Source of the DNA: an uncultured Oscillospiraceae bacterium | GTDB taxonomy: Bacteria; Bacillota; Clostridia; Oscillospirales; Oscillospiraceae | Length of the DNA: 64,000 bases | Assembly: GCA_947627735.1 (NCBI GenBank) | Contig: CANQXG010000005.1 | Location: 1 to 64,000 of the forward strand | Direction of reading: 5' to 3' | Shown here: positions 1 through 64,000 of the stretch, in pieces | Position numbering within the stretch: position 1 is the first letter of the stretch | Layout: every line of letters starts with the position of its first letter | Translations under genes and position numbers: made by a program | Notes under the pieces: model-generated | The model's database searches: none | Told to the model about the DNA's origin: nothing | The model's input: the letters and a program-made list of their open reading frames with translations, nothing else

Positions 1-79
1 CAGCATCCCTTCCAGTGTAGCACATGACCTTGGAGAGGGTCACTAATAACTACTACTTCATAATACAAGGAGAATGACC

Positions 80-319
80 ATGAGCGAGGAAAAGATCATC
101 GGCGAGCAGGAGCTGGAAAAGGTGTCCGGCGGCAACTGCTTCGACCCGTATGAAATTGATTTCGACGAGAAGTGGAACGCCTTTGTCACCACCCACTGCG
201 GCGTGTGTGACCAGCACGGGAACTACGCGGCCAAATGCGATCCGGGGCGGGAGCTGGCTCACGCGGCCTGGGCGGCTGGTCAGGAGGTCGCGTGCCCCAA
301 CTACTCGCCGCTCGCCTGA
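80..319 (+). CDS. Double-glycine leader precursor peptide 1
   Basis: A 79-residue peptide that looks like an exported precursor. Its short acidic N-terminus ends in ELEKVSGG at about residues 11-18, a classic double-glycine leader cut by C39 peptidases. The predicted mature part of about 61 residues has five cysteines, including a CGVC pair. I chose ATG 80 over ATG 74 because AAGGAG at 67-72 lies 7 bases before it. The next genes encode a second precursor and the export machinery, so this is probably the cargo. The mature part matches no bacteriocin family I recognise, and no modifying enzyme is visible, although one could lie upstream of the window. Confidence 0.75.
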   Translation: MSEEKIIGEQELEKVSGGNCFDPYEIDFDEKWNAFVTTHCGVCDQHGNYAAKCDPGRELAHAAWAAGQEVACPNYSPLA

Positions 320-337
320 CGGCTGGAGGGAGTACAT

Positions 338-577
338 ATGCGCGAGCTGAACGAGAACGATCTGTGCGCCGTGACCGGCGGCACGGCCGCGGCCGCGCCC
401 ACCGGCAGCGTCGTCTATACCTGCCCCAACTGCGGCACGGTCATCTCCGCCTCCAGCCGGGACACGTCTGTCACCTGCCCCAACGTCCGCTGCCGCACCT
501 TGTATCAGGTGGAGAACGGGAAGCTGGTGTCGACGATGAAGAGGCCCACGCCGCCCTTGAAACCCGCGGGGGTGTGA
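338..577 (+). CDS. Double-glycine leader precursor peptide 2 with zinc-ribbon-like core
   Basis: A 79-residue peptide with leader MRELNENDLCAVTGG, whose final GG at residues 14-15 is the expected C39 cleavage point. The core carries CPNC near residues 30-33 and CPNVRC about 20 residues later, the four-cysteine spacing of a zinc ribbon, then a basic, proline-rich tail. It starts at ATG 338 after a GGAGGGAG site, 18 bases behind precursor 1. A zinc-ribbon-like fold is unusual for a secreted bacteriocin; the cysteines could instead form disulfides or be modified. Function is inferred only from the leader and the neighbouring exporter genes. Confidence 0.72.
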   Translation: MRELNENDLCAVTGGTAAAAPTGSVVYTCPNCGTVISASSRDTSVTCPNVRCRTLYQVENGKLVSTMKRPTPPLKPAGV

Positions 578-599
578 CGGCATAGGAGAGAGGAGCGCC

Positions 600-1076
600 A
601 TGGGGACGGAGCTATTTCGGAAAAAGAGCCTGGATAAGGTGTCCAGCCCGGAGCAGATGAACGACTATATCCGGGTGACCGGACCGAGCGTGTGGCTGGT
701 GCTGGCGGCGGTGGCCGCGCTGCTCATAGGGTTCATCATCTGGTCGGTCCTGGGCCGGCTGGATACCACGGTGACGGCTGCGGCGGTGGCCGCGCCGGAT
801 GGCAGCGTGGTCTGCTATGTGGGCGAGGCCGACCGGGACGCCGTGCGCCAGGGGCAGACTGTGCGCATCGGCGGGGCGGAGCATGCTCTGACCGAGGTGG
901 CGGTCCGGCCCGTGACCGTGGACGATAGCTTCGACGCCTACACCATGCATGTGGGCGGCCTGGAGACCGGCCAGTGGGTGTATCCCGCGGCGGTGGACGG
1001 GTCCCTGGACGAGGGGGTATACGAGGCCGAGATCGTGGTGGACAGCGTCTCGCCCATCTCCTTTCTGCTGAACTGA
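600..1076 (+). CDS. NHLM-type peptide export membrane-fusion protein, short form
   Basis: A 158-residue protein with a short cytoplasmic N-terminus (LFRKKSLDKVSSPEQMNDYIRV region), one membrane helix at about residues 28-50, and an extracytoplasmic beta-rich part. The N-terminal block is typical of HlyD-like secretion proteins found in NHLM bacteriocin export systems. It would link the ABC exporter to the outside of the membrane. It is short for an HlyD relative and lacks the long coiled-coil hairpin, which fits a Gram-positive cell with no outer membrane to span. It sits 22 bases after precursor 2 and 7 bases before the peptidase-ABC gene, in one operon. Confidence 0.75.
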   Translation: MGTELFRKKSLDKVSSPEQMNDYIRVTGPSVWLVLAAVAALLIGFIIWSVLGRLDTTVTAAAVAAPDGSVVCYVGEADRDAVRQGQTVRIGGAEHALTEVAVRPVTVDDSFDAYTMHVGGLETGQWVYPAAVDGSLDEGVYEAEIVVDSVSPISFLLN

Positions 1077-1083
1077 GGCGCCT

Positions 1084-3255
1084 ATGGGGAAGCGGACAAA
1101 AACGCCCGTCGCCAAGGGCACGGCGAAGGTGCCGGTTATCATGCAGATGGAGGCGCTGGAGTGCGGCGCCGCCTGTCTGGCCATGGTGCTGGCCTACTAC
1201 GACAAGTGGGTGCCCCTGGAACAGGTGCGTGCGGACTGCGGCGTGAGCCGGGACGGCTCCAACGCCCGGAACATACTCCAGGCGGCCAGGAGCTATGGCC
1301 TGACGGCCAGCGCGTACCGGTTCGAGCCGGAGGACCTGCGGCGGCAGGGGCGGTTTCCCTGCATCATCCATTGGAATTTCAACCACTTCGTGGTGCTGGA
1401 CGGGTTTCGGGGGGACAAGGCCATCCTGAACGACCCGGCCCGGGGCGTGGTGAGCGTGAGCATGGACAGCTTCGACGAGTCCTTCACGGGCGTGTGCATG
1501 ATGTTCGAGCCCGGGGAGGGGTTCGAACCCTCCGGCCAGCCCAAGAGCATGGTCCGCTACGCGAAAAAGCGCCTGGCCGGCGCGGGGGCCGCCCTGGTAT
1601 TCGTGGCGGTCACCACGCTCATAGGCTCCCTGTTCGGCGTGATCTCCCCGGTATTCTCCCGCATCTTCCTGGACCGGCTCCTGACGGGACGGAACCCGGA
1701 CTGGTTCTGGCCGTTCCTGCTGGCGCTGGCGGGGATCAGTATTTTGCAGCTGGTCACGGCGTGGATACAGGCGGTGTGGTCGCTGCGCATCACGGGAAAG
1801 CTGGCCAGCGTGGGGGCGGCCACGTTCCTGTGGAAGGTGCTGCACATGCCCATGGAGTTTTTCTCCCAGCGCATGGCCGGGGATATCCAGCAGCGCCAGG
1901 CCACCAACGCCTCCATCGCCCAGGAGCTGGTGAACACCCTGGGGCCGCTGGTGCTGGACGCCATTATGATGGTGTTCTACCTGGCGGTCATGCTCCGCTA
2001 CTCCTGGATACTGACCCTGGTGGGGCTGGCGTCCGTGGCGGTGGATCTGGCGGTGAGCCGGACCATCTCCAAAAAGCGGATGAACGTGATGCGGGTGCAG
2101 ATGCGGGACGCGGGGAAGCTCTCGTCGTCCACCATGGCGGCCATCGAGATGATGGAGACCATCAAGGCCGCCGGCGCGGAGAACGGCTACTTTGAGCGCT
2201 GGGCGGGGTATCAGGCCAGCGTCAACGCCCAGAAGTCCCGCTTTACCAAGACCGACGCCTACCTGGGCCTGATCCCGGCCCTGGTGAGCCTTGTCAGCGA
2301 CATGGCGATCCTCTTTCTGGGGGTGCTGTTCGTGATGCGGGGCAGCTTCACCATCGGCATGGTCATGGCCTTCCAGGGCTTCCTCATGAGCTTCACCGCG
2401 CCCGCCACCACCCTCATCGGCGCCGGACAGACCGTCCAGGAGATGCGCACCGAGATGGAGCGGGTGGAGGACGTGATGGAGTACCCCGAGGACGGGAACA
2501 TGGCCGGGGGAGAGAAGCCGGAAAGCTACGACAAGCTCTCCGGTGCGCTGGAGATGGATCATGTCACCTTCGGCTACTCCCGCCTGGCCGAGCCGCTCAT
2601 CGAGGACTTCAGCCTGCGCCTGGAGCCGGGCAGCCGGGTGGCCTTCGTGGGCGGGTCCGGCTGCGGCAAGAGCACACTGGCCAAGCTCATCTCCGGGTTG
2701 TACCAGCCCTGGAGCGGGGAGATACTCTTCGACGGCAAGCCCATCCGGGACATAGACCGGAGCGTTTTCACCGGCTCGCTGGCGGTGGTGGACCAGGACA
2801 TCATCCTCTTCGAGGACACCGTCGCCGCGAACATCAAGATGTGGGATAAGTCCATCGAGGACTTTGAGATGATCCTGGCGGCCCGGGACGCGGGCATCCA
2901 CGGCGACATCGTCCAGCGGGACGGCGGCTATGAGCACAAGCTGACCGAGGGCGGCCGGAACTTCTCCGGCGGCCAGCGCCAGCGCCTGGAGATCGCCCGT
3001 GTGCTGGCCCAGGACCCCACCATCATCATCCTGGACGAGGCCACCTCCGCCCTGGACGCCAAGACGGAGTATGAGGTGGTCAAGTCCATCAAGGACCGGG
3101 GCGTCACCTGCATCGTGGTGGCCCACAGGCTCTCCACCATCCGGGACTGCGACGAGATCATCGTCCTGGACCAGGGCAAGGTGGTGGAGCGGGGCACCCA
3201 TGAGGAGCTCTACGCCATGAACGGGTACTATACCCGTCTGGTGTCCAACGACTGA
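1084..3255 (+). CDS. C39 peptidase-containing ABC exporter (NHLM family)
   Basis: A 723-residue exporter half that both cuts the leader and pumps the peptide. The C39 cysteine peptidase domain (about 15-140) has Cys27 in ECGAAC, His101 in NFNHFVVLDGF and Asp117 in LNDP, a complete catalytic triad. A membrane domain with about six helices follows (about 160-440). The ATPase domain has Walker A GGSGCGKST near 522, signature FSGGQRQR near 627 and Walker B IIILDEATSALD near 648. All key residues are present, so it should be active. It would cleave after the GG of the two upstream precursors. The next ABC gene follows after 11 bases. Confidence 0.93.
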   Translation: MGKRTKTPVAKGTAKVPVIMQMEALECGAACLAMVLAYYDKWVPLEQVRADCGVSRDGSNARNILQAARSYGLTASAYRFEPEDLRRQGRFPCIIHWNFNHFVVLDGFRGDKAILNDPARGVVSVSMDSFDESFTGVCMMFEPGEGFEPSGQPKSMVRYAKKRLAGAGAALVFVAVTTLIGSLFGVISPVFSRIFLDRLLTGRNPDWFWPFLLALAGISILQLVTAWIQAVWSLRITGKLASVGAATFLWKVLHMPMEFFSQRMAGDIQQRQATNASIAQELVNTLGPLVLDAIMMVFYLAVMLRYSWILTLVGLASVAVDLAVSRTISKKRMNVMRVQMRDAGKLSSSTMAAIEMMETIKAAGAENGYFERWAGYQASVNAQKSRFTKTDAYLGLIPALVSLVSDMAILFLGVLFVMRGSFTIGMVMAFQGFLMSFTAPATTLIGAGQTVQEMRTEMERVEDVMEYPEDGNMAGGEKPESYDKLSGALEMDHVTFGYSRLAEPLIEDFSLRLEPGSRVAFVGGSGCGKSTLAKLISGLYQPWSGEILFDGKPIRDIDRSVFTGSLAVVDQDIILFEDTVAANIKMWDKSIEDFEMILAARDAGIHGDIVQRDGGYEHKLTEGGRNFSGGQRQRLEIARVLAQDPTIIILDEATSALDAKTEYEVVKSIKDRGVTCIVVAHRLSTIRDCDEIIVLDQGKVVERGTHEELYAMNGYYTRLVSND

Positions 3256-3266
3256 GGGGGCGCGTC

Positions 3267-5453
3267 ATGGGGTGGTTTGACGAACAGATACGGGAACGCA
3301 AGCGCCGGGACCAGCAGGCCTTCGAGGCGGGGGTCGCCTCCATCGCCGGGGCGGTGCTGGGCCGGCGGGCCGCCCCCGGGGACCGGGGCGAGCAGGCCAA
3401 GAGCGCTATCGAGGAGATACTGAAGTATTACCACGCCGAGGGCCGGGAGATCCCCGCCTCGGCGGAGGACGTGAACGAGCAGCTGGAATACCTGCTGCGG
3501 CCCTACGGCATCATGCGCCGGACGGTGATGCTGGAGAAGGGCTGGTATAAGGACGCCGTGGGGGCCATGCTGGCCCGCCGGCGGGAGGACGGCTCCCTCG
3601 CGGCCCTGATCCCCGCGGGCCTGACCGGCTACACCTATGCCGACCCTGCCACGGGAAAGCGCCTGTGGGTGAACGCCCGTCGGGCGGAGCTGTTCCAGCG
3701 GGAGGCCATCGCCTTTTATAAGCCCTTCCCCCAGGGGAAGATCGGCATCCCGGGGCTGATGAAGTACATCGTTTCCTGCACCTCCTGGGCGGACCGGCTC
3801 CTGTTCGGAGCGGCGGCGCTGGGGGTTTCCCTGGTGGGACTGTTGCTGCCACGGCTGAACGAGCTGCTGTTTTCCCGGGTGGTGGACAGCGGCAGCGCCC
3901 AGGTGCTGGCGGCGCTGGTCAGCTTCATGCTGCTGGTGAGCGTGAGCAGGCTGCTGCTGGAAACGGTGAAGCAGCTGCTCACGGCCCGGATGAACGAGAA
4001 AGTGTCCGTGGCGGTGGAGGCCGCGGGGATGATGCGGCTGTTCTCCCTGCCGGCCAACTTCTTCCGGCAGTACAGCACCGGCGAGATGGCCAGCCGCGTG
4101 ATGAACATCAAGCTCCTGGCGGGGCTGCTGGTGTCGTCGGTGGCGTCGGTGGGGCTGACGAGCCTGTTCTCCCTGCTGCAGATCACCCAGATATTCGCCT
4201 ACGCGCCCGCGCTGACGGCGCCGGCGCTTATCATCGTCGCCGTGACGCTGGCGCTGTCGGTGGCCACCTCCATCCGGCAGCGGGGCATCACCCAGCAGAC
4301 GATGGAGCAGAGCGCCAAGGAGAGCGGCCTTTCCTACGCCCTTATCAGCGGCGTGCAGAAGGTGAAGCTCTCCGGCGCGGAGAAGCGGGCATTCGCCAAG
4401 TGGAGCGAGCAGTACGCCAAGGGCGCCCGGCTGCAGTACGACCCGCCCCTGTTTTTGAAGCTGAACAGCGTCATTACCCTGGCCGTCAGCCTCACGGGGA
4501 CGCTGGTGATGTACGCGCTGGCGGTGAGAAGCGGCGTGTCCGTGTCGGAATACTACGCCTTCAACACGGCCTATGCCATGCTCACGGGGGCCTTCGCGTC
4601 CCTGGCGGGCATCGCGTCCCTGGCGGGCCAGATCGTCCCCATCCTCAATATGGCCAGGCCCATATTGGAGGCGGAGCCGGAGATCGGCTCGGAAAAGCAG
4701 GCGGTGGAGCGGCTGTCCGGCGGGATAGAGCTGAACCACGTCAGCTTCCGGTATACGGAGGACATGCCCAACGTTGTGGACGACATGAGCCTCAAGATCC
4801 GCCCGGGGCAGTATGTGGCCATCGTGGGACGGACCGGCTGCGGCAAATCGACGCTGATGCGGCTGCTGCTGGGCTTTGAAACGCCCCAGAAGGGGGCCAT
4901 CTACTACGACGGCCGGGATATGGCCGGACTGGACCTGAAGAGCCTGCGGCGGCGCATGGGCGTGGTGATGCAGGACGGGAAGCTCTTTCAGGGGGATATC
5001 TTCTCCAATATCACCATCTCCGCGCCCTGGCTGAGCATGGACGACGCCTGGGAGGCGGCGGAGATGGCGGGGGTGGCGGAGGACATCCGGCGCATGCCCA
5101 TGGGGATGCACACGCTGATCTCCGAGGGCAGCGGCGGCATCTCCGGCGGCCAGCGCCAGCGGCTGCTGATCGCCCGGGCCATCGCGCCCAAGCCCCGCAT
5201 CCTGCTTTTCGACGAGGCCACCTCGGCGCTGGACAACATCACCCAGCGGGTGGTGTCGGAGTCGCTGGATAAGCTCAAATGCACCCGCATCGTCATCGCC
5301 CACAGGCTCAGCACCATCCGGCACTGCGACCGGATCATCGTGCTGGACGGGGGGCATGTGGTGGAGGACGGCTCCTACGATGAACTTATCGCCGAGAACG
5401 GCTATTTCGCCCAGCTGGTGGCCCGCCAGCGGCTGGATGTGCCGGAAAACTGA
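3267..5453 (+). CDS. NHLM-type ABC transporter, non-peptidase subunit
   Basis: A 728-residue ABC protein without a peptidase domain. It has a long soluble N-terminal region (about 1-160), membrane helices in about 175-430, then an ATPase domain with Walker A GRTGCGKST near 521, signature ISGGQRQR near 624 and an LLFDEATSALD Walker B. NHLM systems carry two ABC genes, one with and one without a C39 domain. This is the second type and may pair with the upstream gene as a heterodimer. Both catalytic glutamates are present. Position and strand place it in the precursor-export operon. Confidence 0.88.
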   Translation: MGWFDEQIRERKRRDQQAFEAGVASIAGAVLGRRAAPGDRGEQAKSAIEEILKYYHAEGREIPASAEDVNEQLEYLLRPYGIMRRTVMLEKGWYKDAVGAMLARRREDGSLAALIPAGLTGYTYADPATGKRLWVNARRAELFQREAIAFYKPFPQGKIGIPGLMKYIVSCTSWADRLLFGAAALGVSLVGLLLPRLNELLFSRVVDSGSAQVLAALVSFMLLVSVSRLLLETVKQLLTARMNEKVSVAVEAAGMMRLFSLPANFFRQYSTGEMASRVMNIKLLAGLLVSSVASVGLTSLFSLLQITQIFAYAPALTAPALIIVAVTLALSVATSIRQRGITQQTMEQSAKESGLSYALISGVQKVKLSGAEKRAFAKWSEQYAKGARLQYDPPLFLKLNSVITLAVSLTGTLVMYALAVRSGVSVSEYYAFNTAYAMLTGAFASLAGIASLAGQIVPILNMARPILEAEPEIGSEKQAVERLSGGIELNHVSFRYTEDMPNVVDDMSLKIRPGQYVAIVGRTGCGKSTLMRLLLGFETPQKGAIYYDGRDMAGLDLKSLRRRMGVVMQDGKLFQGDIFSNITISAPWLSMDDAWEAAEMAGVAEDIRRMPMGMHTLISEGSGGISGGQRQRLLIARAIAPKPRILLFDEATSALDNITQRVVSESLDKLKCTRIVIAHRLSTIRHCDRIIVLDGGHVVEDGSYDELIAENGYFAQLVARQRLDVPEN

Positions 5454-5529
5454 AAAGTGCGTCACGCAGACCCGCCTATGGCCGGCCTGCCGGCAATAAA
5501 AAATCACATCGATAAAGGAGAAAACAAGA

Positions 5530-5808
5530 ATGTCGGAGAAAAAAGTGTCCCGTTCGAGCTTTTGGGGAAAGCTCCTGCGCGTGGTGGCCTATGCGACCAT
5601 CATCTGCGGCTGCCTGTTCAGCCTGCTGCTGGGCTGCATCTTCATCTTCCGGGCGGACCCGGAGAACCGGACGGCGGGCATCCTGGTGGGCATCGCGATC
5701 ATCGTGATAGGCTCGGTGGCCAGCCTGCTGAGTTCTGCCGGTATCATGGTGTTCCTGGACATGGCCAGCGACCTGCGGGTCATCCGCGGGCACGTGGAGT
5801 CGGACTAA
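5530..5808 (+). CDS. Small two-helix membrane protein at end of peptide-export operon
   Basis: A 92-residue protein with hydrophobic stretches at about 16-38 and 50-78, so probably two membrane helices with a short external loop. It follows the second ABC gene by 76 bases and has its own AAAGGAG site, and a strong terminator follows directly. I recognise no family. Its place at the end of the export operon suggests an accessory role such as immunity or exporter assembly, but the sequence gives no direct proof. Confidence 0.6.
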   Translation: MSEKKVSRSSFWGKLLRVVAYATIICGCLFSLLLGCIFIFRADPENRTAGILVGIAIIVIGSVASLLSSAGIMVFLDMASDLRVIRGHVESD

Positions 5809-5831
5809 TTGTCTTGACACCGATAAAAAAC

Positions 5832-5880
5832 AGAGCCGCTTTTCATTGTTTGCGAAAAGCGGCTCTATTTTTGCTTTTTT
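5832..5880 (+). terminator. Rho-independent terminator of the peptide-export operon
   Basis: A perfect 12-bp stem (5832-5843 with 5855-5866) with an 11-base loop, followed by a T-rich tract. The arm AGAGCCGCTTTT pairs with AAAAGCGGCTCT, so the A-rich start also lets it end the convergent minus-strand gene. Confidence 0.9.
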
Positions 5881-5920
5881 GTGGCATCAGACGCCCGTTT
5901 TGCGGGCGGCCAGGGCCAGA

Positions 5921-6850
5921 TCACAGCCGGAGGGTCTCCCGGCAGAACCGGGTCACCGCCCGGCGGTAGCCCTCCGTGTCCACGATGTAGCTCAGGCCGT
6001 GGCCCGCGTCGGGGAAGGTGACGCGCATCTTGGGTCCGGGGCAGGCGTCGTATATCTCCCGGCTCATGTCACAGGGGACGAACCGGTCGTCCTCCCCGTG
6101 GATGATGAGGATGGGCACCTTCGCCTTTTTGATCTCCCGGGCGGCGGTGGTCTCCGCCGGGTCGAAGCGGCCATACAGCCTCGCTCCCAGCCGGACGAAG
6201 GGCCACAGCAGCGCCGCGGGCAGGTGATCGTCCCGCATCACTTTCTTGATTATGTCAACCGGAGAGGAGTAGGGGCAGTCGGCGATGACGCCCCGCACCT
6301 GCTCCGGCAGGTCCAGCCCCGCCGCCATCAGCACCGTGGCCGCGCCCATGGACACCCCCGCCAGCACGGTGGGCACGCCGGGCCAGCGCTGGGCCGCGTA
6401 TCGGCACCAGGCCTGGCAGTCGTACCGCTCCCGGAGGCCGAAGGTGATGGTCCTGCCGCCGCTCTCCCCATGGGCCCGCTGGTCCACCAGCAGGGTGTTC
6501 ATACCCATCTCCCGGGCCAGCTTGTTGCCGCCGCAGAAGTCCCGGATGGCGCTGCCGTGCCAGCCGTGGACCTCGATCTGCAGGGGCGCGCCGTCGGCTA
6601 TGTGGTAGTACCGACCCCGCAGGGGGGTGCCGTCATAGGAAATTATGTTAACTTCCTCATAGGGGATGGCGTCGAACTCCCGGATCAGGGACACCATCAC
6701 GTCCCGCCCCCGCTGGTACTGCTCCTCGGTGGGGATGGCGTAGGGGTCCTCCCGGTGGGGCAGGGGGTGGTAAAATGGCACCCGATAGGCGATGTACGCC
6801 GCCAGCAGGATAAATGCCGCCGCCGCGGCCATGATGGTCAGCCAGAGCAT
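5921..6850 (-). CDS. Membrane-anchored alpha/beta hydrolase
   Basis: A 309-residue serine hydrolase of the alpha/beta fold. One N-terminal membrane helix (about 2-22) should anchor it with the catalytic domain outside. The nucleophile elbow GVSMGA lies near residue 165, the acid in GEDDRF near 250 and the histidine in GHGLSY near 282, a complete triad. HGWHG near 100 is the expected oxyanion region. The substrate cannot be read; relatives act on esters or peptides. ATG 6850 is chosen over an upstream GTG because GGAGG lies 8 bases before it, while the GTG overlaps that site. A consensus promoter precedes it. Confidence 0.85.
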   Translation of the reverse strand: MLWLTIMAAAAAFILLAAYIAYRVPFYHPLPHREDPYAIPTEEQYQRGRDVMVSLIREFDAIPYEEVNIISYDGTPLRGRYYHIADGAPLQIEVHGWHGSAIRDFCGGNKLAREMGMNTLLVDQRAHGESGGRTITFGLRERYDCQAWCRYAAQRWPGVPTVLAGVSMGAATVLMAAGLDLPEQVRGVIADCPYSSPVDIIKKVMRDDHLPAALLWPFVRLGARLYGRFDPAETTAAREIKKAKVPILIIHGEDDRFVPCDMSREIYDACPGPKMRVTFPDAGHGLSYIVDTEGYRRAVTRFCRETLRL

Positions 6851-6870
6851 TCGCCTCACCTCCGCAGGAC

Positions 6871-6899
6871 AGTATAGCCCCTTTCCGGGCGGGTGTCAA
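6871..6899 (-). promoter_or_regulatory. Sigma-A promoter of the alpha/beta hydrolase gene
   Basis: On the minus strand, TTGACA (6894-6899) and TATACT (6871-6876) are separated by 17 bases. Predicted transcription begins near 6864, giving a very short leader before the ribosome-binding site. Confidence 0.7.
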
Positions 6900-6905
6900 A
6901 TCCCG

Positions 6906-7388
6906 TCAGCGGAAGCAGTCCAGCAGCAGCGCCCTTGCCTCGGCGGCGTGGCGTCGCTCCTCCCCGGCGAAGGCGGCGTACATCTCCCCCAGTTCCCCGT
7001 CTGTGCGCTCCGCCGCCCGCCCATAGGCCCCGGCCCGGTCCCGGGCGCACAGATACAGCCGCCGCAGACAGGCCAGCTTTCCCGATATGTCCCGACAGTC
7101 CGGGACGGCGCCCGCCTGGCTGCCGGTGGCGATGAACAGCTCCGCCCGCAGCCGCCGCAGGTGCCGGCGGGCGTCGGCGGCCTGGCGCAGCAGCACCGCC
7201 CGCTTATCCCCGGTGAACTGCCGGGCCAGGGCGGCGGCCCACACCGCGGCGCACGTCTCGTCGCGGATAAAGGCGGTCAGGCCCTCCGGTCCGCCGGCGT
7301 CATCCTCCCGGTCCGCAGGCCCCGGGGCGGTGACCCGCCGCCACACTGCGTCGAACCCGGCCAGGCTCTCCATTATATTCTCATCCAT
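6906..7388 (-). CDS. Probable ferritin-like helical protein
   Basis: A 160-residue, strongly helical and arginine/alanine-rich protein. Possible metal-ligand motifs include ARRH mid-protein and EERRH near residue 146, the ExxH pattern of a ferritin-like four-helix bundle. The match is incomplete, so binding of a di-iron centre is only suggested. It begins at ATG 7388 behind AGGAGGGG; further upstream starts lack a site. A TTGTCA/TACAAT promoter lies just upstream. It could be a rubrerythrin-like stress protein or a related bundle of unknown role. Confidence 0.5.
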   Translation of the reverse strand: MDENIMESLAGFDAVWRRVTAPGPADREDDAGGPEGLTAFIRDETCAAVWAAALARQFTGDKRAVLLRQAADARRHLRRLRAELFIATGSQAGAVPDCRDISGKLACLRRLYLCARDRAGAYGRAAERTDGELGEMYAAFAGEERRHAAEARALLLDCFR

Positions 7389-7406
7389 CGTGATCCCCTC
7401 CTGGAC

Positions 7407-7436
7407 ATTGTATGTGCGGCGGGGGACATATGACAA
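7407..7436 (-). promoter_or_regulatory. Sigma-A promoter of the ferritin-like gene
   Basis: On the minus strand, TTGTCA (7431-7436) and TACAAT (7407-7412) are separated by 18 bases, each one mismatch from consensus. Confidence 0.55.
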
Positions 7437-7437
7437 A

Positions 7438-7460
7438 GCAGCCGCCAAAATGGCGGCTGC
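7438..7460 (-). terminator. Terminator after the SGNH hydrolase cluster
   Basis: A 10-bp perfect stem (7438-7447 with 7451-7460) around a 3-base loop lies 15 bases past the last SGNH gene. On the minus strand it is followed by TTTGTC, a short T tract. Confidence 0.65.
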
Positions 7461-7475
7461 TCGCGTTGTATGGAC

Positions 7476-8354
7476 TTACTTATATCCGTGGGTGCGGACG
7501 TAATGGAGGATGGCGGTCAGGCCGGCGGGGGTCAGGTGGATGCCGTCGCCGGAGTTATACTCGGCGTTCAGGTTGCCGGTGCTGTCCAGCAGGGCGTCGT
7601 GGGTGTTCAGATACCGGGTGCCGGTTTCCTCCGCCAGGGCCTGTATCCAGCCGTTGGCGGCGTTGATGCGGTCGTTCTTGATGCCCTCCACGGTCATGGA
7701 GTCGATGACGGGGTAGATGGACTGGCAGATGATCTTCGTGTCCGGGCTGGCCGCGGTGATGGCGGCGATCAGATCCCGGTAATAGCCCTTGAACCCCTCC
7801 TCGTCCAGGGAGGCCACGCCGTTGAGGCCCAGGGTGATCACCAGATACTCCGGCTTGGCCCGGGCGGCGGTGTCGGCGATGGTCAGCTTCACCGGGTTGT
7901 CCGGGTCCTCCGGCGGGAAGTAGTTGATGAACTCCGCCGGCCAGTTGAACAGGCTCAGCGTCCCGCTCTCCGGCGTCCAGACCTGGGTGTGGGGCAGCAC
8001 GCCGTAGGAGTACAGGCCATAGGTGGTGCTGTCGCCCAGGAAGACGATCTTGCTGATGTAGTCCGGACCCAGGTCCTCCGTTTCGCCCAGCAGGGTGGAG
8101 GGGGGCTGGGCCGGCTGCTCCTCCTGGCCCTCGGCGGGCTGTGCGTCTGTGCCCTGGCCTTCGGCGGCGGACTGATCCCCCTCGGCGGTCTGGCCCTCGG
8201 AGGCCGGCTGGCCGTCGGGCAGGGCGCCGTCCGCGCCGCCAGGGCCGGGCTTGACCACGGAGGTGTAGATCAGCACGAACACGCAGACCGCCAGACAGAT
8301 CAGCAGCGCGGCGGTCCACATGGAGTAAAAGCTGTCGCGGGTGCGTCGGTTCAC
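7476..8354 (-). CDS. SGNH/GDSL-type hydrolase, membrane-anchored (paralogue 4 of 4)
   Basis: A 292-residue protein with an N-terminal membrane helix (about 10-32), a Gly/Glu/Gln-rich linker and an SGNH hydrolase domain. Block I is GDSTTYG, a LGLNG segment supplies the Asn block, and GDGIHLTPAG carries the Asp-x-x-His block. It should act outside the membrane as an esterase or deacetylase, possibly on cell-wall glycans; the substrate is not readable. I place the start at GTG 8354 because AAAGGAGA lies 4 bases before it. It is the last of four tandem paralogues read on the minus strand, 22 bases behind the previous one. Confidence 0.83.
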   Translation of the reverse strand: MNRRTRDSFYSMWTAALLICLAVCVFVLIYTSVVKPGPGGADGALPDGQPASEGQTAEGDQSAAEGQGTDAQPAEGQEEQPAQPPSTLLGETEDLGPDYISKIVFLGDSTTYGLYSYGVLPHTQVWTPESGTLSLFNWPAEFINYFPPEDPDNPVKLTIADTAARAKPEYLVITLGLNGVASLDEEGFKGYYRDLIAAITAASPDTKIICQSIYPVIDSMTVEGIKNDRINAANGWIQALAEETGTRYLNTHDALLDSTGNLNAEYNSGDGIHLTPAGLTAILHYVRTHGYK

Positions 8355-8376
8355 GGCGTCTCCTTTCCCCTTGCCG

Positions 8377-9228
8377 TCAGAGCAGGGCGTGGGTGCGCAC
8401 GTACTGGAGGATGGCCCGCAGGCCATCGGGTGTCAGGTGGATGCCGTCGCCGGAGTTGTACGAGGCGATCAGGTTGCCGGTGCTGTCCATGATGGCGTCA
8501 TGGGTGTTGAGATAGTGCAGGCCCATCTCCTCGGCCAGCTGCCGGACCCACTGGTTGGCGGCGTTGATGTTGTCGTTCTTGATGCCCTCCACGGTCATGG
8601 AGTCGATGACGGGGTAGACGGACTGAAGGATGATCTGCGTGTCGGGGCTGGCCTCCTGCAGGGAGGTGATCAGGTCCCGGTAATAGCCCTTGAAGCTGTC
8701 CTCATCCAGGAAGCCGACGCCGTTCAGGCCCAGAGTGATGATGAGGATCTCCGGCTTGCCCTTGGCGGCGCACTCCGGGATGGGGAGGATCTCCGGGTTC
8801 TCCCGGGTGCCGGGAGCGAAGTACTCGATGGTCTCCACAGGCACGTTGAACAGCGCCAGGGTGCCGCTGGCCGGCGTCCAGACCTGGTACTCGGGCAGGA
8901 CTTCATAAAAGCGCAGGCCATAGGTGGTGCTGTCGCCCAGAAAGACCAGCTTATCGATGTACTCCTGGCCCGCGTCCTCCGTTTCCGGCAGCTCCACGGG
9001 GATGGGGGTGGGCTCCGGCGTGGGCGCGGCCGTGGGTTCAGCTGTGGGTTCGGCCAGGGGTTCGGCCGTAGCCTTGGACAGGGCGGGACCGGCGCTCTCC
9101 GCCGTTTCGCCGCTCCGGCGGCCGCCGGCCACGGACACATAGATCAGCACGATCATAAGAAAGATCATCAGCGCCAGCAGCGCGATCATCAGCGGAGGGA
9201 CGCCTCCACGGCGGGTGTTATTTCTCAT
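8377..9228 (-). CDS. SGNH/GDSL-type hydrolase, membrane-anchored (paralogue 3 of 4)
   Basis: A 283-residue paralogue with a membrane helix at about 13-34, a TAEPTAAPTPEPTP-type linker and an SGNH domain carrying GDSTTYG, LGLNG and GDGIHLTPDG. It shares long segments with the neighbour at 7476-8354, such as the VIDSMTVEGIKND stretch and the YLNTHDA block, so the two derive from one another. The Pro/Thr/Glu linker would hold the enzyme away from the membrane within the cell wall. It lies 33 bases after paralogue 2. Confidence 0.85.
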   Translation of the reverse strand: MRNNTRRGGVPPLMIALLALMIFLMIVLIYVSVAGGRRSGETAESAGPALSKATAEPLAEPTAEPTAAPTPEPTPIPVELPETEDAGQEYIDKLVFLGDSTTYGLRFYEVLPEYQVWTPASGTLALFNVPVETIEYFAPGTRENPEILPIPECAAKGKPEILIITLGLNGVGFLDEDSFKGYYRDLITSLQEASPDTQIILQSVYPVIDSMTVEGIKNDNINAANQWVRQLAEEMGLHYLNTHDAIMDSTGNLIASYNSGDGIHLTPDGLRAILQYVRTHALL

Positions 9229-9261
9229 CTGTCTTTATCCTCCTGATTACGCTTTGCCAGC

Positions 9262-10080
9262 TCACAGCCAGGCGTGGGTGCGGATGTACTGGAGCATGGC
9301 GGTCAGACCGGTGGTGTTCATGTGGATGCCCATGCCGTCGCCGTTATCGTAGTCGTGGCGCAGGTTGCCCGTCTCGTCCATGAGCGCGTCGTGGGTGTTG
9401 AGGAAGTGCACCCCCGCCTTTTCCGCCATGTCCCTGATCCAGGTGTTGGCGGCGTTGATCACCATGTTGTTCACGCCCCGGGGGGCCTGGTTGTCATCCA
9501 CCGGGAAGATGCTCTGGCAGATGACCTTGGTCTCCGGGCTGGCGGCGATGATCTGGTCCAGCATGGTGGAGTAGTAATCCCGGAATTGAGTTTCATCCAG
9601 CAGGGCCACGCCGTTCAGGCCCAGGGTGATGATGAGGATCTCCGGCTTGCGCCTGGCGACGCAGTCCGGGATCAGCAGGCTCTCCGCCACGTCGGGGGTG
9701 GCGGGGTCGTAGTATTCGATGGGGTCCACCGGGACGTTGAACAGGCTCATGGTGCACTGGCTGTCCGTCCACACCTGGGTGCGGGGCAGCATGCCGTAGC
9801 CGTACAGCCAGTAGATGGGGCTGTCACCCAAAAAGACCACTTTATCAATGTATTCCTCGCCCGCGTCCGGCGTTTCCGGCAGTTCCACGGGGATAGGGGT
9901 CGGCTCCGGCGTGGGCACGGCGGTGGGCACAGGCGTCGGCTCGGCGCTGGCCTGGGGTTCGCCGCCCCGGCCTACGGTCAGGGACACGTAGATCAGCACG
10001 ATCACCAGAAAGACCATCAGCGCCAGCAGCGCGATCATCAGCGGCGGCATGCCGCCCCGGCGGCGGGTGTTGCTGTTCAT
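9262..10080 (-). CDS. SGNH/GDSL-type hydrolase, membrane-anchored (paralogue 2 of 4)
   Basis: A 272-residue paralogue. Its block I reads GDSPIYW instead of the GDSTTYG of paralogues 3 and 4, keeping the nucleophile serine but changing the residues around it. The Asp/His block is DGMGIHMNTTG, two residues longer in spacing than the DGIHLTP form. The catalytic domain is almost identical to that of paralogue 1. A GTG at 10086 overlaps the previous stop but sits only 3 bases from AGGAGG, while ATG 10080 has a 9-base spacing; I prefer ATG 10080. Confidence 0.83.
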   Translation of the reverse strand: MNSNTRRRGGMPPLMIALLALMVFLVIVLIYVSLTVGRGGEPQASAEPTPVPTAVPTPEPTPIPVELPETPDAGEEYIDKVVFLGDSPIYWLYGYGMLPRTQVWTDSQCTMSLFNVPVDPIEYYDPATPDVAESLLIPDCVARRKPEILIITLGLNGVALLDETQFRDYYSTMLDQIIAASPETKVICQSIFPVDDNQAPRGVNNMVINAANTWIRDMAEKAGVHFLNTHDALMDETGNLRHDYDNGDGMGIHMNTTGLTAMLQYIRTHAWL

Positions 10081-10082
10081 GG

Positions 10083-10979
10083 TCACTGTCCTCCTGCCGG
10101 CGGGGCGTCGTCCAGCCAGGCGTGGGTGCGGATATACTGGAGCATGGCGTTCAGGCCGGTGGTATTCATGTGGATGCCCATGCCGTCGCCGTTGTCGTAG
10201 TCGTGGCGCAGGTTTCCCGTTTCGTCCATGAGCACGTCGTGGGTGTTGAGGAAGTGCACCCCCGCCTTCTCCGCCATGTCCCTGATCCAGGTGTTGGCGG
10301 TGTTGATGACGGCGTTGTTCACCCCCCGGGGGGCCTGGTTGTCGTCCACCGGGAAGATGCTCTGGCAGATGACCTTGGTCTCCGGACTGGCCGCGATGAT
10401 CTGGTCCAGCATGGTGGAGTAGTAATCCCGGAACTGTGTTTCATCCAGCAGGGCCACGCCGTTCAGGCCCAGGGTGATGATGAGGATCTCCGGCTTGCGC
10501 CTGGCGACGCAGTCCGGGATCAGCAGGCTCTCCGCCACGTCGGGGGTGGCGGGGTCGTAGTATTCGATGGGGTCCACCGGGACGTTGAACAGGCTCATGG
10601 TGCACTGGCTGTCCGTCCACACCTGGGTGCGGGGCAGCATGCCGTAGCCGTACAGCCAGTAGATGGGGCTGTCGCCCAAAAAGACCACTTTATCGATGTA
10701 TTCCTCGCCCGCGTCCGGCGTTTCCGGCAGCTCCACGGGCATGGGAGTTGGCTCCGGGGTCGGCTCCGGGGTCGGTTCGGGCGTCGGCTCCGCCGTCGGT
10801 TCCGGTGTGGGCGCGGCGGTGGGTTCCGCCGTGGGGGCGGGAGAGGGGGACGGCGCCTCGGCGTCGGGGCCTGTATAGCGGTGCAGCGTCCACATCAGCG
10901 CGATCAGGGCCAGGACGATGAGCACCGACAGCACGATGATGACCGCCCGGGGCAGGGCTTGTTGGCTGTGCCGGTCCAT
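10083..10979 (-). CDS. SGNH/GDSL-type hydrolase, membrane-anchored (paralogue 1 of 4)
   Basis: A 298-residue protein, first in the cluster. It has a membrane helix at about 11-32, a long linker of repeated PEPT units (about 40-80), then the SGNH domain with GDSPIYW and DGMGIHMNTTG. From GDSP to the C-terminus it differs from paralogue 2 at only a handful of residues (for example NNAVINT versus NNMVINA and DVLMDE versus DALMDE), pointing to recent duplication or gene conversion. The PEPT number differs between copies, so the linker length is variable. ACGGAGG precedes the ATG. Confidence 0.85.
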   Translation of the reverse strand: MDRHSQQALPRAVIIVLSVLIVLALIALMWTLHRYTGPDAEAPSPSPAPTAEPTAAPTPEPTAEPTPEPTPEPTPEPTPMPVELPETPDAGEEYIDKVVFLGDSPIYWLYGYGMLPRTQVWTDSQCTMSLFNVPVDPIEYYDPATPDVAESLLIPDCVARRKPEILIITLGLNGVALLDETQFRDYYSTMLDQIIAASPETKVICQSIFPVDDNQAPRGVNNAVINTANTWIRDMAEKAGVHFLNTHDVLMDETGNLRHDYDNGDGMGIHMNTTGLNAMLQYIRTHAWLDDAPPAGGQ

Positions 10980-11000
10980 GGTTTTCCTCCGTTTCAGAAT

Positions 11001-11028
11001 CTAAGGGGAAGCGGATGCTTCCCCTTAG
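11001..11028 (-). terminator. Perfect hairpin between EF-G-like gene and SGNH cluster
   Basis: A 12-bp perfect stem (11001-11012 with 11017-11028) with a GGAT loop. Neither strand has a good T run directly after it, so it may be a weak terminator, a processing site or partial read-through point between the EF-G-like gene and the SGNH cluster. Confidence 0.45.
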
Positions 11029-11046
11029 CCGTATTTTCGTATTGCC

Positions 11047-13074
11047 TTACTCGGCGGCCAGCGCCTTGGCCTCCTCGATGATCTTCTGCTGGACGTTCAT
11101 GGGGGTTTCGTCGTAGCGGATGAAGTCCAGGGTGAAGGAGCCGCGGCCCTGGGTGATGGAGCGCAGGTCGATGGCGTAGGTGGTCATCTCCGCCATGGGC
11201 ACCTCGGCCTCCACGATCTGCATGCCGTCGTGGGCGTTCATGCCCAGCACGGTGCCGCGCCGCTTGGAGGGGATGTCCGACATGATGTCGCCCAGGTTGG
11301 CGTCGGGCACGGTGACCTTCAGCAGGCCGATAGGCTCCATGATGACGGGGTTGGCGTTCACCAGCTCCTTATAGGCCAGGCCGGCGGCGGTCTTGAAGGC
11401 CATTTCGGAGGAGTCCACGGGGTGGAAGTCGCCGTCGTACAGCACGGCCTTCAGGTACACCATGGGATAGCCCGCCAGCACGCCCTTCAGGCAGCACTCA
11501 CGCAGGCCCTTTTCCACGGCGGGGAAGAAGTTCTTGGGAACGCTTCCGCCGAACACCTCCTCGGCGAAGATCATGTCCTCCTGCTCGTCCTGAGGCTCGA
11601 AGCGGATCTTCACGTCGGCGAACTGGCCGTGGCCGCCGGTCTGCTTCTTGTGCCGGCCATGGGTCTCCAGGGTCTTGCGGATCTTCTCCCGGTAGGCCAC
11701 GCGGGCGGGGGACAGCTCCACCTCCACGCCGAACTTGCTCTTCAGCTTGGAGCACAGCACGTCGATGTGCATATCGCCGGCGCCGGCCACCACCTGCTGG
11801 TGGGTCTCGGCGTTCAGGGTGACGGTGAAGGCCGGGTCCTCCTCGCCCAGACGGGCCAGACCCTGGGCCACCTTGTCGTCCTGGCCCTTTACCTTGGGGG
11901 CGATGGCCATCTGGTAGCAGGGGACGTCGAAGCTGATGCCGGGCAGGGCCTCCACGGCGCCGGCGGCGCAGAGGGTGTCGCCGGTCTTGGTGTCGGTCAG
12001 CTTGCTCACCGCGCCGATGTCGCCGCAGCACAGCTCCGTGACCTCGGTGTTCTTCTTGCCCTGCATGGTGTAGATGTGGCCCAGCTTCTCCTGGGCGCCG
12101 CTGCGGGCGTTGGTGAGGGTCATGTCGGCGGTGACCTTGCCGGAGACGACCTTGAACAGGCTGAACTTGCCGAACTGGTCGGAGATGGTCTTGTAGACAA
12201 GGGCCTTGGCCGGGCCGTCCGCCTGGCAGGGCTTGCCGCCCTCGGCGGGGGTGGGGAAGATGTTCACGATGGCGTCCAGCAGCATCTGGGTGCCCATGCC
12301 GGTGGCGGCGCTGCCGCAGTACACCGGGCAGACGCTGCCCTCGGCCACGGCGGTGCTCAGAGCGCCGGAGATCTCCTCGGGGGACAGCTCCATGGTCTCG
12401 AAGTACTTCTCCATCAGCTCCTCACTGGTCTCCGCCGCGGACTCGGCCAGCTCCGTGTACAGCTCGTCCAGCCGGCCGCTCATGGCGTCGGGCACGGGGA
12501 TCTCCACGCGCTTCTTGCCGTCCATCTTATAGGCCTTGCGGGTGATCACGTCCACCACGCCCACGTACTTGTCCCCGTCCTTGATGGGGGCGGTCATGGC
12601 GCAGACGGAGTTGCCGAAGCGCTCGCGCAGGCCGTCAAAGGTCTTGTCGAAGTCGGCGTGCTCCTCGTCGATCTTGGAGATATAGATGGCCCGGGGCCTG
12701 CCGGCGTCGCGAAGGTACTTCCAGCTCTTCTCGGCGCCCACGTTCACGCCCTCCTTGGCGGCCACGCAGATCACGCCGATGTCCGCCACACGCAGGGCCT
12801 GGTAGACCTCGCCCACGAAGTCGAAGAAGCCCGGGGTGTCGATGATGTTGATCTTGGTATTCTTCCAGACCGCGTTCATGGTGGCGGCGGAGATGCTGAT
12901 CTGGCGGCGGACCTCCTCCGGGTCGTAGTCGGAGACGGTGTTGCCGTCGGTGACCTTGCCCAGACGGTCGGTCATGCCTGCGGTGAAGAGGATGCTCTCT
13001 GCCAGGGAGGTCTTGCCGTTGCCGCCGTGGCCCAGCAGGCAGATGTTGCGGATGGTCTTCAGTTCGTAGCTCAT
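11047..13074 (-). CDS. Elongation factor G-like translational GTPase
   Basis: A 675-residue GTPase with EF-G architecture: G domain (about 1-270), domain II, then domains III-V at the C-terminus. The P-loop is GHGGNGKTS at residues 15-23 and the G3 motif DTPGFFDF starts at 79. The G4 motif reads SKID (133-136) rather than NKxD, a deviation seen in the EF-G-like branch rather than in canonical EF-G. The block TDGNTVSDYDPEE in switch I also fits that branch. So it is probably an auxiliary factor, not the cell's main translocase. It has its own promoter and ribosome-binding site. Confidence 0.88.
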   Translation of the reverse strand: MSYELKTIRNICLLGHGGNGKTSLAESILFTAGMTDRLGKVTDGNTVSDYDPEEVRRQISISAATMNAVWKNTKINIIDTPGFFDFVGEVYQALRVADIGVICVAAKEGVNVGAEKSWKYLRDAGRPRAIYISKIDEEHADFDKTFDGLRERFGNSVCAMTAPIKDGDKYVGVVDVITRKAYKMDGKKRVEIPVPDAMSGRLDELYTELAESAAETSEELMEKYFETMELSPEEISGALSTAVAEGSVCPVYCGSAATGMGTQMLLDAIVNIFPTPAEGGKPCQADGPAKALVYKTISDQFGKFSLFKVVSGKVTADMTLTNARSGAQEKLGHIYTMQGKKNTEVTELCCGDIGAVSKLTDTKTGDTLCAAGAVEALPGISFDVPCYQMAIAPKVKGQDDKVAQGLARLGEEDPAFTVTLNAETHQQVVAGAGDMHIDVLCSKLKSKFGVEVELSPARVAYREKIRKTLETHGRHKKQTGGHGQFADVKIRFEPQDEQEDMIFAEEVFGGSVPKNFFPAVEKGLRECCLKGVLAGYPMVYLKAVLYDGDFHPVDSSEMAFKTAAGLAYKELVNANPVIMEPIGLLKVTVPDANLGDIMSDIPSKRRGTVLGMNAHDGMQIVEAEVPMAEMTTYAIDLRSITQGRGSFTLDFIRYDETPMNVQQKIIEEAKALAAE

Positions 13075-13136
13075 AGGTGTTCTCCTTACATACTATTACT
13101 GGTCGATGTTACATCAGACATTTCTTCCAAATATCT

Positions 13137-13165
13137 ATTATACACGATTGTAAATTTCTTGGCAA
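13137..13165 (-). promoter_or_regulatory. Sigma-A promoter of the EF-G-like gene
   Basis: On the minus strand, TTGCCA (13160-13165) and TATAAT (13137-13142) are separated by exactly 17 bases. The predicted leader is about 55 bases. Confidence 0.75.
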
Positions 13166-13188
13166 CATGTACCGCAACAAAAATCTTC

Positions 13189-15531
13189 TCATCGGCTTTG
13201 TCCCACGGACAGGATCACCACGGGCAGTGCCCACAGCAGCATATAGCTGAGCACGTTGCCGGCGGTGGCGGTGTCGAAGGACCCGGCCCGGAACAGCAGG
13301 AACATGATGACCATGCCGATGGCGGAGCCGGCCAGGGAGATGAGGGTGGCGATGCGGCAGGCGCCGTATAGTTTCCGACCGGACTCGGCCGCGTCCACCA
13401 GCGGCCCCATGCCGGTGCGGGCCATCACCGCGGCCACGGGCCGGTCCGGGTCGGCGGCGGAGGCCGCGATGCGGTAGCGCTCCCGGAAGGTGGGGAAGTT
13501 GAAGCTCTCCGTGGGCACCCGGAACAGCTGCCGGATCATCAGGGGGGTGATGTTGAAGTCCCGGATGGCGAAGATGGGGCGGGTGCGCCCCTGCAGCAGG
13601 GTGACCAGGGCGTCCTGGACGCTGGTCACGGGGATATATTCCACGTTGAACACCCCCACCAGCTCCCCGCTGATGGCGGTGCAGACGGCGTTTTTCACCT
13701 GCATGCCCTGGGGCAGGCGGATGCCCATCAGGTTCATAAAGCCCGCCGAACCCACCAGGATCTGCACCCCGTCCACCTGGGCGGACAGGCCGCCGCCCTC
13801 GTGGCAGCGGAACTCCTGGGGCTGGACCAGCTCATAGCCCCGGCGGTTGATCAGCTCCATGAACACGCCGGTGACGCCGCTGCCGGAGGCGGCCAGAAGG
13901 CTTGCGGTGAAGGAGATCACCCGGTCCACCGGCGCGCCCTCCAGGATGTTGATGCCGCTCAGCTTCATGGTCCCCGGGGGGAACAGGTCCAGGTCGGATA
14001 TGACCACCCGGCGGGTCCGGCCGATGTCGGCGGCGCCGGCATAGCCGGCCACGGCCGCGCCGGAGAACTGGAGCTTCCGGGCTGTCATGGCGTATGGCAG
14101 GGGGAAGCTGAGGAAGGCGGTGAAGGACGCGCCCACGCTCAGCATCGCCGACAGGGTGTGCAGGAAATAGGCCCCCTGGCCGTTGAGGGAGGATATCACC
14201 GACAGCAGGAACGCCGCCGCCAGCAGCAGGGGCGCCGCCGTGGCGTATACGCTCTGGCAGAAGTCCGGCTGCTCACTGCGCCGGACCACGCCCATGATGG
14301 ACCCGTCCGACCGGCACAGATACCGGCCGCTCCGCTCCGGGGCCTGGGCGGTGACGGCGGAGGGACTCCGGGACATGGCCGCCACCCGCATGGTGCGCGC
14401 CCGGGCGGTGCACTCCAGCCGCTCGCCCCACAGCGCGGCGGTGAGGGCGAAGGCCCCCACGGCGCAGAAAGGCAGCTGCTCCCCGTAGCCGAATACCAGC
14501 ATGGCCGCATCCACGCAGCTCATCAGCGCCGCCAGGAAGGCCAGCGACTCGCTGCCCGGCCGCAGCTCAAAAAGCTGCCGCACGCCGGCGGCCAGGATGT
14601 CCAGAGAGGCCATCATCACCGTCAGCAGCAGTATCAAAGACACCCCTGCCTGGACGGTCTGGCTGGCGCCCAGGATGCCCGCCATGGGCAGGCCCATGCT
14701 GATCCAGGCCAGAGTCACGCTCAGCAGCAGACTGACCCGCGCCCGGAACCGGAGCGGACGCAGCTGGCGGACATAGAACCGGTTGGCCTTTTTCGGGCTT
14801 AATTCCTCCGTCTGGCGGATATCCACCGGATCGGGCCAGTTGGCGGCCTCCGCCTTCTGCATCTGGCGGCGGTTGATCCGGGAGGCGGCCAGCCGCACCA
14901 GGGGCTTGAGGAACCGGTCGCCGGCGGAGGGGACGCCGGCTTTGGCCTTGGCGGACGCCTGGGGCGCCCTGCGGCTGCCGGGAGAGGCGGTCCGCTCCCG
15001 GCTGGGCTGCCGGGAGCGGATGGGTCCGCTTGCGAAGGATGGCTCCTCCGACGCCGATACATCGTCCTCCTCCGGCACAGCCTCCTCCTGGGAGGGCTGA
15101 TCGGGGATGTCCAGGTCCAGGGTGATGACCCCGTCGGGGCCGATATGTACCCGGCCGCTGCCCTTGTCCGGGGCGGGGCGGCTCTTCGCCGCCGGCGCCG
15201 CCGTGTCCACCCGGCGGGTGGGTTCGTCCGGGGCTGCGTCCTCCGGCCCGTCAGGCGCGGCGGGCTGCTCCGGTTTCTCCGGGGCGTCCGGCTGCTCCTG
15301 CATGTCCGCCTCATGGGCGGTCTGGCGGCTCATGGTCTCGCCCAGGGCCTCCATGACGATCTGGCGGGAGCGCTGGGCGATGGCCTCGGCGGCCTTGGCC
15401 GGGGGCACGGGTTGGGGCGGCTTTCCCTCCGCGGCGGTCTGGGCGGTCCGCTGGCGATAGCTGTCCAGAAACGACTCTAAGGAGTACTCCCCGAAATCCG
15501 GCAGCAGATTGTCCAAATACCGATCACTCAT
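13189..15531 (-). CDS. Large membrane protein resembling a catalytically dead P-type ATPase
   Basis: A 780-residue protein. Residues 1 to about 240 are low-complexity and charged, rich in Pro, Ala, Glu and Ser. Several membrane helices follow, then a soluble part and two final helices. The order looks like a heavy-metal P-type ATPase: a membrane segment where CPC would lie reads SFPLPY (about 473), a putative phosphorylation loop reads SDLDLFPPGT (about 509) instead of DKTGT, and a segment VDGVQILVGSAGFMN resembles the nucleotide-domain VLVGN block. The phosphorylation motif is broken, so ion pumping is unlikely. ATG 15531 overlaps the rlmB stop by 8 bases, implying coupled translation. No function is known to me. 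Confidence 0.6.
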   Translation of the reverse strand: MSDRYLDNLLPDFGEYSLESFLDSYRQRTAQTAAEGKPPQPVPPAKAAEAIAQRSRQIVMEALGETMSRQTAHEADMQEQPDAPEKPEQPAAPDGPEDAAPDEPTRRVDTAAPAAKSRPAPDKGSGRVHIGPDGVITLDLDIPDQPSQEEAVPEEDDVSASEEPSFASGPIRSRQPSRERTASPGSRRAPQASAKAKAGVPSAGDRFLKPLVRLAASRINRRQMQKAEAANWPDPVDIRQTEELSPKKANRFYVRQLRPLRFRARVSLLLSVTLAWISMGLPMAGILGASQTVQAGVSLILLLTVMMASLDILAAGVRQLFELRPGSESLAFLAALMSCVDAAMLVFGYGEQLPFCAVGAFALTAALWGERLECTARARTMRVAAMSRSPSAVTAQAPERSGRYLCRSDGSIMGVVRRSEQPDFCQSVYATAAPLLLAAAFLLSVISSLNGQGAYFLHTLSAMLSVGASFTAFLSFPLPYAMTARKLQFSGAAVAGYAGAADIGRTRRVVISDLDLFPPGTMKLSGINILEGAPVDRVISFTASLLAASGSGVTGVFMELINRRGYELVQPQEFRCHEGGGLSAQVDGVQILVGSAGFMNLMGIRLPQGMQVKNAVCTAISGELVGVFNVEYIPVTSVQDALVTLLQGRTRPIFAIRDFNITPLMIRQLFRVPTESFNFPTFRERYRIAASAADPDRPVAAVMARTGMGPLVDAAESGRKLYGACRIATLISLAGSAIGMVIMFLLFRAGSFDTATAGNVLSYMLLWALPVVILSVGQSR

Positions 15532-16270
15532 GGCGCTGTCTGACGATCTCATACAGAAGCACCGCCGCCGCGGCGGAGGCGTTCAGGGAGTTGACCTTCC
15601 CCAGCAGGGGGATACTCATGACAAAATCGCAGGCCTCCCGGACAAGCCGGGACATGCCCGCGCCCTCGGACCCGATCACCAGACAGATGGGTCCGCGCAT
15701 ATCGGTCTTCCACAGGGGGCTGCCGCCGCCGGCCTCGGCGCCGTAGATCCAAAGGCCCCGCTGTTTCATGGTCTGCAGAGCGGCGGCCAGATTGGGCACC
15801 CGGGCGATGAGCATATGCTCGGCGGCCCCGGCGCTGGCCTTGTCCGCGGCGGCGGTGATGCCGGCGCTGCGGTGGCGGGGGATCACCACCCCGTGTGCCC
15901 CGGCGCACTCGGCGCAGCGGATCACCGCGCCCAGGTTCCGGGGGTCCTCCAGCCCGTCGCACACCACCACGAAGGGGGCCTGGCCCAGCTGTTCGGCCCG
16001 GTCCAGGATGTCCTCCAGGGTGCAGTACTCCCGGGCGGCTGCCACGGCCACCACGCCCTGGTGGGCGCCGGTGGCGCTCATGGCGTCCAGCTTCCGCCGG
16101 TCGCACTCCGTCACCGCCACGCCGGCGGCGCGGGCGCTGGAGGCGATGAAGGCCAGGGCCTTGTCGGCGCTGCCCCGGACCAGAAAGACCTTGTCCAGGG
16201 GCCGGCCGGCGCGGATGGCCTCCGTGACCGCGTTTTTTCCCGCTATGATGTTTTCATCTGACATATTCAT
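15524..16270 (-). CDS. rlmB: 23S rRNA (guanosine-2'-O-)-methyltransferase RlmB
   Basis: A 248-residue SpoU/TrmH-family methyltransferase. An N-terminal substrate-binding domain (about 1-75) with IIAGKNAVTEAI precedes the SPOUT knot. Family motifs are visible: DPRNLGAVIRCAE (motif 1), LVIGSEGAGMSRL (motif 2) and SIPLLGKVNSLNASAAAAVLLYE (motif 3, split here only to name it). It methylates a guanosine in the ribosomal peptidyl-transferase region. The protein could start at ATG 16270 or 16264; neither has a clear ribosome-binding site, so initiation may be leaderless or weak. It is translationally coupled to the downstream dead-ATPase-like gene. Confidence 0.88.
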   Translation of the reverse strand: MNMSDENIIAGKNAVTEAIRAGRPLDKVFLVRGSADKALAFIASSARAAGVAVTECDRRKLDAMSATGAHQGVVAVAAAREYCTLEDILDRAEQLGQAPFVVVCDGLEDPRNLGAVIRCAECAGAHGVVIPRHRSAGITAAADKASAGAAEHMLIARVPNLAAALQTMKQRGLWIYGAEAGGGSPLWKTDMRGPICLVIGSEGAGMSRLVREACDFVMSIPLLGKVNSLNASAAAAVLLYEIVRQRHE

Positions 16271-16368
16271 ACAGATTGTACTATAACACAAGCCTTCCCA
16301 ATTTGAAAGAGGGAAAATGCCGATTGCCGAAAAATCCCGGGCGGGAGGGAAGAAAAGGCAAATTTGTG

Positions 16369-16397
16369 TGGACTTTGAGTCCAAAAAAGGGTATGAT
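16369..16397 (+). promoter_or_regulatory. Candidate promoter of the rhomboid-like gene
   Basis: TGGACT (16369-16374) and TATGAT (16392-16397) are 17 bases apart on the plus strand, just before the AAGGAGG of the rhomboid-like gene. Confidence 0.45.
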
Positions 16398-16415
16398 TGT
16401 AAGGAGGTGATTGCG

Positions 16416-17288
16416 TTGAGATCCCTGAACCGCAAGATCGACCGGTTCTGCTGGAAGCATCCCCGCTTCGGCATACCCCGGCTGATGATGTTCGTGGTCA
16501 TCGGAAAGATCATCGTGTGGCTGTTCTGCCAGATGGACAGGACCCGCACGCTGGAATATCTGCTGTATTTCGACCCGATGATGTTCTGCCGGGGCCAGGT
16601 GTGGCGTCTGGTCACGTTCGCGCTGGTGCCGGACGCGTCGGGGCTGCTGTGGTTCGCCATCGCCCTGTATTTTTACTACTTCATCGGCAACAGCCTGGAG
16701 CAGGCGTGGGGCGCCGGGCGGTTCACCATATACTACCTCAGCGGCATGGTGATGACGGCGCTGTACTCGCTGGTGTACTACTGGATCAGCGGCACGGCGG
16801 TGTGGGTGAACTCGGCGTATCTGAACCTGTCGCTGTTTTTCGCCTTCGCCACGCTGTGGCCGGACCAGAGGGTGCTGCTGTTCTTCTTCATCCCGGTGAA
16901 GATAAAATGGCTGGCCTGGCTGGACGCGGGCTTGTTCGGCGTGACGGTGGTGCAGTATCTCTTCGCCGGGCAGCTGGGACTGGCGCTGGTGCCCGTGGTG
17001 GCGGTGGGCAATTACCTGCTGTTCTGCGGGGATTGGCTGTTCGACTTCCTCCGGCCGGCGGGGATGCGCCGCCGGGCACAGCAGAAGGCCAAGACCATCC
17101 AGTTCAAGCAGGCGGCGAAGAAGGTGCAGCAACAGCAGCAGAGCCAGCCCTATTCCCGCCGGTGCGAGGTGTGCGGCCGCACGGACCGGGACTTCCCCCA
17201 GCTGGATTTCCGCTACTGCAGCCGGTGCGCGGGGTTCCACTGCTTCTGCGCCGACCACATCAACGATCATATCCACTTTACCGAGTGA
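16416..17288 (+). CDS. Rhomboid/Derlin-like membrane protein with C-terminal zinc ribbon
   Basis: A 290-residue protein starting at TTG 16416, 8 bases after AAGGAGG. About six membrane helices span residues 20-215. The GQVWRLVTF segment in the first loop is characteristic of rhomboid and Derlin folds. I see no GxSG serine motif and no catalytic histidine in the right place, so it looks like a non-proteolytic member. The C-terminus has a basic, Gln-rich linker, then CEVCGRTD and YCSRCAGFHCFCADHINDH, a cysteine/histidine cluster suited to zinc. It may bind membrane proteins or RNA/protein partners; the role is unknown. Confidence 0.65.
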   Translation: MRSLNRKIDRFCWKHPRFGIPRLMMFVVIGKIIVWLFCQMDRTRTLEYLLYFDPMMFCRGQVWRLVTFALVPDASGLLWFAIALYFYYFIGNSLEQAWGAGRFTIYYLSGMVMTALYSLVYYWISGTAVWVNSAYLNLSLFFAFATLWPDQRVLLFFFIPVKIKWLAWLDAGLFGVTVVQYLFAGQLGLALVPVVAVGNYLLFCGDWLFDFLRPAGMRRRAQQKAKTIQFKQAAKKVQQQQQSQPYSRRCEVCGRTDRDFPQLDFRYCSRCAGFHCFCADHINDHIHFTE

Positions 17289-17296
17289 TACATCAC

Positions 17297-17320
17297 CCCG
17301 CCGGCGGGAACGCCGGCGGG
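17297..17320. repeat. Perfect GC-rich hairpin between rhomboid-like and propeller genes
   Basis: A 10-bp perfect stem (17297-17306 with 17311-17320) with a GGAA loop. No T run follows, so it is not a standard terminator; it may slow read-through or stabilise the mRNA end. Confidence 0.5.
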
Positions 17321-17341
17321 TAAGAAACGAAGGGGTCCATA

Positions 17342-19051
17342 TTGAGTCGGAACAATAAGGGCACTGTCCAGGCCGTGGTGCTGGCGGCGCTGCTGGTGTG
17401 CCTGGGGGTGCTGGTCTATCAGGTGCGGCACGCCTCCGTGCCTGTGGGGCTGTCAAGTGCCCAGGCGGAGGGCGGCGGCGACGGCCTGGGGCCTATCGTC
17501 ACCCCGGAGCCTACCGCCGAACCCACGCCCACCCCGGTGCCCACCCCGTGGCCGGAGTTCGAGCCTGTGGCATCGGACGCATCGGAGGTGATCACCTCCA
17601 CCGCCATCCGGGTAGGGGACACGGATGTGGACAGCTATCAGGCGGATGAGCACCACATCATCGACTTCGGCGGCCCGGAGGATTACGCCAAGGCGGACGG
17701 CATCGTCACCTTCCGGGGCAACAACTTCCGCAACTCCTCCGCCTACGGCCAGGCGGCCCTGAACGCCGGCCGTTTCGGGGATTACTGGACCGTGTCCATC
17801 GGCTCCATGAACGGCTGGGGCGGCAGCGGCTGGACCGGCCAGCCCCTGGCGGTCCGGTGGCCGGCGGAGATGAAGCAGCAGATGAACATGTACGACTGGG
17901 CCAAGAGCAAGGACGACCTTGTGGAGGTGATCTACGCCACCCTGGCCGGGCGGGTGTACTTCATCGACATGGAGACCGGCGACCAGACCCGGGAGTCCCT
18001 GTATCTGGGCTATCCCTTCAAGGGCGCCGGGTCCCTGGACCCCCGGGGCTATCCGCTGATGTACCTGGGCGGCGGCGTGGCCGGCGACGGCACGCCCCGG
18101 ATCATGGTGGTGAGCCTGCTGGACGGGGAAGTGCTCTTCACTGTGGGCGACAACGACCCCTTCGCTCCCCGGGCCTGGAGCGCCTGGGACAGCGCGCCCC
18201 TGGTGGACGCGGAGACCGACCAGCTCATCTACCCCGGGGAGAACGGGGTGCTGTATATCATCGACCTGAACACCTCCTATGACGAGGGCCAGGGCACGAT
18301 AGACGTGTTCCCGGAGGTGGTGCGCTTCACCTATGAGTCCACCATGGGCAAGAAGTTCTACTACGGCATGGAGGACAGCGCCATCGCCTGGCGGGACCAC
18401 CTGTTCGTCGCCGACAACGGGGCCAGCTTTCTGTGCATCGACCTGAACACCCTGCAGATCGAGTGGCGCTTCGACTGCCTGGACGACACCAACTGCACCG
18501 GCGTTCTGGAGGTGGACGACACAGGGCACCCCTATATCTACATGAGCACCTCCTTCCACCTGGGCTGGCGCAGCAGCTATACCGCGGAGATACCGATCTG
18601 GAAGATCGATGCGGTCACCGGCCAGGAGGTTTGGCACCGCAGCTACACCTGCTACTCGGTGCAGGAGCTGTCCGGCGGCGTGCAGGGGTCCCTGTCCCTG
18701 GGCACCGGCCCGCTGGAGGGGATCGTGTACGCCTCCGTGGCCCGCTGCCCCGATGGGCAGAACGGGATGCTGGTGGCCCTGGACAAGGACACGGGGGAGG
18801 AGCTGTGGACCTACACCTCCGACAGCTACTCCTGGTCCACGCCGGTGTGCTTCTATGATACCGACGGCAACGGCTATGTGCTGTACACCAGCGCCATCAA
18901 CGGCACGATGTTCCTGTTCAACGGCCGCACCGGCGACCTGCTGGACCGGTTCGACTTCGGCTGCACCGTGGAGGCCACGCCCATCGTGTGGAACAACACC
19001 GTGGTCATCGGCACCCGGGGCCAGCAGATCTACGGCATCACCTTGGGGTAA
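17342..19051 (+). CDS. Membrane-anchored PQQ-type beta-propeller protein
   Basis: A 569-residue protein with an N-terminal membrane helix (about 9-28), a Pro/Thr linker (TPEPTAEPTPTPVPTP) and a large beta-propeller. Repeated motifs such as VYFIDMETGDQ, LYIIDLNT, FLCIDLNTLQIEW and LVALDKDTGEELW are PQQ-like WD-type blades. It should face the cell wall, perhaps as a binding or assembly scaffold; no catalytic centre is evident. TTG 17342 is used, 6 bases after AAGGGG. The linker resembles those of the nearby SGNH hydrolases, which suggests a shared way of spanning the wall. Confidence 0.72.
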   Translation: MSRNNKGTVQAVVLAALLVCLGVLVYQVRHASVPVGLSSAQAEGGGDGLGPIVTPEPTAEPTPTPVPTPWPEFEPVASDASEVITSTAIRVGDTDVDSYQADEHHIIDFGGPEDYAKADGIVTFRGNNFRNSSAYGQAALNAGRFGDYWTVSIGSMNGWGGSGWTGQPLAVRWPAEMKQQMNMYDWAKSKDDLVEVIYATLAGRVYFIDMETGDQTRESLYLGYPFKGAGSLDPRGYPLMYLGGGVAGDGTPRIMVVSLLDGEVLFTVGDNDPFAPRAWSAWDSAPLVDAETDQLIYPGENGVLYIIDLNTSYDEGQGTIDVFPEVVRFTYESTMGKKFYYGMEDSAIAWRDHLFVADNGASFLCIDLNTLQIEWRFDCLDDTNCTGVLEVDDTGHPYIYMSTSFHLGWRSSYTAEIPIWKIDAVTGQEVWHRSYTCYSVQELSGGVQGSLSLGTGPLEGIVYASVARCPDGQNGMLVALDKDTGEELWTYTSDSYSWSTPVCFYDTDGNGYVLYTSAINGTMFLFNGRTGDLLDRFDFGCTVEATPIVWNNTVVIGTRGQQIYGITLG

Positions 19052-19061
19052 TAATAAGACG

Positions 19062-19100
19062 AAAAAGCCGCTGCGCATCGAGCGCAGCGGCTTTTTTGCG
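19062..19100. terminator. Bidirectional terminator between propeller gene and fakA
   Basis: A 15-bp perfect stem (19062-19076 with 19082-19096) whose outer part is A-rich on one side and T-rich on the other. It serves both converging genes. Confidence 0.9.
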
Positions 19101-19113
19101 GTTTTTATGGCGG

Positions 19114-20766
19114 TCACTCCACGCTTATCATGTAGTAGTACACCGGCTGGCCGCCCCGGATGAGGCTGGTCTCCGCCTCCGGCAGCTTTTCCGTCAGGGC
19201 GCCGGAGAAGCTCTCCGCGTCGGCCTCGGCCACGTCCTGGCCGTAGTAGACGGTGACGAACTCCGGCGTCAGCGCCGTCACGGAGGGGATCAGGCCCTCC
19301 ACCAGCGCCGACACATCGGCGAAGGAACCCACCAGCTGGCCGTCCATCAGCGCCAGATACTCCCCGGCGTGGATGTCGTAGCCGTCGAACTGGGAGTCCC
19401 GGGCGGCGTAGGTGACCTGCACGGTGTGGACCGTGCCCAGCGCGTCGTTGAAGTCCGCCTCCAGGTCCTGGGCGGACATGTCGGGGCTGAGGCGCATCAT
19501 GGCGCTGATGCCCTGGCACACGGTGCGGGAGGGGATCACGACGACCTTCTTGGTGGTCATGGGCACGCACTGCTCGGCGGCCATGATGATGTTCTTGTTG
19601 TTGGGGAAGACGAACACCGTTTCCGCCGGGGTCAGGTTCACGGCCCGGAGGATGTCCTCGGTGGAGGGGTTCATGGTCTGGCCGCCGGACACGATGCCGT
19701 CGGCGCCCAGCTGGCGGAACAGCTCCTCCAGCCCATCCCCGGCGCACACGCACACCGCGCCCACCGGCTTCTCCGCCGGCACCGGGTCCGGGATGGCGTG
19801 GGGGTCGGCCTCCTCGGCGGGGGCGGCCTGGGCCTCCTCCAGGGAGGTGTGCTGCTCGCGCATGTTCTCGATCTTCACGCTGATGAGCGCTCCGTAGGTC
19901 AGCGCCTGGGTCAGGACCTTGCCGGGGACGTTGGTGTGGACGTGGACCTTGATGATCCCGTCGTCGTCCACCAGCACGATGCTGTCGCCCACGTTGCCCA
20001 GATAGGCCCGCAGCAGGTCGGCGCTCTTCTTGTTGGCCTTGCGGACGATGAACTCGGTGCAGTATGTATACTTGATGTCCTCGTCGGGGATGGCGGAAAA
20101 GTCCGCCTTGCCCTTGGCCGCGCCGCCGCCCTGGTCCACCGTCACCCGGCCCTCCAGGTAGCCCAGCATGGCCTCCAGCATCAGCACGTAGCCGTATCCG
20201 CCGGCGTCCACCACTCCGGCCTTTTTCAGCACCGGGTTCTGGTTGACGGTCTCGGCCAGGGCGGCCTTGCCCGATTCCAGGGCGGCGGAGAGCATCTCCT
20301 CGAACCAGGGGGAGCTCTTGGCCGCCTCCACGGCGCCGTCCGCCGCCAGGCGGCTGACGGTGAGGATGGTGCCCTCGGCGGGCTTCATAACGGCCTTGTA
20401 GGCCGCCTCCACGCCGGCGGTCATGGCCTGGGCAAATTCCTCCGCCGTGGCGGTCTCCAGCTTCTTCAGTCCCTTGGACAGGCCCCGGAACAGCAGCGAG
20501 AGGATGACGCCGGAGTTGCCCCGGGCGCCCCGCAGCAGGGCGGAGGCCGTCCGGGCAGCGGTGTCGGTCACATTGGCGGCGGTGTTCTGCCGCAGGTCGG
20601 CGGCCGCGGAACCCAGTGTCAGGCGCATATTGGCGCCGGTATCCCCGTCGGGGACGGGGAACACGTTCAGCTCGTTGATGGCCTGCTCATTCGCTTCAAG
20701 GGCGTCGTAGGCGCACAGGAGCATATCCCGCAGCGCGGCGCCGTCTATATACTCTCTCAAAGTCAA
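19114..20766 (-). CDS. fakA: Fatty-acid kinase subunit FakA / DAK2-domain protein
   Basis: A 550-residue protein of the FakA (YloV) family. The N-terminal DhaL/DAK2 domain (about 8-200) has NVFPVPDGDTGANM near residue 34, the Mg-ATP binding aspartates, and a GARGNSGVILS segment. The rest matches the middle and C-terminal FakA domains, including HVHTNVPG near 278. FakA phosphorylates fatty acids presented by a FakB partner, feeding phospholipid synthesis. FakB is not in this window. It follows the Asp23 gene by 21 bases, the usual Firmicute arrangement, and shares its promoter. Confidence 0.92.
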   Translation of the reverse strand: MTLREYIDGAALRDMLLCAYDALEANEQAINELNVFPVPDGDTGANMRLTLGSAAADLRQNTAANVTDTAARTASALLRGARGNSGVILSLLFRGLSKGLKKLETATAEEFAQAMTAGVEAAYKAVMKPAEGTILTVSRLAADGAVEAAKSSPWFEEMLSAALESGKAALAETVNQNPVLKKAGVVDAGGYGYVLMLEAMLGYLEGRVTVDQGGGAAKGKADFSAIPDEDIKYTYCTEFIVRKANKKSADLLRAYLGNVGDSIVLVDDDGIIKVHVHTNVPGKVLTQALTYGALISVKIENMREQHTSLEEAQAAPAEEADPHAIPDPVPAEKPVGAVCVCAGDGLEELFRQLGADGIVSGGQTMNPSTEDILRAVNLTPAETVFVFPNNKNIIMAAEQCVPMTTKKVVVIPSRTVCQGISAMMRLSPDMSAQDLEADFNDALGTVHTVQVTYAARDSQFDGYDIHAGEYLALMDGQLVGSFADVSALVEGLIPSVTALTPEFVTVYYGQDVAEADAESFSGALTEKLPEAETSLIRGGQPVYYYMISVE

Positions 20767-20787
20767 TACCCTCTATCCTACAAGAAG

Positions 20788-21135
20788 TTAATCCATATTC
20801 ATGGAGTCGATGAACACGTTCACCTGGCTCACAGGCACGCCGGTGGTGGCGGTGACCTTGTAGCCCACCTCGGCGATGATGCTCTCCGAGAGGGCGGACA
20901 GATTCACCCCATGATCCACGACGATATGCAGGTCCACGATGAGAGAGTTGTCCTCCTCAAAGCGCACGTTCACGCCCTTGGACATGGACTCCCGGCGCAG
21001 CAGCTGCCACACGCCGCTGTCGCGGCTGGCCATGCCCTTCACGCCAAAGCAGCTGGAGGCGGCGTCGCCCACGATGCACATGAACACATCGTTGGTGATT
21101 TCGATGATGCCCTTTTCGCCGGCTTTTCTGACCAT
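20788..21135 (-). CDS. Asp23/Gls24 family envelope protein
   Basis: A 115-residue Asp23/Gls24 protein, short and without a membrane segment. The core GIIEITNDVFMCIVGDAA, VNVRFEEDNSLIVDLHIVV and VSQVNVFIDSM blocks match the family. The short form is the YloU type that accompanies fakA in Firmicutes; larger members coat the inner membrane face during envelope stress. A GGGGG-type ribosome-binding site precedes ATG 21135, and a consensus promoter lies about 60 bases further upstream. Confidence 0.88.
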   Translation of the reverse strand: MVRKAGEKGIIEITNDVFMCIVGDAASSCFGVKGMASRDSGVWQLLRRESMSKGVNVRFEEDNSLIVDLHIVVDHGVNLSALSESIIAEVGYKVTATTGVPVSQVNVFIDSMNMD

Positions 21136-21195
21136 TTCGATGACCCCCTTTTTCCGGAAGAGATAAACTGTTCCAAAAAATAATCAGCGTCTATC

Positions 21196-21224
21196 ATTAT
21201 ACCCCAATGTATACGGAGAAACAA
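21196..21224 (-). promoter_or_regulatory. Sigma-A promoter of the Asp23-fakA operon
   Basis: On the minus strand, TTGTTT (21219-21224) and a perfect TATAAT (21196-21201) are 17 bases apart. It is divergent from the nifJ promoter about 70 bases away. Confidence 0.65.
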
Positions 21225-21270
21225 GCTAAAAATTTCCGGAGCAAACTGTCAGAAAAAAAGAGAATATAGC

Positions 21271-21299
21271 TTTTCAACCGGTGAGTATTGTGCTATAAT
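21271..21299 (+). promoter_or_regulatory. Sigma-A promoter of nifJ
   Basis: TTTTCA (21271-21276) and TATAAT (21294-21299) are separated by 17 bases, with an extended TGC just before the -10. The leader of about 65 bases contains a 14-bp perfect palindrome at 21323-21336, a possible operator or RNA hairpin. Confidence 0.65.
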
Positions 21300-21371
21300 G
21301 CTCAATGGCGTGGCGTGCGCGCCATGCCGCGGCATGTTTCAAGTAATTTTTACATAAAAGGAGATGCGCTA

Positions 21372-24300
21372 ATGTCCAAAGTTGTGAGAAGCAAAAAGAC
21401 GATGGACGGCAACAACGCTGCCGCGCACGTGTCCTACGCGTACACGGAAGTCGCTGCTATCTACCCGATCACGCCGTCCAGCCCCATGGCCGACTTCGTC
21501 GACCAGTGGGCCGCCGCCGGGCAGAAGAACGTGTTCGGCACCACGGTCAAGGTCCAGGAGATGCAGGCTGAGTCCGGCGCGGCCGGCGCCGTGCACGGCA
21601 GCCTGAACGCCGGCGCCCTGACCACCACCTACACCGCCAGCCAGGGCCTGCTGCTGATGATCCCCAACATGTACAAGATCGCCGGCGAGCTGCTGCCCTG
21701 CGTGTTCCATGTGTCCGCCCGTGCTCTGGCCAGCCATGCCCTGAGCATCTTCGGCGACCACTCCGACGTGTACGCCTGCCGTCAGACCGGCTTCGCCATG
21801 CTGGCCGAGACCAACCCCCAGGAGGTCATGGACCTGGCGCCCGTGGCCCATCTGGCCGCCCTGAAGGGCCGGGTGCCCTTCATCAACTTCTTCGACGGCT
21901 TCCGCACCTCCCACGAGCTGCAGAAGATCGAAGTGTGGGACTACAAGGATCTGGCCGACATGCTGGACATGGCCGATGTGGACGCCTTCCGGGCCCGGGC
22001 GCTGAACCCGGAGCGGCCCGTGATGCGCGGCAGCCATGAGAACGGCGACATCTTCTTCCAGAACCGCGAGGCCTCCAACAAGTATTATGAGGCCGTCCCC
22101 GCCATCGTGGAGCAGATGATGGCCAAGGTCAACGACAAGCTGGGCACCGACTATCAGCTGTTCAACTACTACGGCGCTCCCGACGCCGACCGGGTCATCG
22201 TGGCCATGGGTTCCATCTGCGACGTGGCCGAGGAGGTCATCGACTGGCTGACCGCCCAGGGCGAGAAGGTGGGCCTGGTGAAGGTCCGCCTGTTCCGGCC
22301 CTTCGCCGCCGACAAGCTGCTGGCCGCCATCCCCGCCACCGCCAAGAAGATCGCCGTTCTGGACCGGACCAAGGAACCCGGCGCCCAGGGCGAGCCTCTG
22401 TACCTGGACGTGGTCACTGCTCTGGCCAACGCCGGCAAGTCCGACGTGAAGGTCATCGGCGGCCGCTATGGCCTGGGCAGCAAGGACACGCCTCCCTCCA
22501 CTGTGCTGGCCGTGTATAAGGAGCTGAAGAAGGACGCTCCCAAGGCCCAGTTCACCGTGGGCATCGACGACGACGTGACCCACATGTCCCTGGACGACAG
22601 CGAGTCCCCCAACACCGCCGCGGCCGGCACCATCGAGTGCAAGTTCTGGGGCCTGGGCGGCGACGGTACCGTGGGCGCCAACAAGAACTCCATCAAGATC
22701 ATCGGCGACTACACCGATAAGTACGTGCAGGCATACTTCCAGTATGACTCCAAGAAGACCGGCGGCGTCACCATCAGCCACCTGCGCTTCGGCGACAAGC
22801 CCATCAAGAGTCCGTACTACATCAACAAGGCCGACTTCGTGGCCTGCCACAACCCCTCCTATGTGGACAAGGGGTTCAAGATGGTCCAGGACGTGAAGCC
22901 CGGCGGCGTGTACCTCATCAACTGCCAGTGGACCCCTGAGGAGCTGGCCCAGCATCTGGACGGCGCCAGCAAGCGCTACATCGCCCAGAACGATATCCAG
23001 CTGTACACCATCGACGCCATCGACCTGGCTCTGAAGATCGGCATGGGCAAGCGCACCAACACCATCCTCCAGTCCGCGTTCTTCAAGCTGGCCAAGGTCA
23101 TGCCCGAGGAGGAGGCCATCCAGCACATGAAGGATGCCGCCACCAAGAGCTACCGCAAGAAGGGCCAGGACATCGTGGACATGAACCACAAGGCCATCGA
23201 CCTGGGCGCCAACGCCTTCGTGAAGATCGACGTGCCCGCCGATTGGGCCAACGCCGCCGACGCGGCCGCTCCCGCGGTGCATGCCGACCGGCCCGAGGTC
23301 ATGAAGCTCGTCGAGAACGTGCTCAACCCCGTGGGCAAGATGGACGGCGACAGCCTGCCCGTGTCCGCCTTCGTGGATTACGCCGACGGCACCTTCCAGC
23401 TGGGCGCCGCCGCCCATGAGAAGCGCGGCGTGGCCGTGACCGTCCCCCGCTGGGATGCCGCCAAGTGCGCCCAGTGCAACCGCTGCGCCTTCGTCTGCCC
23501 CCACGCCACCATCCGTCCCTTCGCTCTGAACGACGCCGAGGCCGCCGCGGCCCCCGCCGAGGCCAAGCTGGTGGACTTCAAGGCCGGCAAGGGCAAGGGC
23601 GTTTACAAGTACACCATGGCCGTCAGCCCGCTGGACTGCATGGGCTGCGGCGTGTGCGTGGGCGTCTGCCCCACCGGCGCCATCACCATGGTGCCCCGGG
23701 AGGAAGAGGCGCCTCAGGAGTCCGTGTGGGATTACATGGTCACCAAGGTGGCGCAGAAGGACGAGCTGTTCGGCATGAACGTGAAGGACAGCCAGTTCCA
23801 TCAGCCTCTGCTGGAGTTCTCCGGCTCTTGCGCCGGCTGCGCCGAGACCAGCTATGCCCGCCTTATCACCCAGGTGTGCGGCGACCGGATGTACATCTCC
23901 AACGCCACCGGCTGCTCCTCCATCTGGGGCGGCCCGGCTGCCACCAGCCCCTACACCGTCAACAAGGCCGGCCACGGTCCCGCCTGGGCCAACTCCCTGT
24001 TCGAGGACAACGCCGAGCACGGCTTCGGCCTGTATCTGGGCCAGAAGGCCATCCGCGAGCGCATGAAGGCCGAGACCGAGCAGCTCATCGCTGTGCCCTG
24101 GGCGCAGCCCGCGCTGAAGGAAGCCGCCCAGAAGTGGCTGGACACCTACAGCGACGGCCAGGCCAATGAGGCCGCCACCAAGGCCTATGTGGCCGCGCTG
24201 GAGGAGAACACCTGCACCGTCGACGAGCTGATCGCCAGCGACAACCCGAAGTTCGCCGAGCATGGCAAGGAGCTGAAAGCCGCGGGCAAGAAGTATTGCG

Positions 24301-25028
24301 ACTGCGACGCCTGCAAGCTTGCTTCCGACGTGCTCAAGCACAAGGAATACCTGTCCAAGAAGTCCGTGTGGATCTTCGGCGGCGACGGCTGGGCCTATGA
24401 CATCGGCTTCGGCGGCCTGGATCACGTGCTGGCCCAGGGCGAGGACGTGAACGTCATGGTCTTCGACACCGAGGTCTACTCCAACACCGGCGGCCAGGCC
24501 TCCAAGGCCAGCCAGATCGGCCAGGTGGCGCAGTTCGCCGCGGCCGGCAAGGCTGTGGCCAAGAAGAGCCTTGCCCAGATCGCCATGACCTACGGCTACA
24601 TCTACGTGGCCCAGATCGCCATGGGCGCCGACCCCGCCCAGGCCCTGAAGGCCATCGCCGAGGCCGAGGCCTATCCCGGCCCGTCCCTGGTCATCGGCTA
24701 CGCCCCCTGCGAGATGCACTCCATCAAGGGCGGCATGACCAACTGCCAGGCCGAGATGAAGAAGGCTGTGGACTGCGGCTACTGGAACCTGTTCCGGTAC
24801 AACCCCGCTCTGGCGGCCGAGGGCAAGAACCCCTTCACCGTGGACTCCAAGGCGCCCACCGGCTCCTACCGCGAGTTCATCATGAACGAGGCCCGTTACT
24901 CCGCCCTGACCATCAACTTCCCCGAGCGGGCGGAGACCCTGTTCACCACCGCCGAGCAGAAGTCCAAGGAGCGCTACGCCAACCTGCAGGCCCAGAAGGC
25001 CATGTACGAGCAGGAGACCGCGAAGTGA
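21372..25028 (+). CDS. nifJ: Pyruvate:ferredoxin (flavodoxin) oxidoreductase
   Basis: A 1218-residue single-chain PFOR. It converts pyruvate and CoA to acetyl-CoA and CO2 and passes electrons to ferredoxin or flavodoxin, a central reaction of anaerobic metabolism. Domains in order: pyruvate-binding N-terminus (ITPSSPMADF near residue 33), the gamma and delta parts, a two-cluster ferredoxin domain with CAQCNRCAFVC near 699 and CMGCGVCVGVC near 755, then a third cluster ligand set starting at CAGCAE near 819. The TPP domain has GGDGWAYDIG near 1003. The start at ATG 21372 has AGGAG 9 bases upstream. Codon use is very GC-rich, as expected of a highly expressed gene. Confidence 0.97.
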   Translation: MSKVVRSKKTMDGNNAAAHVSYAYTEVAAIYPITPSSPMADFVDQWAAAGQKNVFGTTVKVQEMQAESGAAGAVHGSLNAGALTTTYTASQGLLLMIPNMYKIAGELLPCVFHVSARALASHALSIFGDHSDVYACRQTGFAMLAETNPQEVMDLAPVAHLAALKGRVPFINFFDGFRTSHELQKIEVWDYKDLADMLDMADVDAFRARALNPERPVMRGSHENGDIFFQNREASNKYYEAVPAIVEQMMAKVNDKLGTDYQLFNYYGAPDADRVIVAMGSICDVAEEVIDWLTAQGEKVGLVKVRLFRPFAADKLLAAIPATAKKIAVLDRTKEPGAQGEPLYLDVVTALANAGKSDVKVIGGRYGLGSKDTPPSTVLAVYKELKKDAPKAQFTVGIDDDVTHMSLDDSESPNTAAAGTIECKFWGLGGDGTVGANKNSIKIIGDYTDKYVQAYFQYDSKKTGGVTISHLRFGDKPIKSPYYINKADFVACHNPSYVDKGFKMVQDVKPGGVYLINCQWTPEELAQHLDGASKRYIAQNDIQLYTIDAIDLALKIGMGKRTNTILQSAFFKLAKVMPEEEAIQHMKDAATKSYRKKGQDIVDMNHKAIDLGANAFVKIDVPADWANAADAAAPAVHADRPEVMKLVENVLNPVGKMDGDSLPVSAFVDYADGTFQLGAAAHEKRGVAVTVPRWDAAKCAQCNRCAFVCPHATIRPFALNDAEAAAAPAEAKLVDFKAGKGKGVYKYTMAVSPLDCMGCGVCVGVCPTGAITMVPREEEAPQESVWDYMVTKVAQKDELFGMNVKDSQFHQPLLEFSGSCAGCAETSYARLITQVCGDRMYISNATGCSSIWGGPAATSPYTVNKAGHGPAWANSLFEDNAEHGFGLYLGQKAIRERMKAETEQLIAVPWAQPALKEAAQKWLDTYSDGQANEAATKAYVAALEENTCTVDELIASDNPKFAEHGKELKAAGKKYCDCDACKLASDVLKHKEYLSKKSVWIFGGDGWAYDIGFGGLDHVLAQGEDVNVMVFDTEVYSNTGGQASKASQIGQVAQFAAAGKAVAKKSLAQIAMTYGYIYVAQIAMGADPAQALKAIAEAEAYPGPSLVIGYAPCEMHSIKGGMTNCQAEMKKAVDCGYWNLFRYNPALAAEGKNPFTVDSKAPTGSYREFIMNEARYSALTINFPERAETLFTTAEQKSKERYANLQAQKAMYEQETAK

Positions 25029-25049
25029 TCTGAACCCCATCAACGCACC

Positions 25050-25080
25050 GCGCCCCCGGCATCCGCCGGGGGCGCTTTTT
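25050..25080 (+). terminator. Terminator of nifJ
   Basis: An 11-bp perfect GC stem (25050-25060 with 25065-25075), loop ATCC, followed by TTTTT. Confidence 0.92.
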
Positions 25081-25134
25081 ATGGACTGTGTTTTATCGGG
25101 TCAACGGGGGGAAGGGAAGGTATGATTTTACAAA

Positions 25135-25341
25135 TCAAAAGAAAAACAAGTCTTCAAATTTTTTATCCAAAGCAATACATAGAATGAGAGCAAGTTTGGC
25201 AGTAGGATTAAACTGCCCTGTTTCGATAGAACTGATCGTATTCCGGGACACACCAACCATTTCGGCCAGTTGATTCTGTGATAATTTCAGTTCTGTCCGT
25301 GCTTCTTTAAGATGGTTTTTTAATATAAGCGTATCACCCAT
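25135..25341 (-). CDS. XRE-family transcriptional regulator
   Basis: A 68-residue protein that is almost entirely an HTH_XRE domain: LSQNQLAEMVGVSRNTISSIE is the helix-turn-helix (about 20-40), followed by the conserved FNPTAKLALILCIAL helix. ATG 25341 is preferred because AAGGTGG lies 8 bases upstream; a GTG at 25353 has no site. It is the second gene of an AT-rich two-gene unit, 13 bases behind the membrane protein. It probably binds the three CCAAG-A4-CTTGG-type repeats at the unit's promoter and represses its own operon. Confidence 0.9.
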   Translation of the reverse strand: MGDTLILKNHLKEARTELKLSQNQLAEMVGVSRNTISSIETGQFNPTAKLALILCIALDKKFEDLFFF

Positions 25342-25354
25342 ATCATCCACCACC

Positions 25355-25690
25355 TTACAGGATCGTAGATGATGCGATCAAATTATAAATATGGTATCCG
25401 GACATTACTGCCACAATCAAAGTATATAACAAAGCCGCTAAGAGTTCCCCTCTGAGGCGGAGTTTTATATATTTGACCCAATGATCTATCATGTCTGCGC
25501 TGAAAACAAGCGCCCACATTCCAAAGTTCAATCCGCCGCCAGTAATTATCTGCACGATGAAAAATATGCCGGCAATAACCATCATTACAACAGTCGTGAT
25601 CGAACCTGCAAGCTTCGAGACATCGATGCTGTAAAGATCCTTGTTTTTGTTCTCGGCTCTGCTTTTTGCTAAAATTTCTTCCTTGTTCAT
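25355..25690 (-). CDS. DUF6442-like small membrane protein
   Basis: A 111-residue protein with a hydrophilic, Lys/Glu-rich start (NKEEILAKSRAENKNKD) and three likely membrane helices at about 28-52, 57-70 and 83-103. Small proteins of this shape, paired with a short XRE regulator, are common in Firmicutes; the family I recall is DUF6442, though I could not check. Start ATG 25690 follows GGAGG by 8 bases. The function is unknown. Lower GC than the flanks suggests the pair was acquired. Confidence 0.7.
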   Translation of the reverse strand: MNKEEILAKSRAENKNKDLYSIDVSKLAGSITTVVMMVIAGIFFIVQIITGGGLNFGMWALVFSADMIDHWVKYIKLRLRGELLAALLYTLIVAVMSGYHIYNLIASSTIL

Positions 25691-25712
25691 GATGGAAACC
25701 TCCAACTTGCAC

Positions 25713-25790
25713 TGCCAAGTTTTGTTGTCATATCCTCATTATAGTACTGCCAAGTTTTCTTGTCAACGCTTATTGCCAAGTTTTCTTGGT
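25713..25790 (-). promoter_or_regulatory. Consensus promoter with three operator repeats (XRE unit)
   Basis: The minus-strand promoter is perfect: TTGACA (25761-25766), 17-base spacer, TATAAT (25738-25743). A 17-base repeat ending AAAACTTGGCA on the minus strand occurs three times: 25774-25790 upstream of -35, 25748-25764 covering -35 and spacer, and 25713-25729 downstream of the -10. The best copy holds CCAAG-AAAA-CTTGG, an inverted repeat suited to an XRE dimer. The placement would let a repressor block polymerase and allow cooperative binding, so this is a likely autorepression operator array. Confidence 0.8.
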
Positions 25791-25823
25791 ATCCATAGAA
25801 GCTGGTGAGGCGGGAGAAAACCG

Positions 25824-25851
25824 TTGACAAATCCGGGAAAACATGTATAAT
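25824..25851 (+). promoter_or_regulatory. Sigma-A promoter of rpsF-ssb-rpsR
   Basis: Perfect TTGACA (25824-25829) and TATAAT (25846-25851) on the plus strand with a 16-base spacer. Confidence 0.85.
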
Positions 25852-25857
25852 AATAAG

Positions 25858-26096
25858 GCTTGACCTTAGGCCTTGCTTTATGAATGCCCGCACACTGGGC
25901 GCAGGGTCTTTTCCAGCGGCATTTTGCCGATTTTCCTTGCAATACACAAAGTATTGTTGCGTAAAACCGGCTTCATTCCGCAGAAAAATCCCTCTCCGCC
26001 CCGCGCACGTACATCCATAAAACAAGGCCTAGCCAGGCCAATTTCCTTGCTCCTGAGGTGTCATCAGGGGCCAATAGACCAGAAGGAGGTGCAAAC
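25858..26096 (+). other. Long untranslated leader of the rpsF operon
   Basis: About 240 bases between the promoter and rpsF with no convincing gene. Several short inverted repeats are visible, for example CCTGA/TCAGG just before the AGGAGG site. In other bacteria an S6:S18 complex regulates its own operon by binding the rpsF leader, so this leader may hold such an element, but I could not identify the specific motif. Confidence 0.45.
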
Positions 26097-26393
26097 ATGG
26101 CAAAAACAAGCGAGAAGTACGAAGTGATGTACATCATCAACCCCAACCTGGAGGAAGATGAGCGCAACGCGATCGTGGAGAAGTTCAAGGCGCTTGTGGA
26201 GCAGCACGGCACGGTCGATGAGATGGAGGTCAAGGACAAGCAGAAGCTGGCCTATCCCATCAACTACATCGGCGAGGGCTATTATGTGCTGGTGAAGTTC
26301 ACGAGCGATCCCGCCTTCCCCGCGGAGCTGGACCGTGTGCTGGGGATCACCGACGGCATCATGCGCAGTCTGATCACCCTGCGGGTGGACTGA
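26097..26393 (+). CDS. rpsF: 30S ribosomal protein S6
   Basis: A 98-residue S6 protein. The start KYEVMYIINPNLEEDE and the later KQKLAYPINYIGEGYYVLVKF and ITDGIMRSLITLR blocks are typical. S6 pairs with S18 on the 30S platform. ATG 26097 follows AGAAGGAGG, and an upstream in-frame start lacks a site. It is the first gene of the conserved rpsF-ssb-rpsR operon. Confidence 0.97.
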   Translation: MAKTSEKYEVMYIINPNLEEDERNAIVEKFKALVEQHGTVDEMEVKDKQKLAYPINYIGEGYYVLVKFTSDPAFPAELDRVLGITDGIMRSLITLRVD

Positions 26394-26406
26394 CGGGGGA
26401 CGAAAA

Positions 26407-26871
26407 ATGCTCAACCACATCGTTGTGATGGGCCGTCTGACCCGTGACCCCGAACTGCGCTACACCCAGTCCCAGACCCCGGTGGCCTCGTTCACCGTGG
26501 CGGTGGATCGGGACTTCAGCTCCCGGGAGACCGGCGAGCGGCAGACCGACTTCATCGACTGCGTGGCCTGGCGCAGCACGGCGGAATTTGTTTCTAAATT
26601 TTTCCAGAAGGGGAGCATGGCGGTCGTTTCCGGACGGCTCCAGATCCGCGACTGGACCGATCGGGAGGGCGGCAAGCGCCGCTCTGCGGAGATCGTGGCG
26701 GACAACGTCTACTTCGGGGAGAGCAAGCGCTCCCGTGAGGACGGACAGCGCCCCGCCGCCCCCGCGTCCCGCCCCGCGCCTGCCGGATACAACGCCGGGT
26801 ACAGCGATGCGCCCGCCGGCGGCAGCGCCTTTGCCGAGCTGGATGACGGCGACGGCGAATTACCGTTTTGA
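26407..26871 (+). CDS. ssb: Single-stranded DNA-binding protein
   Basis: A 154-residue SSB. The OB-fold (about 1-105) starts MLNHIVVMGRLTRDPELRYT and holds DFIDCVAWRSTAEFV. A flexible Ala/Pro-rich linker leads to the acidic tail DDGDGELPF, which recruits DNA-repair and replication partners. It lies 13 bases after rpsF, as in most Firmicutes. Confidence 0.97.
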   Translation: MLNHIVVMGRLTRDPELRYTQSQTPVASFTVAVDRDFSSRETGERQTDFIDCVAWRSTAEFVSKFFQKGSMAVVSGRLQIRDWTDREGGKRRSAEIVADNVYFGESKRSREDGQRPAAPASRPAPAGYNAGYSDAPAGGSAFAELDDGDGELPF

Positions 26872-26887
26872 TAAAGGAGGATAGAAC

Positions 26888-27145
26888 ATGCCTTACGATA
26901 AAGCTCCCACCGACAGCGCCAACCGGGCCAAGCCCCGCAAGCGTCGGAAAGTCTGCCAGTTCTGCGTGGACAAGATGACCCACGTGGACTACAAGGACAC
27001 CGCTCGTCTGCGCAAGTACCTGTCCGAGCGGGGCAAGATCCTGCCCCGGCGCACCACCGGCACCTGCGCCATGCATCAGCGCCAGCTGACCACGGCCATC
27101 AAGCAGGCCCGGCAGATCGCCCTGCTGCCTTACGTGGCGGACTGA
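26888..27145 (+). CDS. rpsR: 30S ribosomal protein S18
   Basis: An 85-residue S18 protein. The basic N-terminus [15 protein letters not shown] contains a CxxC of the zinc-binding S18 type, followed by [42 protein letters not shown], the standard core. A second Cys is seen in TGTCAMHQR, completing a plausible zinc site with the histidine. It follows ssb with an AAAGGAGG site. Confidence 0.97.
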
Positions 27146-27164
27146 GAAACGCGATAACATCACC

Positions 27165-27198
27165 ACAGCCGCTCCCGATCGGGAGCGGCTGTTATTTT
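27165..27198 (+). terminator. Terminator of the rpsF operon
   Basis: A fully palindromic 28-base stem (27165-27192) centred on CGATCG, followed by TATTTTTT. Confidence 0.88.
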
Positions 27199-27241
27199 TT
27201 GGCTTTTCAAGTCGTTTTCGGACCATTTCGTGCCGGGGCTG

Positions 27242-27270
27242 TTGACAAACGGCCCCGGCCCTTTGATAAT
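27242..27270 (+). promoter_or_regulatory. Promoter before the zinc-ribbon gene
   Basis: TTGACA (27242-27247) and GATAAT (27265-27270) are 17 bases apart on the plus strand. The -10 overlaps the only upstream in-frame ATG of the next gene, which makes that ATG doubtful. Confidence 0.65.
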
Positions 27271-27532
27271 GGATATCACAATATGGGGGAATGTCCGCTC
27301 CGGCCGGCCGGGGCGGAATCCCGGGAAAGGAGCAGGAAAAACGAGGAAATGTGTCAAATGCGGCGCGCAGATGGACGAGGGCTTCGTCTTCACCGGCGGC
27401 GGCGGAAACGTGATCCGGCGCAAGGGCGGCCTGGTGGGGAAGGCCCTCTATCCCAAGGCGGCGGTGTGCATGACCTGCGGCGAGATATCCATTTATGTGG
27501 CCGAAGAGGATCTGGACAAGCTGAAGAAATAA
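27269..27532 (+). CDS. Small zinc-ribbon protein, start uncertain
   Basis: The conserved part of this 87-residue reading frame runs from KCVKCGAQMDEGF to CMTCGEISIYVAEEDLDKL, with two CxxC pairs about 40 residues apart that can form one zinc ribbon. The start is a problem: ATG 27269 lies inside the -10 of a good promoter, no ATG, GTG or TTG occurs in frame between it and the first CxxC, and the next ATG (27371) falls after that CxxC. An AAAGGAG site at about 27325 has no standard in-frame start behind it. Either a rare start codon is used, or the promoter is not the real one, or a base is wrong. Function unknown. Confidence 0.6.
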   Translation: MDITIWGNVRSGRPGRNPGKGAGKTRKCVKCGAQMDEGFVFTGGGGNVIRRKGGLVGKALYPKAAVCMTCGEISIYVAEEDLDKLKK

Positions 27533-27554
27533 GCTTTCGCGAAGGAGAAAAAAG

Positions 27555-28814
27555 ATGAAAAAGAGCTTGAAACGCTGGATAGCGCTGGCGCTGGCCGCGG
27601 CGCTGTGCCTGGGCCTGGGCGCCCCGGCCCTGGCGGCGGAGGACGGCGAGGACGCCGTCCGGGCGCTCTATGACCAGGCGATGGAGGCCTGGGACGCCGG
27701 CGACATGGACGCCGCCCTGGGACCCATGACCGAGGCGGCGGAGGCCGGCCTGACTGAGGCGCAGTTTTATCTGGGATGTATGTACATGCAGGGCCTGAGC
27801 GTGGAAGTGGATCTGGACCGGGCGCTGGAGCTGTTTCAGCAGGCGGCGGACCAGGGCCTGGCCGACGCGCTGTATGCCATTGGCTACGTGTACGGCGAGG
27901 TGATGGAGGAGAAGGACTACGACCTGGCTTTGGAGTACATCTCCGAGGCGGCGGAGCAGGGCAGCGTGGATGCCATGATCGCCATGGTCGCGAGCTATTT
28001 CTACGGCGGCTACGGAGTGGAGCAGGACTTCGCCAAGGCCCTGGAGTGGGGCGAAAAGGCGGCGGAGCAGGGCAGTCCCGACGGCCAGGAGGTCGTGGGC
28101 GAGTTCTACGAGGAGGGCTACGGCGTGGTGGACGCGGACTGCGCCAAGGCGGCGGAGTGGTATGAAAAGGCAGCCGCCCAGGGCCAGCCGGAGGCGGCGT
28201 ACCGCCTGGGGGTCCTCTGCGACCACGGCCTCGGCGTGGAGCAGGACCCGGCCCGGGCCGACCAGCTGTATGAGCAGGCCTATATGTCCATCCTGGCGCA
28301 GGGCAGCTATGCCAACTCCACATGTATAAAGATCCTGGCCACGTTTTACCAGTACGGCTGCTGCGTGGAGAAGGACCTGGACAAGGCCGTGGAGCTTTAC
28401 AACACCTCCATAGAGATGGGCAATACCAGAGCGCCGGCGATGCTGGCGGCGATGTACTTCAACGGCGACGGCGTGGAGAAGGACGATGAAAAGGCCTTCG
28501 AACTCTTCACCGCGGGCGCGGAGCTGGGCGACCCCTACGCCATGACCATGCTGGGGTACATGTACGTCACCGGCACCGGCACGGAGCTGGACTATGACCT
28601 GGCCCGCCAGTGGTACGAGCAGGCCGCCGCCCTGGGCAGCGCCAACGCCGTGGCGAACCTGGCGGAGATGTATGAGGCCGGCGAGGGCATGGACCCGGAC
28701 CCGGACAAGGCCATGGAGCTGTATGCGCAGGCCGCCGCCATGGGCGATGAGACCGCCCGGGCCGTCCTGGAAAGCCGCGCCCAGACGCCGGACACGGCGG
28801 AGGCGGGGCGGTAA
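27555..28814 (+). CDS. Secreted Sel1-repeat protein
   Basis: A 419-residue protein with a signal peptide (cleavage near APALAAED, residue 28). The rest is about nine to ten Sel1-like helical repeats of about 36 residues, each built like AEAGLTEAQFYLGCMYMQG or AAALGSANAVANLAEMYEAG. Such repeats form a solenoid for protein-protein contact. Exported Sel1 proteins in bacteria often scaffold envelope complexes; the partner here is unknown. It lies 22 bases after the zinc-ribbon gene with an AAGGAG site, so the two may share a transcript. Confidence 0.85.
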   Translation: MKKSLKRWIALALAAALCLGLGAPALAAEDGEDAVRALYDQAMEAWDAGDMDAALGPMTEAAEAGLTEAQFYLGCMYMQGLSVEVDLDRALELFQQAADQGLADALYAIGYVYGEVMEEKDYDLALEYISEAAEQGSVDAMIAMVASYFYGGYGVEQDFAKALEWGEKAAEQGSPDGQEVVGEFYEEGYGVVDADCAKAAEWYEKAAAQGQPEAAYRLGVLCDHGLGVEQDPARADQLYEQAYMSILAQGSYANSTCIKILATFYQYGCCVEKDLDKAVELYNTSIEMGNTRAPAMLAAMYFNGDGVEKDDEKAFELFTAGAELGDPYAMTMLGYMYVTGTGTELDYDLARQWYEQAAALGSANAVANLAEMYEAGEGMDPDPDKAMELYAQAAAMGDETARAVLESRAQTPDTAEAGR

Positions 28815-28857
28815 CGGCGCCGCTTTTCATAAATAGATTTGGAGGATACGGAGAAAT

Positions 28858-29817
28858 ATGGATCTGCAATATCTGCTCTTGCTGCAAAGGTTCCGCGAGG
28901 CCACGGGCGGGGTGCTGAACGACTTCTTTTTACAGATCAGCGACCTGTCCTACGGCGTCTTCATCTGGATGCTGGCGTGCGTCCTGTTCTGGGCCGTGGA
29001 CAAACGGACCGGCGCGTTCCTGTTTCTCAACGTGGCGGTCAACCGGTTTTTGATGCAGTTTTTGAAGCTGACCTTCTGCGTGTACAGGCCGTGGGTCCGC
29101 TCTGCCGCCATCACGCCGGTGGAAACGGCCACCGGCTACTCCTTCCCCAGCGGCCACAGCGTGACCAGCGCGTCCAATTACGGCACCGTCCTGGCGCGGT
29201 ACGGGAAAAAGCACCGGCCCCTGGGAGCGCTCATGGCCGTCATGATCCTGCTGACCATGTTCTCCCGCAACTACATCGGCGTCCACACGCCCCAGGATGT
29301 GGCCGTGGGGGCGACACTGGGCCTGGCCGGGGTGTTCCTGGGCATACGGGCCTGGGAGTGGGTCGACGCAAAGCCGGGCCGGGAGCGGATCATCCCCATC
29401 GCGGGCGCGGCGCTGACGGCGCTGTTTCTCCTGTACATCTCCGTCAAGAGCTATCCCATGGACTATGACGGGGCGGGCAAGCTGCTGGTGGACCCGGCCA
29501 AGATGATGAAGGACGGCTACAAGGACGCCGGGCGTATCCTGGGCGTGAGTCTGGGGTGGTATCTGGAGCGGCGCTATGTCCGCTTCTCCACGGACGTGCC
29601 CGTGCTGACGAAGGTGACCCGCTGCGGCGTGGGCGCGCTGGTCATCATGCTCTACGAGATGGTGCTCATGCCGGCCGTGACGGGGGCGGTGAGCCTGGGC
29701 TGGATCGGCTTTGTACTCACCTTCGCGGAGCTGATATTGCTGATGGCCGTCTATCCGCTGTGCTTTACCCGGGTGGAGGCCCTGTGGGGCCGGGGCCGGG
29801 AGCGCCGGACCGTCTGA
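28858..29817 (+). CDS. PAP2-family membrane phosphatase
   Basis: A 319-residue membrane phosphatase. All three PAP2 motifs are present: KLTFCVYRP near residue 62 (the K-x6-RP motif), PSGHS near 97 and SRNYIGVHTPQD near 137. Helices flank these motifs, and extra helices at the C-terminus extend it beyond the core length. It probably dephosphorylates an isoprenoid or lipid phosphate at the outer face, such as undecaprenyl diphosphate or phosphatidate. It starts 43 bases after the Sel1 gene. Confidence 0.9.
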   Translation: MDLQYLLLLQRFREATGGVLNDFFLQISDLSYGVFIWMLACVLFWAVDKRTGAFLFLNVAVNRFLMQFLKLTFCVYRPWVRSAAITPVETATGYSFPSGHSVTSASNYGTVLARYGKKHRPLGALMAVMILLTMFSRNYIGVHTPQDVAVGATLGLAGVFLGIRAWEWVDAKPGRERIIPIAGAALTALFLLYISVKSYPMDYDGAGKLLVDPAKMMKDGYKDAGRILGVSLGWYLERRYVRFSTDVPVLTKVTRCGVGALVIMLYEMVLMPAVTGAVSLGWIGFVLTFAELILLMAVYPLCFTRVEALWGRGRERRTV

Positions 29818-29830
29818 AGGGGGGAAACAG

Positions 29831-31351
29831 GTGCGGAAAAGGATATCCGCCGCGGCGCTGCTGCTGGTGATGCTGGCAGGGCTGCTGGCGGGCTGCGGCA
29901 AAACCGACGGCGCCATCACCTCCCTGGCGCAGCTGAATGAGCCTGGCCGCACCATCGGCGTGGCCCAGGGTTCGGCGGGGGACGTGGCGTCCCAAAAGGC
30001 CTTCCCCAACGCCACGCTGAGTCGCTATACAAACAGCGTGACCGGCTTTCTGGCCGTCCAGCAGGGGAAGCTGGACGCCTTTGCCTATGACGCGACCATG
30101 CTCCGCTTCGCCCTGGCCAACGGCCTGGAGGGCATGACGGTCCTGGACGAAACGCTGGGGGACGAAACGGAAGTGGGCATAGGCATTTCCAAAAGTTCGG
30201 ACATCCCCGACCTCACGGCGCGGATCGACGAATTTCTCGCGGGCCTGGAGGCGGACGGGACCATGGCGGAGATGAAGCGCCGGTGGATCGACGAGGCGGA
30301 CGACACCATGCCCGATATCCCCCTGCCGGAGGACCCGGAAACTGTCCTGACGGTGGGCACCACGGGGCTGGTGCAGCCCTTCAGCTACTACAAGGGCGAC
30401 CGGATATGGGGCTTTGACATCGAGCTGGCCACCCGGCTGGCGGCATGGCTGGGGACGGGGATAGAGTTCCGCATCTACGACTTCGACGGCATCGTCCCCG
30501 CCGCCCAGACCGGCGTTATCGACTGCATCCTGTCGAATCTGAACATCATCGAGGAGCGGCGGGAGCTGATCGACTTCTCCCAGCCCATCTATACCTCCGA
30601 GACGGCCCTGCTGGTGCGGACCGGGGAGGGGATGGCCGGCAGGCCATTCCTGGACGGGCTGAAGGACAGTTTTGAGCGCACCTTCGTCCGGGAGGGGCGC
30701 TGGCGGCTCATCGCCAGCGGCCTGGGGGTGACGGTGGTCATCAGCCTGCTGGCGGGCGTGTTCGGCTCCCTGCTGGGCTTCGCCCTTTGCATGGTGCGCC
30801 GGGGCCGGGCGCTGCCGGCCAGGGGGCTGGCGGCGGCGCTCATCCACATCGTGCAGGGCACGCCCATCGTGGTGCTGCTGATGCTCCTGTACTACGTGAT
30901 CTTCGGGTCGGTGGACCTGTCCGCCGTGGCGGTGAGCGTGGTGGGCTTTTCCCTGAACTTCGGCGTATATGTGGCCGAGATGCTCCGGGGCGGTATCGAG
31001 GCCGTGGACCCGGGCCAGATCGAGGCCGCCGCGGCCCTGGGCTACAGCCGGGCGCAGACCTTCTGGAAGGTCACGTTCCCCCAGGCGGCCCAGCACTTTC
31101 TGCCCATGTTCAAGGGCGAGTTCATCGGCATGGTCAAGATGACCTCCGTGGTGGGCTACATCGCGGTGCAGGACCTGACCAAGGCGTCGGACATCATCCG
31201 CTCGCTGACCATGGAGGCGTTCTTCCCGCTGATCGCGACGGCGGTGATCTACTTCGCCATCGCCAACCTCATGGCGGCGGCGCTGTCCCTTGTCCAGATC
31301 CGGATCGACCCCAAGCGCCGGAGCAGAGCGGTGAAAGGAGTGCGGTCCTGA
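29831..31351 (+). CDS. Amino-acid ABC transporter, fused binding protein and permease
   Basis: A 506-residue fusion starting at GTG 29831. A lipoprotein signal (LLAGLLAGC, Cys at about 22) is followed by two SBP_bac_3-like lobes: a poorly conserved one (about 30-155) and a better one (about 170-265) beginning TVGTTGLVQPFSYY. The C-terminal part (about 295-495) is a permease with the EAAAALGYSRAQTFWKVTFPQA coupling loop typical of polar amino-acid importers. The binding domain is fused to the permease, as known in some Firmicute glutamine-type systems. The stop overlaps the start of the ATPase gene by one base. Confidence 0.9.
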   Translation: MRKRISAAALLLVMLAGLLAGCGKTDGAITSLAQLNEPGRTIGVAQGSAGDVASQKAFPNATLSRYTNSVTGFLAVQQGKLDAFAYDATMLRFALANGLEGMTVLDETLGDETEVGIGISKSSDIPDLTARIDEFLAGLEADGTMAEMKRRWIDEADDTMPDIPLPEDPETVLTVGTTGLVQPFSYYKGDRIWGFDIELATRLAAWLGTGIEFRIYDFDGIVPAAQTGVIDCILSNLNIIEERRELIDFSQPIYTSETALLVRTGEGMAGRPFLDGLKDSFERTFVREGRWRLIASGLGVTVVISLLAGVFGSLLGFALCMVRRGRALPARGLAAALIHIVQGTPIVVLLMLLYYVIFGSVDLSAVAVSVVGFSLNFGVYVAEMLRGGIEAVDPGQIEAAAALGYSRAQTFWKVTFPQAAQHFLPMFKGEFIGMVKMTSVVGYIAVQDLTKASDIIRSLTMEAFFPLIATAVIYFAIANLMAAALSLVQIRIDPKRRSRAVKGVRS

Positions 31352-32448
31352 TGATAAGCATCCGGCATCTGAAAAAGGAATATCCCAACGCCACGCCGCT
31401 GCGGGATGTGAACGCCGAGATCGAAAAGGGCGAGGTCATATCCGTCATCGGCCCCTCCGGCACCGGCAAATCCACCCTGCTGCGGTGCCTCAACCGTATA
31501 GAAACGCCCACCGCCGGCCAGATCATCGTGGACGGGACGGACGTGACGGCTGCGTCGGCGTCGGAGCTGGCCCGGGTGCGGCGGAAGATGGGCATGGTGT
31601 TCCAGTCGTTCAACCTGTTTGCCCACAAGCTGGCGGTGGAGAACGTCATGATGGCGCCGGTGGACCTGCTGGGCCTGTCCCGGCAGGAGGCCTATGACGA
31701 GGCGCTGCGGCTGCTGGATATGGTGGGGCTAAAGGACAAGGCCCTGAACTATCCCGATGAACTCAGCGGCGGCCAGCGCCAGCGGGTGGCCATCGCCCGG
31801 GCACTGGCCATGCGTCTGGAGATCATGCTGTTCGACTAGCCGACCTCCGCGCTGGACCCCGCCATGGTGGGGGAGGTGCTGGGGGTGATCAAGGGACTGG
31901 CCGCCCAGGGCATGACCATGCTCATCGTCACCCATGAGATGCGCTTCGCCCGCGACGTGTCCACCCGGGTGTTCTATATGGACCAGGGGGAGATATATGA
32001 GGACGGCCCGCCCAGCCAGGTGTTCGACGCGCCCCGGCGGGAGCGGACAAAAGCCTTCATCATGCGCATCCGCGCCTGGGAGCACGCCATCCACAGCCGG
32101 GACTTCGACTTCCACGCCATGACCGACTCTCTGGGCATGTTCTGCATGCGGCAGGGCATGTCCGCCCGGCAGATGTACGTGGCCCAGCTGGTGGTGGAGG
32201 AGCTTGTCATGAACCTGCTGCTGCCGGCGGCGGGGGACCTTCCCGACCCGGATATCTGGCTGCGGCTGGACTGCTCCGAGGGCGGCGGGAGCATGAAGCT
32301 GGCCGTGGAGTATCCGCGGCTGGGCGGCGAGCCTCTGGCGGCGCTGGAACGGGACGACCTGACCGGGATGCTGCTGCGCCGGTATGTGACGGACACGGAC
32401 ATCGACCGCGCCGGCCGCCGGGCGGAACTCACCCTCCGCACGGCGTGA
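31351..32448 (+). pseudogene. Amino-acid ABC transporter ATPase interrupted by TAG at Walker B
   Basis: The reading frame encodes a GlnQ-type ATPase: Walker A GPSGTGKST at 34-42, signature LSGGQRQ near 138, and Walker B IMLFD ending at residue 162. Codon 163, which should be the catalytic glutamate of LFDEPTSALDP, is TAG (31837-31839). The frame continues intact with PTSALDP, the H-loop IVTHEM near 194, and a C-terminal extension (about 250-365) that looks like a degenerate histidine-kinase-type ATPase domain (EELVMNLLL). One base change from GAG gives TAG. Options are a nonsense mutation, a sequencing error, or stop-codon read-through; the undamaged remainder argues that the stop is recent or recoded. 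Confidence 0.85.
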
Positions 32449-32466
32449 AGATAATCTGAAAAAAGA

Positions 32467-32500
32467 CAAGACCTCCGGCCAAACCGGAGGTCTTGCCTTT
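32467..32500 (+). terminator. Terminator of the amino-acid transporter operon
   Basis: A 12-bp perfect stem (32467-32478 with 32484-32495) with loop CCAAA, then CCTTTG. The T run is weak, so termination may be partial. Confidence 0.65.
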
Positions 32501-32659
32501 GCTCCTGCGTGACCATTCCGTGTTCTGGCGGCATTAGGCAGTTCTCTGTTCTCCATATCCGTCGGGGCTGCCAAAAGCGAAATACCCCGGATGTCAAGGC
32601 ACTGCCTGTCCTGGACGCTGCTGACGCCCTAATGCCCTGGTCTTGCTGTATGGGCGGGT

Positions 32660-32712
32660 TTGAGAACGGACCCCCGTTTTGTGTAGAATGGGACCACTAC
32701 ACGAAACGGGGG
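32660..32712 (+). promoter_or_regulatory. Recombinase promoter overlapped by a 16-bp inverted repeat
   Basis: TTGAGA (32660-32665) and TAGAAT (32684-32689) are separated by 18 bases on the plus strand, with predicted start near 32696. Arms 32671-32686 and 32697-32712 form a 16-bp inverted repeat with one mismatch and a 10-base loop, spanning spacer, part of the -10 and the transcript start. The 3' arm contains GGGGG, the likely ribosome-binding site of the recombinase, 7 bases before ATG 32720. It could be an operator for autorepression, an mRNA hairpin that hides the ribosome-binding site, or both. Confidence 0.6.
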
Positions 32713-32719
32713 TGTTTTT

Positions 32720-33559
32720 ATGGGCAAGATCACGGAGGAGCGGATCGGGGCGTTTGCCCGGCACATGGGAGAGGACGAGCGGGCGGAGGGCACCGTCGAG
32801 GCGTACCTGCGGAGCGTCCGCGGGTTCGCCGCATGGCTGGGCGGTCGGGAGGTCACTAAGGACTTGGCGGTAGCGTGGAAGGAGCAGCTGCTCACACAGA
32901 ACTATGCCCCGGCGACGGTGAACGCCAAGCTGGCGGCGGTGAATGCGTTTTTCAAGTTCTGCGGCTGGCAGGACTGCCGCGTCAAGGCCCTGCGGCTCCA
33001 GCGGCGGGCCTTCCGGGACCCGGGCCGGGAGCTGACCAAGGCCGAGTATGAAAAGCTGGTGACCGCCGCGAAGGACAGCGGAAAATCGCGCCTGGCGCTG
33101 CTCATGGAGACCATCTGCGGCACGGGCATCCGGGTGTCGGAAGTGCGGTACATAACGGTGGAGGCGGCACAGGCCGGTCGGGCGGAGATCGCCCTGAAGG
33201 GGAAAATACGGACCATCATGCTGCCGGGGAAGCTGTGCCGGAAGCTCATAAAATACGCACGGAAAAACAAAATCGCCTCCGGTGAGATCTTCCTCACCAG
33301 AAGCGGAAAAGGTCTGAGCCGGCGGCAGATATGGGCGGAGATGAAGGCGGTTTGCGCGCAGGCGGGCGTGGAGCCGGGGAAGGTGTTTCCCCACAACCTG
33401 CGGCACCTGTTCGCCACGGTGTTTTACCGGGCCTGCCGGGACATCGTGAAGCTGGCGGACGTGCTGGGGCACTCATCCATCAACACGACGCGTATCTACC
33501 TCATCACCACCGGCATGGAGCACGCCCGGACCCTGGACCGGCTGGGATTGGTCAGTTAG
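32720..33559 (+). CDS. Tyrosine recombinase (catalytically complete), probable promoter invertase
   Basis: A 279-residue XerC/D-like recombinase. The N-terminal core-binding domain (about 1-90) contains VEAYLRSVRGFAAWLG. The catalytic domain has the full set: Arg138 (TGIRVSE), Lys160, His225 and Arg228 (HNLRHLF), His251 (LGHSS) and nucleophile Tyr260 (TTRIYL). No phage or transposon genes sit beside it. Its 3' end lies 14 bases from the left arm of an inverted repeat bounding a promoter segment, so it probably inverts that DNA. It is related to the inactive recombinase-like proteins downstream, which share its domain plan and many motifs. Only minor codon-use differences from the flanks are visible. 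Confidence 0.92.
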   Translation: MGKITEERIGAFARHMGEDERAEGTVEAYLRSVRGFAAWLGGREVTKDLAVAWKEQLLTQNYAPATVNAKLAAVNAFFKFCGWQDCRVKALRLQRRAFRDPGRELTKAEYEKLVTAAKDSGKSRLALLMETICGTGIRVSEVRYITVEAAQAGRAEIALKGKIRTIMLPGKLCRKLIKYARKNKIASGEIFLTRSGKGLSRRQIWAEMKAVCAQAGVEPGKVFPHNLRHLFATVFYRACRDIVKLADVLGHSSINTTRIYLITTGMEHARTLDRLGLVS

Positions 33560-33573
33560 CGGGTCAACAACGT

Positions 33574-33584
33574 AATTCTTATTT
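33574..33584 (+). repeat. Left arm of inverted repeat (putative inversion site)
   Basis: AATTCTTATTT, an exact reverse complement of 33814-33824. Weaker matches continue a few bases to both sides. It lies 14 bases after the recombinase stop codon. Confidence 0.7.
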
Positions 33585-33609
33585 AGCCTAAAAGATACCA
33601 CCTTCTGGG

Positions 33610-33638
33610 ATTATACACTACATATAATCTACTTTCAA
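33610..33638 (-). promoter_or_regulatory. Left-facing promoter inside the putative invertible segment
   Basis: On the minus strand, TTGAAA (33633-33638) and a perfect TATAAT (33610-33615) are 17 bases apart. It now fires toward the 3' end of the recombinase gene, giving antisense RNA. Inverting 33574-33824 would move it to about 33760-33788 on the plus strand, about 75 bases before the first gene of the glycan operon. Confidence 0.75.
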
Positions 33639-33691
33639 GAACCAAATCATTACACATTAGGAATAATTAAAAACCGGTAAAAAACGATCAG

Positions 33692-33754
33692 GGCACGAAA
33701 GCAGGGCCGTCGTAAGAACCTTTTTGCGGCGGCCTTGTTTCTCGTGCCTTTTTT
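33692..33754 (+). terminator. Strong terminator inside the putative invertible segment
   Basis: Outer stem GGCACGA (33692-33698) with TCGTGCC (33742-33748), an inner GC-rich stem involving GGCCG and CGGCC, then TTTTTT at 33749-33754. In the present orientation it stops transcripts coming from the recombinase side before the glycan operon. Confidence 0.8.
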
Positions 33755-33813
33755 CTTCCCTTTTGTGTCACCTGGGTCTTTCGACCGCCTCGGAAGAAGA
33801 AAGGAAATAAACA

Positions 33814-33824
33814 AAATAAGAATT
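33814..33824 (+). repeat. Right arm of inverted repeat (putative inversion site)
   Basis: AAATAAGAATT, exact reverse complement of the left arm, 229 bases away from it and 43 bases before the start of the first operon gene. Confidence 0.7.
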
Positions 33825-33867
33825 TTGTCGCGAATGGCGGCTGTCGGCCAGAGAGGGGGTCCGGAAC

Positions 33868-36069
33868 ATGCGGGAGATCGTGGACATGCGGCGGCAGGAG
33901 CTTCCTGTCATGCGCCGCGGACAGGACCCCGGCTTCCCTATGCGGCAGGAGGACATCGACCGCTTCCTGGCAGAGCGGAGCGAACAGAGCCACCGCCCCG
34001 GCACGACCAGGAGGTACCGCAGCGCGCTCACGATGCTGTACGACTGGCTGCCGGAGGACAAGCGCATCCGCGAGGGGTCCGTGGACCAATGGCTGAGCGC
34101 CCTTGCGGCGGAGGGCTACTCCAATAACACGCTGAACCTGTTTGGCGCCGTGTGCGATCTTTGGCTGCGATATGTGGGGGCGGAGAGATACCAGCGGACG
34201 GAGAGGATCGGACCCGGCGAGACCTCCATCCCCGCCGTGAGCCGGGAGGAATATCACCGCCTGCTGGAGGCCGCGAAGGAGCTTCGGGACGAGCGGTCCT
34301 ACCTTCTTATCAAGGTGTTCGCCAATACCGGCGTCACGGCCCGGGAGCTGTCCCTCCTGACGGCGGACGCCGCCCGCGAGGGCTGCATCCTCTCAGGCAA
34401 AAAGACGATCCATCTTCCGGAGGCGCTCCGTAAAGAGCTTTTGAACTATGCCGAGTACAACGGGCATCCTGCCGGCGTGATCTTCCGTTCAAAAAACGGC
34501 GGGGCGCTACAGGCGGCCTGGATCGCAAGGTGCCTGAAGCATGTGAGCCAGCAGGCCGGTCTGGCCGGGGGCAAGGGCACGCCTGCCAGTCTGCGGAAGT
34601 TATATGGGAACACCATGGCGGCGCTGCCGGATGAGCACGCCCTGGATGATCTGCTGGAACAGGAACAGACGTTGTACGGCTGGAAACCGGCCCAGGCGCC
34701 GGACTTAGTGCAGGAACAGCCGCCTGCTGTTCCCCTGCCGGAGCCGGATATCCAGCCCCAGGCCGGGATCACACGGGAGGAATATCTCCGCCTGCTGGAC
34801 ACGGCGAAGCAGCTTGGCCGGGAACAAGCGTATCTTTTGGCGAAGGTGTTCGCCTCCACGGGCGTGTCCGTATCCGAGCTGCCGGCGCTGACGGTGGAGG
34901 CCGTCCGGGCGGGCAGGGTCGCGCTCCCGGACGGGAGCGTCCCATTGGCTCCGGGGATGCAAAACGAGCTTTTGTCCTATGCCGCCCGGAAGAACATCCT
35001 GTCCGGGCCTGTGTTTGCCACCCGCAGCGGACGGCACCTGGACGTGCAGCGTGTATCCAATATGCTGCGTCAGCTGGGCGCGGCGGCGGGCCTGGACCCG
35101 GGAAAGAGCCGTCCCAAAGCCTTGCGGAAGCTGTATTTGAGTGCCCGGAGCGAGGCGGAGATGCGTGCCGCCGGCATGGCGGAGCGGCTCATGAATGAGC
35201 GGGCGGACGCGGAGCAGGCCGCCTTGTCGGGGCCGCAGGGAGCGGAGGACACTTCCCTTCCCTCTCCGGACAATGACCCGGGTTTTCTAATGACCCGCGA
35301 GGCCATTGAGGGGTACATGGCTGATCTGCGCGCCAAGGGGCGTATGCCGGCCTCCCGGCGGTATGGGAGCATCCTGGAGCAACTCTATGAGGACCTGCCG
35401 GAGGACAAGCGCATCCGCAGGGGCACCCTGGCCCAGTGGGTGGAGCTATTGCAGGATAAGGGGTATGCGCCCAATACCATCAACGGCTTTGCCATCGTGG
35501 CGAACGGTTTTCTGGATCATGCGGGCCACCGGGAGTGCCAGCTCTCCAGCCTGCCCAAGCTGGCGGATATCCCCCAGCCGGAGCTGACCCGGAGCGAATA
35601 CCTGCAGCTGCTGCAGGCGGCGAAGCGGCTGGACCGGGAGCGGGAATATCTGCTGGTGAGGCTGTTCGCGTCCTGCGACCTGCCGGTACAGGAGCTGGAC
35701 AAGGTGACGGTGGCGGCGGCAAGAGCCGGGAGCATGACGGTCGATTCCAGCGGCACACGCAGCGTGCTCCATCTACCTGGGAGCCTGTGCCGGGAGCTTT
35801 TGGCCTACGCGGAGCGGCAGGGCATCGGCACGGGACCCATCTTTGTGTCGAACCGGGACAGGGCCATGAGCCGCGCCGCCGTGGTGCAGTCCATCGCGAA
35901 GCTGAGTGACGAGGCGGGGCTGCCCGGCGAGAAGTGCAATCCCCAGTGCCTGCGGCGGCTGTATAAGACCACCCGAGCGGCGGTGGAGGCCAGCTTCGCG
36001 GTCCTGGTGGAGCAGACCATGGACCGGCAGGCGGAGCAGGAACAGCTCGCCGCCGGCTGGGGAGCGTAA
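33868..36069 (+). CDS. Giant recombinase-like protein with three inactive catalytic modules
   Basis: A 733-residue protein built from tyrosine-recombinase parts: core-binding (about 25-105), catalytic-like 1 (120-265), catalytic-like 2 (308-445), core-binding (470-555), catalytic-like 3 (568-715). The segments KVFANTGVTARELS, KVFASTGVSVSELP and RLFASCDLPVQELD align with the active TGIRVSE. The first catalytic Arg is replaced by Thr157, Ser334 and Pro606. The His of HxxR is Ala240, Lys417 and Gln693, while the second Arg stays (243, 420, 696). No GH...Y block with a nucleophile tyrosine remains. It should bind DNA but not cut it. It heads the glycan operon with GAGGGGG before ATG 33868. Confidence 0.85.
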   Translation: MREIVDMRRQELPVMRRGQDPGFPMRQEDIDRFLAERSEQSHRPGTTRRYRSALTMLYDWLPEDKRIREGSVDQWLSALAAEGYSNNTLNLFGAVCDLWLRYVGAERYQRTERIGPGETSIPAVSREEYHRLLEAAKELRDERSYLLIKVFANTGVTARELSLLTADAAREGCILSGKKTIHLPEALRKELLNYAEYNGHPAGVIFRSKNGGALQAAWIARCLKHVSQQAGLAGGKGTPASLRKLYGNTMAALPDEHALDDLLEQEQTLYGWKPAQAPDLVQEQPPAVPLPEPDIQPQAGITREEYLRLLDTAKQLGREQAYLLAKVFASTGVSVSELPALTVEAVRAGRVALPDGSVPLAPGMQNELLSYAARKNILSGPVFATRSGRHLDVQRVSNMLRQLGAAAGLDPGKSRPKALRKLYLSARSEAEMRAAGMAERLMNERADAEQAALSGPQGAEDTSLPSPDNDPGFLMTREAIEGYMADLRAKGRMPASRRYGSILEQLYEDLPEDKRIRRGTLAQWVELLQDKGYAPNTINGFAIVANGFLDHAGHRECQLSSLPKLADIPQPELTRSEYLQLLQAAKRLDREREYLLVRLFASCDLPVQELDKVTVAAARAGSMTVDSSGTRSVLHLPGSLCRELLAYAERQGIGTGPIFVSNRDRAMSRAAVVQSIAKLSDEAGLPGEKCNPQCLRRLYKTTRAAVEASFAVLVEQTMDRQAEQEQLAAGWGA

Positions 36070-36071
36070 GG

Positions 36072-36845
36072 ATGCAGGACATGCCTCAGGGCCTCGGCTT
36101 TCAGATGGGGCGGTCGGATATCGAGGACTGTGTCGGGCGGCTGAAAGCGGACCTCAGCCCCAGTACGGTCGCCCGGTATCGCAGGGCGCTGCTGGCCTTT
36201 TACGACGCCCTGCCGGCGGACAAGCGGGTCCGGGAGGACACGCTGGCCAACTGGGTTGAGAGCATCGCGGACCGGTACTCCGCCGCCCACGTGAACATGC
36301 TCACCAGTGCTTGCAACGCCTTTTTGCGCTACAGAGGCTATGAGAGCTATCAGCTCACCCGCTATATCGGGAAACAGGAGCCGTCCCAAACGGCGCTCAC
36401 CCGGGAGGAATACCTGCGTCTGGTAGCTACGGCGCGGGCGATGGGAAAGCCCCTGGCCTATCTGGCCATGCGGGCCTTTGCCTGCACGGACATGGAGATG
36501 GCGGACTTCCTGGCCCTGACGGTGGAGGCGGTGCGGGATGGGACCACCGCTGTCCGCCTGCCGGACAGCCTGCGGGGGGAGCTTTTGGAGTATGCCCTGC
36601 ACAATGGCGTCCGCGGCGGGCGTATATTCGTGGGCCGGGGCGGAGAGCCGCTGCGGGCGGAAACCGTGCGGCTGCACATCAAGGCGGTGAGCAAGGCGAC
36701 AGGGTTCGGGGCCGGCAAGGCCTGCGTCCGCACGTTGCGGAAGCTGTACGAGCAGACCCGGGCGGAGATAACAGCGCAGACTGTGGAGCGGCTGATGATA
36801 GAACGAGCAGAGCAGGAGCAGACGGAGCATGGGTGGGAGAGCTGA
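36072..36845 (+). CDS. Second recombinase-like protein, inactive catalytic module
   Basis: A 257-residue protein of one core-binding domain (about 12-90) and one catalytic-like domain (about 100-245), the same fold as a module of its upstream neighbour. The segment ACTDMEMADFLALTVEAV aligns with ASTGVSVSELPALTVEAV, placing Glu142 where the first catalytic Arg should be. Arg220 replaces the His of HxxR, Arg223 is kept, and no nucleophile tyrosine is present. It begins 2 bases after the previous stop and ends directly before the first glycosyltransferase, so it is part of the glycan operon. A DNA-binding regulatory role is inferred. Confidence 0.82.
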   Translation: MQDMPQGLGFQMGRSDIEDCVGRLKADLSPSTVARYRRALLAFYDALPADKRVREDTLANWVESIADRYSAAHVNMLTSACNAFLRYRGYESYQLTRYIGKQEPSQTALTREEYLRLVATARAMGKPLAYLAMRAFACTDMEMADFLALTVEAVRDGTTAVRLPDSLRGELLEYALHNGVRGGRIFVGRGGEPLRAETVRLHIKAVSKATGFGAGKACVRTLRKLYEQTRAEITAQTVERLMIERAEQEQTEHGWES

Positions 36846-37943
36846 ATGAGGCGTATATGCTGTCTGTGCGAGAGCTGGACGACCGGCGGGATCGAGTCGT
36901 TCCTCTGCAGCGTACTCATGCAGCTGGACATGGCAGAGCTGGAAGTGGACATCGTGGCGGCCCGGCTGGACGACAGCGTGTTCACGGACAAGCTAAAGGC
37001 TCGCGGCATTCGATTCTATGAGCTGTCCGGCAGCGTGCGCCGGGTGTCTGAAAACCGCCGGCGGTTCCGCGCGCTCCTGGGGGAGCGGCGGTATGATGTG
37101 CTGCACCTGAATGCCTTCCAGGGCCTGTCCCTGGCCTATCTTCGCATCGCAAAGGAGGCGGGCGTGCCGGCGCGCATCGCCCACAGCCACAACGTGGCTC
37201 TGCGCAAGAGCCTGACCCGGCCATTGAAGCTTGCGATACATAACTGGGCGAAGGAGCGGTATACGAAGGACGCCACGGCCCTGTGGGCATGCTCCAAGGA
37301 TGCGGCGGCGTTTTTATTCTCTGCCAAGGTGCTGGATGAACGGGGCTATCAGTTTGTCCCCAATGGGATAGATGTGGAGCGATTCCGGCTCGACCCGGCG
37401 GCGCGGGAAGAAGTGCGCCGGGAGCTGGGGCTGGACGGAAAGTTCGTCATCGGCCACGTGGGGCGGCTGTGCTACCAGAAGAACCAGAGCTTCCTGCTGG
37501 ACGTGCTGGCGGAGGCGGTAAAGGTGCAGCCGGAGGCTGTTCTGCTGCTGGTGGGCGAGGGCGAGGACCAGCCCATGCTGGTGGAAAAGGCCCGGCATCT
37601 GGGCATTGCGGACAGAGTGCTTTTTGCGGGTACTTCGGACCGGATAGAGAGGCTCTACTGGGCCATGGACGTGTTCGCGTTTCCCAGCCTCTTTGAGGGC
37701 TTTGGCATCGCGGTGATCGAGGCCCGTGCGGCGGGGCTGGCGGTGGTGTGCTCGGAGCATGTGCCGGAAGAGGCACGCATCGCCGGGTGCGCGGCGCTGC
37801 CGCTGGAGGCGGTCACCTGGGCGGAAGAGATAACGGAGGCCCGTGACCGGGCGACAGAGGGTGCGGACGTGGTGCGGGATGCCGGATTCGATATCGCGCA
37901 GGTGGCGGAACAGATCAGTACAGATTATAAAGCACCGTTATGA
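36846..37943 (+). CDS. Glycosyltransferase family 4 type
   Basis: A 365-residue GT-B glycosyltransferase. The N-terminal lobe starts RRICCLCESWTTGGIESFL with the glycine-rich acceptor loop; the C-terminal lobe has HVGRLCYQKNQSFLLDVL and the donor-binding FEGFGIAVIEARAAG (E-x7-E type, near residue 285). It adds a sugar to a growing surface glycan using a nucleotide-sugar. The start ATG follows the previous stop with no gap. GC is high, close to the window average. Confidence 0.9.
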   Translation: MRRICCLCESWTTGGIESFLCSVLMQLDMAELEVDIVAARLDDSVFTDKLKARGIRFYELSGSVRRVSENRRRFRALLGERRYDVLHLNAFQGLSLAYLRIAKEAGVPARIAHSHNVALRKSLTRPLKLAIHNWAKERYTKDATALWACSKDAAAFLFSAKVLDERGYQFVPNGIDVERFRLDPAAREEVRRELGLDGKFVIGHVGRLCYQKNQSFLLDVLAEAVKVQPEAVLLLVGEGEDQPMLVEKARHLGIADRVLFAGTSDRIERLYWAMDVFAFPSLFEGFGIAVIEARAAGLAVVCSEHVPEEARIAGCAALPLEAVTWAEEITEARDRATEGADVVRDAGFDIAQVAEQISTDYKAPL

Positions 37944-37953
37944 GAGAACAAGT

Positions 37954-38502
37954 ATGTCGACATCGGAGCATCTGAAAAAGGTCAAGCGCCAGCTGTATAA
38001 AAACCTCATCTCCGCCCACAAGGGCTGGTGGCAGTGGCACAAGGTCGTCAAAGCGGATGGTGTGGGGGGGAACACGGCCGTCATCCTCCTGCCCGGCTGC
38101 GACCGGGAGATCAACCACATGGCGCTGCTGTACCTGGACGAGATGCTCAAAAGCCGGCAATACAAAAACGCCGTGCTCCTGACCCACGACCTGGCAGTGA
38201 AAAAGTGCGCGGGCCTGTTCTCACAAAATATCCTGCGTGTGGTGGACTTCAGCCGGAAGAAAGCGGAGCACCTGATGCAGTTTTACTGCCTGTATGAGTT
38301 CGACAAGCGGTTCATCTGTGCCAGCCTGGACGAACCCAATGGGCGCAACGGCTCGGCGCTCATAGGCAAGAAGGGCACCACCGTGGAGGAGATCTTCGTC
38401 ATCGGGGTATACCGGATGTATCCGTTCACGCGGCCGGAGGCGCCGAAGTACGGTGGAGACGACCCGGATATAAAGAACTTTTTGGAGGACCGGCCTCAAT
38501 GA
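37954..38502 (+). CDS. Conserved-looking hypothetical protein in glycan operon
   Basis: A 182-residue protein, basic at the N-terminus, without signal peptide or membrane helix. Visible segments include GGNTAVILLPGCDREINHMALLYLDEML and AVLLTHDLAVKKC, which suggest a Rossmann-like alpha/beta fold. It overlaps the next gene by 4 bases (ATGA), so it is translated with it. I do not recognise the family; a role in glycan synthesis is inferred from position only. ATG 37954 is the first start after the previous stop. Confidence 0.6.
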   Translation: MSTSEHLKKVKRQLYKNLISAHKGWWQWHKVVKADGVGGNTAVILLPGCDREINHMALLYLDEMLKSRQYKNAVLLTHDLAVKKCAGLFSQNILRVVDFSRKKAEHLMQFYCLYEFDKRFICASLDEPNGRNGSALIGKKGTTVEEIFVIGVYRMYPFTRPEAPKYGGDDPDIKNFLEDRPQ

Positions 38503-40004
38503 ATCCAAAATATATCGTAGTGCAGGCGGGGGGCAAGGGCACGCGCCTGGGCCACCTGACGAGGAATAAGCCCAAGGCCCTGGTGCCCGTCGACAACCTG
38601 CCCATGCTGTTCCACCTGTTCCGCAAGTACCCGGAGAGCCGGTACATCGTCATCGGGGACTACAGGTGCGATGTGCTGGAGCGGTATCTGGCGGCCTTTG
38701 CCGATGTGGAGTATGAGGTGGTGTGTGCCAGCGGTAGCACGGGCACATGCGCCGGCGTGCGGGCGGCCATGGACAGACTGCCGGCGGACACGCCCTTTAT
38801 GCTCATCTGGTCGGACCTGATCCTGCCCAAGGACTTCGATTTGCCGGAAGAGGTGGGCAATTACATCGGCGTGGCGAAGGACTTCCCCTGCCGGTGGAAG
38901 TATGAGAATGGCGCGTTCCAGGAGGAACGGAGCAGTGAGTTCGGCGTGGCGGGGCTGTTCTATTTCAGGGACAAGGGCCTGTTATCCAAAGTTCCCGAAT
39001 CGGGCGAGCTGGTGCGGTGGCTGTCCGGGACGGGAACGCAGTTTGACAGCCTGCCCCTGTATCGGGTGAAGGAGTACGGGCTGCTGTCCGAATACGAAAA
39101 GCTGGACACGGCTAAGTGCCGGCCCTTTAACCGGACGTACATAGAAGACGGTCTGTTCGTGAAGGAACCCATAGATGCCCAGGGAGAGGGCCTGGCCAGG
39201 CGGGAGCGGGCCTGGTACCGGGCGGTGCAGGACCAGCACTTTGAGAATATCCCCAGGATCGCCTGCTACGAGCCTCTGAAGATGGAGCGCATCGACGGCA
39301 AGGCCATCTACGAGTACGAGGGCCTATCCCATGCGGAGAAGGAGAACATCCTGCGGCAGGTCATCGGGTGCCTGAAGTCCGTCCAGGCTCTTGCGTCCGT
39401 CCCGGCGGACCGGGTCAGCTTTGACGACGCCTACATCGGCAAGACGTTCCAGCGGCTGGAGAAGGTTCAGGAGCTGGTACCCTTCGCCAAGGACGAGTAT
39501 GTGACCGTGAACGGGCGGAAGTGCCGGAACGTGTTTTGGCGCCGGGAGGAATTGGAGAAGCAGATCGCGGGATATTTCCCGCCGGAGTTCAGGCTCATTC
39601 ATGGGGACTGCACCTTCTCCAATACGATGCTGCGCTCGGATGGCCGCCCGGTGCTCATAGACCCCCGGGGGTATTTCGGTCACACAGAGCTGTACGGCGA
39701 CCCGGCCTACGACTGGGCCAAGCTCTATTACTCCGTGGTGGGCAACTATGACCAGTTCAACCGCAAGCGGTTCGACCTGACTATCGGGGAACGGGACGTG
39801 ACCCTCACCATCCGGTCCAACGGCTGGGAGGACATGGAGGGCGAGTTCTTCCGTCTGCTGGACGGAGAGGTGACGCCGGAGCAGGTGAAGCTGCTGCACG
39901 CTATCATCTGGCTGAGCCTGACCACCTACGCCTGGGAGGACTACGACTCCATCTGCGGGGCGTTTTACAACGGACTATATCACTTAGAGGAAGCAATGGG
40001 ATGA
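38499..40004 (+). CDS. Fused sugar nucleotidyltransferase and choline/aminoglycoside-type kinase
   Basis: A 501-residue two-domain enzyme. The N-terminal part (about 1-230) is a nucleotidyltransferase: VVQAGGKGTRLGHLTRNKPKAL is its GxGTR-x-PK signature. The C-terminal part (about 240-500) is an APH/ChoK-like kinase with LIHGDCTFSNTML near 366 (HxDxxxxN) and VLIDPRGYFG (metal Asp). Together they could phosphorylate a small alcohol or sugar and then activate it as an NDP or CDP derivative. The isomerase next door suggests a sugar substrate. It overlaps the isomerase start by 4 bases. Confidence 0.82.
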   Translation: MNPKYIVVQAGGKGTRLGHLTRNKPKALVPVDNLPMLFHLFRKYPESRYIVIGDYRCDVLERYLAAFADVEYEVVCASGSTGTCAGVRAAMDRLPADTPFMLIWSDLILPKDFDLPEEVGNYIGVAKDFPCRWKYENGAFQEERSSEFGVAGLFYFRDKGLLSKVPESGELVRWLSGTGTQFDSLPLYRVKEYGLLSEYEKLDTAKCRPFNRTYIEDGLFVKEPIDAQGEGLARRERAWYRAVQDQHFENIPRIACYEPLKMERIDGKAIYEYEGLSHAEKENILRQVIGCLKSVQALASVPADRVSFDDAYIGKTFQRLEKVQELVPFAKDEYVTVNGRKCRNVFWRREELEKQIAGYFPPEFRLIHGDCTFSNTMLRSDGRPVLIDPRGYFGHTELYGDPAYDWAKLYYSVVGNYDQFNRKRFDLTIGERDVTLTIRSNGWEDMEGEFFRLLDGEVTPEQVKLLHAIIWLSLTTYAWEDYDSICGAFYNGLYHLEEAMG

Positions 40005-40585
40005 AGACATATTTCAAGGGCGTACTGAAAACGATACAGCGCGCGGTGGAGTCGCTGGACGGGGACATATTCGAGCAGCTGGTGGACGAGTGCCGGCAGG
40101 TCATAGAAAGCGGGCACAAAGTGATCGTCAGCGGGCTGGGGAAGAACGTGCCGGTGTGCGACAAGTTCGTGGGGACCATGAATTCCCTGGGGCTGCCGGC
40201 CTGCTTTATGAACACCAACAGCGCGGTCCATGGTGACCTAGGTCTGGTGAAACCGGGGGACCTGGTGATCGTGCTGACGAAGAGCGGTGAAACCATAGAG
40301 TCCGTGTACCTGACGAACCTTCTCAAGAAGCGCCGCGCGGACATATGGCTGCTGACGTTCCGGCGGGAGAGCACATTGACCAGGGAGATCCCAAAGCACA
40401 TCATCCTGGACCTGGAGCACGAGGGGGACCCCTGGGACATCGTGCCCAACAACTCCACCACGGTGAACCTGATCATCCTGCAGGGGCTGGCCATCACGCT
40501 GGCGGAGCGGATGGGCGTTCAGCTTCACGACTTCAAGGAGAACCACCCCGGCGGGTACATAGGGGAGCAGCTCAAAAATGAGTGA
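40001..40585 (+). CDS. SIS-domain sugar-phosphate isomerase (KpsF/GutQ-like)
   Basis: A 194-residue SIS isomerase. VHGDLGLVKPGDLVIVLTKSGET (about 76-98) is very close to the arabinose-5-phosphate isomerase signature, and NHPGGYIGEQL near the end matches the NHPGGxLGK tail of KdsD/KpsF. It has no C-terminal CBS domains. It probably interconverts a ketose and aldose phosphate for an unusual glycan sugar. It overlaps both neighbours by 4-8 bases, consistent with coupled translation. Confidence 0.82.
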   Translation: MKTYFKGVLKTIQRAVESLDGDIFEQLVDECRQVIESGHKVIVSGLGKNVPVCDKFVGTMNSLGLPACFMNTNSAVHGDLGLVKPGDLVIVLTKSGETIESVYLTNLLKKRRADIWLLTFRRESTLTREIPKHIILDLEHEGDPWDIVPNNSTTVNLIILQGLAITLAERMGVQLHDFKENHPGGYIGEQLKNE

Positions 40586-40955
40586 GGTCATAACAGTTTC
40601 GCCCCTGGGGAAGACCTGGGTGCTGGACCTGGACGGGACCGTGGTGAAGCACAACGGCTACAAGCTGGACGGCCATGACACCCTGCTGCCGGGGGCGAAG
40701 GACTTCCTCACCCATATCCCGCCGGAGGACATGGTGGTTTTCATCACGTCCAGGACGGAGGAGCAGCGGGCCATGACGGAGGCGTTTCTAAAAGAGAACG
40801 GCATACGCTATGACGCCATCATCTACGGTGCGCCCTACGGGGAGCGGATACTGGTGAACGACCGCAAGCCTTCGGGCCTGGCCACGGCCATAACGGTGAA
40901 TACGGACCGGGACGTGTTCATGGACGCGGTATTCAAAGTTGATGAGCGGCTGTAA
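40578..40955 (+). CDS. HAD-type phosphatase/hydrolase
   Basis: A 125-residue minimal HAD fold protein. VLDLDGTVV (about 15-23) supplies the nucleophile Asp, FITSRTEE the second motif, and VNDRKPSG the acidic loop. Small HAD proteins of this type remove a phosphate from sugar intermediates in glycan loci. Sequence similarity to the C-terminal half of the protein at 46601-47665 is visible. It overlaps the isomerase by 8 bases and the next gene by 14. Confidence 0.82.
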   Translation: MSEVITVSPLGKTWVLDLDGTVVKHNGYKLDGHDTLLPGAKDFLTHIPPEDMVVFITSRTEEQRAMTEAFLKENGIRYDAIIYGAPYGERILVNDRKPSGLATAITVNTDRDVFMDAVFKVDERL

Positions 40956-41976
40956 GGACTGGCTCCGAGCGGTCAAGGGGCGGCTGAAGCGGCTGCCGCT
41001 GATCGTGATACCGGCGGTGTTCGTGCTCCGCATCCTCCGGGGCTGGCGCGCCTACCGGCACATATTGCGGGCCTGTCCGCCGGAGGAGGGCTGGCGGGTC
41101 TGGTTCATGGACTATGACGGCTCCGGCGACACCTATCTGACCTGCGGTTATCTTCAGTCAAGAGGACTACTGGGGCCAAAGGACGCCTTCGCGGGTTCCG
41201 AGGGTCCGTCTATGAAGATCGCCAAACTCTTTGGGTTCGGTCGCTATATTGCTGTGAGGCCAAAGGCTGCGCTGGACGTGCGGCTGATGGAGCGGTTTTA
41301 CGGTCGGCGGCTGGAACTTCTGCCGCTGCTGTATGAGTCGGACCATTTGGAGCATTCAGGAGTCATGCGCCATATGGCGGGCGTTCATGGTATCGACTTC
41401 ATGACCATGTTGAAGATCGGCCTGGAGGCCAACTGCGGCGTACCGTACAGGGAGGGCCTCTGGACCCAGCCGTCGTTCCCTTACGATGAGGGAGAGATAG
41501 AGGCGATATTTGAAGAGCACAAGCTTATCCCCGGCAGGACAGTCCTGCTGGCGCCCTATGCGGGGAAGAGCGAGATGTGGGGCGTCCCGGTGGCATTTTA
41601 CGCAAGGCTTGCGGACGAGCTTCATGCGGCAGGCTTCTGCGTATGTACCAATACAAGCGGCGGGGAAAAAGAGCCGCCGGTGCCCGGGACGAGACCGCTG
41701 CTGGTACCCTACCGGCTGGTGCGGCCCTTCTGTGAGCGGGCCGGGATATTCATCGGCCTGCGGAGCGGATTGTGTGACATCATCTCCGGCGCAAGGTGCC
41801 GCAAGGTCGTATTGTACTCCGACAAGTTCAAGACGGGCGGCCCCTGTACATGGCTGGATTTTTTCTCGCTGGAGAAAATGGGCCTGTGCAGGGCCGTGAC
41901 GGAATCATATATCGACGGCCGAGGCAGCGACCAGGCTGCGTCGGAGATCATACAAAGACTGTTTACAGACCAATAA
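40942..41976 (+). CDS. Putative GT9-like (heptosyltransferase-type) glycosyltransferase
   Basis: A 344-residue protein starting at ATG 40942, inside the end of the HAD gene. After a membrane-proximal hydrophobic stretch (about 18-35), the body looks GT-B. The C-terminal motif GLRSGLCDIISGA resembles the donor-site GxxSGxxH/D segment of heptosyltransferase-like enzymes, and VLLAPYAGKSEMWG is the start of the donor lobe. The downstream gene has the same LRSGLCD block, so they are distant paralogues. Substrate unknown. Confidence 0.6.
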   Translation: MSGCKDWLRAVKGRLKRLPLIVIPAVFVLRILRGWRAYRHILRACPPEEGWRVWFMDYDGSGDTYLTCGYLQSRGLLGPKDAFAGSEGPSMKIAKLFGFGRYIAVRPKAALDVRLMERFYGRRLELLPLLYESDHLEHSGVMRHMAGVHGIDFMTMLKIGLEANCGVPYREGLWTQPSFPYDEGEIEAIFEEHKLIPGRTVLLAPYAGKSEMWGVPVAFYARLADELHAAGFCVCTNTSGGEKEPPVPGTRPLLVPYRLVRPFCERAGIFIGLRSGLCDIISGARCRKVVLYSDKFKTGGPCTWLDFFSLEKMGLCRAVTESYIDGRGSDQAASEIIQRLFTDQ

Positions 41977-41994
41977 GAGAGAAGTGGAAAAGAA

Positions 41995-42984
41995 ATGAAG
42001 AAGGAACCATTGAAGGCGGCGAAGATCGAGCCAAAGACCATAGACCAGTATTACAGCTACTACAGCTATATCTGCGGTAAGTGCAAAAAAGGACAGTATA
42101 ACCTCTTTCTGCACCGGCATCTGGGGGATTCTCTGGTCCTGCTGGGCCTTAAGGATATTTTTGAGGAGAAGTATCAGGCACCCATACATTACCTGATCCA
42201 AGAAAACCAGGAAGTACTGGCCCAAATGTACGGGGTGACGAACTATACCACAGTAGACTTCTCAACGCTCATGGATGAGCCGCATCTGGACTGGGAGTTT
42301 ACACCGCTTGAGATCGATAAATACAGGGAGAACCTCTGTGAACGGATATTCCCGTCTGTCCCGCAGCTGGACATGCCCTTTATCGCGTCGCCTGCCGCGT
42401 GGGTCAAGGAGAGGCTGGGCTGGGATAATTTTGTGGATGGCTGGGCAAAGATGCTTGGCCTGGAGGCGGAGAAGCTCCCGGTGCCAAAGAACATACCTGA
42501 ACTGTCGGATGAACTCTCCGGAAAGCTGGAGGCCATTGGCGCTTTGGACAAGATCGTCCTGCTGGCGCCGGAGGCGCAGTCATTTATGTTCGCGGACAGC
42601 TCCTTCTGGCCGAAATTGGCCCGCAGACTTCAAAAGCAAGGCTATATCGTCGTTACAAATGCGGTGAACGACGCGAACGCGATCGAGGGGACACATAACC
42701 TGAAAATGAGCGTATCCGATCTGATCGCTTTGGGCTATCGGTGCCATTCGATCCACTCGCTCAGAAGCGGGCTGTGTGATTGCCTCGTGGGAAGGCAGGA
42801 TGCGCTGACGGTGTACTATACGCCGGAGATGTTTTACAAGTATCTGTCCCTCAACGCCTGTTTCGAATTGGACAGGCAGGTCAATGAGGTGACCGTTTCG
42901 ACAGTTGCCAAAGAGATCAGGCACCCTTTTGCGGCGTTAAAAAAGCTGAATAAGCTGGAAGCAAAAAAAAAATCAGGCAGCTGA
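41995..42984 (+). CDS. Putative GT9-like glycosyltransferase ending in an A10 tract
   Basis: A 329-residue protein with HRHLGDSLVLLGL near residue 38, matching the xxLGD start of heptosyltransferase-like enzymes, and IHSLRSGLCDCLVG near 262. It ends KKKSGS just after a run of ten A bases (42963-42972). In the next frame the coding potential runs on without a stop into the WavE-like protein, so the pair may be one gene split by a slip in the A run. GC is lower than in the first operon genes. Confidence 0.65.
   Translation: MKKEPLKAAKIEPKTIDQYYSYYSYICGKCKKGQYNLFLHRHLGDSLVLLGLKDIFEEKYQAPIHYLIQENQEVLAQMYGVTNYTTVDFSTLMDEPHLDWEFTPLEIDKYRENLCERIFPSVPQLDMPFIASPAAWVKERLGWDNFVDGWAKMLGLEAEKLPVPKNIPELSDELSGKLEAIGALDKIVLLAPEAQSFMFADSSFWPKLARRLQKQGYIVVTNAVNDANAIEGTHNLKMSVSDLIALGYRCHSIHSLRSGLCDCLVGRQDALTVYYTPEMFYKYLSLNACFELDRQVNEVTVSTVAKEIRHPFAALKKLNKLEAKKKSGS
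42963..42972 (+). repeat. A10 homopolymer linking two reading frames
   Basis: Ten consecutive A bases inside coding sequence. A tract of this length can slip during replication, transcription or translation. One extra A, or a -1 ribosomal shift, would fuse the frame of 41995-42984 to the WavE-like frame. Confidence 0.75.
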
Positions 42985-44081
42985 CTTATCTGCCGATCGA
43001 CAAGCCCATCACGATAAGCGGTGATGAGATATCGGTCGTGGTCCAGGGCGCCGTGGGGGGAGAGGCCGCGCGAAAATGTCTGAACAGCATCAGGAAGCAC
43101 CTGCCGGGGGCGGAGATCATCCTCTCTACCTGGCAGGGTTCGGATATCACCGGGCTGGATTATGATGTTTTGGTGTTGAGCAAGGACCCCGGGGCCAAGT
43201 ATTTCAATACAGGCTATTCCGTTTTGAACAACGGAAACCGTCAGATCGTGTCCAGCAGCGCCGGAATGAAAAAGGCGACGCGGAAATACATCTTGAGATT
43301 CAGAACGGACTTCGTTTTGGAGAGCAACGAATTCCTCCGGTACTGGGATGCGTATCCAAAGCGCCGCGCAGAGTACGCGCTGTTCTCCCACCGGGTGCTC
43401 GCGGATGTGCTCTTCTCCCGGTTCTGCGCTCACACCACCGGCATACCGACGCCGTTTCATATATCTGACTTTTGGATGTTTGGCCTGGCTGACGACGTGA
43501 AGGAGTACTATTGCAGCGCACCGATCCTTAAAGAAAACGAGCTGGGTGAATACGATTTCGTCCATCCGGAGCGCGTCCCGTACCCGGATATGACGTTTAA
43601 GTTTCCATTGGAACAACATTTTTGCTATTCCTATGTAAAGTCAAAAATACCGGAACTTGAACTCAGAGATTGGTCGGACTGGAACAGCACGAATATCGAT
43701 CTGGCAAATAATATCATCTTCAATAATTTTGTCCTTTTGTCGCATGATCAGAGCGGCATTTGGTCGGATAAGCACGCCTGGTCGATCCTGACGGAAGATT
43801 ATGTGCACGGCATCATCAACCACTACTATTTCCAGGACAGATATAAATTCTACTGTGACCCGTCCTATACGCCCAGGAGACTGAGGAAAACGGATGAGAA
43901 TCCTTTTGCCGATATGCTGAGGGTGCTCAGAGAGCCTGTGAAGTTCCTGTATCGCTGCGCCCGCCGGGTATACGATTGGGCGAGAGCGGTGGTCAGCCTG
44001 CTGTACCGCGCTATAAAAAAGAAAACGCTGGCCATCCTGCGCAGCGTCGGACACAAAAGTGTGTTAAAGACTCCGGAATAG
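42972..44081 (+). CDS. WavE-like glycosyltransferase, no independent start
   Basis: About 370 residues of reading frame. The core begins EISVVVQGAVGG and goes on to AEIILSTWQGSDI, NNGNRQIVSSSAGMKKA and ILRFRTDFVLES, the layout of WavE-type surface-glycan transferases. No ATG, GTG or TTG occurs in frame between the A10 tract and GTG 43038, which lies inside the conserved core and has no ribosome-binding site. So the protein is probably made as a fusion with the upstream gene by slippage at 42963-42972, or is switched off in this sequence. Confidence 0.72.
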   Translation: MRQLTYLPIDKPITISGDEISVVVQGAVGGEAARKCLNSIRKHLPGAEIILSTWQGSDITGLDYDVLVLSKDPGAKYFNTGYSVLNNGNRQIVSSSAGMKKATRKYILRFRTDFVLESNEFLRYWDAYPKRRAEYALFSHRVLADVLFSRFCAHTTGIPTPFHISDFWMFGLADDVKEYYCSAPILKENELGEYDFVHPERVPYPDMTFKFPLEQHFCYSYVKSKIPELELRDWSDWNSTNIDLANNIIFNNFVLLSHDQSGIWSDKHAWSILTEDYVHGIINHYYFQDRYKFYCDPSYTPRRLRKTDENPFADMLRVLREPVKFLYRCARRVYDWARAVVSLLYRAIKKKTLAILRSVGHKSVLKTPE

Positions 44082-44148
44082 TGTTATCTGCTCACGAAAG
44101 AAAAAACAGACGCCGAAATTACTGTATGTTGCGGGAGAAAACGCTGAT

Positions 44149-44916
44149 ATGCTGAAAAAACTAAAGCAAAATCAGTTTCTGTTTACCGAGCTGGTGAAGC
44201 GGGATTTTAAGCAGAAGTATAAGCGAACGCTGCTGGGGATGGGCTGGAGCATTCTTTCTCCGCTGCTCCAGCTTTTGGTGATGACCGTCGTCTTTACCCG
44301 GTTCTTCGGCCAGAACACGCCGCACTATATGATCTTTATCTTTTGCGGCACCCTGGTCTTTTCCTTCTTCATCGAAGCGACGAATGGCGGCATGGAGACC
44401 ATCATGGGAAACGCGGGGATCTTCACCAAGGTCAATGTGCCGAAGTATTTGTTTTTATTATCCCGAAATATCCAATCGCTCATCAACTTTGGGCTGATAC
44501 TTATCGTGTTTTTCATCTTTGTCGCGTTTGACGGCATCGCGTTCACATGGAAGTTTATATGTTTGCTGTACCCGATCTGCTGTCTGATCCTGTTCAATAT
44601 CGGCGTCGGCATGATCCTTTCCGCGCTCTTTGTGTTCTTCAGGGACACGCAATATCTTTACGGTATATTTACCCAGCTCCTTGGATATATGTCGGCTGTC
44701 TTTTACAGCATCGATGTGTACAGCGTCAAAGTCCAGTATGCGTTCCTGCTGAACCCGATATATCTCTTTATTCGGTATTTCAGAAAGATCGTCCTGGACG
44801 CCACGATCCCGACGGTCTGGTTCCACCTGCTGATGGCGGCGGATGTGGTCATCGTCCTGGGGCTTGGCTGCTGGATCTATAAGAAATATAATACCAAGTT
44901 TCTGTACTATGTATAG
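44149..44916 (+). CDS. ABC-2 permease for surface glycan export (TagG/Wzm-like)
   Basis: A 255-residue membrane protein with six predicted helices. The N-terminal LVKRDFKQKYKRTLLGMGWSILSPL stretch (about 15-40) is the signature of TagG/Wzm-type polysaccharide exporters. It forms the channel that moves lipid-linked glycan to the cell surface, with the ATPase encoded 12 bases downstream. GGGAG precedes the start. Confidence 0.92.
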   Translation: MLKKLKQNQFLFTELVKRDFKQKYKRTLLGMGWSILSPLLQLLVMTVVFTRFFGQNTPHYMIFIFCGTLVFSFFIEATNGGMETIMGNAGIFTKVNVPKYLFLLSRNIQSLINFGLILIVFFIFVAFDGIAFTWKFICLLYPICCLILFNIGVGMILSALFVFFRDTQYLYGIFTQLLGYMSAVFYSIDVYSVKVQYAFLLNPIYLFIRYFRKIVLDATIPTVWFHLLMAADVVIVLGLGCWIYKKYNTKFLYYV

Positions 44917-44928
44917 CGGGGGCGTTAT

Positions 44929-45771
44929 ATGAGCATTTTGGAAGTCAACAACGTTTCCATCCGTTATATCACCGGGGATTTCCGGGACATTGGCTTTAAG
45001 GAGTATATCCTGCGCCGGATAACAAGGAACTATCACGTACAGGAATTTTGGGCGGACAGGCATATCTCTTTCTCCCTGGAAGAGGGAGAGATGCTTGGCA
45101 TCATCGGGAGCAACGGAGCGGGAAAATCAACTCTTCTCAAAGTCGTGTCCGGCATCATGGAACCTACGGAGGGGTACGTGAGGCGGAAGGGGAACATCGC
45201 GGCGCTTTTGGAGCTGGGCAGCGGCTTTGACGGCGATCTGACCGTAAAAGAAAACACCTATCTGCGGGGGGCCATGCTTGGGTATACCCGCAAATTCATG
45301 GATGAGACCTATGAGAAGATCATTGAATTTGCGGAGCTTGAGGAATTTCAGGACAGGCCGTTCAAACAGCTTTCCTCCGGCATGAAATCCCGCTTGGCGT
45401 TCTCTATAGCGTCCCTGGTCCAGCCGGATATCCTGATACTGGATGAAGTCCTCTCCGTGGGCGACGGCGCCTTCTGTAAAAAGAGCGAGGCAAAGATGCT
45501 GGAGATCATCAACGGCGGGGCGACAACGATCCTGGTGTCGCACTCTCTCGGGCAGGTGCGGGAGCTGTGCACAAAGGTCCTGTGGCTGGAGAGAGGAGAA
45601 CAGATCGCCGTAGGTGACAAGGAAATGATATGCGATCTCTACCAACAGTATTTGGATAAGACGATCACGCTGGAGGAAGCCCGGGAAAAGCTGAACAGCC
45701 GGTCGGTAGGAACGACCGGCTTGGAAGAACGAACAGGAAATGACAAACAGGAAGATAGACATACATCTTAG
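44929..45771 (+). CDS. ABC ATPase for surface glycan export (TagH/Wzt-like)
   Basis: A 280-residue ATPase. Walker A GSNGAGKST near 63, ABC signature SSGMKSRLAF near 146 and Walker B ILILDEVLSVGD near 166 identify the TagH/Wzt family; the signature lacks the usual GGQ, as typical for this family. There is no C-terminal glycan-binding domain, unlike Wzt proteins that recognise a modified chain end. It pairs with the preceding permease. Its end overlaps the next gene by 32 bases. Confidence 0.92.
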   Translation: MSILEVNNVSIRYITGDFRDIGFKEYILRRITRNYHVQEFWADRHISFSLEEGEMLGIIGSNGAGKSTLLKVVSGIMEPTEGYVRRKGNIAALLELGSGFDGDLTVKENTYLRGAMLGYTRKFMDETYEKIIEFAELEEFQDRPFKQLSSGMKSRLAFSIASLVQPDILILDEVLSVGDGAFCKKSEAKMLEIINGGATTILVSHSLGQVRELCTKVLWLERGEQIAVGDKEMICDLYQQYLDKTITLEEAREKLNSRSVGTTGLEERTGNDKQEDRHTS

Positions 45772-46588
45772 CGGACATTCAGGCTGTGAGATAACTATCA
45801 TCGGGACGCCGGAGCATCTGCTTGTGAAAAAGAAGTCGTCGGAGCAAAGCTATAACCAGCGCCTGTATAACCAGTACTTACGGCAAAAAAACTACACATC
45901 AACAATCTTTCGCTGTGCCAATGTCTATCAGTATTCGGAGGACGCCGACGGTCGCACATACTTTACCATGGATTACATCAACGGCAAGACGGTGGCGGAG
46001 GAGATGCGCACGATCGAACTGTACAGGGTCCCGCTCCTGGGCGATAAATTCGCGGCGCTGCTTCCGGATGCGGTCGTGCCAAATCCAGGTGCGGATAACG
46101 TATTCAAAAACAAGATAGCGATACTGGCCGGGAAGATATGCGGAAAAGGGTCCCGCGCGAAGCAGGCTCTTGAGGAACTGAAAAGTTTTGATTGGAGCGC
46201 CGCGTCTGGATCGCCCTGCCACGGCGATCTGACGCTGGAGAATATGATCCTCAGGAACGGCGAGATATATCTGATAGATTTTCTGGATTCCTTTTATGAC
46301 AGCTGGGCCATCGACCTGGCGAAGATACTGCAGGATGCGGACCTGCACTGGCATTACCGGTATGAGGGCGATCTGGAGAACAATCTGAAGATACGCCTCC
46401 ACTGTCTGAAGGATTCCATCGTCGGCGCCATATTGGCCCATGACGATGGAGAGAGATTATACAGCACCGTGTACCACGTACTTCTCCTGAATGTACTTCG
46501 CATCATACCGTACTGCCGGGATGAGATCACAGAGGAATGGATCGAAAGACAGATCGATCACGTTCTGAAAATAATTAAGAATCGATAA
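45740..46588 (+). CDS. APH/ChoK-like kinase
   Basis: A 282-residue kinase-like protein with PCHGDLTLENMIL near residue 157 (HxDxxxxN catalytic loop) and IYLIDFLDSFYD (metal-binding Asp). It resembles aminoglycoside phosphotransferase and choline kinase folds. It likely phosphorylates a small building block, such as choline, ethanolamine or a sugar, for decoration of the glycan. A nucleotidyltransferase gene follows, which would be the next step. The start overlaps the ATPase gene. Confidence 0.75.
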   Translation: MTNRKIDIHLSGHSGCEITIIGTPEHLLVKKKSSEQSYNQRLYNQYLRQKNYTSTIFRCANVYQYSEDADGRTYFTMDYINGKTVAEEMRTIELYRVPLLGDKFAALLPDAVVPNPGADNVFKNKIAILAGKICGKGSRAKQALEELKSFDWSAASGSPCHGDLTLENMILRNGEIYLIDFLDSFYDSWAIDLAKILQDADLHWHYRYEGDLENNLKIRLHCLKDSIVGAILAHDDGERLYSTVYHVLLLNVLRIIPYCRDEITEEWIERQIDHVLKIIKNR

Positions 46589-46600
46589 GGAGACCTGCCT

Positions 46601-47665
46601 ATGAAAACCCTGATCGTTCCCTGTGCGGGGCGGTCGTCCCGCTTCCCGCATATGAAGCCGAAATATCTGCTCACCCATCCGGACGGGACCTTGATGGTGG
46701 AGAAGGCCATAGAGGGCCTGGATATCTCCCAGTTTGACCGCATCGTCATCACGATCCTGCGGGAGCATAGTGTCAAATATGAAGCGGAGCTGATACTCCA
46801 TCAGATATTTGATAAGCTGCCGCAGGTGGAACTCCTTGTGCTCGAACAGGAAACATCCTGTCAGGCGGAAACGGTCTATGAAACGATCATGCGCAAGCAT
46901 ATCACGGGCCGCTTTGTGGTAAAGGATGTAGATAACCGGCTCTTCTTTGCGGAAGACGAGATCGCCCCAAATTGTGTTGCCGGCATCAATGTTGAAACGT
47001 TTGAAAAGGAGATCGGCCGCCTTAGGGAGAAGAGCTTTCTCATCGTGAACGACCAATCGATCATCGTTGATATCATCGAGAAGGTCGTGAAATCGAAATA
47101 TGTCTGCGTCGGGCTGTACAGCTTTGACTCGGCGGAGGTCTACTGCGGCGCCTATGAGAGCCTGCGGGAGGATGCGTTCTGCAGAGGAGAAATATATATC
47201 TCTCACGTCATATCCTATCTCATCGGGACGGGGAAATGTGTGTTCCGCCTCAAAGAAGTGTCGGATTATGATGATTGGGGCACCCGGGATGAGTGGTATC
47301 AGGAACAGGCAAAATACCGCACATATTTTATCGACCTGGACGGTGTGCTCTGCAGAAACCGGGGACGGTATGGGACCAAGAACTGGGGAAACGATATCGA
47401 ACTGCTCGAGGATAATGTAAACGTAGTAAAAAAACTTTCCGATGACGGCGGTCAGATCGTCATTACGACCTGCAGAGATGAAAAATACGCCGGGCAGATC
47501 AGAAGCGTCCTAGAGGCTGCCGGCATCAAGATCCATGGGATCGTTACGAACTGCAATCACGCGCGAAGAGTGCTGATCAATGACTTCGCGGCGACAAACG
47601 CCTATCCGAGCTGTGAGGCGATCAATATACCGAGAAATGGACGCCTTGCGGATTATATCAATTAA
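46601..47665 (+). CDS. Fused nucleotidyltransferase and HAD phosphatase
   Basis: A 354-residue protein. The first part (about 1-230) begins LIVPCAGRSSRFPHMKPKYLL, a nucleotidyltransferase-like GxxSRF...PK motif. The second (about 240-350) is a HAD domain with FIDLDGVLC near 247 and ITTCRDEKY. It may activate a building block made by the kinase upstream, with the HAD domain removing a phosphate. The pairing of kinase plus nucleotidyltransferase is repeated twice in this operon, once as a single fused gene at 38499-40004. Confidence 0.72.
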   Translation: MKTLIVPCAGRSSRFPHMKPKYLLTHPDGTLMVEKAIEGLDISQFDRIVITILREHSVKYEAELILHQIFDKLPQVELLVLEQETSCQAETVYETIMRKHITGRFVVKDVDNRLFFAEDEIAPNCVAGINVETFEKEIGRLREKSFLIVNDQSIIVDIIEKVVKSKYVCVGLYSFDSAEVYCGAYESLREDAFCRGEIYISHVISYLIGTGKCVFRLKEVSDYDDWGTRDEWYQEQAKYRTYFIDLDGVLCRNRGRYGTKNWGNDIELLEDNVNVVKKLSDDGGQIVITTCRDEKYAGQIRSVLEAAGIKIHGIVTNCNHARRVLINDFAATNAYPSCEAINIPRNGRLADYIN

Positions 47666-47698
47666 TAGAAAGATCTAAAAAACTATTGGGAGGAAAAT

Positions 47699-48733
47699 AT
47701 GAAGTACTTAGTAACAGGTGCGGCGGGATTCATTGGCGGGCAGCTTTGCCACAAGCTCTGGGCGCTGGACGGAACAGAAACTGTAGTGGGGATCGACAAT
47801 TATAGCTACGGGAAGACGGACAACCTCCACTTTCAGGACGTGAATCTTGAATCGATCGTCCAGAGGATAGATATCCGCGATGAAAAAGCGATCATGGCGC
47901 TGTTGGAAAAGTATCATTTTGACGTTGTATATAATATCGCGGGGATCGCGCCGCTTCCGGACTGTCAAAGCGACCCGGTGGAAGCGAGTTCTGTTAACAT
48001 TCTGGGCGCGGTGAACCTTTTGGAGTGCTGCCGGCGTGTTGGGATAAAGCATTTTGTGCAGGCGTCGACAAACGCTATCTATGAGAATGAAACGACGTTT
48101 CCGACCGTTGAAGACAACTTCAAGTTACCGACACTCATATACACGAACTCAAAATACTGTGCGGAGCGGTATTGTCAAAGCTATGCGGATACATATGGAA
48201 TGGATGTGACGTGTATCCGTTTCGCGAATGTCTATGGTCCCAATATGGACTGCCTCAGGAAACAGCCGCCTTTTGTCGCGTATATGATCCGAGAACTATA
48301 CTATGACCGTGTGCCGGTATTCCATTCTGACGGCCATCAGCGGCGGGATTATATTTATGTGGATGATCTGATCGAGCTGGCGCTGCGGGTGGTAAAAGGA
48401 AAAGGCTTTGACGTAGTGAATGCTTGCAGCAATAAGAATTATTCTGTGCGAGAGCTATATGCGATAGTAAGCAAGTTGATGGATAAGGATATCCAGGCAA
48501 AGTACAATCCCGCGTCCCGCTACTGGGAGAAGTATCCGACTCTGTATCAGGGGGCATATCCGATCAAGCCGGAGATTCTGGAACATGAGGTCAACAAGTA
48601 TTCTCTTTGCAGCAATGAACACGCGAAGGAGGCTTATGGCTGGGTGCCGAAGGTAGAGATAGAGCAGGGACTGAAAGCTGTTGTCGACTCTGTATGCAAA
48701 ACATTGGAAATGAGAGATTCGTGTGACCGGTAA
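47699..48733 (+). CDS. NAD-dependent sugar epimerase/dehydratase (GalE-like)
   Basis: A 344-residue extended short-chain dehydrogenase. VTGAAGFIGGQL at residues 5-16 is the GxxGxxG NAD site; catalytic Tyr and Lys sit in IYTNSKYCAERY near 145-155. It epimerises or dehydrates a nucleotide-sugar to supply a glycan precursor. A strong GGGAGG precedes the start. Confidence 0.9.
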   Translation: MKYLVTGAAGFIGGQLCHKLWALDGTETVVGIDNYSYGKTDNLHFQDVNLESIVQRIDIRDEKAIMALLEKYHFDVVYNIAGIAPLPDCQSDPVEASSVNILGAVNLLECCRRVGIKHFVQASTNAIYENETTFPTVEDNFKLPTLIYTNSKYCAERYCQSYADTYGMDVTCIRFANVYGPNMDCLRKQPPFVAYMIRELYYDRVPVFHSDGHQRRDYIYVDDLIELALRVVKGKGFDVVNACSNKNYSVRELYAIVSKLMDKDIQAKYNPASRYWEKYPTLYQGAYPIKPEILEHEVNKYSLCSNEHAKEAYGWVPKVEIEQGLKAVVDSVCKTLEMRDSCDR

Positions 48734-48779
48734 GGGGTTTGGGTGAACGGAACTTTTTGGGAGCATGGAAGGACGAGGC

Positions 48780-50489
48780 ATGAAGGAAATAGCAACTGGC
48801 AAACGGGGAGTATTATTTCGCTGTTTAGTTTTTACCGTCATTCTTGTTATGATTTTTCTGTTGGTGCAAGAGATCCTTTCACCACAATGGAGGTATCCGC
48901 ATTTTAATGACGGTATGGAGGATGCGCTGAACGAGTTCTACTCCATGCCGGACGATTCGATCCAGGCCCTGTTTTTTGGCTCGAGCCATGTGGCGGACAG
49001 CGTGGACCCCATGCGGATATATGAACGGTCGGGTATTGTTACTTATAATCTTGGGACAGCCGGGCAGACGCTTGCGATCAGTGTCAGCTTATTAAATGAA
49101 GCACTAAAGACACAAGAACCAAAAGTGGTCTTTTTAGATGTGAGTGGAGTTTTTAACAACAGTACTTTTATAGACTCGACTTACCGCTATGCGTTGGACT
49201 TGCTTCCGTTTGGAGATAGCAAGATCGATCTGGCAAAGATATATGCGAGCAACTACGACGAAGCACGAAGGTTGTCTTTCTTTCTGAGCGCATTTTTCCC
49301 GATCTATTCGTATCATGATAGATGGACGTCGTTGAAGGCGCTGGATTTCGATCTTTTCCCCGATCGGAACCTGTATCGAAAAGGTTACTTTTTGTATACG
49401 CCGTATAGAACTATTGCGACGGATATAGATGGGATGAACAGTATCCAGGACGAGTTGAGCCAAAGCTCGGGAAGCGTCGTTGAGATCAAGAATGGCGCTG
49501 TTTCGTCCTCTGAGATCGATAAACCGATATATGTACCAGGATTCTCAGATGAGAATTTGGAGTATTTTCTGCAATTTATACAAATATGTGAAGAAAATGA
49601 TATTACTCTTAAACTGGTCAAGATACCGACGATATACGCGCCGCAGGCGTATCATGGTGCGTGGACGTCGCTGCGCTCGTCCATGGCGAAAGGCCTGGCC
49701 CAAGAGTACGGCCTGCCGTTTTTGGACCTCCTGTATGACTATGATATCGGGATCGACTGGACGCATGATACCCCGGATGGGGGCCAGCATCTCAATTATT
49801 CAGGCGCGAAGAAGGTATCTGACTTTTTCGCGGATCAGCTGAAAAACGAATGCGGCTTGCAGGGGACGGTCTGCGAGGACTATGAGCGGGACAGGCCGAT
49901 CTATGACGCGATATGCCAGGCCTCCGAACTGCAGAGTACACGGGATATGCTGTCGTTTTTGGAGGCGGCGTCCCAGCGGGAGCATACGACGATATTCTTC
50001 TCTGCCAGCGATGACATGAAAAACGCGCTTTCGGAGGAGGCTGTGGATGCGCTGCACCGGTCCGGCCTTTTAACGGACTTCGGCCTGCTGAACTATCGGG
50101 GCGCCTTTGTGGGAGTCGTTGATGACGGCGTATCCGTTTATGAGGCCGTATCGGACAGGGCCATCAGCCATAGCGGCCAGCTGGGAGAAGCATGTAAATA
50201 CACGCTGAAGAGCGCGGGCTGGCTGGTCGGCTCGAAATCCTCCATCGTCATCAATGGCACAGAGTATTCCATGGGGGGCAGGGGCGTCAACATCGTTGTC
50301 TATGATAACGAATATGGCGTGGTGCTGGACAGCGCTTCCTTCGACACCTTTGCGTCCGGCAATCCGGACGCGGTCAGAAATAACCCGCGGACGGCGGAAT
50401 ATCTGCGCGAATACGAGGAAAGGCTGATGGCGGCGGATGCGGATGGGAAGCTTGCGCAGAGGCTTGAGGTGAACGATGGGATTAATTGA
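48780..50489 (+). CDS. DltD-like exported acyl-transfer protein with ILEI-type C-terminus
   Basis: A 569-residue membrane-anchored protein. One helix (about 11-32) precedes an SGNH-like domain with FFGSSHVADS near 64 (block I serine) and DGGQHLNYSGAKK (Asp-His block) near 340. The last 120 residues, with SAGWLVGSKSSIVINGTEY and VVLDSASFDTF, resemble the interleukin-like EMT inducer (ILEI) domain. Next to a DltB-type acyltransferase it is the DltD counterpart, completing O-acylation of the glycan outside the cell. ATG 48780 is better spaced from AAGGACGAGG than ATG 48765. The 5' part is unusually AT-rich. Confidence 0.75.
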   Translation: MKEIATGKRGVLFRCLVFTVILVMIFLLVQEILSPQWRYPHFNDGMEDALNEFYSMPDDSIQALFFGSSHVADSVDPMRIYERSGIVTYNLGTAGQTLAISVSLLNEALKTQEPKVVFLDVSGVFNNSTFIDSTYRYALDLLPFGDSKIDLAKIYASNYDEARRLSFFLSAFFPIYSYHDRWTSLKALDFDLFPDRNLYRKGYFLYTPYRTIATDIDGMNSIQDELSQSSGSVVEIKNGAVSSSEIDKPIYVPGFSDENLEYFLQFIQICEENDITLKLVKIPTIYAPQAYHGAWTSLRSSMAKGLAQEYGLPFLDLLYDYDIGIDWTHDTPDGGQHLNYSGAKKVSDFFADQLKNECGLQGTVCEDYERDRPIYDAICQASELQSTRDMLSFLEAASQREHTTIFFSASDDMKNALSEEAVDALHRSGLLTDFGLLNYRGAFVGVVDDGVSVYEAVSDRAISHSGQLGEACKYTLKSAGWLVGSKSSIVINGTEYSMGGRGVNIVVYDNEYGVVLDSASFDTFASGNPDAVRNNPRTAEYLREYEERLMAADADGKLAQRLEVNDGIN

Positions 50490-52011
50490 TATTCGATTTT
50501 TCATATTCGCGGCGCTGGTGGTGCTGCTGTACTACATACTGCCGAAAAAAGTCCAGTGGCTGGTGCTGCTGGCGGCCAGCGTGACGTTTTACATCACCTA
50601 CGGCTGGAAGAAGCTACCATTTCTGCTGGCGTCCGCCGTCATCGCCTACTTCGCCGGCCTGAAGATCGAGCAGTTCCAGAGAGCTTTCCGCAAGGATATG
50701 GCCGCGGCGAAAAAACGGAGCAGGCCGGTGCTGCTGACCGCCGTGGCCCTGCTGGCGGCGCTGCTGGTGTACGCCAAGATCGGGACATGGGTCATCCAAA
50801 GCGTGGCGCGGCTGTTCTCGGCGGAGGGGACCGCCATGGAGGCCATCGTGGCGCTGGGCGTCAGCTATTACACCTTCTCGCTGATCTCCTACCTGGCGGA
50901 CATCTACCGGCGGCAGGACAAGGCGGAGCGTAATTTCCTGCGGCTGCTGCTGTTCACCATCTACTTCCCGAAGGTGCTGCAGGGACCCATCTCCTGGCAC
51001 AAGAACCTGGCGCCCCAGTTCATGGAGCAGCACCGGTTCGACTATAAGGAGTTCTGCTTCGGCCTGCAGCTGATGGTGTGGGGCTACTTCAAGAAGATGG
51101 TCATCGCGGACCGGCTGGCGCTGTTCGTCAACACCGTGTTCGGCAACATCGCCGGGGAGACCGGCGCCCACCTGCTGGTGGCGGCGGCCTTTGCCGCCGT
51201 GCAGTCCTACTGCGACTTCTCCGGCTGCATGGACATCGTGGGCGGCTTCTCTCAGATCCTGGGCCTGAAGCTGGAAGAGAACTTTCAGCGGCCATTTTTC
51301 TCCAAGTCCGTGGCGGAGTTCTGGCGGCGGTGGCACATCACCCTGGGCAGCTGGTTCAGGGAATATGTCTACATGCCCATCGTGATCTCGCCCAAGGTCA
51401 TCATGCTTTCCAAAAAGGTCCGAGACCGGTTCGGCGTCCGCCCGGGCAAGGCGGTGATGACGGTGGTGCCGCTGGCGACGGTGTGGCTGCTGACGGGCAT
51501 CTGGCACGGGACGGGCTGGAATTACGTCGTTTGGGGCCTGTACTGGTTCACGCTGATCCTGTGCTCCACGGTCTTTGAGCCGGAGATCAAAAAGATCACC
51601 AAAGCGCTGCACATCAACACGGAGGCCGGCAGCTGGAAGGTGTTCCAGATGGTCCGGACGTCTCTGCTGTTCGTGGGAAGCACCATGATAACAAGGCCCG
51701 GGAGCGTGTATGACACGCTGCGCGTGGGCAAGCGGCTTCTGCTGCGGTTCCACCCGGAGGGGTTGCTTGACGGCTCCCTGTTCTCCCTGGGACTGGACAG
51801 GCCCAACTTCTTCCTGGCGCTGGTGTGCATCGGCGTTCTGTGGGGCGTGAGCTATGCCCAGGAAAAGGGCGTCTGCATCCGGGAGCGGATCGCGCAGAGC
51901 AATATCGTTTTCCGCTGGGCGATCTATTACATCGGCTTCTTTGCCATCCTCATCTTCGGGATATACGGTCCCGGATATGACGCGGCAAGCTTTATCTACA
52001 TGAAATTTTAA
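50476..52011 (+). CDS. MBOAT-family O-acyltransferase (DltB-like)
   Basis: A 511-residue multi-helix MBOAT protein. HITLGSWFREYVYMP near 288 and LTGIWHGTGWNYVVWGL near 335 hold the conserved active-site region and histidine. It would carry an acyl group across the membrane from the ACP and pass it to a glycan acceptor with its DltD-like partner. Start overlaps the previous gene by 14 bases. Sharply higher GC than the preceding gene. Confidence 0.92.
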   Translation: MGLIDIRFFIFAALVVLLYYILPKKVQWLVLLAASVTFYITYGWKKLPFLLASAVIAYFAGLKIEQFQRAFRKDMAAAKKRSRPVLLTAVALLAALLVYAKIGTWVIQSVARLFSAEGTAMEAIVALGVSYYTFSLISYLADIYRRQDKAERNFLRLLLFTIYFPKVLQGPISWHKNLAPQFMEQHRFDYKEFCFGLQLMVWGYFKKMVIADRLALFVNTVFGNIAGETGAHLLVAAAFAAVQSYCDFSGCMDIVGGFSQILGLKLEENFQRPFFSKSVAEFWRRWHITLGSWFREYVYMPIVISPKVIMLSKKVRDRFGVRPGKAVMTVVPLATVWLLTGIWHGTGWNYVVWGLYWFTLILCSTVFEPEIKKITKALHINTEAGSWKVFQMVRTSLLFVGSTMITRPGSVYDTLRVGKRLLLRFHPEGLLDGSLFSLGLDRPNFFLALVCIGVLWGVSYAQEKGVCIRERIAQSNIVFRWAIYYIGFFAILIFGIYGPGYDAASFIYMKF

Positions 52012-52024
52012 GGAGGAAAGACAG

Positions 52025-52252
52025 ATGAAAGAAAAGGTATTGGCGGTATTGGAGCGGGAGTGCCCGGACGTGGACTTTCTCGCCTCGGACAAGCTGGTGA
52101 CGGACGGGATCATGGACTCCCTGACCCTGACCAACATCATCGCGGCGCTGACGATGGAGTTCGGCATTACGATACCATATGAGGAGATCATCGAGGCCAA
52201 TTTCAACTCCGTGGACGGCCTGGCCGCCATGGTGGAGCGACTGAGCAAATGA
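52025..52252 (+). CDS. Acyl carrier protein (DltC-like)
   Basis: A 75-residue carrier. GIMDSLTLTN near residue 30 contains the phosphopantetheine-bearing serine in the usual DSL motif. It carries the acyl group activated by the ligase next door to the DltB-like transferase. It overlaps the ligase gene by 4 bases and follows AGGAGG. Confidence 0.92.
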   Translation: MKEKVLAVLERECPDVDFLASDKLVTDGIMDSLTLTNIIAALTMEFGITIPYEEIIEANFNSVDGLAAMVERLSK

Positions 52253-53724
52253 AAACAGTCGTCGAAAAGCTTTTTGAGAACGCGGACCTGTACCCGGACA
52301 AGCTGGCGGTGGTGTTCGAGAACGAGGAGGTCACCTATGGTCAGCTGAAGGACGCTATTATCCGCCTGGCAAGCTGGTTCAAGCTCCACGGGGTGACCGA
52401 GGGGGACCGGATCATCGCCCAGGCGCACTATGGAAAGTGGTTTTTTGCGACATGCTATGCCGCGCAGTTGTGTGGAGCAGCATTTATTCCCGTGGAAAAA
52501 ACATTGTCGGATAAAACTCTTTCTTCGATCATACAACAGATGTCGGCAAAAGTCGTCGTGTCTTGGTTAGCGCCTCACGCTGAGATATCCCTTAGTTATG
52601 GGGAATTAGACGAGCTGGCGGATAAAGTTGAACTCCAACCTTGGGCTTTCCCTGATCCAGGGTCAGTAGGAGCGATCCTATTGACGTCGGGAACTACAGG
52701 AACTCCTAAAGGCGCCATGTTGACAAATAAGAATATAGCTGCAATAGCTGATGTCATAGTGCATGAAGCGAATATTCCGGAGAATGATATAGGAATTACG
52801 TTTTTGCCATTGAATCATGCGGCGCCCATGAGGAGGATGGATGCAGCGGTATATGGCGGTTGCACATATATATTTATCGATGGTGTTTTCAAACTTCATC
52901 TGTTTTATGCGTATATATCAAAATATCATGTAACATCGTTTTATGTTCCACCATCAGGCATCACAGTATTACAGCAGTTTTCGCAGGATAAGTTATATGA
53001 GTATTCAGACCAGATTCAATATGTATACATTGTCGGGTCGGTCATGCAGGAACCACAACGCGAGTTCTTGAAGCGAGTTTTACCAAAGAGCACCCTTTTG
53101 TACATCTATGGGACGTCGGAGAACGGCACATTATCAATGCTTCATTTCGATCATTTGCAAAAAGATATTCGCTGCACAGGAAAGCCTTGTAAGGGGGTCG
53201 ATATACGAGTATTAGATGAAAACTATCACGATGTTCCTGCGGGAAAAACTGGACGGCTGGCAATTCGTTCAGACATGAATTTTTTGGGCTATTGGGATAT
53301 GCCCGAAATAACAGACAGTCTGTATTGTGATGACTATTTCTTAAGCAATGATGCAGGCTACTTTGACTCAGACGGTTATCTATATGTATTAGGTCGTATT
53401 GACGATATAATCAATATTGGTGGCCTCAAAGTACATCCAACAGAAATTGAAAATGCGGCACTAGAGATCGAGGGGATAGAAGAATGTATCTGTTTTGATA
53501 TTCCTAATGAATTGACAGGCAGTGCGGCCTGCTTGTTAGTCAGGTGCCGGGATGAAACATTGAAAGCAAAAGCAATTCGTGCTCAACTTCTTGGAAAGTT
53601 AGATACATATAAAATTCCATCAAGAATTGAGATCATTAGCGAAATCAAAAAAACGGAAAGCGGAAAACCTGACAGAAAGTATTACAGACAAAGCTTTATT
53701 TTTAGATACAACAAAGGAGATTGA
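52249..53724 (+). CDS. AMP-forming acyl/aminoacyl ligase (DltA-like role)
   Basis: A 491-residue adenylate-forming enzyme. LLTSGTTGTPKGAM near 144 is the AMP-binding P-loop, YGTSENGTLS the second motif and KKTESGKPDRKYYRQ the C-terminal lysine motif. It should activate an acid and load it on the ACP. Overall it resembles fatty-acyl ligases as much as DltA, so the group could be an amino acid or a small fatty acid. From about base 52430 the gene turns strikingly AT-rich while its first 190 bases are GC-rich, suggesting a recombined mosaic. Confidence 0.85.
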   Translation: MKTVVEKLFENADLYPDKLAVVFENEEVTYGQLKDAIIRLASWFKLHGVTEGDRIIAQAHYGKWFFATCYAAQLCGAAFIPVEKTLSDKTLSSIIQQMSAKVVVSWLAPHAEISLSYGELDELADKVELQPWAFPDPGSVGAILLTSGTTGTPKGAMLTNKNIAAIADVIVHEANIPENDIGITFLPLNHAAPMRRMDAAVYGGCTYIFIDGVFKLHLFYAYISKYHVTSFYVPPSGITVLQQFSQDKLYEYSDQIQYVYIVGSVMQEPQREFLKRVLPKSTLLYIYGTSENGTLSMLHFDHLQKDIRCTGKPCKGVDIRVLDENYHDVPAGKTGRLAIRSDMNFLGYWDMPEITDSLYCDDYFLSNDAGYFDSDGYLYVLGRIDDIINIGGLKVHPTEIENAALEIEGIEECICFDIPNELTGSAACLLVRCRDETLKAKAIRAQLLGKLDTYKIPSRIEIISEIKKTESGKPDRKYYRQSFIFRYNKGD

Positions 53725-53726
53725 AT

Positions 53727-54746
53727 ATGAAAACCATGAAAAGAATCATCGCTGTAATTTTGGCAGTCGGCATGCTGGCTGTGCAGGCTTCATGCAGCTC
53801 TAACGATGGAGCTGCGGAAAAGGGCAACGAAAATGCTGCCTCATGGCCAGAAAGAGTTACTATTGCATCCGGTGATACTGGCGGAGCAAATTACTATATC
53901 GCGGTTGCCCAGAGTCAAATCCTGAATAATGCTATTGATGGCGTGGATTTTGCGGCAGAAGCAACGGATGCCAGCCCTACGACAAATGGCCCTATTGTGC
54001 AAAATGATGCAGACTGTTTAGGGTTTTTGGCACCAATCGGACTGCAGCAGCTTTTGGAGGGCACATATCCGGACATGCCTCAGAGTCTGGATAAGCTTCG
54101 CCTTATAATGACGGGAAACGCGACAAAGATTCAGTTTATTACGCTTAAAGAAAGTGGAATCACATCCTTGGATCAACTGGCCGGCAAACGGATCGCAACT
54201 CACAATCCGGGTACAACCGGAAGAGCGGCAACATTGCTTCTCCTAAAAGAAATGGGCTATGAGGAAAGTGATTTTGCGTCTATTACGGCTATGACGCCAA
54301 GCGATACAGCAGATGCATTAAAGGATGGAACCATAGACGTGGGTATTTTTAATACTGGACTTCCCGGGGCTGCAATTTCTGACCTGAATAGTACTCGTGA
54401 TATTGTGATGCTGCAGGTTCCTGAGGATGTGCTGAACAAGGTCATCAAAGAAAACCCGGCCTATGTTTCTACAAGTGTCAGCAAGGATGTGTATTCCGAC
54501 ATGACGGAGGACTGCACTGTACTTGGAATTCCTATGGGCTTGGTCTGCAACGAGGATATGGATGAGGATCTCGTATATGAGATCACAAAGGCGTTGAATG
54601 AGGGGACTGCTGATCTTGCGGCGGCACATACGGAGGGTGCAGAATGGAATACGGAAAACAGCCTCGGTTTCTATAACGGAGGAGCTGTCCCCTTCCATCC
54701 GGGTGCGGCCCGCTATTATGACGAGATACAAGGCAATAACACATGA
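53727..54746 (+). CDS. TAXI-type TRAP transporter binding lipoprotein
   Basis: A 339-residue exported protein with a lipobox (MLAVQASC, Cys near 23). The core VTIASGDTGGANYYIAVAQ and GKRIATHNPGTTGRAA match TAXI-family solute-binding proteins, which bind glutamate-like or other small organic acids. ATG 53727 has AAAGGAG 7 bases upstream. It lies in the AT-rich mosaic tract and overlaps the permease gene by 4 bases. Its presence in a glycan operon is unusual. Confidence 0.9.
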   Translation: MKTMKRIIAVILAVGMLAVQASCSSNDGAAEKGNENAASWPERVTIASGDTGGANYYIAVAQSQILNNAIDGVDFAAEATDASPTTNGPIVQNDADCLGFLAPIGLQQLLEGTYPDMPQSLDKLRLIMTGNATKIQFITLKESGITSLDQLAGKRIATHNPGTTGRAATLLLLKEMGYEESDFASITAMTPSDTADALKDGTIDVGIFNTGLPGAAISDLNSTRDIVMLQVPEDVLNKVIKENPAYVSTSVSKDVYSDMTEDCTVLGIPMGLVCNEDMDEDLVYEITKALNEGTADLAAAHTEGAEWNTENSLGFYNGGAVPFHPGAARYYDEIQGNNT

Positions 54747-56593
54747 GTAAAAGGCTCACACAAGCAATACCGAAGGTCATGGGCGTCATCGCCGTGGCCA
54801 TGGCGCTGTTCCAGGTGCTGACGGCGGGCTTCGGCACCCTGGCCACCATGGAGCAGCGCTGTGTCCACGTGGGATTCGCTCTGGTGCTCATATACCTTTA
54901 CGCCGCGTCCAGGCGGGAGAAGCCGGACGCGGCCTGGGTCGTTGACATCCTCTGCGCCCTTGTGGCCGCCGCCGTCGCGGTGTACGTGTACTTCAACTGG
55001 TACGACATGGCGGTGCGCATCATGTTCCCCAAGGCGGCGGACCTGGTCGTCGGCGGGGCGCTCATCGTCCTGGTCATCGACGCCACCCGCCGCCGGGTGG
55101 GGTGGACGCTGCCCATCATCACGGTGCTCTTTCTGGCATATGCCCTGTTCGGCCATGTGCTGCCGGGGCAGCTGGGACACCGGGCATACGGCTGGCGGCA
55201 GGTGGTAGCGTCCCTGACCATGAACACCGAGGGCGTATACGGCACGGTCGTGGGCGTGTCCGCGACATACATATTCCTGTTCGTGCTGTTCGGGACGCTG
55301 CTGGAATACTCCGGCGCGGCAAAGTTCTTTGTGGACCTGGCCACAGGGGCGCTGGGACGCAGGCGCGGCGGCGCCGCCATTGCCGCCGCGGTGGCCAGCG
55401 GCGTGTTCGGCATGGTCTCCGGCAGTGCCGCGGCCAACGTGGTGACCACCGGTTCCGTCACCATCCCCCTGATGAAAAAGACCGGGTATGAGGATGATTT
55501 TGCCGGGGCCGTGGAGGCGTCCGCCTCCACGGGCGGGCAGATCATGCCACCCATTATGGGAGCGGCGGCCTTCATCATCGCCGAGACCCTGGGCCCGCCC
55601 TATATCCAGGTGACCCTGGCGGCGTTCATCCCGGCGGTGCTCTATTATGGGGCCATCATCTTTATGATCGTCCTGCACGCCAAGCGGATGCACATTCAGG
55701 GGCTGCCGAAGGAGCAGTGCCCGAAGGTGTGGCCCGTGCTGAAAAACGGTTTTTATCTGGCGTTTCCGCTGCTGCTGCTGATATTCTTCATGGTGTTTAT
55801 GGGCTGGTCCCCGCTGAAATCCGGCTTCTGGGCCATCATGGCGTCCATCACGGTGTCCTTCCTGCGGCGGGAGACTTGGCTTACGCCCAGGCGGCTGTTC
55901 GAGGCGTTTGAAAAGGGCGCCATGGCGTCGCTGTCGGTGGCGGTCATCTGCGCCATCTCCGGCATCGTGATCGGCACCCTGTCCCTGACCAGCCTGGGCC
56001 TCAAGTTCTCCTCCATCCTGGTGTCCCTGGCGGGCGGGAACATGGTGGTGCTGCTGGTGCTGGCGGCTGTCGCCGGCATCATCCTGGGCATGGGCATGTC
56101 CACCACGTCGGTGTACATCGTGCTGGCGGTGCTGCTGGCGCCGGCGCTGACGAAGATGGGCGTTGACCCTCTGGCGGCGCACCTTTTCGTGTTCTATTAC
56201 GGCTGCCTGTCCGCCATCACGCCGCCGGTCGCCACCGCCTCCTTCGCCGCCGCCGCTTTGACGGGCAGCCACCCGTTCAAGCTGGGGTTCCAGGCGTGGA
56301 AGCTGAGCCTGTCGGGGTACATCATCCCGTTCATGTTCATCTTCAACCAGGAGCTTCTGTTCCAGGGTTCGCCCCTGGGCATCGTCAAGGCGCTGCTGAC
56401 GGCGGTCATCGGCATCTACGCGCTGAGCTGCAGCATCGAGGGGTATATGCGAAAGCCCCTGCACTGGGCGCTGCGGGCGCTGCTGTTCGCCGCGGCGCTG
56501 TTGCTCATAGACTCCGGGCTATGGACCGATCTGGCTGGCCTGGCGATCGTGGCGGGAATGTATTTGCTGGGAAGAGGGAAAAAGTCCGCCTGA
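54743..56593 (+). CDS. TRAP transporter fused permease
   Basis: A 616-residue membrane protein with about 16 helices. An N-terminal DctQ-like part (about 1-150) is fused to a DctM-like part, recognisable by SGSAAANVVTTGSVTIPLMKK and ASASTGGQIMPPIMGAAAF. It imports the solute delivered by the upstream TAXI protein using an ion gradient. High GC resumes at the gene start. It is the last gene of the operon and is followed by a terminator and the convergent tRNA cluster. Confidence 0.93.
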   Translation: MSKRLTQAIPKVMGVIAVAMALFQVLTAGFGTLATMEQRCVHVGFALVLIYLYAASRREKPDAAWVVDILCALVAAAVAVYVYFNWYDMAVRIMFPKAADLVVGGALIVLVIDATRRRVGWTLPIITVLFLAYALFGHVLPGQLGHRAYGWRQVVASLTMNTEGVYGTVVGVSATYIFLFVLFGTLLEYSGAAKFFVDLATGALGRRRGGAAIAAAVASGVFGMVSGSAAANVVTTGSVTIPLMKKTGYEDDFAGAVEASASTGGQIMPPIMGAAAFIIAETLGPPYIQVTLAAFIPAVLYYGAIIFMIVLHAKRMHIQGLPKEQCPKVWPVLKNGFYLAFPLLLLIFFMVFMGWSPLKSGFWAIMASITVSFLRRETWLTPRRLFEAFEKGAMASLSVAVICAISGIVIGTLSLTSLGLKFSSILVSLAGGNMVVLLVLAAVAGIILGMGMSTTSVYIVLAVLLAPALTKMGVDPLAAHLFVFYYGCLSAITPPVATASFAAAALTGSHPFKLGFQAWKLSLSGYIIPFMFIFNQELLFQGSPLGIVKALLTAVIGIYALSCSIEGYMRKPLHWALRALLFAAALLLIDSGLWTDLAGLAIVAGMYLLGRGKKSA

Positions 56594-56685
56594 TGCGGGC
56601 GACCTGCGCGGGGCCTGAAATTTATCACACTTTTTAGCACACTTGAACAGCAATAAGGTACTTTGAGAACGTCACAAAGTAAAAA

Positions 56686-56715
56686 GGCCGGGGCGGTCAT
56701 CCGTCCCGGTTCTTT
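56686..56715 (+). terminator. Terminator of the glycan operon
   Basis: Stem 56688-56696 with 56701-56709 (one G-T pair), loop TCAT, then TTCTTT. Confidence 0.7.
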
Positions 56716-56763
56716 CGATATTACTAACGCGTTACTAACAAATTGCGAATTTCCAGAAAATGC

Positions 56764-56796
56764 AAAACCCTAGAACCGTTGTGGCTCTAGGGTTTT
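56764..56796 (-). terminator. Terminator of the tRNA cluster
   Basis: An 11-bp perfect stem (56764-56774 with 56786-56796) ending in TTTT on the minus strand, directly after tRNA-Lys. Confidence 0.85.
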
Positions 56797-56797
56797 C

Positions 56798-56873
56798 TGG
56801 TGACCTGGCGGGGATTCGAACCCCGGACCCACTGCTTAAAAGGCAGTTGCTCTGCCTACTGAGCTACCAAGTC
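56798..56873 (-). tRNA. tRNA-Lys (anticodon TTT)
   Basis: A 76-base cloverleaf on the minus strand starting GACTTGG, with anticodon loop CTTTTAA, T-loop GGTTCGAATCC and encoded CCA. The acceptor stem pairs with CCAGGTC (one G-U pair). Last of five tRNAs in one transcript. Confidence 0.95.
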
Positions 56874-56877
56874 ATAA

Positions 56878-56951
56878 TGGCAGGGACGGCGGGATTCGAA
56901 CCCACTATATCAGAGTCAAAGTCTGGTGTGTTACCGTTACACTACATCCCT
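56878..56951 (-). tRNA. tRNA-Gln (anticodon TTG)
   Basis: A 74-base cloverleaf on the minus strand. Acceptor AGGGATG pairs with CGTCCCT, anticodon loop ACTTTGACT, T-loop GGTTCGAATCC, encoded CCA. Confidence 0.94.
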
Positions 56952-57046
56952 ATGGATGCCGCCATCCGTCTGCGCCCCGCGTCCCGGCGGGGAGCGCCGC
57001 TATAAAGGCAATAGGCTGTCCGGCTGGACCGGGCAGCCTATTGAAA

Positions 57047-57124
57047 TGGGGTGGGAGATGGGACTCGAACCCACGACACCCGGAACCACAATCCGGTACT
57101 CTAACCAACTGAGCTACACCCACC
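57047..57124 (-). tRNA. tRNA-His (anticodon GTG)
   Basis: Minus strand. Anticodon loop ATTGTGGTT gives GTG. The extra 5' G (position -1) faces a C before CCA, the histidine identity pair. T-loop GGTTCGAGTCC. Confidence 0.94.
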
Positions 57125-57146
57125 ATATGATGACGCCGCGGGAAAG

Positions 57147-57223
57147 TGGCACGCCAGAAGGGACTCGAACCCCTGACCTACTGCTTAGAAGGCAGTTGCT
57201 CTATCCACCTGAGCTACTGGCGC
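57147..57223 (-). tRNA. tRNA-Arg (anticodon TCT)
   Basis: A 77-base cloverleaf, minus strand. Anticodon loop CCTTCTAAG gives TCT; acceptor starts GCGCCAG; CCA is encoded. Confidence 0.95.
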
Positions 57224-57280
57224 GTATCTGCCTGGCCAGCACCTCGCCTATCCATACGTACCTGTCATCGGCACCCCGGC

Positions 57281-57355
57281 TGGAGCGGGCGATGGGAATC
57301 GAACCCACGTCCCCAGCTTGGAAGGCTGGTGCACTAGCCGTTGTGCTACGCCCGC
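57281..57355 (-). tRNA. tRNA-Gly (anticodon TCC)
   Basis: A 75-base cloverleaf, minus strand. Anticodon loop CCTTCCAAG gives TCC; acceptor GCGGGCG pairs with CGCCCGC; CCA is encoded. First of the five-gene transcript. Confidence 0.95.
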
Positions 57356-57365
57356 AAGCTAGGAA

Positions 57366-57394
57366 ATTTTATCATCCCCCGCGGGAAAAGTCAA
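57366..57394 (-). promoter_or_regulatory. Promoter of the tRNA cluster
   Basis: On the minus strand, TTGACT (57389-57394) and TAAAAT (57366-57371), 17 bases apart, immediately before tRNA-Gly. Confidence 0.75.
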
Positions 57395-57412
57395 TAGCTG
57401 GGGGGAAGAATC

Positions 57413-58510
57413 TTAATTTTTTTCTGCCTGCTCCGGCGCCGGGGCCTGGGGCTGGGGGACAGCCGGCTCCTCCCTGCGCAGCAGGTGGATCACGCCGGTG
57501 TCGTCCAGATTCTTGATGATGGCGCAGGCGATGGGCAGGCCCAGCAGGCCGATGCCGCCGAACAGCTTTGTGCCCACCAGCATGGCGATCAGGGTCACCA
57601 GCGGGTGCAGCCCCACCTGACGGCCCACCACACGGGGTTCCACGAACTGGCGGATGATGGTGATGACGATGTACAGCGCCAGCAGGCCCAGGCCCTTGGC
57701 GACGCCGCCGCCCAGCAGGGTGATGATGGCCCAGGGGATGAGGATGAACCCGGCGCCCAGCACCGGGAAGATGTCGAACACGGCGATGAGCAGAGCCAGC
57801 AGAGGCGCCTGCTGCTGCCGCAGAAGGAGCAGGCCCACCAGCAGCTCGCAGAAGGTGATGCCCATGATGATGCCGTAGCTCTTGCCGTACTTGACCACCA
57901 CGGAGATAAAGGTGTCCTTGGCCTTCACGGTCACGTGCCGGGCGTGCTGGGGCAGCTGCCGCAGCAGGAACGCGGTCATGCGGTGGAAGTCGATGGTCAT
58001 GAACACCGTGGCGATCACGCAGATCAGGGTGCTCAGGAGCATGGAGGGCACCTTCGTCACCCACCCGGACACCAGTCCCACCGCCCGCATGGAGAAGCTG
58101 GTGACGGCGTTGCCGATGGAGGAGATGATATTGGGGATGGCGGAGGTGACCGCGGCGTAGGCGTCGGGACCAAGCCGCTCGGAAAAGTCTGTCACCCAGC
58201 CCGTCATCAGCTGCAGCCAGGGTTCGATGGTCTCCCGGTACAGCTTCGGCAGGAACACGATCAGATCCTGCAGCCAGGACACCACGCTCACCAGCAGCAC
58301 CGCCAGCAGCCCGCCCAGCACGGTGAAGAACAGCAGCAGACATATGACGGCGGCGAAGGGGCGCTTCATGTGGCACTTCACCGTCATCCAGCGGATGATG
58401 GGCGTCATGGACCAGGCGAAGAGGAACGCCAGGAAGAACGGCCATATCAGCCCCAGCACGTACTTCACCACCAGCATCACGATGGCGATGATCAGAGCCA
58501 CATAGACCAC
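57413..58510 (-). CDS. ytvI: AI-2E/YtvI family membrane protein (sporulation type)
   Basis: A 365-residue membrane protein of the AI-2E transporter fold with about seven helices, closest in shape to sporulation YtvI. The LGAGFILIPWAIITLLGGG and FVEPRVVGRQVGLHPLVTLIAMLVG blocks are typical. The start is odd: similarity seems to continue upstream of GTG 58510 (about DHRRNFIINVV), the frame is open to 58555, and AGGAGG sits at 58562-58567, but no ATG, GTG or TTG is in frame there. GTG 58510 itself lacks a ribosome-binding site. A non-standard start or a base error near 58550 is possible. Confidence 0.82.
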   Translation of the reverse strand: MVYVALIIAIVMLVVKYVLGLIWPFFLAFLFAWSMTPIIRWMTVKCHMKRPFAAVICLLLFFTVLGGLLAVLLVSVVSWLQDLIVFLPKLYRETIEPWLQLMTGWVTDFSERLGPDAYAAVTSAIPNIISSIGNAVTSFSMRAVGLVSGWVTKVPSMLLSTLICVIATVFMTIDFHRMTAFLLRQLPQHARHVTVKAKDTFISVVVKYGKSYGIIMGITFCELLVGLLLLRQQQAPLLALLIAVFDIFPVLGAGFILIPWAIITLLGGGVAKGLGLLALYIVITIIRQFVEPRVVGRQVGLHPLVTLIAMLVGTKLFGGIGLLGLPIACAIIKNLDDTGVIHLLRREEPAVPQPQAPAPEQAEKN

Positions 58511-58639
58511 GTTGATGATGAAATTCCGACGATGGTCGATGCTCGACGTGACAGATCACTCCCTCCTGGTCTTCCGTGGGCGTCGCGCCCTGTTCCGGCC
58601 CGCTGCCGGGCGGGAGGAAAAAATATCCTCTGCCTGTTC

Positions 58640-58668
58640 AGGATACCATTGAACAGAGGGGTTGTCAA
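58640..58668 (-). promoter_or_regulatory. Promoter of the YtvI-like gene
   Basis: On the minus strand, a perfect TTGACA (58663-58668) and TATCCT (58640-58645) with a 17-base spacer, starting just after the spoIIR stop codon. Confidence 0.6.
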
Positions 58669-58677
58669 ATTAAGATT

Positions 58678-59283
58678 TTATGAACCCAGCCCATCCAGCC
58701 AGGCCCGCAGAGCGCTCCACCACTCCACCAGCCGGAACCGGAGCACATACCCGGTCCCGTCCTGGGTGATGAGGGACGCCTCATCCCCGGGGAGGGGCTG
58801 GAACACGTCCTCCGCCGGCTCCGCCAGGGCCTCGGTGCACAGCGGCGGGAACACCACGCACCACCAGTTGTGCCCGGCCCCGGCCCCCATGACCACCCGC
58901 AGGGACAGATACTCCCCCGCGGGCAGGGCGAAGCCGCCGTAGCGGCGGGTGGGGTAATACTCCTCGTCCAGCGTCACGGCCACGTCCCCCAGCGCCTCCA
59001 GCCGGGGGATGCGCTCGGCGATGGCCGCCTCCGCCTCCGCCCGGTCGGCGCAGTCCGCCAGGGCGGGGGTGAGCAGTTCCAGCACCCGGTCCCGCATGGC
59101 CAGCTTGGTGGCCTGGTCGGCGGCGGAGTCGGAGTTGGCCACCACGTGCAGCCGCACCATGCCCCCGGCCAGCTCCTGCTGGGCGTCCGCCGCCCAGGCG
59201 CCGGACAGAAAGCACACGCACAGCGCCAGCAGCAGCGCCACCTCCCATTTCTTCAGTTTGTAAGTATTCCGGTCTTTGCCCAT
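58678..59283 (-). CDS. spoIIR: Stage II sporulation protein R
   Basis: A 201-residue exported protein. A signal or anchor helix (about 14-33) is followed by MVRLHVVANSDSAADQATKLAMRD, EYYPTRRYGGFALPAGEYLSLRV and GHNWWCVVFPPLC, all SpoIIR hallmarks. SpoIIR is made in the forespore and triggers SpoIIGA to activate sigma-E in the mother cell. The start codon follows a GGTGATG that pairs with CATCACC upstream in a hairpin, so initiation may be controlled by RNA structure. Its presence is good evidence for a spore former. Confidence 0.95.
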   Translation of the reverse strand: MGKDRNTYKLKKWEVALLLALCVCFLSGAWAADAQQELAGGMVRLHVVANSDSAADQATKLAMRDRVLELLTPALADCADRAEAEAAIAERIPRLEALGDVAVTLDEEYYPTRRYGGFALPAGEYLSLRVVMGAGAGHNWWCVVFPPLCTEALAEPAEDVFQPLPGDEASLITQDGTGYVLRFRLVEWWSALRAWLDGLGS

Positions 59284-59622
59284 AAAAACATCACCGACGG
59301 GATTATCGCCGGTGATGGGGTCGATTATACCATGTCGCGCGGTTGCGGCGCCAGCCGGGAGCGCGACCGGTATCTTTTGGGTATAACAGCGCGAAGCGTC
59401 TGTTATACCATGTCGCGCGGTTGCGGCGCCAGCCGGGAGCGCGACCGGTATCTTTTGGGTATAACAGCGCGAAGCGTCTGTTATACCATGTCGCGCGGTT
59501 GCGGCGTAAGCCGGGAGCGCGACCGGTATCTTTTGGGTATAACAGCGCGAAGCGTCTGTTATACCATGTCGCGCGGTTGCGGCGTAAGCCGAGAGCGCGA
59601 CCGGTATCTTACTGTTGTATGT
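59284..59622. other. Non-coding region occupied by the hairpin repeat array
   Basis: The gap between spoIIR and the GNAT gene. It holds a CATCACC/GGTGATG hairpin next to spoIIR and then the 78-bp tandem array. Predicted proteins across it are repeat artefacts. Confidence 0.7.
59325..59611. repeat. Tandem array of 78-bp units made of two hairpins
   Basis: Units start at 59325, 59403, 59481 and 59559 (the last partial), exactly 78 bases apart and nearly identical. Each unit holds an imperfect GTCGCGC/GCGCGAC REP-like palindrome and a perfect 10-bp hairpin GGTATAACAG/CTGTTATACC. Copies 1-2 and 3-4 differ by a shared small change (GCGCCAGCC versus GCGTAAGCC). There are no unique spacers. Confidence 0.9.
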
Positions 59623-60102
59623 TCATTCTATTGCCTTACCGAAAATTCGCTCTCCGTCTGATGATGTACGAGAGAATTCAAACCCATTACGGAAATAAAA
59701 GCGTTCAGCCTTTTCAGCAGGATTAGTTTCTATATACTTCGCGCCCAATGATCGAAGATGGTTTTCGACGATTCGACATGTAGCAGAACCAACACCGGAG
59801 CTTCTACGCTCTGTACATACATAGAAGTTGTTGATAAAGCCTTTGTTGCGTTCCTCATTATACGAATAGGTAATCAATCCAACGCAAACTTCATTTTCTA
59901 CAATCCGCATAACAAAATACGGATCATGTTCTCGAAGCGACTGCCCGATCATTTCCGCGTTCAGTTCATCATTGTGAAGATCGTCGATCTCCTCTTGATA
60001 TTCTTCTTCGCCGCACACTTCGCTCAGAAACGTACTGAACAAATCATAGAAATCATCCCATTCGTCTTTTTCCTGTAAATCAAATCGTATCAGCTTGATC
60101 AT
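59623..60102 (-). CDS. GNAT-family N-acetyltransferase
   Basis: A 159-residue GNAT protein. The acetyl-CoA site RRSSGVGSATCRIVENH near 99 fits the R/QxxGxG/A motif, followed by a beta-strand with YIETNPAEKAERFYFRNGFE. The substrate is unknown. GC is much lower than the flanking genes and the gene sits between a repeat array and ispE, which suggests recent arrival. Confidence 0.85.
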   Translation of the reverse strand: MIKLIRFDLQEKDEWDDFYDLFSTFLSEVCGEEEYQEEIDDLHNDELNAEMIGQSLREHDPYFVMRIVENEVCVGLITYSYNEERNKGFINNFYVCTERRSSGVGSATCRIVENHLRSLGAKYIETNPAEKAERFYFRNGFEFSRTSSDGERIFGKAIE

Positions 60103-60158
60103 AGCCTATGCCAACTCGTTCAAATAAGAAATCAGATCATTGGGGAATTTGTTATTCA

Positions 60159-61019
60159 TTACATCGGTTGTCCTCCGCCGGGCAAGGGCCGGGTGAGGAA
60201 GCACTCCTCGTACTGCGCCGACAGGGCCTGCCAGGCGTCCTTGGCGTCGGACTCCGAGGCGAACAGGCCGAACACGGCGCTGCCGCTGCCGGTCATGGCG
60301 GTGCCCAGAGCGCCCCGCTCCGCCAGCGCGCTCCGCAGGGCGGTCACGTCGCCCCGGCGGCGGCCCAGCACGTCCTCGAACACATTGTAGCAGCGCCGGG
60401 CCACTCCGGCCAGGTCCCCCGCCTCCAGGGCGGAGAGCATGCCGGCGGTGTCCGGGTGCAGGCGGCTGCGGCGCCGGTCGATCTTGGCGAACAGCTCCGG
60501 CGTGGAGATGGAGAAGGCGGGCTTGCATACGACGATGGCGCAGTCCGGCAGGGGGGACAGGGCGGTGAGCTTTTCACCCCGGCCCTCGGCCAGGGCGGTG
60601 CCCTCCATGACGCAGAAGGGCACGTCGCTGCCTACTTGGGCGCCCAGCGCCGCCAGCTGTTCCAAAGATAGGCCCCTGCCGGTCAGGTCGTTCAGCGCCC
60701 GGAGCACCGCCGCTGCGTCGGCGCTGCCGCCGCCCATGCCGGCGCACACCGGGGTGCGCTTTTCCACGGATATGGCGGCCCCCAGGCCGGTGCCCTCCAG
60801 AAACAGCTTCGCCGCCTTCACCGCCAGGTTCCGCCCGTCGGCGGGCAGATACCGCTGGCCCGGGTCGATGGAAAAGGAGCCGTCCTCCGTCAGGTCAACT
60901 TCCACGGTGTCGCCGAAGGCCACCGTCTGCATCACGGACCGCAGCTGGTGGTATCCGTCGCCCGTCTGGCCCAGCACGTCCAAGGAGAGGTTCAGTTTTG
61001 CGTGTGCCGTTACGATCAT
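60159..61019 (-). CDS. ispE: 4-diphosphocytidyl-2-C-methyl-D-erythritol kinase
   Basis: A 286-residue GHMP kinase. AHAKLNLSLDVLGQTGDGYHQL at the N-terminus and PVCAGMGGGSADAAAVLRALN near 92 (ATP loop) identify IspE, fourth step of the MEP isoprenoid route. A third motif, MTGSGSAVFGLF, lies near 250. The start overlaps the upstream apgM stop by 4 bases. Confidence 0.95.
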   Translation of the reverse strand: MIVTAHAKLNLSLDVLGQTGDGYHQLRSVMQTVAFGDTVEVDLTEDGSFSIDPGQRYLPADGRNLAVKAAKLFLEGTGLGAAISVEKRTPVCAGMGGGSADAAAVLRALNDLTGRGLSLEQLAALGAQVGSDVPFCVMEGTALAEGRGEKLTALSPLPDCAIVVCKPAFSISTPELFAKIDRRRSRLHPDTAGMLSALEAGDLAGVARRCYNVFEDVLGRRRGDVTALRSALAERGALGTAMTGSGSAVFGLFASESDAKDAWQALSAQYEECFLTRPLPGGGQPM

Positions 61020-62248
61020 TTCTCAAATAGTATATCCAGCAGAGCCGTCCCGTCAGGCAGGAACAGCCCGGTCTTCAGGCCATTTTTTTCCGTGTAGGAC
61101 AGGCCGGAGCGCTCCCGCTCCCGGCTGTCGTAGACAAGGAAGGGCACCGGGGAGCCGTCGTGTGCCCGATTGGAGGTGAGGGTCTTGTGGTCGGACAGGA
61201 TCAGCACCCGGAAGTCCTCCCCCGTGGAGCGCAGATACTCCACGATAGGCTCCGTTTCCCGGCTGGACAGCCAGGAAATGGACTGGATCTTGCCCGGGGT
61301 GTCCCCGTTGTGGGTGCACTCGTCCGGGGCCTCGATGTGCAGCGCGGCGAAGTCGCACCGGGACAAAATCTCGATGGTCTTTTGGCATTTGCCGTCCCAG
61401 TTGGTGTCGATCTCCCCGGTGACGCCCTCCACCAGCGGCGCGGGCAGGCCGGACAGCCGGGCGATGCCCCGCACCAGGGGCACGGCGGAGACCACCTCGC
61501 CGGTGTGGCCGTATTTTTCCGCGAAATCCGGCAGCAGGGCGGCGGTGCCCTCCGCCCAGAACCATATGCCGTTGGCGGGCAGCTTTCCCGCCGCCCGGCG
61601 GGCCTCGTTCAGGGGATGGTGGTCCAAAAACCGGAACGCTGCCTCCTGCAGCCGTCCCAGCTTCTCCGCCACAGCGCAGCCGGAGGGGGCCAGCGGGCCG
61701 ATCACCTCGCCCAGATGGTCGTGGGGCGGGATGAGGGATATGCCGGCGATGTCCGCGTGGTGCATCACGGCGAAGTGGCGGAAGGAGGACCCGGGGTTGA
61801 TCTCGATGTCGTACTCCCTCGCCAGGGCGGCGAACTCCGGACTGGCCCAGAGCTGGGTGACCAGCGCGTCGGAGGTAGGCCCGTCGATGGACCCGGCGCT
61901 GTGGGACAGGATGCGCCGCTGGTCATAGGGCATGTCCCCGTCCTCTAGGGCCACCATATTGCACCGGCAGGCCATGTCCCCGTCGGACAGGGAGATGCCC
62001 TGGGCGGCGGCCTCCAGCGGTCCTCTGCCGTGGTAATAGGCCAGGGGGGAAGCCCCGAAGATGGACATGATGGCCGTGGCGCTGCCCGGCTCAAATTCCT
62101 TGGGGCAGTTGACCACGCTGCCCAGCGTCCCCCGGCGGCTCAGCTCGTCGATGAAGGGCTTGTCCGCCACCTCCAGGGGCGTTTTATCCCCCAGGGCGGG
62201 GACGGGATTGTCCGCCATGCCGTCGCCGATGATAAGAAGATATTTCAT
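61016..62248 (-). CDS. apgM: Cofactor-independent phosphoglycerate mutase, ApgM family
   Basis: A 410-residue member of the archaeal-type iPGM family. LLIIGDGMADNPV at the start supplies metal ligands, PGSATAIMSIFG the nucleophile region, and HIEAPDECTHNGD plus LILSDHKTLTSNRAHDGSPVPF the remaining metal-binding blocks. It interconverts 3- and 2-phosphoglycerate. The ispE gene overlaps its end by 4 bases. Confidence 0.93.
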   Translation of the reverse strand: MKYLLIIGDGMADNPVPALGDKTPLEVADKPFIDELSRRGTLGSVVNCPKEFEPGSATAIMSIFGASPLAYYHGRGPLEAAAQGISLSDGDMACRCNMVALEDGDMPYDQRRILSHSAGSIDGPTSDALVTQLWASPEFAALAREYDIEINPGSSFRHFAVMHHADIAGISLIPPHDHLGEVIGPLAPSGCAVAEKLGRLQEAAFRFLDHHPLNEARRAAGKLPANGIWFWAEGTAALLPDFAEKYGHTGEVVSAVPLVRGIARLSGLPAPLVEGVTGEIDTNWDGKCQKTIEILSRCDFAALHIEAPDECTHNGDTPGKIQSISWLSSRETEPIVEYLRSTGEDFRVLILSDHKTLTSNRAHDGSPVPFLVYDSRERERSGLSYTEKNGLKTGLFLPDGTALLDILFEK

Positions 62249-62292
62249 AGCCTTTGCGCTCCTCTTTTGCCTGATTGCCTGCTATATTAAAA

Positions 62293-62402
62293 GGTAAAAT
62301 AACCGCATCGCGGCTATTGTACCATGTCGCGCGGTTCCGGCGTAAGCCGGGAGCGCGACCGGTATTTAGAAGGAAAATAGCCGCATCGCGGCTATTTTAC
62401 CA
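62293..62402. repeat. Diverged single copy of the hairpin repeat, flanked by two hairpins
   Basis: The middle part (62319-62365) matches the REP-like half of the 59325-59611 units, including GTCGCGCGG and GAGCGCGACCGGTAT. It is flanked by two near-identical hairpins (62293-62323 and 62372-62401) carrying AATAGCCG/CGGCTATT-like arms. It lies between apgM and the DUF1622 gene. Confidence 0.8.
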
Positions 62403-62454
62403 CGGTTCCCGCCGATGGGCAACAAAAAAACGCCGGCGTTTTTCCGGCGCAGGC

Positions 62455-62486
62455 AAAAAAGACGGCATGGCGCCGGCCATGCCGTC
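62455..62486 (-). terminator. Terminator of the DUF1622 gene
   Basis: An 11-bp perfect stem followed by TTTTTT on the minus strand (A run at 62455-62460 on the plus strand). Confidence 0.85.
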
Positions 62487-62502
62487 CGGATGGTATTTTT
62501 TG

Positions 62503-62928
62503 TCAGACCTGCTCCGCCGGCTCCTGCTCCCGGGCGGCCTTTTCCTTCCCCTTGCGGAAGCGGTTGGCCTTCTCCGACAGATCGATGCCCCGGTACAGGG
62601 CCTCGATCTTTGCCTCCTTGGTGATCTCCCAGTAGATCAGCGCCGCCACAAGGCCGCGCAGGAGGATGATGGCGAAGATGCTCACCAGCTCCGCCGTTTC
62701 CGTGGCGATCACCGTGCGCAGCACTTCGCCGCCCATCTTGAAGGCCAGGGCCAGCAGGATGCCCTCGGACAGGGTGGTGCGCACGTCGGGGGCGCGCTTG
62801 ATCCACTTTCGGATGCTGATGATGGCGGTGACCAGCAGCACCAGCACGCCGAAGGACTCCAGGATCAGGATGCCCCACTCCACGATATAGTGGAATATGG
62901 CCTGAGAATTGCTCAATATCGCTGCCAT
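62503..62928 (-). CDS. DUF1622-like membrane protein
   Basis: A 141-residue protein with three likely helices (about 18-40, 55-75, 85-102) and a charged C-terminus. The segment EGILLALAFKMGGEVLRTVIATE followed by LRGLVAALIYWEI matches DUF1622 as I know it. No function is established. A strong ribosome-binding site (GGCGGGAG) precedes it. Confidence 0.8.
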   Translation of the reverse strand: MAAILSNSQAIFHYIVEWGILILESFGVLVLLVTAIISIRKWIKRAPDVRTTLSEGILLALAFKMGGEVLRTVIATETAELVSIFAIILLRGLVAALIYWEITKEAKIEALYRGIDLSEKANRFRKGKEKAAREQEPAEQV

Positions 62929-62958
62929 TTCTCCCGCCTCCAGTCGTCTTTTTATACA

Positions 62959-62987
62959 ATTTTACTATATCGGCAGGGGGATGTCAA
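62959..62987 (-). promoter_or_regulatory. Promoter of the DUF1622 gene
   Basis: On the minus strand, TTGACA (62982-62987) and TAAAAT (62959-62964), 17 bases apart. The -35 overlaps the stop codon of the upstream GNAT-Nudix gene. Confidence 0.8.
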
Positions 62988-63847
62988 TAGCTTTGCCGGG
63001 GCTCCATGGCCGCCAGGCAGTCCCGGGCGGCGGTGAGGATGCGCCTATCGTCGGCGTAGGTGAGGCTGTCCAGAGCCAGGTCGAAGGGCAGAAAGTGCAC
63101 CCAGCGGACCTCCTCCGGCTGGGGCACGGCGTCGGTGCTCTTCGTTTCCGCCAGGAAGAAGGTCACGGTCTTCACCCGGTCGGGGAAGGTACTGTAGCGG
63201 GATATCTCCCGGAAATCCCCCAGGAAGGACACCGCAAGCCCTGTTTCCTCCCGGATCTCCCGGAGGGCGGTGGCGTGCTCGTCCTCGCCTGGTTCCATAT
63301 GGCCCTTGCACAGGGCGGTGTGGCCCTTGCAGGTGGTCTCGGTCAGCCACAGGACCTTGCCGTCCCGGCGGGCAAAAATGGCCGCGCCGCAGCACCGCTC
63401 CCGCAGCCGGGGTCCCCGGCCGGGGAAGCACTCGTGGCGCACCAGCGGCCCATCCCCCACGGGGACGAAGCCCATCTGCCGGAAGAACGCCCCGTCGGCG
63501 CTGTCCGCCGGCAGGTACAGGCACACCTTTTCCGCCCCCAGGGAGGTCATGTCCCGCAGCGATGCCGACAGCATCCAGCGGCCCAGCCCCCGGCCCCGGT
63601 AGGCCGGCAGCAGATACAGCGCCTCCACCTCGCTCCAGCCGGCGTCCTCTGGCCGGCGGGAGGGGCCGTAGACGGCGATGCCCGCCATGCGCCCGCCGTC
63701 CAGCAGCAGGAGCGTCCGGCCCAGCTCCGCCGACAGGGCCTGGCCGGTGGCGGCCCGGCACGGGGCCAGCAGCGCCTCCACGGCGGCCATATCGTCGGCG
63801 GGGGAGAGGGGGCGGAGAATTATGGAAACCGGATTATGTTTACTCAT
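62984..63847 (-). CDS. GNAT acetyltransferase fused to Nudix hydrolase
   Basis: A 287-residue two-domain protein. The GNAT domain (about 1-135) has VEALYLLPAYRGRGLGRWML, the acetyl-CoA loop. The Nudix domain (about 140-285) holds GHMEPGEDEHATALREIREETGL, a complete Nudix box. The pairing could link acetylation to nucleotide-derivative cleavage, but no substrate can be read. ATG 63847 follows GGGAGGG. Confidence 0.88.
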   Translation of the reverse strand: MSKHNPVSIILRPLSPADDMAAVEALLAPCRAATGQALSAELGRTLLLLDGGRMAGIAVYGPSRRPEDAGWSEVEALYLLPAYRGRGLGRWMLSASLRDMTSLGAEKVCLYLPADSADGAFFRQMGFVPVGDGPLVRHECFPGRGPRLRERCCGAAIFARRDGKVLWLTETTCKGHTALCKGHMEPGEDEHATALREIREETGLAVSFLGDFREISRYSTFPDRVKTVTFFLAETKSTDAVPQPEEVRWVHFLPFDLALDSLTYADDRRILTAARDCLAAMEPRQSY

Positions 63848-63874
63848 AGCGGTGCCCTCCCACAAAATGGAACA

Positions 63875-63898
63875 GGGCGCGGTGGTTCCACCGCGCCC
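63875..63898 (-). terminator. Terminator after rplL
   Basis: An 11-bp perfect stem (63875-63885 with 63888-63898) with a two-base loop as drawn, followed on the minus strand by a T-rich stretch. Confidence 0.75.
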
Positions 63899-63922
63899 TA
63901 AAGCATGCTGAATAAGAAGCTG

Positions 63923-64000
63923 TTACTTCAGCTCCACCTTCGCGCCCACGTCCTCCAGGCGCTTCTTCAGCTCCTCGGCCTCTTCCTTGGAGACCTGCTC
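63923..64000 (-). CDS. rplL: 50S ribosomal protein L7/L12, C-terminal end (partial)
   Basis: The last 25 residues of a protein that continues beyond the window: EQVSKEEAEELKKRLEDVG then AKVELK and a TAA stop. This is the C-terminal helix and strand of L7/L12, the stalk protein that recruits translation factors. The start and most of the gene lie outside the window. Confidence 0.88.
   Translation of the reverse strand, partial: EQVSKEEAEELKKRLEDVGAKVELK

Follow-up and report, generated by a model that had tools for sequence, protein, structure and literature searches.

The locus studied here raises the question of whether a short AT-rich segment between a recombinase gene and a long operon is an invertible promoter, and, if so, what such a switch controls. 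The segment lies in a 64,000-nucleotide stretch of DNA (the window), which is contig C5 of a 2.36-Mb, 72-contig genome assembly. As described in the initial annotation, a perfect 11-bp inverted repeat, formed by AATTCTTATTT (33574-33584) and AAATAAGAATT (33814-33824), encloses 229 bp with a GC content of 42%, versus 61% for the window, and each arm occurs only once in the window. Taken alone, the repeat is modest evidence. A repeat of equal length appeared in 1.06% of 5,000 sequences generated from the intergenic region with a first-order Markov model, and perfect inverted repeats of 11 bp or longer, spaced 80 to 600 bp apart, occur 20 times in the window. The case therefore had to rest on relatives of the locus.

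Inside the repeat, a TTGAAA-17-TATAAT promoter on the minus strand (33638-33610) matches the consensus at 11 of 12 positions and is directed away from the operon, in the OFF orientation; promoter-like sites numbered 2 in the surrounding 2.5 kb, compared to 0.4 in shuffled sequences. On the plus strand, a long two-part hairpin followed by a T-run (33690-33755) would act as an OFF-state terminator facing the operon. Its best 64-nt stretch folds at −44.5 kcal/mol, and a simple terminator scan did not list it. No plus-strand promoter match was found between this terminator and position 33868, and inversion would bring the promoter to 33760-33788, which is 79 bp ahead of the first operon ATG, at 33868. 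The promoter, the terminator, the missing rightward promoter, and the position after inversion thus all agree with what had been proposed for the locus.

The recombinase itself was also described correctly. The gene at 32720-33559 (plus strand) encodes a 279-amino-acid (aa) XerC/D-like tyrosine recombinase (Phage_integrase, E = 2.2e-25), the proposed invertase, which holds all six catalytic residues R-K-H-R-H-Y and ends 14 bp from the left arm. The six residues are complete in 82/82 aligned homologs, the window's recombinase among them and the C19 paralog omitted. Upstream of the gene, a palindrome at 32670-32713 (17-nt arms, 94% complementary) covers its putative −10 element and Shine-Dalgarno sequence, and may be an operator or a hairpin that hides the Shine-Dalgarno sequence. 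Comparable palindromes were seen by eye before the recombinases of L020 to L025 and were absent in C1 and L026 to L028 as these sequences were cut. One half of the palindrome, ACAAAACGG, is similar to a half-site of the recombination core described below, a likeness that suggests self-regulation of the recombinase.

Four close recombinases (E ≤ 4e-77) are encoded in the source genome: that of the window and those on C1 (92% identical), C19 (50%), and C13 (48%), the last situated at a contig end. Directly after the C1 recombinase, an 18-bp perfect inverted repeat (CAAAATAAAGCGTCTGTC) surrounds 244 bp containing a TTGTCA-17-TATTAT promoter directed at the operon. C1 is therefore in the ON orientation and the window locus in the OFF orientation. 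The C19 locus has imperfect 29-bp arms, and its promoter also reads ON. The insides of the window and C1 elements did not align with each other. We then considered the best 80 of 285 relatives, mostly from Oscillospiraceae assemblies, which together with the window, C1, and C19 made 83 loci. In 7/83, the downstream sequence was too short (26 to 278 bp) and no repeat was found. An inverted repeat scoring at least 10 and starting at most 100 bp from the recombinase stop was present in 60/76 loci, and six further loci of the close clade had the same arms with scores under the cutoff, giving 66/76. In an automatic test of the loci with at least 300 bp, a repeat lay within 100 bp after the recombinase stop in 58/74, compared to 5/73 for placements upstream of the recombinase, 3/67 for placements further downstream, and 16/370 for shuffled sequences; the remaining 16/74 loci had no repeat at the expected place. 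Imperfect arms were seen at the expected places in five more loci (L045, L064, L075, L076, and L088). Genomes G013 and G033 held 14 and 8 recombinase-family matches (E ≤ 1e-60), respectively, counts that suggest many switches per cell.

Comparison with related genomes, which the initial annotation had named as a check, showed that close relatives hold the segment in opposite orientations between collinear flanks. For L027 and L028, 252/274 bases of the inside were identical in inverted alignment versus 54/82 in direct alignment, while the flanks aligned directly on both the recombinase side (342/399) and the operon side (587/695). The insides of L047 and L080 (358/388), L023 and L025 (190/271), and L036 and L055 (136/185) were likewise inverted between direct flanks. 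The inside was also inverted between L051 and L057 (190/225), whose operon sides did not align. The compared assemblies belong to different species, so inversion is shown for the class rather than for the window's own copy. No inverted copy of the window's element was found in 400 family genomes; its own genome excepted, these held only a 45-bp terminator fragment and a 37-bp right-core fragment of the inside, in two genomes. Neither junction pattern had a match in viral contigs (0 hits), an unpromising source for one.

The arms of these loci share a 20-bp core, GACAAAAT-N4-ATTTTGTC. Strand exchange by tyrosine recombinases demands an overlap that is identical within a pair of sites and free to vary between pairs. 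The 4-nt spacer was equal within the pair in 56/57 pairs, and 37 different tetramers occurred overall. Furthermore, L027/L028 and L023/L025 kept their outer half-sites fixed while the inner half-sites traded sides with orientation, which places the crossover within the core; the swap was less clean in L020/L021, where the right outer half differs. In the window, the left core AACGTAAT-TCTT-ATTTAGCC (33569-33588, plus strand) contains the left arm 33574-33584 and the right core GACAAAAT-TCTT-ATTTTGTT (33810-33829, minus strand) contains the right arm 33814-33824, so that the site is larger than the 11-bp repeat first noticed. To score these cores, we scanned both strands of the 64 kb with a matrix trained on 100 arms taken from other loci, without the window. 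The right core ranked first in the window (26.8 bits), and the left core ranked second among distinct sites (10.4 bits), with the next site at 10.2 bits. With a symmetrized matrix, the right core scored 27.2 bits and the left core dropped to third at 8.8 bits, a score reached by three positions in the 64 kb, the left core included. The left core of the window is thus weak, and its outer half-site contributes just 2.0 bits.

A search for promoter-like sites 10 to 90 bp from an arm and directed at that arm, on 132 strands of 66 loci, found one on 45% of the strands, compared to 8.7% in mononucleotide shuffles. Orientation could be assigned in 57/66 loci, 44 OFF and 13 ON, so that OFF outnumbers ON roughly threefold in the assemblies; an earlier and looser promoter scan of 60 loci had given 42 OFF, 14 ON, and 4 undecided. 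The distance from the −10 element to the arm was mostly 41 to 61 bp, longer than the 25 bp of the window and the 26 bp of C1. In the close clade, terminator and promoter lay on opposite strands in 10/10 loci. Nonetheless, a terminator behind the promoter was rejected as a universal rule, since the arrangement is looser over the 57 assigned loci: the terminator was on the forward strand in 20 of the OFF loci, on the reverse strand in 15, and tied or absent in 9, while in the ON loci it was on the reverse strand in 11 and on the forward strand in 2. A central two-part hairpin recurs, and its inner stem is conserved in 41 loci (360/410 stem cells pair, several pairs having changed on both sides), a subset chosen by dropping 22 of 63 rows with other hairpins and scored without a shuffle control. 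Consensus folding of all 63 hairpins gave no common fold for the whole set.

Altogether, comparison among the loci demonstrates, at the level of sequence, the recognition of the site, the occurrence of both orientations in relatives, and the exchange of half-sites. With the ON paralog added, these data support the original proposal, and we are confident, short of certainty, that the element is a tyrosine recombinase-driven invertible promoter that is run by the adjacent recombinase and leaves the operon OFF as assembled. We infer that this copy inverts, that its own recombinase acts on it, and that the operon follows its orientation. The weakness of the left core, at 8.8 versus 27.2 bits for the right core, makes a slow or locked switch conceivable. 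A locked switch, descended from a working inverton whose left core diverged so that this copy stays OFF, is nonetheless unlikely: cores just as weak occur in clade members known from both orientations (3.1/9.3 bits in L027 and 9.0/8.3 bits in L028), the recombinase is intact with a dN/dS of 0.18 against its C1 paralog, and the spacers are still identical. It is far less plausible still that the repeats are operators rather than crossover sites, with the leftward promoter producing an RNA antisense to the recombinase gene and another promoter, located elsewhere, serving the operon. The OFF promoter does face the recombinase 3′ end, and promoter-like matches inside the operon, counted on both strands, numbered 18 versus 13.5 in shuffles; however, operators would account neither for segments inverted between collinear flanks in relatives nor for the exchange of half-sites.

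The operon behind the switch had been described as a surface-glycan operon, which holds for the genes of 36846-53724 but not for the first two genes, which are dead recombinase repeats. Between 36846 and 53724 (plus strand), Pfam matches include a GT4 glycosyltransferase, a nucleotidyltransferase/kinase, a SIS isomerase, a weak HAD match scoring under its family cutoff, a WavE-like protein, and an ABC-2 exporter with its ATPase, together with an epimerase and a DltD-like protein, both labeled by eye, an MBOAT protein, and an AMP ligase. The genes at 40939-41976 and 41995-42984 had no Pfam family match. A binding protein, which we take to be TAXI-type, and a fused TRAP permease (DctM, E = 2.2e-93) follow in the same direction at 53721-56593 (plus strand) and possibly form the operon end. 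Terminator-like sites in the operon region were no more common than in shuffles, and the stretch from 33868 to about 53.7 or 56.6 kb, an operon defined by gene order, appears to be one transcript.

The first operon gene (33868-36069, plus strand) encodes a 733-aa leader protein made of three catalytically dead tyrosine recombinase domains, and a separate gene (36072-36845, plus strand) encodes a fourth dead domain of 257 aa that is 92% identical in protein to the copy at C1. At the DNA level, 36095-36845 is 94.5% identical to the C1 copy, compared to about 75 to 78% for the neighboring leader domains, and this likeness may reflect recent duplication or gene conversion. The leader proteins lack the catalytic set R, K, H-x-x-R, H, and Y of active tyrosine recombinases. 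In an alignment of 51 dead domains, the H-x-x-R histidine was present in 0 (with 3 gaps), the first arginine in 6, and the lysine in 6. The H and Y columns show gaps in this alignment, as each sequence was trimmed at the end of homology; the loss of the tyrosine rests on full tails, with a GH...Y tail in 0/26 full-length dead rows. Instead, the dead proteins have in common a C-terminal tail whose W is invariant and whose usual form is EQEQL..GW. An AlphaFold model of the 257-aa protein (pLDDT 86.9, pTM 0.56) predicts a recombinase-like fold in which the long elements are all helix and a single 35-residue helix forms the end. The best match among solved structures was XerA (5hxy; E = 1.9e-7, TM 0.4), with a TM of 0.5 for lambda integrase; the low TM may reflect domain placement.

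In a phylogenetic tree, the dead domains fell on one side of a single branch with 100/100 support (29 versus 27 sequences), the tree tool flagging long branches near C19. For eight loci from six assemblies, some pairs thus being paralogs, dN/dS was 0.18 to 0.38 (median, 0.24; 28 pairs) for the leader, 0.22 to 0.42 (median, 0.29; 28 pairs) for the second dead gene, and 0.07 to 0.39 (median, 0.15; 28 pairs) for the active gene. The single branch and the low dN/dS indicate an ancient family that has been maintained, not one in recent decay. We also searched 60 relatives and the source genome with a profile of the dead domains, some named assemblies recurring among these genomes (G026 is the assembly of L023, L024, and L027). 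Strong matches scored at least 225 bits and all others at most 180 bits, the latter comprising active recombinases and partial dead domains. The 34 strong matches outside the source genome contained no stop codons, and none had the H-x-x-R histidine or the first arginine. For 28/40 strong matches (24 loci), an active recombinase was encoded on the same strand no more than 6.5 kb upstream; nine others were cut by contig ends, one stood behind a broken active gene, and two (G025:C3 and G029:C2) had no recombinase in the 7 kb upstream. Counting matches with enough upstream sequence, 29/31 were downstream of an active or, in one case, broken recombinase on the same strand. A dead recombinase was the first gene in 20 of the 63 loci with more than 600 bp after the arm (19 by script, plus L031).

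The genes following a dead leader (38/73 scanned) included nucleotidyltransferases (9), glycosyltransferases, ABC-2 transporters (5), LicD proteins (2), and large surface proteins, and those of leaderless loci (29/84 scanned) included SLH (7), Flg_new (7), DUF4379 (6), and SpaA (3) proteins. The cores also differed. At the 17 loci with a dead leader and a glycan-type operon, C1 and the window included and assignment resting partly on gene order, outer half-sites averaged 9.4 bits and inner half-sites −1.6 bits, compared to 10.6 and 10.3 bits at 45 loci without a leader and 11.1 and 7.1 bits at 8 loci where the leader is followed by a surface protein or an unknown gene. The asymmetry had a P value of 7e-9 with shared descent ignored, the loci representing roughly five lineages. 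Bias from hand-placed cores was rejected as its cause: a uniform seed rule for all 70 loci moved only two (L058 and L021), and with it the leader/glycan loci still gave 8.9 bits outer and −1.4 bits inner, leaving the test result unchanged. A strict link between asymmetry and leader is broken by L060 and L099, which have weak inner halves without a leader, L099 being a glycan locus headed by a helicase, and also by the loci where a surface protein follows the leader, whose inner halves are close to normal. These exceptions indicate that the asymmetry tracks glycan loci and mostly, not strictly, the leader.

The proposed mechanism is as follows. The recombinase encoded at 32720-33559 would pair the two 20-bp cores, and strand exchange at their common TCTT center would invert about 245 bp. 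As assembled, the promoter would fire leftward and the internal hairpin would stop rightward transcripts, leaving the operon OFF; after inversion, the promoter at 33760-33788 with the hairpin behind it would turn the operon ON. The ON transcript would yield the dead recombinase-like proteins first and the glycan genes next, so that the leader would be made only in the ON state. Our hypothesis is that the leader, probably by binding to the recombinase or to the cores, then modulates either switching or transcription. A more specific version, which we offer tentatively and hold as a minority view, is that glycan loci are governed by a pair of active and dead recombinases: the dead product would sit at the diverged inner half-sites or replace subunits of the synapse. 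Because the inner halves swap on inversion, the ON and OFF states would present different half-site pairs; on this view the ON state would make its own partner and determine how fast, or in which direction, the next flip occurs, within the locus or between the several switches of the genome.

The main rival to control of the switch by the leader is a role in transcription, apart from recombination, in which the leader, like UpxY in the capsule operons of Bacteroides, regulates the long operon. The position of the leader as the first gene of long operons fits such a regulator, as does the variety of leaders, since other loci begin with DUF4379 proteins (6/29 proteins) or a helicase (L099); against it, the fold and the origin of the leader are those of a recombinase, and 29/31 strong matches follow an active or broken recombinase. 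We regard this reading as a serious contender, though it falls short of even chances. Far less can be said for the dead domains being decaying duplicates of the recombinase. Their catalytic residues are lost and L027 carries two copies of them, but a single branch with 100/100 support, dN/dS of 0.18 to 0.42 in 56/56 pairs, 34 further copies without a stop, and the C-terminal tail with its invariant W make decay improbable.

Among known switches, fimS of Escherichia coli is served by two active recombinases, FimB and FimE, and we know of no dead homolog in its switched transcript. Like the window's element, fimS is a short invertible promoter whose locus also contains recombinase genes (PMC2784873). 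The Clostridioides difficile RecV/cwpV switch shares the tyrosine recombinase and the OFF-state terminator (PMC2784873) but has its promoter outside the inverted segment, whereas here a promoter-like site lies inside. Bacteroides fragilis Mpi also acts on invertible promoters of surface glycan operons, those of its capsules. However, Mpi is a serine recombinase that serves as one master for many regions (PMC5903667), whereas here the loci have their own tyrosine recombinase. The initial annotation called the layout notable for a GC-rich Firmicute; the kind is not new for Firmicutes, since inverton group 139 had already been reported (PMC11892184). That group comprises 33 invertons (32 of them in Clostridia) and has been linked to tyrosine recombinase group 35 (PMC11892184). 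One member, from Intestinimonas butyriciproducens, shifts orientation between culture passages; its coordinates give arms of 14 bp around an inside of 227 bp. The group, like the window, has an inverton near a tyrosine recombinase that its promoter is not placed to drive (PMC11892184). L029, itself from I. butyriciproducens, has the window-type layout, and geometry and genus agree with group 139. On these grounds we take the window's element to be a probable member of the group 139 kind. The accessible sections of that report make no mention of a dead leader, asymmetric cores, or an internal terminator (PMC11892184).

We found no description, in the open-access literature searched, of a dead recombinase leader or of an inactive tyrosine recombinase in phase variation. 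What looks new is that the first operon genes consist of tandem catalytically dead recombinase domains, of one clade and under purifying selection. Invertons of gut Clostridia have been cataloged from reads, but we came across few accounts of how their switches are built. The core site, the spacer rule, the place of the promoter, and the hairpin, legible from dozens of loci, would permit a scan of single genomes without reads. Moreover, dead leaders resemble recombinases to family models, a warning for annotation. If the proposed role of the leader is true, a recombination enzyme, made in the ON state only, has been co-opted to regulate, or to act as a partner in, its own switch, and feedback control of phase variation becomes directly testable through the dead leader.

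Several minor features were also recorded. DUF4379 zinc-finger proteins occur early in leaderless switched operons at L029:5725-6861, L035:1828-3006, L036:7169-7903, L055:7177-7908, L078:7189-8328, and L093:7161-8207; that of L029 was listed directly, and the other five were named from 54 to 63% identity to it. The helicase that heads the glycan operon of L099 (1132-3834), behind the same kind of switch, carries six HA domains. Finally, at 59325-59610 of the window, a 78-bp tandem repeat is present in 3.7 copies with 98% matches and gives an open repeated frame.
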